Part shown: piece by piece, positions 1 to 64,000 of the stretch
Layout of the letters: each line of letters starts with the position of its first letter
Numbering within the stretch: position 1 is the stretch's first letter
DNA from: Mesostigma viride
Lineage: Eukaryota; Streptophyta; Mesostigmatophyceae; Mesostigmatales; Mesostigmataceae
Reading direction: 5' to 3'
NCBI GenBank assembly: GCA_009746045.1
Contig: RPFO01000065.1
Location: 634,768-698,767 of the forward strand
Length of the DNA: 64,000 nucleotides
Notes under the pieces: generated by a model
What the model saw: only the letters and a program-made list of their open reading frames with translations
Database searches by the model: none
Told to the model about the DNA's origin: nothing
Made by a program: the position numbers and the translations under genes

Positions 1-1916
1 AAGGACGCCCCCGATAGCTACCTTACTAGCGTCTGTAGCTACCACAAAGGGTTTAGTAGTATCCGGTAGGATGAGTACGGGAGGAGAGAGGAGTAGGGAT
101 TTTAGACACTGAAAAGCCGACTGACATTCACTACTCCAGACAAAGGGGATATCCTTCTTTAATAAATGATTAATAGGGGCTGCTATAGTTGCGAAACGCG
201 GGATAAAACGCCTATAGTAAGAGGCAATCCCTAGAAAACTACGTACACCTTTAACGTCGGTAGGGGTAGGCCATTCCTGAATTGACTTAGTTTTATCCGG
301 GTCGGTAGCGACCCCGGCATCTGACAAAACATGTCCTAAAAATGGTACACTCCTACCAGAACAACTTTAGCACGGCGAGCCCACAAGGAATTTTCAGCCA
401 TTATCTCTAATACTTTCTTTAAAGCACGTAGGTGCGTTTCAAAATCAGGAGAGTAATAAGGATATCATCTAAGTAAGCTTGAGCACAAGAACGGTCATGC
501 TCAGATAAAGAAACAGAGGAGAAGGACGGATCCTTTAAATCAGATGACACTTGAGGAAGGTGAGAATTACCCATAACAGGTCTAAGCACTTCATTCATTA
601 ACATTTGAAAAGAGGCAGGAGAGTTACAGAGTCTCATGGCCGCTACTCTAAACTGATAATGACCAAAAAGGGGTAGCAAAGGCGGTTTTATGGCAATCCT
701 CAGGGGCTATACGCAGTTGCCAAAAACCATCCGCACAATCCAGTACCGTGAAACAAGTGGAACCTTTAACCTTATTAAATATATCATCAATACGAGGTAG
801 AGGGTATTTAGACTTCACAGTAATGTCATTTAACTTCCTATAATCAGTAACTAGGCGAAACTTGCCATTTGGCTTAGGAACTAACAGGACACCAGCTGAG
901 TAGGGGGAGTTACTAGGCTCTATCAATCCTGCTTCTAATAGTGACACTAAAATCTGTTTTAGTTCCTTTAACTCGGTAGGGCCCATTCTATACATCGGAG
1001 AGTGCGTAGGAACTGCACCGTCCTTAATAACTACACGGTGTAAAACAGAACGAGGAGGAGGATAAGAAGGACTCTTTTCTTCAAAAACTTTGGAGGAATC
1101 TATCACAGCCATGTATCTTACTATTTCGTTTTCAGTATATCCCACTCCTATTGTATCCACTGTGTTTACATCTATATCCACACTATTATTAGTGATAGGT
1201 ATCTCCTGTACTTCTAACTGAAGGAACATACATAATAAATATCCATATTCCTTTAATTCAGATCGCAACTCATCATTGGACATTAATACTTCAGGTATAG
1301 GTCTTACAGGAGGATCAACAGGTGTAGGAGGAGTAATATCTACCAAGGATAAATTTTCTACTTTATAATGACGTTCTGGTACCCAGTAAGAGCTATCTGG
1401 AAACCAAATGACCATGGTAACATAATTAATGGTAATCTTATTATCCTGGTGCCAATCTAATCCTAGTAATACATCAGCGGTAGTGATAGGGCCTATAGTG
1501 GCCGTCAGGTTGACAGTACGTCCTTGTATGACCAGGGGAAGGGACACCGTACCCGGGGAATGACTGGTGCGACCGTCAGCATAATGAACAGTGACAGGCT
1601 TGGTGTGAGGGATAGGGACTAGTTCTAAACGCCTAACTAGGGCCTCGCTCACAAAGGAGCTAGCCGCACCGCTATCCACTAACACACAGACATTCAAAAG
1701 TTCATCAGCATGCAAGAAGGGGTCTACAACAGTGTGGGGAACGGTTAAGCCACCATTCCAAAACATAAGAGGACGAACACGTAAGGGTAGGGATGATTCA
1801 GCTCCTACAGAAGTTATGAAAACAGGCAGGCAAAAATTATTATCTGGGGTACTATCTAAGGACCTGTCCAGGTTACCCCCGGCTGACAGGCCTACTGTTC
1901 CCCCTCCCCCCCACAT
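1..1916 (-). pseudogene. Ty3/gypsy pol (retropepsin, RT), truncated by window edge
   Basis: Retrotransposon polyprotein read on the minus strand. About 648-1916 is one open frame. It opens with an aspartic protease carrying the VDSGA catalytic motif and a downstream LLGLDW motif, then runs into the Ty3-type RT finger/palm (KLNDITVKSKYPLPRIDD, then LDCADGFWQLRIAPED). The frame shifts near 650-680 and continues as FGHYQFRVAAMRLCNSPASF and the catalytic AYLDDIL. Below about 400 further frames match the RT connection region (FLGHVLSDAG, PFVWSSECQSAF). RNase H and integrase would lie outside the window. About 28 residues separate NEVLRPVMG from YLDD, where related polymerases have only a few. At least one frameshift means this copy is dead. 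Family assignment is strong. Confidence 0.9.
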
Positions 1917-3481
1917 CCATTGGGACTAACCCCGAAGAAGTCCCTGGCGAAAAAGCCACTGCTGGAGGGTCGCGAGGGAGCGAAGAGGGTGCAGGAGCCT
2001 GATTATCATAGGGGAACCCTGAGGGTCCTGTCTGCACAACATTCAGCCTACTAGGGGTAGCTGAGGGAATGCGTCCTGGAGTGGGACGAATAGGAGCACG
2101 CTGAGGGGTACGAGGAGGGCGAGCATCGGGATGAGGGGGAGCACCAGAAAGGAACTTGGGGCACTCCGCCTTAAGATGGCCCACCTCATGACAATGATAA
2201 CACGAGATGTGAGACACATCCAATGCAGATATATCTGTAACGCAAATATCGAATTCTTCTACATATGCCTATTCTTCTTCAGGAGTGAGGACAAGGTTAT
2301 GAACCCTAGTACACAAAGGAGCATGAGCATACATGCAATCAGCAACACGGAGGAGATGGGTAGGAAGAGGAGTGGTAAAGAAATCTGCTACTCTTTAATA
2401 GACGTTGTCGCACATGCTTGAGGGGCAGATCAGTGAAACGGTAGGCAGAGAACTGGCGTTTTACCTCACGTAATAAGGGTCTACTGAGGCCTTGAAGGAA
2501 ACGAGCACGTACTTCTGCGCCCGACAAATCCCTAATTCGTACCATCTGTGCATCAAGTTCTTTCATATATTCCTTAAACGGTTTAGTACCTTGCTGCAAA
2601 GTACCAAAGGCTAATCTATCCTGCCAATCTGCATCAGGAGGAACTAAATGGCTCTCTAACCGCTAAAACAATCCTGCTACTGAGTTAGGGTAGGCATGAG
2701 AGGCCAAGGATTCACACTGGATGAGGTTGGCAAGCTCAGGGGTAATACAGGTAGTAAGATAGTGAGGGACTAAAACAGCATCAGAGAGACGCCATCTATT
2801 ATGATTCTGCCACGACTCTGTGTTCTGGGTAAGCAACATAATAAAAGTGAAAAACTGTTGAGGGGTAGACTTGACATCCAGCTAATTGGGAAGGTTAGCA
2901 AAGAGGGGAAGAGCAGGAGGCTTAGGGGGATTCGAAGAGTCAGTTTTTCCCATAGGGCCACTATCTTCCACTGCTACATAAGCGGGATAGAAGGAAGGAA
3001 GAGGAAAGGTTTTGGGTAGGGGTCGAGAAGGGGCCACCGTTTCAGACTGGTGCCCATAGGAGAAAGGAACAGTATATTGCTCACGAAGAGAGGAGTAGGC
3101 AAAATGATCATAATTTCTATCATCTAGGGGCATGGTGCTGAAATCACTATTACTTCTAAATCAGCCACACGGGTAGGGACCTGGGCTGCCTCATAGGCCG
3201 TCTCAGGGTAGGACCAGGAAGCAGGTGGGTAAAATGGAACTGCACTAGGGCGCCCAGAGGGGCCGACAGGGGCAGAGGTACGACCCGTGTTAAAAGCAGG
3301 CATGGAAGGCACAGAGTGGGAAGGAGGCCTAGAAACATTGTTAGTTAGTGAGGACCTGCTGGGGGGTTGAGCCAAGGTTGCAAGAGGGGCAGGGGCCTGG
3401 TTCAAGGTAAGGGAAGGGTCATCACTAAATCTGACTTGCATACGTTGTTCATAGGTAGGAGGGGTGACAGAGGGACGACGA

Positions 3482-3513
<32 letters not shown>

Positions 3514-3600
3514 GTTGTTGGCATTATTAGAATTATTAGTGGTAGGTATAGGTGACATCTCTCCACCCACTAGATCCATGTTCAGTTTGAGGAAAAACAA
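1873..3600 (-). pseudogene. Ty3/gypsy gag, frameshifted
   Basis: Upstream half of the same element. Open segments in different frames (about 3124-3600, 2882-3133, 2339-2599 and 1873-2223) together resemble a Ty3 gag. The probable start is MDLVGGEMS near 3577, followed by an asparagine run encoded by an (AAT)n tract near 3480-3520. A retrotransposon-gag core follows (segment with FKEYMKELDAQMVRIRDLSG), and then a CCHC zinc knuckle (CYHCHEVGHLKAEC) near 2150-2210. A proline/serine-rich linker joins the protease frame. Three or more frame changes separate the parts, so the copy is not functional. Confidence 0.8.
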
Positions 3601-5460
3601 TTAAGGTTGCAATAAGGAGGAGGACAACGCCCTAATTTAAAGCAAGGAAAGCAAAAAGGAAAAACTTTTAATGTCCTAAGAGAGGAAAACAAGTAAAATC
3701 AATCCTTTTTAATAACAGTAATGGATAGGGAGCCAAACTCTAAGGTGAGAGGAGTATCTACACTAGAGGAGGATGACACCGTAGGACGAGGGGGAGATGG
3801 AGGTAGTGAAACCAAAACAAGGCTATCTACCGAAGGGCGAGCAAGAGGAGCAGGAAAAGAACGTCTTGGGGGTACAGCACCAGAGGTAGGGGCTGCAGGA
3901 AGGGTAGAAGTATAGTGACAGGGGGAGGACGTATTGGCTCACTGGCCCGTTGCTGGGCAGCCCTAACCTTAGGGGTATCAGTAGGGTTACCTTGTACCTT
4001 GAAGGCAGGGGTAGGGGAAGACCGATCAGGTTTCATAGGCAATAGTAGACACTGATATGGGAGTCGTTGAAAGATGGCGCCCAAATGGTCGTCGATGACC
4101 AACGCCGTAGCCGAGGAACTCCTGCTGTGGGGTACAACACCAACCACAAGGGTCTAAACATAGGCATATACATCCAAGCGTAAAAGAGAGTGGAAGGCGA
4201 TGAACAACGTTCTAGCATCGGCGACTAGCCGAATCTATTCCTAGGCACTTTCCTATTCTAGCCGATTCCTAATGAACGGATAGGAGGCACTTGAGGTGGA
4301 GGAGGTCCTACCTCTCCTCCCCCCCCACAAAGCATCTATGATGCTCGCCTAGAGCTAACGAGCATATAAGAAAACGCAGCAGCGTGCACGGAAAAGAGGT
4401 GTAGTCTAAAGGGACGCTAATCGTCCCACTATCCATCACTATTGAACCGTCAAACCCACTAGCTAACGTCAAACAGCACCCAGCAAGGAAATGCACACAC
4501 AGATGGAAAAGGAAAAGGAAAAGGAACTAGCTACGTGAGGAGTTCATCCGCTTTGAGCAGGTCTAACTTCTAGGCAGGGCGTGTCCCGAATCGGGCAGCA
4601 CTACCCCCCTAGCTTGACGGCGACCCGCCCATTACCTGTCAAGAGGTTGTCTTCTTCTGTGCCCTGGCCGCGGAAGGCCTCTGGCGTATAGGGTTGCAAG
4701 GGAACTTCGTCGCGTCTACCTAAACCTCCGCTACCATTGTTACGTCCTGGCTCGACTCTATCCCAAACATCTCGCCTAACCTTACCTAAACTAGTGATGA
4801 GGCACCTACCGAGGAGTGAGGAGCTATATTGGCTATAAGACCTAGGACGCGACGACGCTGCTTCTCAATGCATTCCCTTATAATACGCCATATACCGAAT
4901 AAAACCAGGGTACTACGAAGGAAACAATACTACACTGCCGTGACCCAAGCCTATATGTGTTAATTCATTTAACACACGCCGAGTGCCATTCACGAAGGAC
5001 AACTGCTGCATAAATGATCGCCGACAGGCGTGTATGCTCGGGCCGACATCGACCCTCGCACACAGGACCAACGCACGTCCACAAGGTTCACACGCAGGAT
5101 AAAAGGACCACTACTAAAGTACGCAGCGCGGCGCGACTGCACCGAACCACCATACTGTACAAGTGCCACGTCACAAGGCCCGGTACCGACCGGCCAAAAG
5201 GTCCTTACTACACGTAAGCCTAGGAAAGTCAGCGAACTGCTCCGGAATGGCTGAGGCAACAAGGGACCTAATTTACGTCCGTAACAACAACAAAAGTTAC
5301 GCGACGTAACACATGGTAGCTCGAGCCTGCCCACATACGGCCGCGAGTATAGGGACGCATAACGCACCAGCGCGCCTGTATGCACGCATGCGTACTTTGC
5401 CATGTGCAGAATCAACCACCTGTCGTTGGCAAAAGTATATACTAGTATATAGTACTACCT
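3601..5460. other. Leader/possible 5' LTR of the gypsy element, then unassigned sequence
   Basis: In minus orientation this lies just upstream of gag, where a primer-binding site and 5' LTR are expected. No tRNA-complementary site could be identified, and the second LTR is outside the window, so the LTR limits cannot be set. Short open frames at 3721-4150 are compositionally like the neighbouring gag linker. No gene is recognised between about 4200 and 5460. Confidence 0.4.
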
Positions 5461-5464
5461 AGAC

Positions 5465-6028
5465 ATGCCCCGAATGCTCCGTCATATCCTCGGCGTCCGC
5501 TACCAAGAACGCCGCACCCGGGCCGAGCTCTGCTGCGAGCTCCCTCTTGTCACCCATACCATCCGACACCGCCGCCTCCTCTTTGCCGGCCATCTTGCCC
5601 GCACAGACCAGGTGAATACCGATGTGGGCCCTGCCGGGGGGCTTAAGACGGGCCAACCAGGTAGACACCTCCTCCTATGGCAGGGTCCCCTTGTCCCATC
5701 ACAACCTACTGGCAAACTTGCGCGCGCCGGGCACTGGCGCGGCGCGACCCGGACCTATGTGACACAACTGCTTGAAGATGCAGGGCTTCTGGGACTATCC
5801 GTACTCCGCACCCGCATGATTGACAAGAAGAAATGGGCTGCCATCTGCGATAAGCACCTTCCTGAGGGGTATGCTCCTGTTTTCTCCCCACGGGCCCCGT
5901 GGCCCATTGCTAGCCAGGGTAGAAGTCCGCAGGTGGAGGTTCTTGGTCCTGAGGATAGCCGCTACACTACCGCCTCGTCTGCCATTACAGTAGAGGACAG
6001 CTCGGATGAGGATTACATCCCCATCTAG
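5465..6028 (+). pseudogene. 3' end of a LINE ORF2 (post-RT C-terminal region)
   Basis: A 187-residue open frame with the C-terminal signature of non-LTR retrotransposon ORF2 proteins: RHRRLLFAGHLARTDQV, then LLEDAGLLGLSVLRTRM and DKKKWAAICDK. The same blocks recur in the LINE fragments at 17.8-18.3 kb (QRRLQLVGHLARTNQV; GLGLSVIWKKMMDKAKWAQV) and 48.9 kb (QRRIAFVGHLARTS). Polymerase motifs are absent, so this is a 5'-truncated insertion. It runs directly into the start of the ORF1 element at 6071 without an obvious (AATT)n tail. Confidence 0.75.
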
Positions 6029-6070
6029 TGCTTAACTAGTAGATGGGAGACCACGAGCCACGAGGTAGCC

Positions 6071-7484
6071 ATGGCTGACGGCGGCGCTCATAACTTTCAC
6101 GTTTGAGCACTCGAATTCAGCTGTGAATATCACTATCGCTTCGTCTTTCTAAGACGCACATGCTGATATAATTTTCCGAATCTATTACGCAATATATGAC
6201 GAGCAAACGCCCCTCGACGCAACGCAGTTTGGCGGATGCGCTCGCCCATGACAATGCGGCAGCTGAGGCTGCCGCTTCGCCAGATCCGGCGGCAGGCAGC
6301 GGTGACACTAGTCGTGCACTGGTGGTCGCCCAGCAACCTCCCGGACTCACTGCATCGCCATCGGCATCGCCTGACCCTAAACGCGCCCGCTCAGCCGACA
6401 AAACCGGAGGGTCTTCACGCCCCTCGGAACCGCGCTGTCGGCTCCAACCTTTCCAGGTCGATGATTACGACTGGACCACCATTTCTCCGAGCGATGCTAT
6501 GCATCACATCTTCTTCGGGGACTACGCCTCGCTTTACGACCTGTGCCTCCATCTCCACGCCACCGGACGCCTCCTCGTCACCGACGGCCGTCGCTGGCAC
6601 AACATCAGCCAGCTGTTCGGGTGCCCTCGCCCCCAGCTCCAGCATGCCGTCCTCAACTCCCTTCTCCAGCGCTCTGATATGGCGAGATCTGGGCTCCATC
6701 CATCTCCGCCCCCGCATTCCGTTCCATCCTCATGGAAGCCTTCCAGCAGCACGTGACCCCCCTTGCTGCCGACGCAGCAGCAATGGGGGGCACGCTGGCT
6801 ACTGAACTTCCTCACATTTCCACCGCCGCCGCCTCCACCTCCACTGCCATTTCCGCCTCCACTGCCAACATCAAAGCCCAGCTCCTCGACCTCGACCAAC
6901 GCCTTCAAGCCACCGCCACCGCCCTTGAGTGCTTGCATGACACCGCCGGCCTCACCGCCCAGGCGGTGAAGGACATCGCCGCCCAGCCGGCACCTGCTGG
7001 CCCGGCCGGCGATGCTCCCTCCACCTGGGCGGACTTGCTTAAGCATCACACCACCTCCACCACCTCCACCATCACGGCACAACTCAAGCAACAAGCCCTC
7101 GACCTTCGCGTGGAAGCCGACATCGCCAGGCGCAGCCACAATGTCATCGTCAAGCACTTCGACCAGCCGGCAGGTGAGACCTCCACGAGCCTTCTTGAGG
7201 CATTTAAGCGCGACATTTTTGCCCCCATGGTACTCACTGGTGAGCTGCGCATGTCGGCTGTCCGCCTCCCCCGCGCGCGGGGGAAGGCTGGCCCGGCACC
7301 TGTGCTCCTCACCTTTAAGTACATGGCGGACAAGCTGGCGTTCCTTAAATGCCGCAAGAAGCTCTCGAGGACTCGCTTCACGCTGGACGACGACTTGACC
7401 CTGGCCCAGCAACAGCGGTGACGCGAGCTATGGCCGACCTATACCTTCAGCTCCGGCAGAGCGCAGGGGGGAAGCCGGTATACT
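6071..7484 (+). mobile_element. ORF1-only LINE-like element, copy A, 5' part
   Basis: Starts at ATGGCTGACGGCGG, a 5' sequence shared with copy B, where it occurs twice (50169 and 50184). It contains a 5' UTR and an ORF1, then is interrupted at 7484 by an LTR retrotransposon. The element resumes at 15689 with no ORF2 between ORF1 and the 3' UTR. Three copies (A, B, C) share this arrangement, which argues for a non-autonomous family rather than chance deletion. Confidence 0.75.
6196..7484 (+). pseudogene. L1-type ORF1 protein of copy A
   Basis: An RNA-binding ORF1-like protein. The frame 6196-6690 (MTSKRPSTQRSLADA onward) carries a low-complexity N-terminus and a conserved block around WTTISPSDAMHHIFFGDYA. 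After a frame change, 6732-7421 carries a coiled-coil-like Ala/Thr-rich segment. The RRM/C-terminal part follows: HNVIVKHFDQPAGETSTSL, LLTFKYMADKLAFLKCRKKL, TLDDDLTLAQQQ. After an in-frame TGA the homologous tail RELWPTYLQLRQ follows, as in L1 ORF1p, and it is cut by the LTR element. Copy B aligns throughout. The frameshift and stop mark it as decayed. Confidence 0.75.
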
Positions 7485-8183
7485 AGTTAAAGCGCAATGT
7501 GTAGGGATAGATAGATTCCAATGCGCGCGGATAGATTCATCATGAGAATGGTTGGAATGGAGCTTGGTTAAAAATATAGGCTTACAGCACTCGTGCACGT
7601 AAGTGCTTAGACACGAGTTTGCCAAGTCAAGGCAACACACGTGAGACGGGCTCGCAAGAGATCTAACCAGTTGGCACTGGCCTATTCTTTATATACTTGT
7701 GCACTGTGCTTTGCTAGGCCTGAGCAGCCTCGTAGGCCTGCTCAGTATTAACACCCCCGGTACAGTATTAACAACCTGTACAGCGTCCAGATCCTATACA
7801 GTAGGTCTGCCATACAGGCACAGTGACCACAAGGTACAGTCCACAGTGATTATTGCGTCTGCACCCAATTGTCCAGGACTAAGCCTGCGGTACCAACAGA
7901 CCACAGGTTAAGGTTCCTATTTCCTGCGTACGACGTATTAATCCAATACCGTCGTAGGTTCAGCACCTAATTCCTGTCAGCCCAGGAATTACTGTCGACC
8001 CCATATGCCGTCGGCACATATTCACGCACGACTTAGAAGAATAGCCGGCTCGCGCTCGCGCGCGACCGGGAAGTCGGAACACCATAACTTTCTTGATACT
8101 TGTCGGAATGAACTCGTTCCGGTGCCGCTGGAATCGTAGAGATATGCCGAATCAGGAACACGCCAATGCGCTTGGCGTTAACT
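7485..8183 (-). repeat. LTR (3' LTR in element orientation)
   Basis: 699 bp, matching 14991-15688 almost base for base. I noted three differences by eye: a substitution near 7600, a 1-bp indel near 7829 and a substitution near 7870. It starts AGTTAAAGCGCAATG and ends GCGTTAACT. Such low LTR divergence indicates a recent insertion. Confidence 0.9.
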
Positions 8184-8201
8184 CCAATCCTTTCTTTTCT
8201 T
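8184..8201 (-). other. Polypurine tract
   Basis: Immediately inside the left LTR. Read on the minus strand it is AAGAAAAGAAAGGATTGG, directly followed by the LTR start. This is the expected place and composition for the plus-strand priming site, and it fixes the element's orientation. Confidence 0.65.
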
Positions 8202-8251
8202 GAGCTGTAGCAGCTCACACAAGTCTACATACAAACACACACAATGGGTAC

Positions 8252-8371
8252 TGGACATCCTCCCCGACTACAAGTCACAAACCACTGGGCATGACAGTCA
8301 GCTTGGATTCCTGGACATCCTCCCCGACTACAAGTCACAACCCACTGGGCATGACAGTCAGCTTGGATTCC
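8252..8371. repeat. 60-bp direct tandem duplication
   Basis: Two adjacent 60-bp copies starting TGGACATCCTCCCCGACTAC, differing at about one base (aaacc versus aaccc). Lies in the non-coding 3' part of the LTR element. Confidence 0.9.
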
Positions 8372-8654
8372 TTATTATATGTACATAGCACCCATACTGG
8401 TTCAGGAGCACAAACAAATTACAATGAGTCCCTATCCCTTCCCGGGAGGCTCGTTGTGTTACCCATGTACAAGAGGTTGGCCAACTGTGGCAGCCCATAG
8501 GTGTTCAGCGAAGAACTTGAGAAGTATGTACAACCTTCAGGACCTTAGGCGAAACCCCACAGATCACCCACAACAGCTCATCAGAAAACATTGCTGACCC
8601 CCAGACGGGAGTCGGCGCCGGTCTGCTGCCCCTTATCGAACCAGACACAACATC

Positions 8655-9472
8655 AGTTATAAACAACGATTCCTTGCGGAATCGGTACTAAGCGCTTAGT
8701 ATCGATTCCGTCAGGAATCGTTGTATATAACTAAAACTTTTGCTTGCGCCGGCAAGGCTAAGGCCGATACTAGTCGGGTCATCGAATTGGCTATTCGATT
8801 ATCGAAGTTGCCTATTCGACCATCGAACTTTCCTATTCGATTATCGAATTTTCCTTATTCGATTGTCGAAATTTCCTATTCGACAGGGGGTCAGAGGCCA
8901 GCGGCCTATCATACTCGGTGCCCAGCGAGCCACCGAACTAGGCCTAGTCGATTATAGCGAGACATCGCGTGGAACTTAGCCGATTTCGGGGACTTAGCCG
9001 ATTTTCGGAGCGACGTCGAACAACACAGATGATTAGCCGGTTGAGCACATCATATCAGTCGAATAGCTAGCGCTGGTACTCCGCCTAGTAAGCGGAGAGC
9101 ACTTGCCTATTTCGATTAACATATTAGGCCGAACGATTAGCGTCCGCAACGTTATTCGCATTACTAGGCGAAAAATCCACCCCCGGAACGATCCTAGCGG
9201 GATTCGAACCCGGGATGCCGGCGTGTCGCAACAGTCTTAGTTATATACAACGATTCCTGACGGAATCGATACTAAGCGCTTAGTGTCGAATAGGCAACTT
9301 ACTAGTGTCGAATAGGCAACTTCGATAATCGAATAGCCAATTCGATGACCCGACTAGTATCGGCCTTAGCCTTGCCGGCGCAAGCAAAAGTTTTAGTTAT
9401 AAACAACGATTCCTTGCGGAATCGGTACTAAGCGCTTAGTACCGATTCCGCAAGGAATCGTTGTTTATAACT
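8655..9472. mobile_element. Foldback element with hairpin-tipped inverted repeats
   Basis: An 818-bp insert flanked by the 5-bp duplication ACATC (8650-8654 and 9473-9477). Its long terminal inverted repeats (roughly 8655-8820 against 9309-9472) each begin with a palindrome of about 78 bp that folds on itself: AGTTATAAACAACG ... AAGCGCTT ... CGTTGTTTATAACT. A further half-palindrome sits at about 9240-9290. The interior holds short ATTCGATTATCGAA-type repeats (8781-8885) and, on the minus strand near 9195-9215, a tRNA T-arm-like GGGTTCGAATCCCG. No transposase frame is present, so the element is non-autonomous. Confidence 0.8.
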
Positions 9473-9814
9473 ACATCTACGCGAAGCACATGCAAAACAC
9501 AAGCTCCTATACTCATTCCAACCGTGGAAAATCAGGGGACCTGTCGCCACCTCACCAGCATGGTGGATGGGTCAGCCAGTCCGTGAAACTCCGCCTTAAG
9601 ACGGCACCAGGGAATCGAACCCCGCCCACAAACCACAGATCTGGGGAAACCTCAGACTGAGATCAAAAACCCCAGATAGACATCTCTCCATCAGAGACAA
9701 TGTCAGACATTCCCACACCAGAGACATGTCTCACCCCTCAAGGTGTGCTCAGGATTATGTACAATCAAGCTCCCAGCCTGATATCCAGAGACTTAAGCAC
9801 CCAGCTCTCAGCTT

Positions 9815-10376
9815 TTAGACAGATAGACCGACTTGACAGTCAGCATTCATGAGCTTCCTCAGTACATTGTACTGGGCTGGGGCCTTGTGTGGCAGCTTGG
9901 TCAATGCATCAGCAGGGTTCTCCTCGCCAGGGATATGCTTCAAGTCAACCAAACTGGCCAACTCCTTCAGCAACAAATAATCCAGGTCCCGGCTTCTGGC
10001 CAGCTGCTTGTGAATAAACTGGACCATACCCATGCTGTCTGTTAGCAACAACGTCTCCATCTGCAAGGTCCAAGGGGTAACTGAAGCCAGCTCGATCCAG
10101 CATCAACTCCTTTATGTACAAGCTGGACTGGACCCCCTCACATATGGCCCTGCATTCTGCCACATCTGAACTGATACAGGCCCTCTTCTGCAGTCTGCTG
10201 TACCAGCTGAACAAACTTGCCCTGCTCTGATAGAAAGCAAACATGCGAGCAGCAGATCTCCCCCTGACCTTGGTAACCTGGCGAGCATCCATGGAACTGT
10301 CAACAAAGATCTCCAAGGTGTTAGGCTGGGCAAAGTCAATCCCAGACAAAATCAGATCAGGGGTACTCTCCACCAA
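9815..10376 (-). pseudogene. Copia-type RNase H remnant
   Basis: Two overlapping minus-strand frames make up one decayed Ty1/copia RNase H. The upstream frame has TLEIFVDSSMDARQV, SRASLFSWYSRLQKRACISS and DVAECRAICEGVQSSLYIKE, matching the D, S-W-x-S and E-C/A positions of copia RNase H. After a frame change near 10050 the frame continues as LLTDSMGMVQFIHK and HIPGEENPADALTK, the typical C-terminal end just before the 3' LTR. No intact polymerase or integrase was found upstream. Confidence 0.8.
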
Positions 10377-13300
10377 CTGGGCTATGACGATCGAGGCTTC
10401 TCATCCTTAGCACCTCATCAGGCATTCTGCTGTGCATCATCAATGATAGGGCCCACAGGTGGCAGCTAACAAACCACGCCCACATGCCTCTCAACTTGGG
10501 ACATGTCGTGATAAGCACTAACATCTCTAGTGGCAAGGACCAAGGGATACATATCTGAAGCAAATCCAGCAAACAACGTAATGTTATTCTTAGGCTAGAT
10601 TGTCCAGATCCCCTCTCGTAGGTCCTTCAGCCTGCCACATATGCCCTTATCCAGAGCACAGATCAACCCTCACATACAAACTGTACATGTCAGGCTGAAA
10701 CTCATTCAGGAACAACCATACTGATAACCATGAAGCAACCATCATTGCAGGGTACACATAAGCATCAGATGATAGAGGCACTGAGAAGAAAACCCCACCC
10801 AGGCTGAATAAGGCACCACACCGTGGAGCCAACCTTGGGCTACCTCGTGCACAGATCCATATCACATCTGACAGTGTAACACCCCGAGGTCAAACATCAG
10901 TAAGGTTTTTCAGTCCCTGAAACATGTCCTCAGACCAGCCAACTCCCATATCACCCTGGGAGAAACCAAATCCATGGTTTTACAGCAAAACAGTCGTGGA
11001 CAGAGTAAATCATCCCAAGACCAGCCAACTCCATAATGAGGAGACAACCAAACTATATGGTTTCACAGCATCACATCTGGGATCAATCATAACTTCCAGG
11101 CCAGCCAACTCCAAACTAGGAGGAAACCAAATCCTATGGTTTTACAGCAACACACCTGGGAACCATCACAACTTCCATATGCTGATTGTCATACAGCAAT
11201 CAATCTGAACATGCACAGGCCAGGGACAGGGTCAACTGGAATCACACATCCATCATCAGCAACTCACGTATGCAGATGCTGATCTGTATATACCCTCCAC
11301 AGTCGGCCTTCAGCATTCAGCAGGTTTCAGATTGCTCTTGAAGCATCCTCTGCAGGCTCCATAGTCCCGGACCTTGTAGACTGGAAATTTTCTTCAGGAA
11401 GCTTGTGCCAACCCTTCAAACATAATCTGGTTTCTTCTCCATCTGGTAGCCAACTTTAAACATGCTGCACTGTTCCAACATTTTCTTTCTTTTTGAGGAC
11501 ATAATAATTCCCCAAAGCAGCATGGTTGCTACAAGAAACCATATATGTAAGCAACTGCCAAAACGGGAGACCAATATAAATCTGGCACTCAGCCATGTAT
11601 GTATCCCCTGGCAACACTCAGGTAGTTACCTCCTGCCACTCTGACAGCCTGAACTCAACAGGAAAATCTGGATCCACTTGACAATATTGTTAGCCCCCTC
11701 AGGACACTGGTCTGCATCTCTGGAAACTGGAATCTCTGGAACTCTGGAACTCTTGAATTCTGGAAATCTGGATTTCTGGATTTCTGGTTCATCACCTTCA
11801 AGCTCGACAGGTATCAGGCAGCTGAAGCTGACAGCATCTCAGGTTCACTTGCAGACACAGAACTCTGGACCCAGCAACACTCCAACGTACCACATTGGAG
11901 AATCCAGGATTAGGAACCCCCTTGCAAAAGACCCTGCAGGTCTTGTACATAGTATGGGGGAACACTATTATGGATAAACTGTAAATACAGGAGTGATATT
12001 GCAGAATATACCATGAACACTGCTTGGATGAGGAGCAATGCTGCCAACGGCTATATTTTCTGGCAACCTGCCAGTGCATATCGGGTATCATCAGTTTTCC
12101 ATTAACACTGGAAAGTTAGGGTTTATTAACCAACTGTTAATTTTCCCCTAAGGCATGTTGAGGCCCTTTCCACGTGTGTCCCAACACAAAGCTAGACACC
12201 CAGGGGCAACTTGGCTCACCGACCAGCAGTTCTCCTGTATGCTGACCAAGATCCCATGTCAGAGACCTGAGCATTGGTATCCACTTTAATGTTAGCAGCC
12301 TCAGGACGTAGCACCTGGATGAGCATGCTAGCCATCTTGGCACCGTCTTGTGCTTTGCCTAGCCAAGACCACAACATTAAAATCTCTCTGGGAATCCTCC
12401 CAACGCAGTTATAGGCGCACACCCGATCAGGCCTGGTGTTTGGCCGATCAATCCAGGGGTGCAGCCTGCCTGTCTGCTTGCCCAACCACCGTATATGAAG
12501 GTACCCCAGGGGCCTGGCCAGGGTCACCCTGGGGCCTCGATACAGCTGTAGCAAACTGATCCTCTGCATTACACCTGCAGCTGGCAAAGCTCAGGTACCC
12601 AGGTATAACTGACTCCCATCAGCTTACCTGTCCTTGAATGGCTGATCACAGAACAGGCATATTATTGCTAAGGTGATGTTTCCAAAACCACTCAAAGCAT
12701 TTATGGCCAACTGGTTTCCACCTGGCTCACCACGCCAAGCCCAGCTGCCTAAACCTTGAAAATCAGATGCAAATGCTTGACTTCAGATTGTTGGCACAAA
12801 TCAAAACATCAAACCGAACACTTGTTAGACCCTTCCCACACTTCAATCCAGAAGAGGTACTTCCTGGGTCTCGATCACTAATTACACACCAGCACATGGT
12901 GGTAACGGCCAACCGCGAGGCCCTTATCCACACCCTTATACAACTGTAATAAGGGTGCCCTTCCCTGTCATGAACTAGACCAGGGGCATTCTGCACAATG
13001 CTGTGAGTTGCCCACCCTCACACATCAATACAGAGATCACATGGGAGCTCAACCTGACCCTGTGCAAACAGGCCAGTCACCAACAACCGTCAAATTATTG
13101 CAGTAATTTTGGAAACACATTCAGCATCTGATCCCCCAGTGTGTTCATGCTTCAAGGAATAGCAACACCATGCTAGACCGAGCCTGGGGCTGTCCCTCAC
13201 ATATCCCTTAACAGGAATGATGTACTCAACACCCGCTCGGGGACACACTCAACATACAAGCGGTGGAGAAAACGGCATGTTACTTGGCCCTCAAGCCCCT

Positions 13301-14990
13301 TCACACGCAGAACAGCACAACTGTGCTTCGGCTACTGCATACATGACCCAGAAACAGCACGTCTTCAGCGAGACCTCCGGCTATGGGAACCCTTCAGCTC
13401 TCGCCTTATACGTTATCTGGCTACCCCCGACCAACAAAACCATCCCTGCCTGCCAGTCGCTGACTCAGGAAATGCTGACCTTGTAGGAGCTGCCTGCCAG
13501 TCACGTACACGCGCGCCAACTAATAATGGACGCACCATCCATTAATTCCTTGCAAACTCCACGAGTTCTGCAATCACGGCCTCAATGCCATGATTCTCAT
13601 AGCGCCATACCACATATAGCAGTGGAATGCTGAGAGCAAATATGCAATTAACTGCAACCTGCAGCCATCATTTGCCATCGCTCTACATACTCTAGATCTG
13701 CCGCCTGCGACATACCCGGTCGCTCGCGACATACCCAGTCGCCTGCGGCACACCCAGTCGCTCGCGACATACCCAGTCGCCTGCGACTCGCGCCAGCATA
13801 CTCGCGTCTCGCCAGGTCGCCTGTGACATTCTAGTCGCCCCGCGATACTTCGCCTGGCCATCCGCTCTTCTTGCTGCCGTCTCTCGCCGCAGTCGATGCC
13901 CGACGTCCTCGCGTCGCAGCAATGCAATCATCACGTCGCGCAGCACTGCCATTATTAATTACAACAACACCGCCGACCTTGCCGCTTGTCGACACCGTCA
14001 CCCGCGACTCGGAAAATTAACCAGGAACAACTTCTCCTCGCTGCTCCCCAGATGCCGACGCTCTCTCGTCGCAGTCGACACAACTTCACCCTCTAGCTGC
14101 CGACACGCCCACACCAGCGCCGTTCACAATCGCTCATCAAGCGGTATAAAGAGAACTCGACAGCAATCTGCAGCTTTGCAATATAAATCTGGAAAGATTG
14201 ACGATGGATAACTCCACACCGCACAAACTGCGACCTTGCAGATGACGCCTCGCGTAGCTCCTCGAGCTCGCGACCAGCACAGCTCGCAGCTATGTCGACT
14301 ACATGCGCGAAAACTCGCCAGCATACTCGACAGTCAACACCAGCCGAGCTTGTCGTAGCCAACACTGCAGCAACATGCTTGACCGCCACCCATGGTAGCG
14401 AAACGCCTTCGCTTGACGACAAATCTCGAACGCTTGAAACTCGTAGCTTCACTCAGCTGCAAAGCATAGCCATGCCGCAAACCGGAACGCAACCAATGAT
14501 CTCGATCGACTCGATCCATGCCGAACCGCACGCGCAGTTGACTCTTGATAAGTCTGGATAACTCGATCCATTAAAACCCAGCAACCCACAAGGATCACTA
14601 AAAGCCGATTCCGCAACATCTTGTCATCAGGAAATGCGAAACAGCCAGGAGCGCTCGTCAACACGTAGCAGGCCAGCAACGAAACTCATTCGTCGCCAAT
14701 AACGTGCCCGCAATCTGGATAGCTCAGGAAACCTTCACGCAGCCAATCCAGCTAGTCCTGGCGTACAAACGCCCACCAACAACCTCCAAGATAAACTTAG
14801 CCTCGGCCGTCGTTGGGAACTCAACCATTCCCGGAACGCATCATAAACCGATAATCTGGTACCGCGCCCTTCTATGATCCGCTAGTCTCGATTCCGCGAG
14901 TATCCGCAGCAGTCCAGCGCAGGATTAAACTCGACGATGAAGCCCAGGCAGTAAACCGCCTTGATGGAACCGGAACATCGTTGTAATTTG
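10377..14990 (-). other. Decayed internal region of the LTR element
   Basis: Only short, unconnected open frames are present. No protease, integrase or RT motif is recognised. At 13698-13790 there is a local array of about 20-bp units around TCGCGACATACCCAG. At 9601-9625 (minus) there is another T-arm-like GGGGTTCGATTCCC. No other gene is supported. Confidence 0.55.
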
Positions 14991-15688
14991 AGTTAAAGCG
15001 CAATGTGTAGGGATAGATAGATTCCAATGCGCGCGGATAGATTCATCATGAGAATGGTTGGAATGGAGCTTGGTTAAAAATATAGGCTTACAGCACTCGT
15101 GCACGTGAGTGCTTAGACACGAGTTTGCCAAGTCAAGGCAACACACGTGAGACGGGCTCGCAAGAGATCTAACCAGTTGGCACTGGCCTATTCTTTATAT
15201 ACTTGTGCACTGTGCTTTGCTAGGCCTGAGCAGCCTCGTAGGCCTGCTCAGTATTAACACCCCCGGTACAGTATTAACAACCTGTACAGCGTCCAGATCC
15301 TATACAGTAGGTCTGCCATACAGGCACAGTGACCACAGGTACAGTCCACAGTGATTATTGCGTCTGCACCCAATAGTCCAGGACTAAGCCTGCGGTACCA
15401 ACAGACCACAGGTTAAGGTTCCTATTTCCTGCGTACGACGTATTAATCCAATACCGTCGTAGGTTCAGCACCTAATTCCTGTCAGCCCAGGAATTACTGT
15501 CGACCCCATATGCCGTCGGCACATATTCACGCACGACTTAGAAGAATAGCCGGCTCGCGCTCGCGCGCGACCGGGAAGTCGGAACACCATAACTTTCTTG
15601 ATACTTGTCGGAATGAACTCGTTCCGGTGCCGCTGGAATCGTAGAGATATGCCGAATCAGGAACACGCCAATGCGCTTGGCGTTAACT
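14991..15688 (-). repeat. LTR (5' LTR in element orientation)
   Basis: 698-bp partner of 7485-8183, starting AGTTAAAGCG and ending GTTAACT, followed by the target duplication ATACT. As the 5' LTR it should hold the element's promoter; no core promoter motif is asserted. Confidence 0.9.
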
Positions 15689-16748
15689 ATACTGGAGGGG
15701 GGCGGTCATCCACGTTGACCACAAGCCCTGGCAGCCCCCCCCTGCCACCTCAGACTAGGGAATATATATTACGGCGAGCAGGGAATATATATTAAAAATA
15801 TAATTACTTACAGCAGAGTGAAATCACTCAAACCAAAGCAAACGCCCAGCTATAAACCTATATACAGAGCCATGTCAAAGCTCTATACTACCATAAGACC
15901 AATGGAAACGCCTAACGGGATGAACCTAATAGCCCTGCTGCACCGCAAAATCAGCCCGCGTACGGCGGAGCATGATGTCAGCCATGGCCCGAGTCAGCGC
16001 CACCGACAAGCGCTGACGCCAATATGACGTCCAGGTCCGCGCCGACCATGGGGCCCGCTGGCCCTCCAGGTCCAGCCGGTCCTCCCGGAGCCGGCAACAC
16101 TCCTTGAAGAAGGCGGAGGTCAGGGGCCCCATGGCACCAAACTCCTCCAGGACAAAGGGCACCACACGATGGTGCCCGACGTCGCCGTAGGCCAGGAGCT
16201 TGGCCCGCTCCGCCCGGTCCGCCGTGTAACCTGCCGTGAGGGAGGCCCCAGCCACGTGGCTAAGAGCCAAGGGCCGCGCCACCGAAACGTCAATAAGCAG
16301 AAGGGAATATATATATAACCAGTAGTGTAGATTAGTCAGGCTTAGCCTAGCATGAGGCCCACGCGCATGTGCGCCCATAATCGCCCCCATGGATGATGCC
16401 TTAAGAATTTAGCCACGCCATGCCTATAATGGGACCCCCATGGATGTTGCATTAAGAATTTAGCCATGCTATGCCTATGCAGAGAGATGCTCTCTGTCGA
16501 GAAGCCATGCCCTAGCTCTTGTAAAGCCATAATGATCTTCCCCACCTATGACGGGCTCCCCTTAGCTGGGAGTTGCCCGAGACTCTGGGTGGTGCAGGTG
16601 CCCTAGTGCACCTAGAGCAAGTGTTGTTTACATTCCCACCCTTGCAGGAAGTAGCCTAGAATGTATTATAGGCCATATGCCCCTTCTCAGGGATATGTGC
16701 TACAGATACTCCCAACGGAGTTATGTTTCTAATTAATTAATTAATTAG
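15689..16748 (+). mobile_element. ORF1-only element copy A, 3' part and 3' UTR
   Basis: Resumes at the target duplication with the end of ORF1. The segment matching 'CATCCACGTTGACCACAAGC' also appears in copy C at 47927 with its ORF1 upstream. After removing the insert at 15769-16301, the 3' UTR matches copies B and C: CAGTAGTGTAGATTAG, GCATTAAGAATTTAGCCA, then GATATGTGCTACA. It ends in the hairpin CTCCCAACGGAG (about 16710) and (AATT)n at 16731-16748. Confidence 0.75.
15769..16301 (-). pseudogene. Inserted retroelement fragment with RT-associated C-terminal domain
   Basis: Absent from copy C at the same site and flanked by the duplication AGGGAATATATA (15757-15768 and 16302-16313). The minus strand encodes a fragment with AKLLAYGDVGHHRVVPFVLE, EEFGAMGPLTSAFFKE and QRLSVALTRAMADIMLRR. 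This resembles a domain I associate with the C-termini of algal reverse-transcriptase proteins. No RT core is present. It is most likely a 5'-truncated retroelement insertion in opposite orientation to its host. Confidence 0.5.
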
Positions 16749-16894
16749 TGCTTAACGGTTGGGGGATGATGCAGACGATATTTGTTTAAATTTTTGTGTT
16801 ATTTTTCTAATGAGATTAGCATAGTACTCCGTGGCATGCCTTTGCGCATGACACGCAAGTACTTACTTACTTACTTACCTAGACAGCTAGCGCA

Positions 16895-18356
16895 CGTCAA
16901 GTCATCAACCAAGGCAGGGAACACATTGGTATATAGTAGACCTGGTGAGTCCCCTTTGCACCTTGTGCTGGTGGACTTCATCAAAGCCTTCGATTCGGTT
17001 TTCTGGCCTGCGCTTTGGGACATCCTCGAGTTGTTCCGGATCCCCCGCCCCCTGATTGCTGTCATCCGCAACCTGTATGAAGGGTCCACCACTTAGGTGC
17101 GCACTTCTTACGGGACCACGCCCCCATGCCCTTTACAGAAGGGTGTGTGGCAGGGCTGCGTGCTGTCGCCCTACCTGTTCATTATTGTGGTCGAATACGT
17201 AATGATTCAGGCGCACAAGCGATTTGCCCGCATCGTGGGCAGGGAACCAGGAGTGCAGGTTGCTAACAAATTCTGGCATGGCGGTGCGGACACGGAGATC
17301 TTCGGCTGGCAGACATCATCTACGCAGACGACACCACCCTCTTCGAGGACACTGAGCACGTGCAGACATGGCTTGACTGCCTGGCTATCGAGGCCCGTGC
17401 AGTGGGGCTTGAGGTCAGCAAAAAGACAGAGGCCCTGGCGGTTGGGCTCACCAACTCACCGCCGCCCCTCTATCTCCTCGACGGCTCTCGAGTCCTGTAT
17501 CGGGACCGCGTCAAGCTGCTGGGCAGCCTGCTCCCCAGCTGCGAGGTTGATGTGGACCATCGCATCTCCCTTGCCTGGCACGCTTTACGCCAGTACCGGG
17601 CCCTGTGGCGCAAGCCCCTGGGCAAGATCGAGAAACAGGACCTGTTCTCAGGTATGGGGCCGAGACGTGGACCCTCACCGCCGACCTGGCCCGCAAGCTG
17701 GACGGCGCGGTCACCAACATGCTGCGTTCCATTTTCAGAGTAGGATATGCTGCTCATGTCCGCAATGAGGACCTGTACCAGGGCATGCCCTATATCACCA
17801 GCACCATTAAGCAGCGACGCCTGCAGCTAGTAGGGCACCTAGCTCGCACCAACCAGGTAGACACCTCACGTACGTGGCCCCCCCGCAGGACTGCGACCAG
17901 CCCAGCCTGGCCGGCACCTCCTGACGTGGGCCGGGCCCAGTGATGTTAATTAATTAATTAATTAAACTCGTGCTCCCGTTGGGGAGTCACGGAGCACCGA
18001 AGTGCTTTTAATCCCTGTGTGTGCACTACAGGAGAAAGGGCAGAGACCCCCAGTCTCCTTCATGCCAAAGGCATGCCACAGCTGCAATCGGGCGCGGCTA
18101 GCTAAAAGGACAGGCTAACGATCCGGCAAACTGTGGGTGCAATAAGACCAGTGATGTTAGACGCCGCAAGGCCCGCACCTTCAAAGAACAGCTAGTAGAG
18201 GATCGACATGGGGGGCCTAGGCCTCTCCGTGATTTGGAAGAAGATGATGGACAAGGCCAAGTGGGCCCAGGTCATAGAGGACAACGAGCCCCCCCCAGTG
18301 GGGAAGCGCCCGCGTGTGCAATCCCGTGGGAGGCACGCCAGACAGCTACCCTAGGG
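16895..18356 (+). pseudogene. LINE reverse transcriptase and C-terminal region, frameshifted
   Basis: Non-LTR reverse transcriptase, broken by stops and frame changes. Visible RT blocks in order are LHLVLVDFIKAFDSVFW (first catalytic Asp), an in-frame TAG near 17094, LQKGVWQGCVLSPYLFI and, in another frame near 17320, YADDTTLFED (catalytic pair). The connection region YGAETWTLTADLARKLDGAV follows, then QRRLQLVGHLARTNQV. After the SINE-like insert is removed, the frame runs through FKEQLVEDRHGG and GLGLSVIWKKMMDKAKWAQV to a stop near 18354. No endonuclease domain is present, consistent with 5' truncation. Confidence 0.8.
17949..18147 (-). mobile_element. SINE-like insertion inside the LINE
   Basis: About 200 bp inserted in the LINE ORF and flanked by a perfect 12-bp target duplication CCAGTGATGTTA (17937-17948 and 18148-18159). 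In minus orientation its 3' end reads TGACTCCCCAACGGGAGCAC and then (TTAA)n. This matches about 30 nt of the host LINE's own 3' end at 18483-18533. The other end does not show a clear A/B-box promoter. Sharing the 3' tail with a LINE is the usual sign of a SINE mobilised by that LINE. Confidence 0.75.
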
Positions 18357-18835
18357 CAGCGTGCGGCTGTCTAGATAGATGTTGTAGTTAGAATGCTGTT
18401 AGATAGATGTAGTGTGTAGCTGATGTAGATAGATTAGACCGGTAGGACTGTTTGCACCCATCCATCCATCCATCGGGGTTAATGCTCCGTGACTCCCCAA
18501 CGGGAGCACGAGTCTAATTAATTAATTAATTAATAGTAGACCGCATCGGTATAGACATTGCAAAAGACTTTGAACAAGAAGACTGTTGTAGAAGACTGCA
18601 ATACTTGTATAAATAAACTCTATGCTTGTCAAACAGCCTTGATAATCACCCCACATGAGCGCTCTGCCAAAGGTGGCCATTCTCAGTGGGCACCTGCCAC
18701 GAGGGGGGTCACATGATATCTGTACCCCCCTCAACGAGATCACGCGCGAATCAACAATGATTTAACTGGACAAACATCTGAAGCACCCCCAACTTAGGCA
18801 CATATATATGCTTAGGCACACACACATGTACACGC

Positions 18836-30817
<11,982 letters not shown>

Positions 30818-31153
30818 CTGGTGTACGCCACAGAGATGCAACCAGGCAGGGGGGGGGGGGGGCGGGGGGGGGAACAGAGCAGAGGTGATCAAGCGGCGAT
30901 GAGAGAGTGATATGGTGGGGACATTGGCTTCCTGTGGGTGATTATATGTTGCCCGGACACCAACGGCCAGGGTCATAGTCACTGCCATTGTCAAGGCGCA
31001 GCCGTTGGAAGAGGCTGGGTGCATCGCCTCTGATACAACGTCTGCTTGCAAGCAATTTGGCAGGCACGCTTGCAGGCACCAGAGGAATGGTGGCAATTCC
31101 CTTGGAATTCAAGGGTCCTGTGCCACTCACATGGGAGGATTGGTAATGTTTGT

Positions 31154-32021
<868 letters not shown>

Positions 32022-32060
32022 GAATGAGGATGCCAGGCAAATCAGCTGTCGGTACACATA

Positions 32061-32291
32061 CAGTCATTCACGCCTTAAGTTGGGTTCGTGGTTTTTGAGG
32101 GGTCAACCCAACTTAAGGCGTGAACCCAACTTAAGGCGTGAATGACTCTACTAAATTCTACTAATTTGAACTAAAGATACTAAAACATACTATTCTGAAC
32201 TACTTTGAACTTGGAACGCCGGAATTCAATTCGACCCAACTTAAGGCGTGAACCCAACTTAAGCCAACCCAACTTAAGGCGTGAATGACTG
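32061..32291. mobile_element. Mariner-like MITE
   Basis: 231 bp with perfect terminal inverted repeats of at least 25 bp starting CAGTCATTCACGCCTTAAG and ending in ACTG, flanked by TA on both sides (32059-32060, 32292-32293). The inner sequence carries extra copies of CCCAACTTAAGGCGTGAA near 32100-32145 and 32235-32290. CAGT termini with a TA duplication fit Tc1/mariner-type MITEs. No coding capacity. Confidence 0.8.
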
Positions 32292-32293
32292 TA

Positions 32294-33713
32294 CCGGCTT
32301 GGGGGGCTCTCCAGGGAGGGGGACATCAGTTGCTGGCGACAGCAACACTTGGCCCGGCCCGGCTCGCCTCAGCAGCGCCGGATGTATACCTGCAACAACA
32401 TGGATAATCGTGATATTCGAAGAGCGGTGATAGGTGGCGTGTGTTTAGAAATTGGTCAAGAGCTTCTTAATTGTCACCTGCTAGCCTCGCATGACTTAAC
32501 TTAACGGAAAAAATCGCCATGCATACCGTGTTCGCGCCGAACGCATCTCTTCAGAAAAAAATGGGGATCGCCGTCGGCTTTCCGCAGCAAGTGCACTCCG
32601 CCCGCTCGTCCGAATCCAATAGTGGACAGTGGGTCGCCTACCCCCCTTGACGTCCACATTTACAAGGTACGAATATATTGTATGAGCTAGAAGTGACATG
32701 TCCACCAAATCCGCCAAGAAGTTGCATAATTGTGTTCCCGTCCAACTTCGGCCGCGTCAGTGGCATTTACCGCGTCACATTGAAGCCCAGAAGCCCGACA
32801 GATATGAGCCTCTTGTAACTTAGGATAATCCATCGCTCATTTTCACGGTTTCAAACGCGGGCACCGTTTCATGCTTTGCAGGGGGGAAATAGTATTATAA
32901 CCAAAGGGCCTAGTGTGCACGTTGTGGTGTGATGCAGTCCGACAAAATGCCCTTGACCTTAGCGCATTAGTTGAAGGTGAAAATCAAAGCGGAGTAATAA
33001 GATATTTTTTATGCGTGGTAAGCAGTGCGTGCTTACATATATGATTGTGTCCATGTTGTAATACTTGTGGTCTCATGGATAATGTAATACTTGGCTGCGG
33101 AAATCTCCCGTTTTTTAGCGTAATTCACTAATAATTTGTAAGGGGTCGGCTATGGCGCTACATACTAGCGATAGTGATCGGCAAAAGTTAACTACGGGCA
33201 GATGCAATGAAGGCAGTTATTCTGTCTGCCGATATCGGACGTGCCGGCATTAGCATTAACGGTAGCTTGAGTTGGGTGTTTTCGTATGGCAGATCTCCTG
33301 TAGCGCACTATGGCGACCGGGACCTGGACGCCGCGCCACGGGGGTGCTATTTTGGAAACCATCTTACCTCGGGGAAATGGTAACTTGGGCCCAACGACGC
33401 GACAAAACTAAATTATGGCTGCACGATGCTGGCATGGGAAGCTATTGGCCGAGGCAGAGGGTTATTACAATAACTTCTCTGGTATCCAAATGCAATCCAC
33501 AATATACCATTTGTCACAGCTTGCAATTCCTTGCATTTTATAATACATCCGCAGCAAGGGCTTCATTAACCGCTCATATAGGGGGCAAATTCCTGGACCA
33601 ACACTTGGTATGAGCGACGGGTTTACTTCAATGGAGGTCTATTATTCCCACAAGTTGTAAAATTGGCAAGCGTCTTCTCGCAAAAAATAGGCTACCTTTA
33701 AAGTTCCGAAACC
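32294..33713. other. Intergenic region upstream of the CH-domain gene
   Basis: No gene or repeat is recognised. It should contain the promoter of the plus-strand gene starting at 33714 and perhaps the 5' end of the minus-strand gene. An in-frame TAA lies 15 bp before the chosen ATG. Confidence 0.4.
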
Positions 33714-40627
<6,914 letters not shown>

Positions 40628-41055
40628 GGGCTTGGATTTTTTATGAGGGCCCTGGGGTCGCCCTCGCATAGCAAGGCAGTGGAACCCAACCACAACGCAG
40701 GTAGTGTGGGCCGCACGCTTATATTGACTTTTGTGCATCCATGGCATCCACCAGATATATGGGGGCTCATGCGACCTTACGCTGTATGGCCATCCAACCT
40801 GAGTGTATGTTAGAATACAAAGTACCTTGTCGAGGTTACACAGGGGCTTCATGAGGTATGGGTCATTAGAGGTGTGGCAGATACTCCAGCATGCCTGGTG
40901 CTCGACTCAGGGTGAGGGGGCGTCTGATTTCGGCACCTATGTGGGCCTGCAGAAAATTCGCACGGTTATGGCTGAGTTCCTCCAAAAGGTGCCGAATCAT
41001 TTGCTCTGGAAGTGGGGATCAGACAACTACAATTCAATGTATCTTAAACAATGTA
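40628..41055. other. 3' flank of the CH-domain gene
   Basis: Presumed 3' UTR and spacer. No further gene recognised, and no clear polyadenylation signal could be assigned. Confidence 0.35.
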
Positions 41056-41436
41056 GGGCCTTTCCACATTTGCTGCCGTCCAGGCGCGAATTGGGAGGAC
41101 TCGGATTGGTCCGGGCCGGAAAAATAGGTTTGAGGTTTAATCGGCGCGGCGAAATAGCGGTGAATTGATCGGGACCTCCTTTCCACAACCAGATCCGATC
41201 CGTACCGTCCTGGCGCTTTCCCCGCCGGTTTTTACAACTCGACCTACCTTTCTTGACCCTAATTCTGATCGGAACTGGCCGGAACTGCTCTTTTGCAGTT
41301 CCGGGAGTTCCACCCCAGTTCCGGTCGAAATTAGAGGTCGCGACCTAATTGGACGGTCAAGTGTGGAAACCTCTAGTTCCGGAAGCGGCCGAATTAGGAC
41401 CCTCGCTGCCCGGAACTGACGAATGTGGAAAGGGCC
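41056..41436. mobile_element. PIF/Harbinger-like MITE
   Basis: 381 bp with terminal inverted repeats of about 15 bp, left GGGCCTTTCCACATT and right (reverse complement) GGCCCTTTCCACATT. It is flanked by the 3-bp duplication GTA (41053-41055, 41437-41439). Contains several GGAACTGGCCGGAAC-like inner palindromes. No coding frame. A 3-bp duplication and GG-starting termini suggest Harbinger-type, but no transposase is present to prove it. Confidence 0.6.
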
Positions 41437-41713
41437 GTAGTTGTCTCACTTTGTGTAACTGCAGCAACATTTGTGACCTGTGCCGCACAGGTCTGTAGCT
41501 AGATCAATGCGCTATAGCTGCTGGCTGTAGCATGGGATGATCAAACATGCATGTGTGTGCACATATCGAGCCAGCTAGCTAATCTAGTGATCTTGTGAGC
41601 TATAGGGCATGATCCAATTAATTGGTGATCTCCGGTATGATGCTCCTTGCCGATTCAGAGGAGGAATTTAGATTCATGTATCCGCATATCATAGAGACAA
41701 TCCGCATATAACT

Positions 41714-41850
41714 AAAATTGGTGCGAGAGGTCCCCAGTTCGATTCCGGCCTGGATTCATTTGCAGATCGCGTTTTTCCGCGTTTTCCGCGGACCGGCACT
41801 GAACGCAAATGGTTTTCACCTTTGCGGCGTGCCAAATCAGAATATAACTT
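41714..41850 (+). repeat. tRNA-half SINE-like repeat, copy 1
   Basis: Begins around TTGGTGCGAGAGGTCCCCAG, then TTCGATTCC (T-arm/B-box-like), and continues to TTTTCACCTTTGCGG. Shared with 42336-42465. No A box or full tRNA cloverleaf, so this is not a tRNA gene. Confidence 0.6.
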
Positions 41851-42335
41851 GATAGTGATTTCCTTTGTTTTTAATTGCCGTCAGGACCCCCTCCATGCAG
41901 CTCTTCCTACAGATTGACAGCCACGCAGCTCCCACGGTCTTGATTTGCCCCTTCGATCCTCCGGCATCCAGACTCATGCGGCTATATGGGCCTTGATAGG
42001 GGTCTCCTGTCACGTATGTTAGCTATGTCAACGAGACAACTGGAGCGCGCAGGCCAGAAATCTGGAGAATGCGGACCATGCATGGTACGTAGCTTGAGCG
42101 TGCCGTTATCTCATCCGCGTCTTCGATCGTGGATTGTTCAGGATGATGGATATTTAATGGAGATCTCGCGTGCAGACACGTGTGTAGTACTCCTACACAC
42201 AGATCTCGAGTGATTTATCTAGTACCAAATCCGAAAGGCTTGCATCACTCCCCGGACAGGAGAAATTTTGCGGATGACTGTAGGTGTAAGTTGGCGATGC
42301 CATGGTAACCGGAGACGTCCGTCCTATTGTCAGCA

Positions 42336-42465
42336 AAATTTGGTGCGAGAGGTCCCCAGTTCGATTCAGGTCGGATTCATTTGTAGATCGCGTTTTCCGC
42401 GTTTTCCGCGGCCCGGCACTGAACGCAAAGGTTTTCACCTTTGCGGAGTGTCTGATCAGAATTTA
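42336..42465 (+). repeat. tRNA-half SINE-like repeat, copy 2
   Basis: Second copy of the repeat at 41714-41850, with the same GGTGCGAGAGGTCCCCAG head and CCGCGTTTTCCGCGG core, and about 10% differences by eye. Confidence 0.6.
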
Positions 42466-42744
42466 ATGGAGATGGATGTCGTCCGCACACAACAGTGGGG
42501 CCGGTACTGGCAGTCATGCAAAACTGACAGTAGGTCAGTCGCAAGCTCCATGGGGAGTTGCGACTAGGTACTGGGGCCGGGTTTCGACGACGTCTGCGTG
42601 AGGTACGCCGTCGGATGTCAGAAATGCTATCAGTGGCATTTGGTTCACTTGCGCCTGCGTGAGCTACGCTGGCGAATGTCAGTATTGCTACGGCAGTACA
42701 CTTGGCGACGGATGTCGGAATGCTGAATTAATTGCTATAAGTGC

Positions 42745-43076
42745 GTGGGCTTTTGGGAATTACTCTCTGCTGAGATGCCATGTGTACACCAGCTATACGG
42801 CCTAGCCACATACCCTCCACCCCATATGTCATGCAGGCCTTCTAGGCCCTCTCCTCAAGCCCCCCCTGGGTGCCTGTGCTTGTTAAGGAGGCATGAACCA
42901 TCATGGCGGTGCAGGTGCACCTTGTGCACCCAGAGCAGGTGCTAGTTGTACATCCTCAACCTGCAGGTTGTAGCCCTGATTGTATTACAAACCCATAGAT
43001 GGCCCTTTCTCAGGGCTATGTGTTACATATGCTCCCAACGGAGCTATGATTTTAATTAATTAATTAATTAATTTTG
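42745..43076 (+). mobile_element. Solitary 3' UTR of the ORF1-only/LINE family
   Basis: Only the 3' end is present: GGTGCAGGTGCACCTTGTGC, then GGGCTATGTGTTACATATGC, the hairpin CTCCCAACGGAG (about 43032) and (AATT)n to 43076. A severely 5'-truncated insertion. The left boundary is approximate. Confidence 0.65.
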
Positions 43077-43828
43077 GTTCCCGCCGCACATTTGAAAGTG
43101 CTGTCCTCCGGATTTTTGCCTTAACACCGTGTGCAGTTCTTGGACGTTTGGAATCATGGCATGGCTAACGTAATGACTGACCAGCTAGACCTTTTCAGTG
43201 GTTTTCCATTTGCTCGTAAATGGTGGGAGAGCGATCGCAGCAATGGTGCTCACCACTATGTAGACACTCCCGGCCAGTTAGGCTCGAAACACACGCCCTG
43301 ATCAAGCAAGCTGTTTCCGGCCCCACCGTCTAGGTCATCTAGTCGCTCTACACGTAAGCCACTGCCATAATTTCAATGCACAAGGCTACACATTTCCATC
43401 CCCATTCATATTCATCATCCTGAACGACTCGAACACGCGGACAAGATAACGGCAGGCTCGAGCTACCCTGGTCCGGATTCTCCCGATTTCTGGCCTGCGC
43501 TGACCAGTTGTCCCCTTGATAAGTACGGCAGTTCGTCTGCGTCAGTTGCCAGGCCTGCGAATGTCAGTATTGCTACGGCGGTATACTTGGTGACGGACAT
43601 CGGTAAGCTGAATTGCTGCTGCAGTTTATTAATTGCGTCTGCATGCATGAGTTGCGCCTGCGAATGTCATACAGCATCGCTAAGGCAGTACGTGTACCGA
43701 TCGGTGACAGTTAATTAGTTAATAATGGATCCATATACGCACGGTCACTCTACGTTCGGTGCATGAGTGAACGTGAACTTTAAACTCGGAGGCTGCAGTA
43801 CGTAGGCTGCGTACCCGCCGGCCCGCTG

Positions 43829-45896
43829 GAGCTGGAGCTGTCCAGACTCCGGCTGGAGCTGGAGCTGGAGCAGGAGCTGGAGCTGGAGCTGGAGCTGGAG
43901 ATGGAGCTGGAGCTGGAGCTGGAGCTGGAGCTGGAGCTGGAGCTGGAGCTGGAGCTGGAGCTGGAGCTGGAGCTGGAGCTTGAGCTGGAGCTGGAGCGGG
44001 AGCGGGGGCTGGAGCTGGAGCTGGAGCGGGAGCTGGAGCTGGAGCTGGAGCTGTCCAGAGCTGGAGCTGGAGCTGGAGCTGGAGCTGGAGCTGGAGCTGG
44101 AGCTGGAGCTGGAGCTGTCCAGAGCTGGAGCTGGAGCTGGAGCTGGAGCGGGAGCTGGAGCTGGAGCTGGAGCTGGAGCCGGAGCTGGAGCTGGAGCTGG
44201 AGCCGGAGCTGGAGCTGGAGCTGGAGCTGAAGCTGAAGCTGGAGCTGGAGCTGGAGCTGGAGCTGGAGCTAGAGCTTGAGCAGTGGAGCTGGAGCTGGAG
44301 CTGGAGCTGGAGCTGGAGCTGGAGCTGGAGCTGGAGCTGGAGCTGGAGCTGGAGCTGGAGCTGGAGCTGGAGCTGGAGCTGGAGCTGGAGCTGGAGCTGG
44401 AGCTGGAGCTGGAGCTGGAGCTGGAGCTGGAGCTGGAGCTGGAGCTGGAGCTGGAGCTGGAGCTGGAGCTGGAGCTGGAGCTGGAGCTGGAGCTGGAGCT
44501 GGAGCTGGAGCTGGAGCTGGAGCTGGAGCTGGAGCTGGAGCTGGAGCTGGAGCTGGAGCTGGAGCTGGAGCTGGAGCTGGAGCTGGAGCTGGAGCTGGAG
44601 CTGGAGCTGGAGCGGGAGCGGGAGCTGGAGCCAGGGAGCGGGAGCTGGAGCTGGAGCTGGAGCTGGAGCTGGAGCTGGAGCTGGCCGGAGCTGGAGCTGG
44701 AGCTGGAGCTGGAGCTGGAGCTGGCCGGAGCTGGAGCTGGAGCTGGAGCTGGAGCTGTCCAGAGCTGGAGCTGGAGCTGGAGCTGGAGCGGGAGTTGGAG
44801 CTGGAGCTGGAGCCGGAGCTGGAGCTGGAGCCGGAGCTGGAGCTGGAGCTGGAGCTGGAGCTGGAGCTGGAGCTGGAGCTGGAGCTGGAGCTGGAGCTGG
44901 AGCTGGAGCTGGAGCTGGAGCTGGAGCTGGAGCTGGAGCTGGAGCTGGAGCTGGAGCTGGAGCTGGAGCTGGAGCTGGAGCTGGAGCTGGAGCTGGAGCT
45001 GGAGCTGGAGCTGGAGCTGGAGCTGGAGCTGGAGCTGGAGCTGGAGCTGGAGCTGGAGCGGGAGTTGGAGCTGGAGCTGGAGCTGGAGCTGGAGCTGGAG
45101 CTGGAGCTGGAGCTGGAGCTGGAGCTGGAGCTGGAGCTGGAGCTGGAGCTGGAGCTGGAGCTGGAGCTGGAGCTGGAGCTGGAGCTGGAGCTGGAGCTGG
45201 AGCTGGAGCTGGAGCTGGAGCTGGAGCTGGAGCTGGAGCTGGAGCTGGAGCTGGAGCTGGAGCTGGAGCTGGAGCTGGAGCTGGAGCCGGAGCTGGAGCT
45301 GGAGCTGGAGCTGGAGCTGGAGCTGGAGCTGGAGCTGGAGCTGGAGCTGGAGCTGGAGCTGGAGCTGGAGCTGGAGCTGGAGCTGGAGCTGGAGCTGGAG
45401 CTGGAGCTGGAGCTGGAGCTGGAGCTGGAGCTGGAGCTGGAGCTGGAGCTGGAGCTGGAGCTGTCCAGAGCTGGAGCTGGAGCTGGAGCTGGAGCTGGAG
45501 CTGGAGCTGGAGCTGGAGCTGGAGCTGGAGCTGGAGCTGGAGCTGGAGCTGGAGCTGGAGCTGGAGCTGGAGCTGGAGCTGGAGCTGGAGCTGGAGCTGG
45601 AGCTGGAGCTGGAGCTGGAGCTGGAGCTGGAGCTGGAGCTGGAGCTGGAGCTGGAGCTGGAGCCGGAGCCGGAGCTGGAGCTGGAGCTGAAGCTGGAGTT
45701 GGAGCTGGAGCTGGAGCTGGAGCTGGAGCTGGAGCTGGAGCTGGAGCTGGAGCTGGAGCTGGAGCTGGAGCTGGAGCTGGAGCTGGAGCTGGAGCTGGAG
45801 CTGGAGCTGGAGCTGGAGCTGGAGCTGGAGCTGGAGCTGGAGCTGGAGCTGGAGCTGGAGCCGGAGCTGGAGCTGGAGCTGGAGCTGGAGCTGGAG
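43829..45896. repeat. GAGCTG hexanucleotide array, about 2.07 kb
   Basis: About 340 units of GAGCTG with sparse variants (GAGCCG, GAGCGG) and recurring interruptions GTCCAGAGCTG. Open on both strands in most frames (Glu-Leu, Gly-Ala, Ser-Trp; Gln-Leu, Pro-Ala, Ser-Ser), which explains several very long spurious frames. It is embedded in intergenic repeat DNA, not in a gene. Confidence 0.95.
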
Positions 45897-45925
45897 AACG
45901 GCCGGGATTTGTAGGACTTCAATGC

Positions 45926-46027
45926 GACGCTGATTATGCCAGACCAAGTGTCCATTGACGACGCTGATTATGCCAGACCAAGTGTCGATTGACGACGCTG
46001 ATTACGCCAGACCAAGTGTCGATTGAA
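45926..46027. repeat. 34-bp tandem repeat, three copies
   Basis: The unit begins GACGCTGATTATGCCAGACC and directly follows the hexanucleotide array. Confidence 0.9.
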
Positions 46028-46410
46028 CACCCTGGTGCAGACTTCTTACACGTGTCTTGACTGGGTTATCGGTTTTATGCCACACGTTGCATTTGATGTT
46101 AGCAGTCCTGTGTTTTGATATAGTACTCAATCGGGAAAAGCGAGGATTGCAAGTTTGCAACGGGTGCGTGCCAGGCGCATGATGAGCCTGCGCAGTTGGC
46201 CGCCGACTCTAAAAACACCGCATTACCGGCAATATGGCACAGGCATGGCCTGTATATATTAGCACTGGGACGAGATCGCCTTTGACATCAACGCACCTGG
46301 CTACTGGACTCGCCGCCCAGGAGCCTTCATGGAAGACGTGTTTTTCGGCACGCACGCCTCGCTTGTAGCCCTGTGCTCGCACCTCATTTCCCACCACCGC
46401 GGCCGCTGGC

Positions 46411-46997
46411 CACTACATTTCGCCACCGCGGAAACCCAATTTATGCGAGAATGTGGTTCCGTCAATACGGCGGGGGTTACAAATTCAATTTCGAAGTTCG
46501 GCACCGTCGGATACCAGTAAAGCAACACTTGTTATCTAGAATCGCGCCATTTGGCATCAATTGGCCAGTTCTGAAAATTCGATGAAATCTCTAGTCGTTG
46601 GTCGAATCTTTCCCTCCGATTCCGATGACGAAATTTGAGTACGAATTTCTTAGTACAGTCCACCGTTTTGTTCGGTTCAGTATATTCCCACGCCGCTTGC
46701 TGACCTGACGGAGGCCGAATTCGTACTGAAGACTAGCGAAAGTGCGCTCGATACTAAACATTGCTACTTCCGAGATGTCTGACGAAATTCCTGCTAGGTC
46801 CATGCTTTGGTACTGGACGGATGCTGAAAATCACTGTGGCTCTGTCCGAACGAGGAAAATTGTCAGAAATCTACTCTCGATACGAACGTAACGAAATTTC
46901 CTAGTATCTGACGCTCGGAGACCTGCCACCGTTTTCCCCTACTAGACCGAACCACATTCCCCGCTAAAAAAGGTGTCCTAGGCGGCGAAATGTAGTG
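46411..46997. mobile_element. CACTAC-ended MITE, copy 1
   Basis: 587 bp with inverted ends CACTACATTTCGCC and GGCGAAATGTAGTG. Shares its right sub-end (CCCGCT(A/G)AAAAAGGTGTCC) and internal motifs (CGAAATTT(C/T)...AGTATCT) with 47252-47728. No coding capacity. The CACTA start suggests CACTA/EnSpm type, but a clear 3-bp duplication is not seen. Confidence 0.6.
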
Positions 46998-47251
46998 CCA
47001 GGTGGCCAGCCTGCCGACCCCACCGAGGCTCTCCTCCCGATAGGCAGGCTGGGCGGACCTGCTCAAGCATGCACGTCCACGCCACCTCCACCACCTCCAC
47101 CAATGATCGCGGCACAGCTTAAACAACAAGCCCTCGACCTCCGCGTGGAGGCCGACCGCACCAAGGGCAGCCACAATGTCATCGTCAAGCACTTCGACCA
47201 GCTGGCAGGTGAGGACTCGACGACTCTTCTTACGGCATTTAAGCGCGACAT

Positions 47252-47728
47252 CACTACAATACGGTTCGTAGGAGACGCGAAATGAGTGAGAATGTTACCC
47301 GAGCGGTAACGAGGATTCGCACCGTTGATTTTAACATATGTTTCTTTTTTTGCGCCATTTGGCGAGCATCGACTGGAGCCTGAACCTAGCGGGGGGAATC
47401 GTGCGGGGGAATCTTGCGGGGGAATCTTGCGGGGAAAAATTCCGAACGTGAATTTAGCGAAGTCCTACATTTTGCTTGGGTACACGGTACTACAGTTTCG
47501 TAACTGAAAATTTTCTGTAGTTGCGTTGGTGTTTCGTACGTTCCGCTGAAATTTTCGTGTTCAGTACCCAGATCACAATTTGATCCGGGCGCAAAATGAT
47601 TGGCTGTACGGTAAGAACCAAAAACGAAATTTTAGTATCTAAGTTCCGCAGCGCTTGCTGAATTTGCCCCGGAAGCCCGGGGGCACTTTCCCCGCTGAAA
47701 AAGGTGTCCGCGGAAGCGTATTGTAGTG
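47252..47728. mobile_element. CACTAC-ended MITE, copy 2
   Basis: 477 bp with inverted ends CACTACAATACG and CGTATTGTAGTG, inserted in ORF1 of copy C between GCGACAT and ATTCTTGCC. In copy A the uninterrupted site reads GCGACATTTTTGCC. At most a 2-bp AT duplication is visible. Confidence 0.65.
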
Positions 47729-48432
47729 ATTCTTGCCCCCATGCACAATTTACTGGTGAGCTGCGCATGTCGGCTGTTCGCCTCCCCCGCGCGCGGGGTA
47801 AGGCTGGCCCGGCACCCGTGCTCAGACCTCACCTTTAAGTACATGGCGGACGCGAGCTATGGCCGACCTACCTCCAGATACGGCAAAGCGCAATGGGGAA
47901 ACCGGTATACTGGATCGGGGGGGACGTCATCCACGTCGACCACAAGCCTTGGCAGGCACCCCCAGTCTAGGGAATAAAGCAGTAGTGTAGATTAGTAGTA
48001 AGGCTTGGCCTACCACGCGGCCCCAGCGCATGTGCGCCCATAGTGGCCATGGATGATGCATTTACGAATTAGCCACGCCCTGCCTATTATTAATGGACCC
48101 CCCATGGATGGGCTGCATTAAGAATTAGCCGTCAGCCCTGCCTATATAGAGAGTCACGGCTCTCTGATAAGAAGCCATGCCTAGCTTTTGTATAGCCGCG
48201 TTGATCTTCCCCCACCATGACGTGGCTCCCCCTTCGCTGGGTATAGCTAGCTTGATAGATCATGGGGGTGCAGGTGCCCTGGTGCACCTCGAGAAAGTGT
48301 CGTTTACATTCCCACCCTTGCAGGAAGTAGCTTAGAATGTACTAAAAGCCATATGCCCCTTCTCTGGGATATGTGCTACATTTACTCCCGGCAACGGAGT
48401 TCGATCTGTTCCTAATTAATTAGTTAATTAAT

Positions 48433-48789
48433 GGCCTGTATGCAGGACTAAGCGGTTGGTTGAAATGTTGTGGCTGCATGCGGATGTTCAGCAGGCAGTT
48501 AGAGCAGTTATGGCGTGCAAGCCGGCAGTAATGGCGCAGGCCAGGTTAGCAGATCGATGTCGAACAGTTGAACAGTAAATTTTTGTGAGAATATATTCAG
48601 TGAGAATGATAAATTATGGACGTGAGATCGGCATGCAACATAAGGAAAACCCCAAAAAGAAGAAGAACCCTAAAGGAAATAATAGTAATCTGACACGGAC
48701 ATGCAAGGATCCCCCCCCACCTTTCCCACTGAAGACACCATCCCGGCACCCTCCTTAAGGAAGCTTTCGAGCAGCACGTGACCCCCCTT
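48433..48789. other. Spacer between retroelement copies
   Basis: No gene or clear repeat boundary recognised. Includes a purine-rich stretch near 48640-48690. Confidence 0.3.
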
Positions 48790-49445
48790 ACGAGGCAACA
48801 CTGGCAGCTAAGCTCGACGGCACGGTTTACAGGATGCTCCGACAGTGCCTGAATGTAGGGTTTTCCCAGCGTAGACCTGTCATTAGAGTCTTTTCTTCAG
48901 GGTATGCCTGGTATTTCGGACGAGATTAGGCAGCGTAGGATAGCATTTGTAGGACATCTTGCTCGCACCAGCCATGAGGTCGACACCGCCCTGGGTACGT
49001 CTGGCCGGCCCCCATGCAGCGGCTTGGCCAACGTACCACTTACCAGGGCGGCATATTTTGACCTGGCCTGGCCCCAAGGACATTCTCAGGAAGCGAGGTA
49101 AACCTGCCATGAACTACGCCCAGATGTTGTTTGCCGACCTAGTGGTCCCAGCTCAGTTTGAACACCCGGCATCCACTCCCTCTCCCTCAGTTCTTAATGG
49201 ACTGCCATGCAGAACAAGAATTAGCGGTGGCAGAAGATTGTCCAGGCTCACACACCAGCCCCTGTGGGCAAGCCCCCCCCCCCCAAGAGGAAGGGGCGTT
49301 TTGCTGAGTAGTGTAGTTAGGATTTTCTAGACTAGATAGCTTAGAGTTATAGGTTAGTTCGATTACGCGGCTTCCTCCACCTCCACCCCCCACCCAGGAA
49401 TATGTGCTACATGATCTCCCCACGGAGGCATGTTATAATTTAATT
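48790..49445 (+). pseudogene. LINE ORF2 C-terminal fragment with 3' tail
   Basis: Frames read LAAKLDGTVYRMLRQ, then ISDEIRQRRIAFVGHLARTS, homologous to LARKLDGAVTNMLRS and QRRLQLVGHLART of the LINE at 17.7-17.9 kb. The fragment ends with a CTCCCCACGGAG hairpin (about 49411) and an AATTTAATTTAA tail. 5'-truncated and frameshifted. Confidence 0.65.
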
Positions 49446-50168
49446 TAACATAGATCTAGATTAACCACAATCTAACTTAACATTATAGGGGATGGGACAT
49501 ATCTAAAGTGCACTTTTCTGGAAAACAGACCTGTGAATGGGATAAAAATCCAGTTATGCTTGGGAACCATAAATATGTGAAAAAAAAATTTTCCAGCCAC
49601 TTGGGGGTGGTACTACCCCCCAGCATGACCCAGTTATGAGCTAAAAATAGATAAAGACGCTATTTTTGGCCGATTTTTCCTAGGAGACTGGGCAAACCAA
49701 AAGTGACCAAACCACAGATTTTCCTAAAATCCCCACCCTTGCAAATAAATCTGGCTACTCAGGACCACAAAATAAGCACGTTTAGACTATTTGATGGGGT
49801 TTAGCCCAAAACACGTATTTTTTTGGTCCTAAAAAAATAAATCAAATAGTAGACACATGCAAAAATTCCAGTGATGATATTTATAGTAGGCCTAGGGTGG
49901 GAATTTCACTCTCACAAAGTTTGAGCTCATTCTGAGCACGTTTACTCATGTTGATGGGTGTAAACATGCAAAAACAAAATGACAGAAAATCCCGCTTATG
50001 AGCACAAACACCAGACCTAGCTATTACACCCTTAGTAGCCCACCACCAACTGGGCCAAACCAAGTCAAATTAATTCATTTATGATGTTAAAAAGCTTGCC
50101 ACAAAATCCCAGGTCATTCTGAGCTAGTTTGGTCATAATACAGCATGGCAGTGTAGGTAACGAAAATT
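49446..50168. other. AT-rich unassigned segment
   Basis: About 720 bp, clearly richer in A and T than its surroundings. No open frame of note, no terminal repeats and no recognised element. Confidence 0.4.
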
Positions 50169-52217
50169 ATGGCTGACGGCGGTATGGCTGACGGCGGAGT
50201 TCAGATCTTTTGCATCTGAGCCCCAAATTCGGTCAGACCACTCGCATTCGATGCGCTTTTTTGAGACGCACCCGCCAGTATAATCGGTTACGGCTGAAAC
50301 GCAGTATTGCGGAAGTTATCACGTGACAGGCAGCTATGACGACCTCTATTAAGCAAAACGGGGTTTGGAAAAGGAGCTTACCGGCTCCCAGCCCAACCCG
50401 CTCGCCATCGTTCTTGCCCAGCCGCCTGGGCTCGCCAACCCACCGCCAGCAGCCCCATCGCCCAGCGCCTCGCCTGAGCCCAAGAAACCCTGCCACGCTC
50501 GCAACTGGAGCAAGTTCCTCCCCGGCGACCGACGATTCGCCTGGACCGTGTGGCAAGAATTGTCGCCGCAGGAATGCATTGAGGTTCTCCAGTTCCTCGA
50601 ACAGGAGCGGAAGCTCTTCGTGCCCAAGGGGGGGGCGGCTATCGACTACAATGGAGACATGTCCTGGCTCTATGCTTTGGACGAAGTACAACAACGCCTG
50701 ATTATCTTGACCAGCCAATTCCAGAGCCACCTCTCCGACCTCACCCGCACGCTCCGCACCCCAGCCCCCGAACAGCCGGCAGCCCCATCGGCTTCCTCCC
50801 TCTGCAAGGATGACCTCCGCGCAGTGCTGGAGGAGCACGTGACCTGGCCGCTGGCCGAGCAGCTGCATGACATCGCTGAACACCACGCTCAACAAGGTCG
50901 AGGCCCGGGTCTCCAACGTGGAAACCAAGGTCGTCCACAAGCTCCAACCCCAGTTCACGGCTCTACACACCGCGGAGCAGGCTTCGGAAAAGCATGCTAC
51001 ACTTGTCTCTCGCCTTAACCAGGTGGAGGGAAAGTGTGGCGTGCTCCTGAAGAAGCTTGAGGCCATCACCGCCCACACCGAGGCCCTGGCCACACAGGTC
51101 CCCAAGATAGCGGAGCAGACGGCCACCATTGCATCCCAGCCACCCCGGCAGGATGCTGGCGACCTCCCGCCGCTCTCCTACGCGGACCTGCTGCGGTCAG
51201 CGACCGCCTCCACCACCGACGCCATCGCCACAAAGCTCCAGGAGCTGGAGAACCACCGCCAGGCCCAGCAACGGGAGGTCACCGACCGCGCTCGCCGCGA
51301 GTGCCGAGTGGTGCTACGTCGCTTCCCCCAGAAGCCAGGTGAGACGTCAACCTCTCTTGCTGACGAGCTCAAGAACCAGCTTCTTACCCTCATGGGCCTG
51401 GTAGGTGAGGTAGCACTGAGCGGGTGCCACCGCCTTCCCCACTCACGGGACAAGGCGGCTCCCCCACCAGTCCTCCTCACCTTCCCCTCCCCTGAGGATA
51501 AGCAGCGGTTCCTCTCTCGTCGCAAGCGGTTGCACGACCTCACCTGGACGCTGGATGACGACCTCACCCCCGCTCAGCAACAGCAGCGACGCGACCTGTG
51601 GCCGGAATACCTCCGCCATAAGCAGGACCCCCAGAAGCCCAAGGTGTACTGCATGGAGGGGCGGGGACCTGATGATCAACCACAAGATGTGGACGCCCCC
51701 AGCGGGCTAGAATAGCAATAGCCCTAGATTGTAACCCTTGGCGTCACTGCCGCTAAGGCAGCCATGCCTAGACTATTTGCCTAGCTGTGCCAACACACCT
51801 AGTCACGTGCCGCCAACGCACGGTCCACAACCAGCCATAGCCTAGTACAGCCATGCTACGCCCTGGCTATGTTTAGCCAAGCCATGCCTATAATGGGACC
51901 CCCCCATGGATGTTGCATTAAGAATTTAGCCATGCTATGCCATGCAGAGAGATGCTCTCTGTCGAGAAGCCATGTCCTAGCTCTTGTATAGCCATGCTGA
52001 TCTTCCTCCCTCACAGGCATGCTCCCCCCCTTACCCGGGCATAGCGTGATAGACCATGAGGGTGCAGGTGCCCTGGTGCACCTAGAGCAAGGGTAGCTTA
52101 CATTCCCACCCTTGCATGAAGTAGCCTAGGATGTATTAAAAGCCATATGCCCCTTCTCAGGGATATGCGCTACATTGACTCCCAACGGAGCGATGTTGAT
52201 AATTAATTAATTAATTA
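50169..52217 (+). mobile_element. ORF1-only element, copy B, apparently full length
   Basis: About 2.05 kb from the duplicated 5' motif ATGGCTGACGGCGG to the hairpin ACTCCCAACGGAG (about 52182) and (AATT)n at 52217. It contains a 5' UTR, ORF1 and 3' UTR in direct succession, with no reverse transcriptase. It is the least interrupted copy in the window. The 3' UTR (51720-52217) matches copies A and C. Confidence 0.75.
50336..51715 (+). pseudogene. L1-type ORF1 protein of copy B (one frame change)
   Basis: Nearly intact ORF1. The frame from about 50365 carries the N-terminal block (NWSKFLPGDRRFAWTVWQEL). It changes frame near 50870 and runs to the stop at 51715. The second part contains a heptad-like coiled-coil region (LNTTLNKVEARVSNVETKVV and on), then the RRM-like VVLRRFPQKPGETSTSLADE, LLTFPSPEDKQRFLSRRKR and the CTD WTLDDDLTPAQQQQRRDLWP. 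This order of coiled coil, RRM and CTD is that of L1 ORF1p, an RNA chaperone that coats retrotransposon RNA. The single frame break may be real decay or a sequencing error. Confidence 0.75.
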
Positions 52218-52372
52218 CAGCATGGTCACAGCTGCCAACCTCATGCCTGGTACAACATGGCACGAGAGGTGACACAGGCAGCTACCCCAACCAAGCATGT
52301 CCCATAAAGTTATATCATGGCCAAACAATGAAAGCATTGTCATGCAGTTTTCATAACACAATTAGGCCTCGT

Positions 52373-54990
52373 TCAGCCCTCATCTGACTCGTCCCCCATG
52401 CAGTTGGGGCAGAACCATGCTCCCTCCGGGATGGTCTTCAGCGTGAGGCCCAGGCAGAGCATGTGCGCCCCATGCTCTTCCCGGCCTGCACCTGCCTCAC
52501 ACAGCAGGAAGGGGTTGGCCTCCTTGTGATCGCTGCCCAAGCACCTAATGCAACGAGCAGCAGCAATGCCACTGCCCGTGCTGCTGGCACTGCTGCTGCT
52601 GTCATCCCCTCCACTGTCCCCCTTCTCCACCCGGCTGGCTGGCCCCTTCCCCTTCCTCTTTGTCTGCTGCCCCCCCCCCTGCCCAACCCCCTCCTCATAC
52701 CCACAGCCCCTGCCGTACGTGGCCCCCTTGTGTTCCTTATCCTCCCTCCAGTGCTTTCCCTTCCTGAGTACCTCCCTCTTCTTCTTAGCCCGCTTTCAGC
52801 CGGGCCGGTCCTGCTTCAGTGCCTGCTGGCGCCGGTGCACGCTCCAACCGCAGCGTGTCCAGCTGGGCTAGGACTGCTGGGGTGACTGTGATGCCCAGCT
52901 TGGGAGCTAAGGGCATCCAGAAGTCCTCCCCCTTTTGGGCCTTCAGGATGCCCATCGCCGTCGCGTACGGCCATCGCTGCCCCGCGAACCCCCCCTGCCC
53001 CCCAGGCACGAAGCCCACCTGCTGTGAGTGGTGGAACTCATTGAGGTTGGATGAGGAACCAGGGTTGCAGCGTTCAAGGAGGGCAGGGGATGAGTACTTG
53101 GCAAAGGCATGCTCCACCACCCCCCACACGTCCACTGTCACCCCCTTGTTGTTCACCTCCGCCTTGGGCAGCCACCTCCCCCCAACTGGTGTCCAGCCCG
53201 GCTCATCACTCCTCCCGTTCACTACACCACACCATACCTCCTTGGTGCTCACCCCCAACACCTCTATGACATTGGCATACTTCTCACAGTTGTCATGAAT
53301 GTTGAAGTAGTGTGCTCTCAGGTTGGCCATGGCACGTGACAGCCACTCCCCCTTCTGCCCCTGGTTGATGTGGATGCAATACCTGAAGCTAGTGCACATG
53401 TGCGTGATCACATCCTCAGTAAGCACCTTGGGCAACCCAGACAAGTGCTCCTTGCGTGCTGCTAGCAGTGCACCATGCAGGCAGATGCCTAGGTGGTTGA
53501 TGTCCTCAAACTTCTCAGGAATGTGCCCGCTAGCCTGAATCCCCTTGTGCTCTCTCACCTGGTGGGCAAACCAAGTGGTGTCGCCACTGATCCGACACGA
53601 CCTGGTGGGCATACAACCGCTGCCCTAGAGGCTTGGGCAGCTTGGGCCCCTCCCTCACCTCCTCCACCTGCCCCAAGCTGATCCCGACATCGAGTGACAT
53701 GAGGTCCTCAAGGAGGAAGATGGCCCCTAGAGCCTCCATGGCCTTGCTATTGCCCGTGTGGTTCTTCCAGCACGCGTGCGCCTGGACTGCACTGCTGCTG
53801 CTGCTAGCCTGCTCACACGTGCCACACCACTTGCCACTCACGTGGAAGCCTATCACTAGCCCAGTGCCTTGGTGGATGATCAACTGCTGCCCCCACAGGC
53901 TACGGTACCCCCTGTTTGCCCAGCTGCCATCAAACGACACCCTACACCCCTGCCTGCCATGCTCATCCATCTCAAACCTGCCCTCATTCACCTCCCACTT
54001 CCTCACCGTCTCCCTATTTCCATGATTACCTCCTTGAGGTACTCCATGATTACCTCCTCCACCGCATATCCACATCCTTGTCAAACGTCACATGCCCACG
54101 GGGAAATTTGACCCCTAGAACCGTTGCAAGGCGGAGCACCTTTGCTCTTGAAAGTGCAAACAACACGGCACAGGTAGCTAGCAAGCTAGTGCAGGCATTA
54201 CGCCTCACACCTGGCCTAAGCTCACAGTTGGGCTCCAGAAGGGGAAAGGGCATCCACCATGGCTCAGTAGGCTCGCCCGCGCCCTTGCCCTTCCCATCAG
54301 AGGCATCCGGCTAGCATCCGGGCGGCAGAAAGGGTTCGTGCACCACAAGACTACCTCGGACGGGGAGCCTGCTCCACCGAGAGCACGGGCATTAAAAGTC
54401 TTGTCAGCTACACCTAGCTTCAACGTTGTGCCATAGCAGCAAGGTCAAGGTGGCAACAAGTCCTTCCAATGCATGTGAATCAACCACCACCCTGGGCATC
54501 TGGAGTGGCAAACCCTTGTCGGCTACCGGGGGGGGGGGAGGAGCAGGCTTCTCCATGACGCAGCTAACCTGCTTACCCTTCTTCAAAATTTTCTTGGGCG
54601 ACGGCCAGTACACGCTTGGAGTTTTCTTGCTGCGCTCCGCGCGCGGGGGTGTCCCCCCCTGAGCTTGCTGGACACCCCCGCTTTAATTCCTGCCCATGCG
54701 CCTCGGCCGTCGCCTCGCTAATTCCTGCAGCATCCAGGCGTTTGCTCGTCACCCAAATAGTCCCCACTGCTGGACGCCCACCCTTCCTGCGCTTTGTTGA
54801 ACCCCGGGGCCTGCCAACTGGGCGTGCCACGTGCTGCACAGCAGGCCTCGCAGCCTCGCCGCTACCCTCAAATTCCATTTCCTGGCCTCTGCGCTGCTGC
54901 TGCGCCTTTTTCGCCCTTGAATTACTCGGCATTGCTCAGTTATTGCGTAAACAAAAAATTCAGGCCCTGTCGCCGCTGGACCTAAACCCA
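52373..54990 (-). pseudogene. Kolobok/Mutator-like transposase with C-terminal PHD finger, frameshifted
   Basis: Minus-strand segments in several frames form one decayed transposase. At 54573-54932 the N-terminus has an AT-hook-like ARPVGRPRGSTKRRKGGRP. Near 54050-54250 is VLFALSRAKVLRLATVLGV. In 53530-54084 the transposase core reads VSFDGSWANRGYRSLWGQQL, KWCGTC and ACWKNHTGNSKAMEALGAIF. The frame breaks just at the second catalytic region (VVSD, then GDTTWFAHQV near 53590). It continues at 52785-53612 with FEDINHLGICLHGALLAARK. After another frame change, 52373-52630 encodes a PHD-type zinc finger (ARCIRCLGSDHKEANPFLLC, then HMLCLGLTL and FCPNCMGDES). The DGSW and H-x-x-N-x-(S/T)-G-(S/N) pattern is that of Kolobok/Mutator-type transposases. 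No terminal inverted repeats were found. Confidence 0.6.
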
Positions 54991-55852
54991 ACGTAGTTGG
55001 CACCGGGGTCGGGCCAGCGCATGCGAATTATTGTCTCAACCCTTTCTGGCAACCGCCTAGCAGTTCCGTCATCATTCCGCCACCCCAGCAATGCAGCAAA
55101 CCAGCGGTATGCTGCGTTGCGAAAAAATTGGGGGGGTCGTCGAGGCTCTGGGGGGGGCGATGGTTAAGGCCCGCAGAACCTTTCTCAATCAGCCAATCTT
55201 TGCGCAAGATTGATATCAGATGGTAGTCCTGGTATTTATTTTGACGTTGCCATCCCCACAGTAGCAGTTGGCACTCAATTTCGAGCTCTTCATCCGCGTA
55301 GTCAATCGCCATTATCACGTCGCACACACGCTCGCACACACACACGCAAAAATTTGTGGTCCGGAGTACGTCGGTACCGTCCCGAATTTTTTGGCGCCAC
55401 AAAATTCCGATATGTCCCGTCCCCTTAATATCTCCATTAATTAATAGCTCTAGATGAAATTCTAATCATTTAAAAAGATTCACCATGAATTGTGAATGTC
55501 CATTTATTTCATGTTATTGTTTACTTGTCACACCTAAAAAACTAAAGACACACACCAAGAATCGGCTTACAATTGTTCACTGGCAGATTACGTCATTGAC
55601 GGATGATATACTAAGAACATAGGTTGGAGGGATCCTAACCCAGGTACCCACCTCATGCATGTTATGGATTCGTGCCTACCATGACTTTTGTCATTGTTGC
55701 AGCCCTAAACTTCGCAGAACCCTTCACAAAGAAGTCACCAGCGTTCCCTACAGATCATACCATTACTACACACATACGATGGCATCCTTTGTAACCGTTT
55801 ATAGCCTCTTCAGGCGTACTCAGTTTACCGCATCTCCTCGTATGATCATAGT
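54991..55852. other. Spacer and presumed 3' flank of the DJ-1 gene
   Basis: No gene recognised. It contains a short TTAATTAAT tract at about 55438-55444 and an AT-rich stretch to 55630. Confidence 0.35.
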
Positions 55853-58800
55853 TTACCGCCTCTTCTGGATCTCACTCAAGAACACATCGTTGAACTTCTC
55901 CACCATGCCCGGGTGCTTGCCGCAGATCAGGTTGCCATCCACGGTCAGCTCTGCCGTGCCCTCGCCCTCGTACTGCACGTTGCCACCCGCCGCCGTGACG
56001 TCACCGACACTGATGTTTCCGAATCACACCAACACACAAAGGAGTAGCATACATGGCAGGCAGATCACATGAAGTCGGTGCCTTTTTTAGAATGCATGCC
56101 CACGCATTTCTAAGCATGCAAGGCAGTGCAGACGATGACTCGCTGGGCATCGGTGTGTGGTGGCGCCTTTAGACTGTCCGTCGCTACTTGTGACCCATGA
56201 GTGCCTCTGATGCTGGACAAGCCTCTGCTGCTGACATCGCACGTGAAGCCAGCCAGGGTGAAAGTAAGCAGCCGATGGTAACCAGTCATCATCCCAGGCA
56301 CCGACAAGGCCTAGCACATCCATAAACTTATGGTTGTAGCTGTAGGGGCCTTCCACGCTGGGTTTGATGCAACCAATTTAATTGGGCACGCCGGTCACTG
56401 GACCGGTCCCTGTACTGTAAAATTGTCTGGAGCCACCCTTATGTCCTGACCAATTTCCTTTCCCCAAGTTACGAGGACGCGGGCAGTCTGTCGTCACGTT
56501 GTGAGCTACTATGGGCTACTACGTACTTGGCCAACGACACCAATTTCGGCCTGTCCCACCCCAAAAGGGGGAAATTGGTTTTGCCCAGCCAAAAGTACGG
56601 ACAGATCTGAACTTTTTGAGGAAATTGGTGACCAGCGTGGAAGGGTCCGGACCTCAAATTGGAATACCGTGCCCCAGCGTGGAAGGGCCTGGACGAAATA
56701 GGTCGTATACCCCTAAAAAAAGTTGGTCCGCACCCAGCTGGAAGGCCCCATAAACCTATACAGCACAATCGGAATCACTCGTGTTGTTTAACACGCTTGG
56801 CGTTGCTTACACTTAACTCTGCTGAGTTTTCTAACTCCTCGCCTCGGCCCCCCCCCCCCCCCCCCCCTCACCTCCAAACTATACATGTGAAGGCTATACC
56901 CATGTCCACAACAGAAGCCAGCTGGCCAAGCATTAAAAAGAATTGTCATAACGTCACTTACATGTTGTGCGCACAGGTGACCTGATGCAGCACGTGTGGC
57001 GAAGACCGACCGCAGGAGGATGGGCGTAAACAGACGAAACAGGCACCCGCCAGCATGGCCGCAAAACACATACAGTCAGCAATTGCCATCCAGTTGATGT
57101 GTCAAGGGTTGGACTTCAAACCGGCTCACTTGAATGTCAGCAGCACATGCAACTGCTGCAGCGCCACCCGCATCCATGAGCTCTTTTCGCTGCAACGTGC
57201 CCTCAAACTAAGTGGACACCCCGGTTTCAACTCCACCGCAAGACCTCCAAGGAGGAAAGACAAGACAGGAAGCGAGTGCATCTCTTTCACCACCAACACA
57301 CTCGCGCACTGGGACGTGGAGGGCATGACATACACCTGGCAGGGTGCACGGGAGGCCATCGCGGCTACTCATCAAGGGGCCATCGCCTCACAGCCAGCAC
57401 ACAGCAGTATTCTCAGGTCCCACCTCGCCACTAGCACACGGCACAATTCTCAGGTCCCATCTCGCCACTAGCACACGGCACAATTATCAGGTCTCATATC
57501 GCCACTAGCACACGGCACAATTATCAGGTCCCATATCGCCACTAGCACACGGCACAATTATCAGGTCTCACCTCGCCACGGTTCTCTGTGCTTAGCGTAT
57601 TCGTACACAAGCGCAGAGTTTCGCATCTCTACGCATCTCTACGCTTGTTGGGCAGCCTCCGTTCTTCTTTATTCTCAACCTCCCACCAGCCCATGGCACG
57701 AGGGTTCCCACTGGGTGTCCGTGGGACGCGTCTGCTGCTTACCGTCACACTTAGCAGCTCACTGCTTACTGCTCACCGTCACGTCCCGTTTCCCAAACAT
57801 ACCCCCACCTGGTGCTCGCGAAGCAAGAGGGTGGGGTGCTCTAGAGCAACTACGCCCGCTCTGCATCCTGTGCAGTGTTGTGTGAGTTCATGGTGAGTGT
57901 GCATACATGGGGTTTGTGTGTGTGGGTATCCGGGGGTTGTGTGTCCACCGGGGTCTACAGTGTGTAAGCGCATGCGTGGAGGTCATGCGCGCACCTTCTT
58001 GCCCTTGAGCAGCGTGGGGTCTGCGCAGAAGAGCCACAGGCTGTGGCAGATGTGGCCAAACGGAACGTTCTGCGCAGCACATGGCCGAGAGAGGGGGCGG
58101 GCGGGGGTCGGGTTGGGGTGCAATCCCAGGCAGGGTCGCGCATGCACACCGCATGGCGTCGCAAGAAGTTAGTGAGTCGCGAGGGGTCCACAGGTGTCAC
58201 GGTGGAAGAAGCTAGTTACGGTGGCATGAAGCCAGAGCCATGCCGGTCAACAATAAGTCTCTCGTGGGTTCGACAACAGCTACAGGCAACACAGGCACAG
58301 GGGAAGCCATGGGGCACTACATCAGACGTCCTTAGCCAAAAAAAGTGCCGGGATCAAGGGGGGGCTTTCCCGAGCGGGGAGTCCAGCTACTCCAGCATGG
58401 CGTAACGCCCGCAAGCTGACAACTTCTATGTTGGCGCACTCCATCGGGCACCGCCCGGCTGCCTTGGGCCTGCACGGTTCCCACACCGTTAATGACAGCA
58501 GCCCCTTGCATCACCACGAGTCATGCCCCTGTGGGGATCACGCCCCGATGTCCCGGCCCCACCAACAACAGGGAATTTCTCCAAGGCCGCATCGTGCCCC
58601 TCCCACGCGGCACGCTGCACACCCCCCGCGCCGCGTGCTACAACGAGCATCATCAATTCGTTCCAACACGCCGTCCCCTAAGGGAAACACGGAGCACAGC
58701 AGTACCACTTCTCTATGTCCCTGCGCCATCCACAGACCATCGCAGACACGGCACCCCACCACGGAGCACCGCTCGCGCGCCTCACCTTGGCCATTCCCTG

Positions 58801-61800
58801 GCGGCAGAACTCGACACCTGGCGCGTCGCTCTTCTTGCCCTTCCACACCTTGACCTGGTAGCGCAGACGGTCCATCGCGTACGCGCCGATGACAAGGATG
58901 CCCGCGTAGTCCTCTGGCTTGACCTGGCGGCGTGGTAGGGGCCACAGGGGAGCAAGGAGCAATGGTCAGTTACCAGGGAGAGAGGGGCTTGACCTGGTGG
59001 CACAGCAAAACAAGACAAACACACAAACAATTTATGATAGTGGGACCATACATGATAGTCAGTTAGCAGGGAAAGAGGGGATTGACCTGATGCCGCTGCA
59101 GGGGCCATGGCGGTGAGGAGCCAGGGTGAATCATACAGGGGCTACCACAAGGGGGGGATCCGCAGGTAGACACCATGCTTACAAGGACACCTATGTCAAC
59201 AATCCCTCTGGGTTACAACAAGAACTTCCACGGCATTCAGCAGCACACCCACACACAGTCACCCACAACCAATCGCAGCTATCTTTGACCCGCTGGCGCA
59301 CGCCCCCTACCCCCCCCCCACAGCCCCCGCCCTGCATCACCGGCATGTGCAAGGCACCCACCTTGGTCACGCAGGTAGTGCAGAAGACCTCCTCCTCGAT
59401 GCGGCCGTCGGTCGGGTTGGAGGTGAACCGGATGCCGTCACCCCCCCACAGGTAGGAGACGTATTCGATATCATACCCGGCACGAGGGTAGTACTCGTTG
59501 TACGACCGGAACTCAAACGGGTCAAAGTGCTCCTCAATCAACACAGCGATCTTGCCCTTGCGGGGGCCCACCGCGGGCACGATCCCCTTGGCATTCGGCT
59601 TGAGCACGCCACCAGCCGACCCGCTGCTGCCGGTGGTTGTCCCGCTGCTGGTGCCAAAGTACATGTCGAAGAAGGTCTTGTAGACGTCGCGGAGGAAGTA
59701 GAGGTGTTCGTACTTCTTGTAGCAGCCGCCGCGGTCACCAGTGCGGATCCACACCACGTCGCCGTACGCCGTCATCTCACCCGTGTTGATGTCAAAGCAG
59801 ACCCAGTCAAAGGAGACATCTTCGCCGCTGAAGGTCACGCGGGGCCACGTCATGCGCACGCGCGGGTTGGCCAGCATCGCCCACCAGGAGGACTCGTAGA
59901 CATTGCCCTTGCCGCGGCCCAGCCAGTAGCCCTTCAGGCCGTCGGGGGTGGGCACCGCGCTGATGCTGCTCTCGCTGTCGTAGAGCGAGTCCTTGGTGAA
60001 GTACATCAGCTCGTCGCGGTACTCATTGAAGAGGACCTGGGGAGCAAATAGGCAGGATGACAGGTAAGGATACAGGAAGGGATGAGGAACATGTGCTTCT
60101 TCATAAGCTCGCCAGAGAAGTCGTTGACCAGAACATCCTCCTGGTCACTCACTATGAGCCCGGTCTACTCTCTTATGCGAACATCCAACCATGGGTTCAC
60201 TCACTCCATCAACCCAGGCCATCACTCAATCGCGAGGCAAAGGTACGCACCATGGGCACACTGTACTCCTGCATGGTGCCGTCATTCCAGCACACCGATG
60301 GCGTTGCTGCCAGCAATGCCAGCCGGTCGTCCTACCCGTATCCAACGTGACCCCCTGTACTCCTTGGTATCATCATACCACTTTGCCCGTTCAAGCGCTC
60401 CTCCTGAGTCACCACAAGCCCTCTCCATCCTTCCACCCACTGCCACAGTTCCTCACGAGCAGAAAGAAAATGTCGCCCAAAAGGGTGCACCCCCTCACCA
60501 TCAGCCTTCGGCACTCCTCCTTGATACCATCCTACGCCACCATCATGCTGCTACCAACATACGGTCCATCGACCCCGTTGCCGTGACCCACCGTGAGCCC
60601 GCTGTACTCCTCCTCCACTCCGTCGATGACGAACGTCTTGTTCTGCTTGTCGCCGTCACGCAGCGCCTGGCAGTGCGTGAGCCACCAGACCTTGTTCTCG
60701 TTCTCCACGGTGAGCGGGTTGCCGTACGAGCCGCGGATCTTGGACAGTGGCGTGTTGCGCTCCGTACGGCGGTAGATGCGGATGCCCTGGATGCGCAGCG
60801 CGTCCTCGATGATGAGAGGCGGGCGGCGGTCCGCCTGGTGGTCATGTGATAGGGGGGCCACACACATTAATTACAGCATGCAGTGCAAGCGGTGGGCATA
60901 ATGCACATTTAGGGGCATTCCTTGCTGGGTCATTGTCAAGAGGCGATGCCAGGTGGGCACAGAGTGTGAGCCATCCACGCGGCGAGATACGAGGGCATTC
61001 GGCACAAGCCAATTCGGCGGCGCGGGCACATGCGCATCCAGCACAAAGGAGATAGCCAACCAGGTGAGGCGGGTAAAAGCTTTCGTCTCTTACGTTCACC
61101 CTAGCAGCCGCGAACCGGGCAAAGGGAGTCCACCTGCTCACCCCCCCGTACTGGCTGGAAAATCTGGTGAAGCGCATTCATACGCGGGTCATTATATGTT
61201 GTGAATCTTTGCACATCGGCAGGCGGACGACGAGGCCAGGTAAAGGACCCTATTGGATATTGGATGAGAACCAAGAGGCAACTCTATAGGTTGCTCATAA
61301 CACCTGACAAGCGGGGAAAGGTTGCGCCCCTATTGCTAGCCTTCTGAGGTGAAAAACTGCTTATCCTCGCATACCGAGGTATGAGCCGTTTATGCTAGCG
61401 TACTGGGAGCATGGACTACGGGCTACGTATACCAGCACACACATGCCGAGAGCGTGAGCTAATTATGCTACCATACCGAGAGCATGGGCCAGTGATGCTA
61501 CCACACTGAGAACGCCTGGACTAGCCATGTTACCACAGCAAGAGCTTGGGCTAGTAACGCTAACACACCGAGAGCGTGGAGAAGTCGGCGATGAAATCCT
61601 TGGACGCGAGTGAGGAGGGGATGGTCATGTTGGTGTTGGCAAACACGGCGCCCAGGTTCAGCTTGATGCTCGAGTAGTAGTTGCTGGCGCACGCAGGACC
61701 GGGGGGGGAGGCAGAGTGGGGGTAAGGCCCGGGGGGGGGGGGGGAGGATGGGCAGGGAAGCACGGCCAGGCAGAAGACGAGTTGAGAAGGAGGGAGGGGG

Positions 61801-63019
61801 AGGCGCGCGGGCACAAGGCGGTCGTGTGGGCGCATTCTCTGGAACGGGCAAGATTTGTGTGACGTGGTGAGTAACCAAGGATGTTCGTGGGAGCAGATGG
61901 GATCGTATACAGAACAGCTGCACGGGCTAAGTTGGGTTACTTGCCGAGAACATGGCACGATCGACAATGACCCCTTCATGCACGAAGTATTCATAGTACA
62001 GCCCCTGCACCTCCCTAGATAATGGAGAGCCCTGATGCAACATGTGACGGCATCGTCGGATGGCGCAATCCTTGAAAAGGAAGATGAGAACAGACGGCTT
62101 CCATTCATGTCCGAGGGTGTAGCATGGCCAGGCACAATGAAGCATGGACCAGCAGCCGATAACATCCATTTGCTGGAAGTGGGAGAAAATGCGACATGTG
62201 GGCCAAGCTGAAAAACATGTGGTGAACGATGCATGGTTACATAACCACGCTCCACATGAAAACACCAGAAAATAGCAATAGTTTCTGGAAACGAGGAAGA
62301 AAAAAATCCCACAGTGGTTTTACGTAGTAGGATGACATACTAGGACGGTAGAATAGTAGTAACGTTTCAATGCAGTGCTAGCCTTGCCGGGGAGGGACAG
62401 CTGCACATCCATCACGGCAATCCACAAGGATAAGAAATGCGAAGTCCAAAAGTGCCGTGTTGCGTGCCTGTTGGACCTTTGCAGGTGAGATACGCGTACG
62501 TAAGAAGGTACTGCAGTGCGGACGCTAGAACAGCTAAACAACATTATACAGCCAGCAAATCTTAAATTTCTTGCGAACACAACTCGAGGCCTATCCACAC
62601 TAGGTCGTCGGAATTCCATCTTTCACTGAAGGGGGGAATTTATGAAAGCGTCAGCACAAACTTTCTGCGATTTGGTGGTCGTGGGACGGTCCGCACCTAG
62701 GGAAGCTGCTCATCTTCTGGAGGTACTCCTGAGCATCATTGATGTCCTTCTGCGTGTAGGTGCCCGCGCGCACAACGAGGGCATCGCGAGAGCCAGTAGC
62801 ACAGACCGAGGCGGGCTTCGCCGCAGCAGCCTGGGCACCCCAGAAGGCAGACCTAATTGCATTCCCGGACGGGGCCAAGGAAACCCTCCCTCCCCGCACT
62901 GGGGCAGCAACGGCTGGCAAAGAGCGCGACGCATTAGCCTTTGATGGAACTGCTCTGGAGCTGCTGAATGCAGCCACAGAGCGAGAAATGGAAACGGATG
63001 CCACGGAGGCGGACGCCAT
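55853..63019 (-). CDS. Plastid-targeted protein with C-terminal DJ-1/PfpI domain
   Basis: 608 residues from nine exons: 62697-63019, 61569-61683, 60592-60834, 60251-60331, 59362-60036, 58786-58923, 57995-58069, 56963-56982 and 55853-56009. Every junction is GT-AG and all phases agree. The start MASASVASVSISRSVAAFSS begins an Ala/Ser/Arg-rich stretch of about 80 residues, typical of a chloroplast transit peptide. Residues about 90-400 form a conserved-looking region that I do not recognise (RPPLIIEDALRIQGIRIYRR; DDRLALLAATPSVCWNDGTM; YGDVVWIRTGDRGG). From about 416 comes the DJ-1/PfpI fold: KIAVLIEEHFDPFEFRSYNE with the conserved acidic residue, then PEDYAGILVIGAYAMDRLRY. Cys533 lies in FGHICHSLWLFC at the nucleophile elbow, followed by KGKKVTCAHN, and TVDGNLICGKHPGMVEKF near the end. 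DJ-1/PfpI members act as glyoxalases, proteases or redox chaperones; the activity here is not determined. Gene structure is very secure. Confidence 0.85.
56963..56982 (-). other. 20-nt micro-exon of the DJ-1 gene
   Basis: Codes VTCAHN plus two bases of an Ile codon, completed by the next exon (T then GTCGGTGAC). Flanked by the acceptor CATCAG and the donor GTAAGT on the minus strand. Without it the highly conserved VTCAHN segment after KGKK would be lost and the frame broken. Confidence 0.85.
57411..57579. repeat. 37-bp tandem repeat, about 4.6 copies
   Basis: The unit begins TCTCAGGTCCCACCTCGCCA and ends with CACGGCACAAT. It lies in the intron between DJ-1 exons 57995-58069 and 56963-56982. 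Confidence 0.9.
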
Positions 63020-63028
63020 TGTTGCAAT

Positions 63029-63138
63029 ACGATGACTGCCCGGATCCCGGAGCCTCAACGCACGGGACAAACCCCCCACAAGATATGGCAACAAGATCTC
63101 TGCGTGCACCAACTGGACATGGCACGGGACCGGTTGGG
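63029..63138. repeat. 110-bp duplicated segment, copy 1
   Basis: Identical by eye to 63646-63755 (offset 617). It begins ACGATGACTGCCCGGATCCC and lies immediately upstream of the DJ-1 gene start codon, so probably in its promoter/5' UTR. Confidence 0.9.
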
Positions 63139-63645
63139 CCCGAAAGATCCTTCCCAGCCCGGCAGACCGGCACAGGTGGAACGTTGCATTGCACGGTGGC
63201 ATCAGGCATGGCACGAGCGGAACTATCTGGTAGCTAGGCCCTAATAGCAGGGGCCCAGGGCTCATTCTTACCCATTTCATCAGGAAGTACCCGCCACTGG
63301 GATTACAGAAGGTTGTGCAGTCTTATGCCAGCAGACCCTCGACTTGTCCGCGCCGCGCCGCCTGCTGCCGTGGGCCTGTCTGCCACATGGGCCTGGGTTG
63401 CCTCCGTCCAGAAAGTGCCAAATATCTTCTTGAACGCTTGAACTACATATTGCCGTACGAGATTCTTCAACCTTCAAACAAAATGTTTGTTGCAGGCAGC
63501 CAAGCTCGTGGCTTGGTCGTTGAGTCGCCTTCGCCATGTCACGTCAAAAATTCAAGGCAGTCCTCTGCCCCACCTGGACACCTCGAAGCGTTGCGCACAT
63601 GACACACCCTCGTGGCATACTATCTCTTATCAGTGTCACAGCATA

Positions 63646-63755
63646 ACGATGACTGCCCGGATCCCGGAGCCTCAACGCACGGGACAAACCCCCCACAAGA
63701 TATGGCAACAAGATCTCTGCGTGCACCAACTGGACATGGCACGGGACCGGTTGGG
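63646..63755. repeat. 110-bp duplicated segment, copy 2
   Basis: Second copy of 63029-63138 in the same orientation. The DNA between the copies shows no gene. Confidence 0.9.
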
Positions 63756-64000
63756 GGTTCTGGCTCGCACACTCATGAGTTAAAAACTCACCCCCGGACC
63801 AGAATCAGACCGGGGATCGTCGCCGCGCCAGGTTGCGAGCTACTCCAAGCAGGCCGTGGACTGCCCTAGCGGCGTATCCAGACGGGAAGTCTGCGTAACC
63901 AGCGTAAACCAGACTCCAGCATGCCGTAAGTACAGGTAAAAGCTGTTAAAACCCCATGCCAGAGACAGCTGCTGACAAAGTTACAGTGCAGCGGGCACCC
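63756..64000. other. Unassigned right edge
   Basis: No gene or element recognised in the last 245 bp. Confidence 0.3.

Follow-up and report, generated by a model that had tools for sequence, protein, structure and literature searches.

Family-specific 3′ hairpins shared by LINEs, a SINE and ORF1-only elements in Mesostigma viride as likely template-recognition elements

At least three LINE families of Mesostigma viride (B, C and D) end in a hairpin followed by a short repeat tail. All three have an ORF1 and an ORF2 that bears the RT, and elements devoid of an RT carry such hairpin ends too. We consider it very likely that these LINEs are of the stringent type and that the hairpin is the element by which the ORF2 protein of each family recognizes its template at the 3′ end; SINEs and an ORF1-only lineage that may have exchanged its 3′ modules would exploit it. 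First-pass annotation of the window (the whole stretch of DNA analyzed, 64,000 nucleotides) had proposed a template-recognition signal for one reverse transcriptase. A stringent-type signal is well supported by retention of the hairpin genome-wide, by covariation in its A/C form and by the sharing of nothing but hairpin and tail between LINE B and SINE B and between LINE D and D′. The single enzyme is not supported, as at least three LINE families end in hairpins, the D hairpin is unrelated, and SINE B fits LINE B while D′ fits LINE D.

Results

Hairpins and tails in the window

All seven hairpins cited in the first-pass annotation are real, with the coordinates of some shifted by a few bases. 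Their cores lie at 16709-16720, 17973-17986 (minus strand), 18493-18506, 43032-43043, 48385-48399, 49416-49427 (previously placed at 49411) and 52179-52190 (previously 52183); the elements that carry them are listed in Table 1. The bare stem pattern CTCC-N2-10-GGAG is not enriched in the window (20 versus 14.57 expected, with 12 of 100 shuffles as high), whereas (AATT)3 gave 11 overlapping matches in five arrays with 0 expected from 100 shuffles. The non-random part is therefore the coupling of hairpin and tail. Every complete end had been described as a hairpin with (AATT)n, which holds for a hairpin with an AATT-type tail but not for the exact unit, as the 49.4-kb copy ends in (AATTT)n. This unit is also found on LINE C ends, and (AATTC)n on some A copies. 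The distance from hairpin to tail is ~5-12 nt in the ends seen. Searching the window with Rfam at gathering thresholds returned 0 matches, and no tRNAs were found in it.

Table 1 Elements and 3′ hairpins in the 64-kb window
Feature	Position	Strand	Evidence and remarks
A-type element, 5′-truncated or SINE-like	16317-16747	+	75-88% to other A-type 3′ regions; no RT or ORF1 recognized; TSD search gave nothing convincing
A-type hairpin ACAGATACTCC-CAAC-GGAGTTATGT	16702-16726	+	Covariance model E 3e-4; tail (AATT)4 16731-16746
LINE B, 5′-truncated: RT C-terminal region and 3′ UTR	16943-18532	+	10-bp TSD ATAGTAGACC at 16933-16942 and 18533-18542
SINE B, inside LINE B, opposite orientation	17949-18147	-	12-bp TSD at 17937-17948 and 18148-18159
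B hairpin of SINE B	17968-17992	-	Covariance model; tail (AATT)4
B hairpin of LINE B CCGTGACTCCC-CAAC-GGGAGCACGA	18487-18511	+	Covariance model, fold; tail (AATT)4 18516-18531
A5-type element, 5′ limit tentative	42647-43072	+	Only the 8-bp repeat TTTGGTTC marks the 5′ limit; ~42900-43072 is 75-83% to A-type 3′ ends
A5 hairpin ACATATGCTCC-CAAC-GGAGCTATGA	43025-43049	+	Covariance model, fold; tail (AATT)5 43054-43073
Decayed A-type end	47977-48433	+	70-85% to other A-type ends; interrupted AATT tail
LINE C 3′ fragment: RT C-terminal region and 3′ UTR	48794-49448	+	83% to LINE C in L029; protein match to LINE B RT, E 4e-8
C hairpin ACATGATCTCC-CCAC-GGAGGCATGT	49409-49433	+	Covariance model; tail TATAATTTAATTT
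A4 ORF1-only element, ~2.07 kb	50149-52215	+	10-bp TSD TACAGCATGG at 50139-50148 and 52216-52225; without ORF2
A4 hairpin ACATTGACTCC-CAAC-GGAGCGATGT	52172-52196	+	Covariance model, fold; tail (AATT)4 52201-52216

Two hairpin architectures

The hairpin exceeds its first description and comprises a lower stem, a 1-nt bulge on the 5′ side, a 5-bp upper stem and a CAAC loop. Ends with the B, A5 and A4 hairpins are predicted by RNAfold to fold as a stem-loop. The loop, previously called nearly constant, is indeed so: among the 100 places listed in a search allowing any loop, it was CAAC in 82, CCAC in 9 and others in 9. The stem had been said to vary in length while keeping its pairing, and here the pairing is upheld for the A/C form, while the varying length can be seen differently. 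Because the B and A/C cores align gap-free, CTCC and CTCCC are readable as a base-pair change in a stem of constant length. Judged by their sequences, the B and C hairpins represent variants of one architecture, to which the D hairpin appears unrelated. The latter, CACGTGAC-GCA-GTCACGTG, has an 8-bp stem and a GCA loop and also precedes AATT-type tails.

A covariance model was trained on 27 cores, part of which come from the window itself. In 264 kb it gave 13 matches at E <= 3e-4, with the next only at E = 0.11. A tail of AATT, AATTC or AATTT followed the hairpin in 13 of 13 model matches, always on the 3′ side. The decayed hairpin at 48.4 kb, whose loop has 3 nt inserted, was missed by the model.

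Genome-wide retention and covariation

Absence of the hairpin outside the window had been named beforehand as a refuting observation; we found the hairpin genome-wide, in thousands of copies in the 440-Mb assembly. Its coupling to the tail extends genome-wide as well: CTCCCAACGGAG followed by AATTAATT matched 2137+2217 times, a count in which the variable gap causes a few sites to be counted doubly, and the reversed pattern 0/0 times. Exact skeletons of the A/C form numbered 4933+4907 (9,840; reversed-pattern control 0/0), any-loop skeletons 5776+5731 (control 0/0), exact skeletons of the B form 3917+4021 (7,938; control 1/0) and D hairpins 2164+2186 (4,350; control 0/0). One further pattern, AATTAATTN{3,9}RNCCGTTGGG (9+9 matches, control 2+3), was discarded because its gap is too short for A or B ends, making it uninformative on stems.

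Examination of genome-wide ends for stem covariation, as had been suggested, revealed covariation in the A/C form only. Among the 100 A/C copies listed, pair L1 was formed in 96 (broken in 4) and pair U1, with the bulge in either register, in 98 (broken in 2). Both were formed in 94 against a shuffled mean of 54.9, with 0 of 20,000 shuffles as high. Counting only the 20 distinct A/C types, both pairs were kept in 15 versus 8.3 expected (p 0.00035), and the U1 pair with a sliding bulge in 19 versus 17.0, which is not significant (p 0.094). Across 27 distinct 25-mers, 94.8% of cells were paired versus 31-56% when slid, in an alignment combining 20/20 distinct A/C types, 4/11 distinct other-loop cores and 3 B rows (7 cores omitted), where the outer letters of the A/C rows are preset by the search pattern. 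Two-sided changes occurred at 5 of 10 pairs, but 3 of these 5 stem from the three B rows alone and so represent few independent events. Two of the five measures of this test were weak, namely two-sided pairs, for which 16 of 500 shuffles reached the observed value, and further pair types (94 of 500). The B stem is nearly invariant (92 of the 100 listed), as is the D stem, in which 96 of the 100 listed are identical and 3 of the 4 departures break a pair; the case for D therefore rests on sharing.

LINE families B, C and D

In all three families the RT frame is long and open, and many copies score equally. RVT_1 was detected in LINE D (E 1.4e-24) and LINE C (E 2.5e-23), and the LINE D RT gave matches to L1 ORF2p (E 1.5e-11) and to R2 (E 2.1e-11). 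For LINE B, the window copy reached only E 0.0011, under the Pfam cut-off, and is 93-98% identical in three stretches to L014, whose RT matches RVT_1 at E 2.4e-10. Of the three, only LINE C gave a match to Exo_endo_phos, below the cut-off (22.7 bits versus 24.5; E 9.8e-5); LINE D and the LINE B piece gave none, though the N-terminal parts of LINEs C and D share 50-56% identity. The C-terminal part is reminiscent of RTE/RTEX-like elements. An ORF1 lies upstream of ORF2 in 1 of 3 LINE C copies examined, the other two being truncated, and in 1 of 2 upstream pieces of LINE B; a long ORF1 was found in 2 of 6 upstream pieces of LINE D. TSDs measure 11 bp for LINE C and 11 and 10 bp for LINE D.

A bipartite, two-component LINE was considered at one stage, since RT elements appeared to begin with the endonuclease and the same hairpins occurred on separate ORF1-only elements. 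This was ruled out because a TSD precedes an ORF1 in L031, so that LINE C has both ORFs. Additionally, ORF1 is present in LINE D and LINE B, and L029 and L030 are truncated copies.

Hairpins shared with elements lacking an RT

SINE B is a retroposed copy of ~200 bp with a TSD and without RT, and further copies exist at L016:7818-8019 (97.5%), in L025 and in L002. Its hairpin is identical to that of LINE B at 21 of 21 nt, whereas the upstream 150 nt align with a score of 14 versus 14.9 for shuffled sequence. Likewise, D′ and LINE D are identical over 19 of 19 hairpin nucleotides, with an upstream score of 14 versus 15.9 shuffled. On this comparison of sequences, each of the two pairs has only hairpin and tail in common. 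Among the ORF1-only elements, D′ has the LINE D hairpin and A a LINE C-like one. The lower stem and tail unit of A differ from those of LINE C, and the A-C link is therefore weaker than B-B or D-D′. A-type ends are alike over up to ~350 nt, and the last ~360 nt of A4 recur at 99-100% identity at at least 40 places, window copy included (best 40 scored of 4254 candidates).

The ORF1-only lineage

Of the 7 A-type loci L001-L004 and L006-L008, 5 have an ORF1 ~380-410 nt upstream of the A hairpin, and L002 and L004 lack one at that position. The A4 ORF1 of the window (50353-51712) is broken into two frames, and its homologues were found elsewhere; a D′ ORF1-only copy without ORF2 is present in L018. 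A structural model of the D′ ORF1 had an overall pLDDT of 56.7 and a pTM of 0.32, with ~130 C-terminal residues at 73-87. The fold search against the PDB returned only two matches at E < 0.001, both human L1 ORF1p (2yko, E 1.7e-6, and 2ykq, E 3.3e-6; TM by target 0.49 and 0.46). As modeled, the ORF1 of the ORF1-only elements thus has a predicted L1 ORF1p fold.

The ORF1 tree, from which low-occupancy columns (cut-off 70-80%) and copies L002, L007, L008 and L001b were left out, places the ORF1-only copies apart from the sampled ORF1s of LINEs B, C and D with a support of 100/100. Pairwise codon comparison was restricted to pairs with at least 60 aligned codons. Simple deletion of ORF2 from LINE D is not supported as the source of D′, since the ORF1 match reaches only E 0.002 and the tree separates the two. 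Loss of ORF2 in an unsampled parent LINE is a possible origin. Conflict between ORF1 and 3′ module is moderate and seen in a single case (A4/D′/A2); one ORF1-only lineage group appears to have acquired the hairpins of two different LINEs.

Discussion

In the mechanism that we infer, the ORF2 protein (endonuclease and RT) of each LINE family would bind the hairpin at the RNA 3′ end and nick genomic DNA, and reverse transcription would be primed in the adjoining AATT-rich end. The tail, be it (AATT)n, (AATTC)n or (AATTT)n, would arise by slippage on the terminal 4-5 nt. Elements without RT would be mobilized in trans via the hairpin, SINE B by LINE B and D′ by LINE D. ORF1-only A would most likely be mobilized by LINE C, although with a partial match this assignment is a guess.

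The B and C hairpins are alike in bulge and loop, so one enzyme might take both. Nevertheless, that one RT serves all elements via one hairpin is unlikely in view of three LINE families that each have a long open RT frame and many copies of equal score, the unrelated D hairpin, and the fit of SINE B and D′ each to its own LINE. Common descent, or end swapping by template switching, with a hairpin that has no role in recognition, would account for A-type ends that are similar over up to ~350 nt, and many copies are recent, so that invariance is expected. We judge this quite unlikely, as LINE D/D′ and LINE B/SINE B are alike in hairpin and tail only, the stem of the A/C form shows two-sided changes, and the loop is CAAC or CCAC in 91 of the 100 listed though stem positions beside the fixed pattern vary.

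A role of the hairpin in 3′-end formation, stability or transport of element RNA, rather than in RT template choice, is consistent with its position within about 5-12 nt of the tail. However, SINE, ORF1-only and LINE transcripts need not have a common polymerase or processing, yet family-specific hairpins are common to them, and a general signal is not expected in two unrelated sequences tied to particular LINEs; such a role seems distinctly improbable. Tail-to-tail neighbors with one common AATT array (L005/L006, L007, L025) could point to a DNA-level feature, in which palindromic (AATT)n or inverted arms form a target or recombination site for insertion. This is extremely unlikely, because six computed TSDs of 10-12 bp are varied and without a fixed AATT site, several copies are 5′-truncated as in target-primed reverse transcription, and the tail lies 3′ of the hairpin in all 13 model matches.

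Beyond template recognition by each family's enzyme, we tentatively propose that this genome holds two unrelated recognition hairpins and a single long-lived ORF1-only lineage, its ORF1 under selection and distinct from those of the LINEs, that has swapped 3′ modules, with LINE D mobilizing some members and a CAAC-hairpin LINE others. If so, ORF1-only elements would be specialized parasites, selecting a host LINE through capture of its hairpin and supplying their own RNA-binding protein. The lineage would also allow testing whether ORF1p helps its own RNA to compete for the RT of another element.

HAL1 (half-L1) elements depend on relaxed poly(A) recognition and were reportedly studied by Bao and Jurka in 2010; unlike them, the sampled ORF1-only copies here have LINE-type hairpin ends. 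HAL1 is similarly non-autonomous and codes only for an L1-type ORF1p but arose several times from L1, whereas the sampled copies here form one lineage apart from three sampled LINE families (PMC5753468).

The principle of stringent recognition is already known, and the present set-up appears to be a new form of it. Our literature search by title, with subscription papers and preprints outside its reach, named no such system and found 0 papers with the AATT term. In eel UnaL2 and zebrafish ZfL2-1 and ZfL2-2, as here, a 3′ hairpin and a short repeat tail are common to LINE and partner, and the single bulged stem nucleotide required in UnaL2 is reminiscent of our bulged CAAC hairpin. These LINEs, however, belong to the L2 clade in fishes and have other hairpin sequences, and the consulted part of that account describes no ORF1-only partners (PMC4176376). 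Green-plant and algal L1 LINEs are paired with SINEs carrying the LINE 3′ end: monocot L1 with ZmSINE2/SINE2_SBi, with compensatory changes in the hairpin stem, and Chlamydomonas L1-1_CR with SINEX-3, the common 3′ end being ~50-80 nt. They differ from the Mesostigma set in a UCU loop and CGAG flank and in algal tail repeats without AATT (its Table 3), and the sections consulted describe no second unrelated hairpin per genome and no ORF1-only carriers (PMC3747384).

These findings bear on the mechanistic question of which RNA features are read by LINE enzymes. A single genome has two unrelated hairpins, each common to a LINE and a passenger otherwise unlike in the upstream 150 nt, which provides candidate minimal elements of 19 nt and 21 nt. 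Natural compensated stem variants and thousands of copies form a ready set for binding and template assays. In UnaL2-type LINEs, the tail hairpin is reported to be bound by the stretch of ORF2 that separates EN from RT (PMC4176376). Conservation of this linker between LINE C and LINE D is among the lowest in the protein: its blocks reach 25-41%, compared with 50-84% in RT blocks and 50-56% in EN, and the block at the extreme C-terminus is low too (35%).

Presence and pairing of the hairpin

All seven hairpins cited in the first-pass annotation were found in the window, some of them a few bases from where they had been placed. The bare CTCC...GGAG pattern was not enriched within the window; coupled to (AATT)n, it occurred far beyond chance. 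A covariance model applied to 264 kb recovered 13 ends at E ≤ 3e-4, all 13 with an AATT-type tail, the rest lying at E ≥ 0.11, and missed the decayed 48.4-kb copy. The genome-wide scope was a 440-Mb assembly of 2243 contigs, from which the L-numbered loci, each with its own numbering, were taken. Compared with solved structures, the RbcL of this assembly had its top score with PDB 1gk8, a Chlamydomonas protein, which makes a green alga the most likely host.

When 14 ends were folded, families A, B and C showed a common architecture: a 3-6-bp lower stem and a 4-5-bp upper stem, separated by a single unpaired 5'-side nucleotide and capped by a CAAC-type loop. In the folds, the lower stem of the A1 copy (16.7 kb) pairs less well, and the bulge of the A4 copy is displaced by one. 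A second hairpin (CATATGCCC...GGGCTATG) precedes that of family A.

The 25-nt cores of A, C and B gave a gap-free alignment. Among 27 distinct cores, standard pairs occupied 94.8% of pair cells, compared to 31-56% with slid structures, and two-sided changes occurred in five of ten pairs. Because the outermost bases in A/C rows had been set by the search pattern, and three of those five pairs depend on B rows alone, the fair test lies in the free positions. Among the 100 A/C places listed (of 9,840), pair L1 formed in 96 and pair U1, with the bulge allowed to slide by one, in 98; both formed in 94, against an arm-shuffle mean of 54.9, and 94 was never reached in 20,000 trials. Over 20 distinct A/C types both formed in 15 versus 8.3 (p 0.00035), and the sliding U1 pair alone was not significant (p 0.094). 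In a separate listing of 100 places, from a search open to any loop, the loop was CAAC in 82, CCAC in nine and different in nine. Stems of B and D were identical in 92 and 96 of 100 listed, respectively, and so carry little covariation. The proposed conservation of pairing under stem variation is borne out by the A/C places, with B and D contributing little.

Sharing between LINEs and passengers

LINE D and D' (an ORF1-only element in L018) have hairpins identical over 19 nt, and the alignment score of the 150 nt preceding them does not exceed that of shuffled sequence (14 versus 15.9). Likewise, LINE B and its short passenger SINE B match at 21/21 hairpin positions and score 14 versus 14.9 upstream over 150 nt. 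LINE C and A hairpins agree at 18/24, with one base mutated in the L031 hairpin used; their upstream scores (17-18 versus ~15) fall inside the shuffled range, and BLAST found 34-65 nt alike upstream, including TATGTGCT adjoining the hairpin. We fetched 20 ends by type. Among the 15 of ATA/GTA/TGA/TTA/AAG/ATG/ATT type, 14 carry an A-type 3' UTR, L045 being cut off just upstream of the hairpin; among the five of GAT/GAG/GGT type, L048, L050, L051 and L052 carry the LINE C 3' UTR and L049 the hairpin only. By this split, A and LINE C have different lower stems, and the LINE C enzyme is only a candidate for moving family A.

The 3' UTRs of A4 and L003 (A3) are 92% identical despite 50% ORF1 identity, and D' ends in the LINE D hairpin although its ORF1 is closer to that of A4 (60%) than L003's is. 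ORF1-only elements may therefore have exchanged their 3' modules. In the ORF1 tree, LINEs B, C and D grouped together against all ORF1-only copies used (100/100); A4 grouped with D' at 78/81, and at only 53/64 without LINE B. ORF1 dN/dS was 0.05 for L005 versus L008, 0.12 for L005 versus L003, and 0.40 for A4 versus D', other pairs reaching 0.67 and 0.75. These values indicate, rather than prove, selection on ORF1, part of which may stem from ancestors with ORF2. Among 95 listed D' ORF1 matches, 42 are tied at a single score; their open frames span 457-513 aa. The predicted D' ORF1 structure, confident in its C-terminal part only, best matched human L1 ORF1p. At 5453-7484 of the window, an RT C-terminal fragment is followed on the same strand by an ORF1 of the ORF1-only type.

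Proposed recognition, and tails

PMC4176376 describes the ORF2 region between endonuclease (EN) and RT as the reader of stem and loop in UnaL2 and ZfL2; by analogy, the same region could read both here. The ORF2 protein would bind the hairpin and then nick, with priming in the AATT-rich end followed by slippage. In the comparison of LINE C with LINE D, the EN-RT linker belongs to the regions of lowest conservation. The principle is already known, since a review (PMC3747384) describes monocot LINE/SINE pairs whose hairpins carry compensatory changes, and further such pairs from Chlamydomonas.

At L005/L006:1476-1530, L007:1437-1530, L025:9153-9252 and L032:1791-1960, neighbours lie tail to tail on one common array of AATT, or an element has inserted into or close to a tail already present; a preference for AATT arrays is possible. 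At L025:9287-9352, (AATT)7 is flanked on both sides by inverted words AATACAGGAAGACTG, with no hairpin family recognised. The A-type tail unit is (AATTC)n (L034, L035, L037, L038, L053) or (AATT)n (L036, L039-L043, L046) on otherwise similar 3' ends; the unit is (AATTT)n in LINE C and GATT/GATTT-like in the LINE D copy of L032.

LINE families and window features

Searches with RT proteins from LINEs B, C and D yielded 26,475, 19,021 and 15,856 first-look candidates and 104, 88 and 150 scored places, respectively, many with equal scores. In L031, the LINE C copy begins after an 11-bp TSD at 967; ORF1 (345 aa) and ORF2 follow, and the element closes with the C hairpin and an (AATTT)n tail. LINE D has an ORF2 of 1222-1223 aa, its hairpin ~60 nt past the stop in L032, and TSDs of 11 bp (L032) and 10 bp (L033). 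A long LINE D ORF1 was present in two of six upstream pieces (L056, L060), and a LINE B ORF1 in one of two (L062).

Features located in the window
Feature	Position	Strand	Remarks
LTR-retrotransposon pol fragment	651-1925	minus	aspartyl protease + RVT_1
LINE B, truncated copy	16943-18532		10-bp TSD
SINE B	17949-18147	minus	inside LINE B copy; 12-bp TSD
CAGG simple array	21196-21750		
TAF1C beta-propeller, short match	26895-27656	minus	barely over Pfam cut-off
ACTACC simple array	31170-32021		
CTCC/CTTT simple array	35147-36048		
GCTGGA array	43852-45896		342 copies; ~0.8 kb from A5 element
A4, ORF1-only	50149-52215		10-bp TSD; ORF1 broken by frame changes in window copy

Separate LINE C copies share an internal start at the endonuclease start (L029:5498, L030:3112), and separate LINE D copies one in the ORF1 C-terminus (L032:2522, and L057:~1602 in minus orientation), a pattern that hot spots of 5' truncation would produce. 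A LINE C subfamily, represented by L029:2324-4168 and 29 equal-scoring matches, has an RT frame shortened to 615 aa (in 26 of those 29); in L029 the EN lies in a different frame, the two meeting in a C-rich stretch, which would reflect a frameshift, either common to the copies or programmed. One LINE D RT match, in the region of G000:C113:5729561-5729940, was reported within an 11437-aa open frame, probably a stop-free repeat array.
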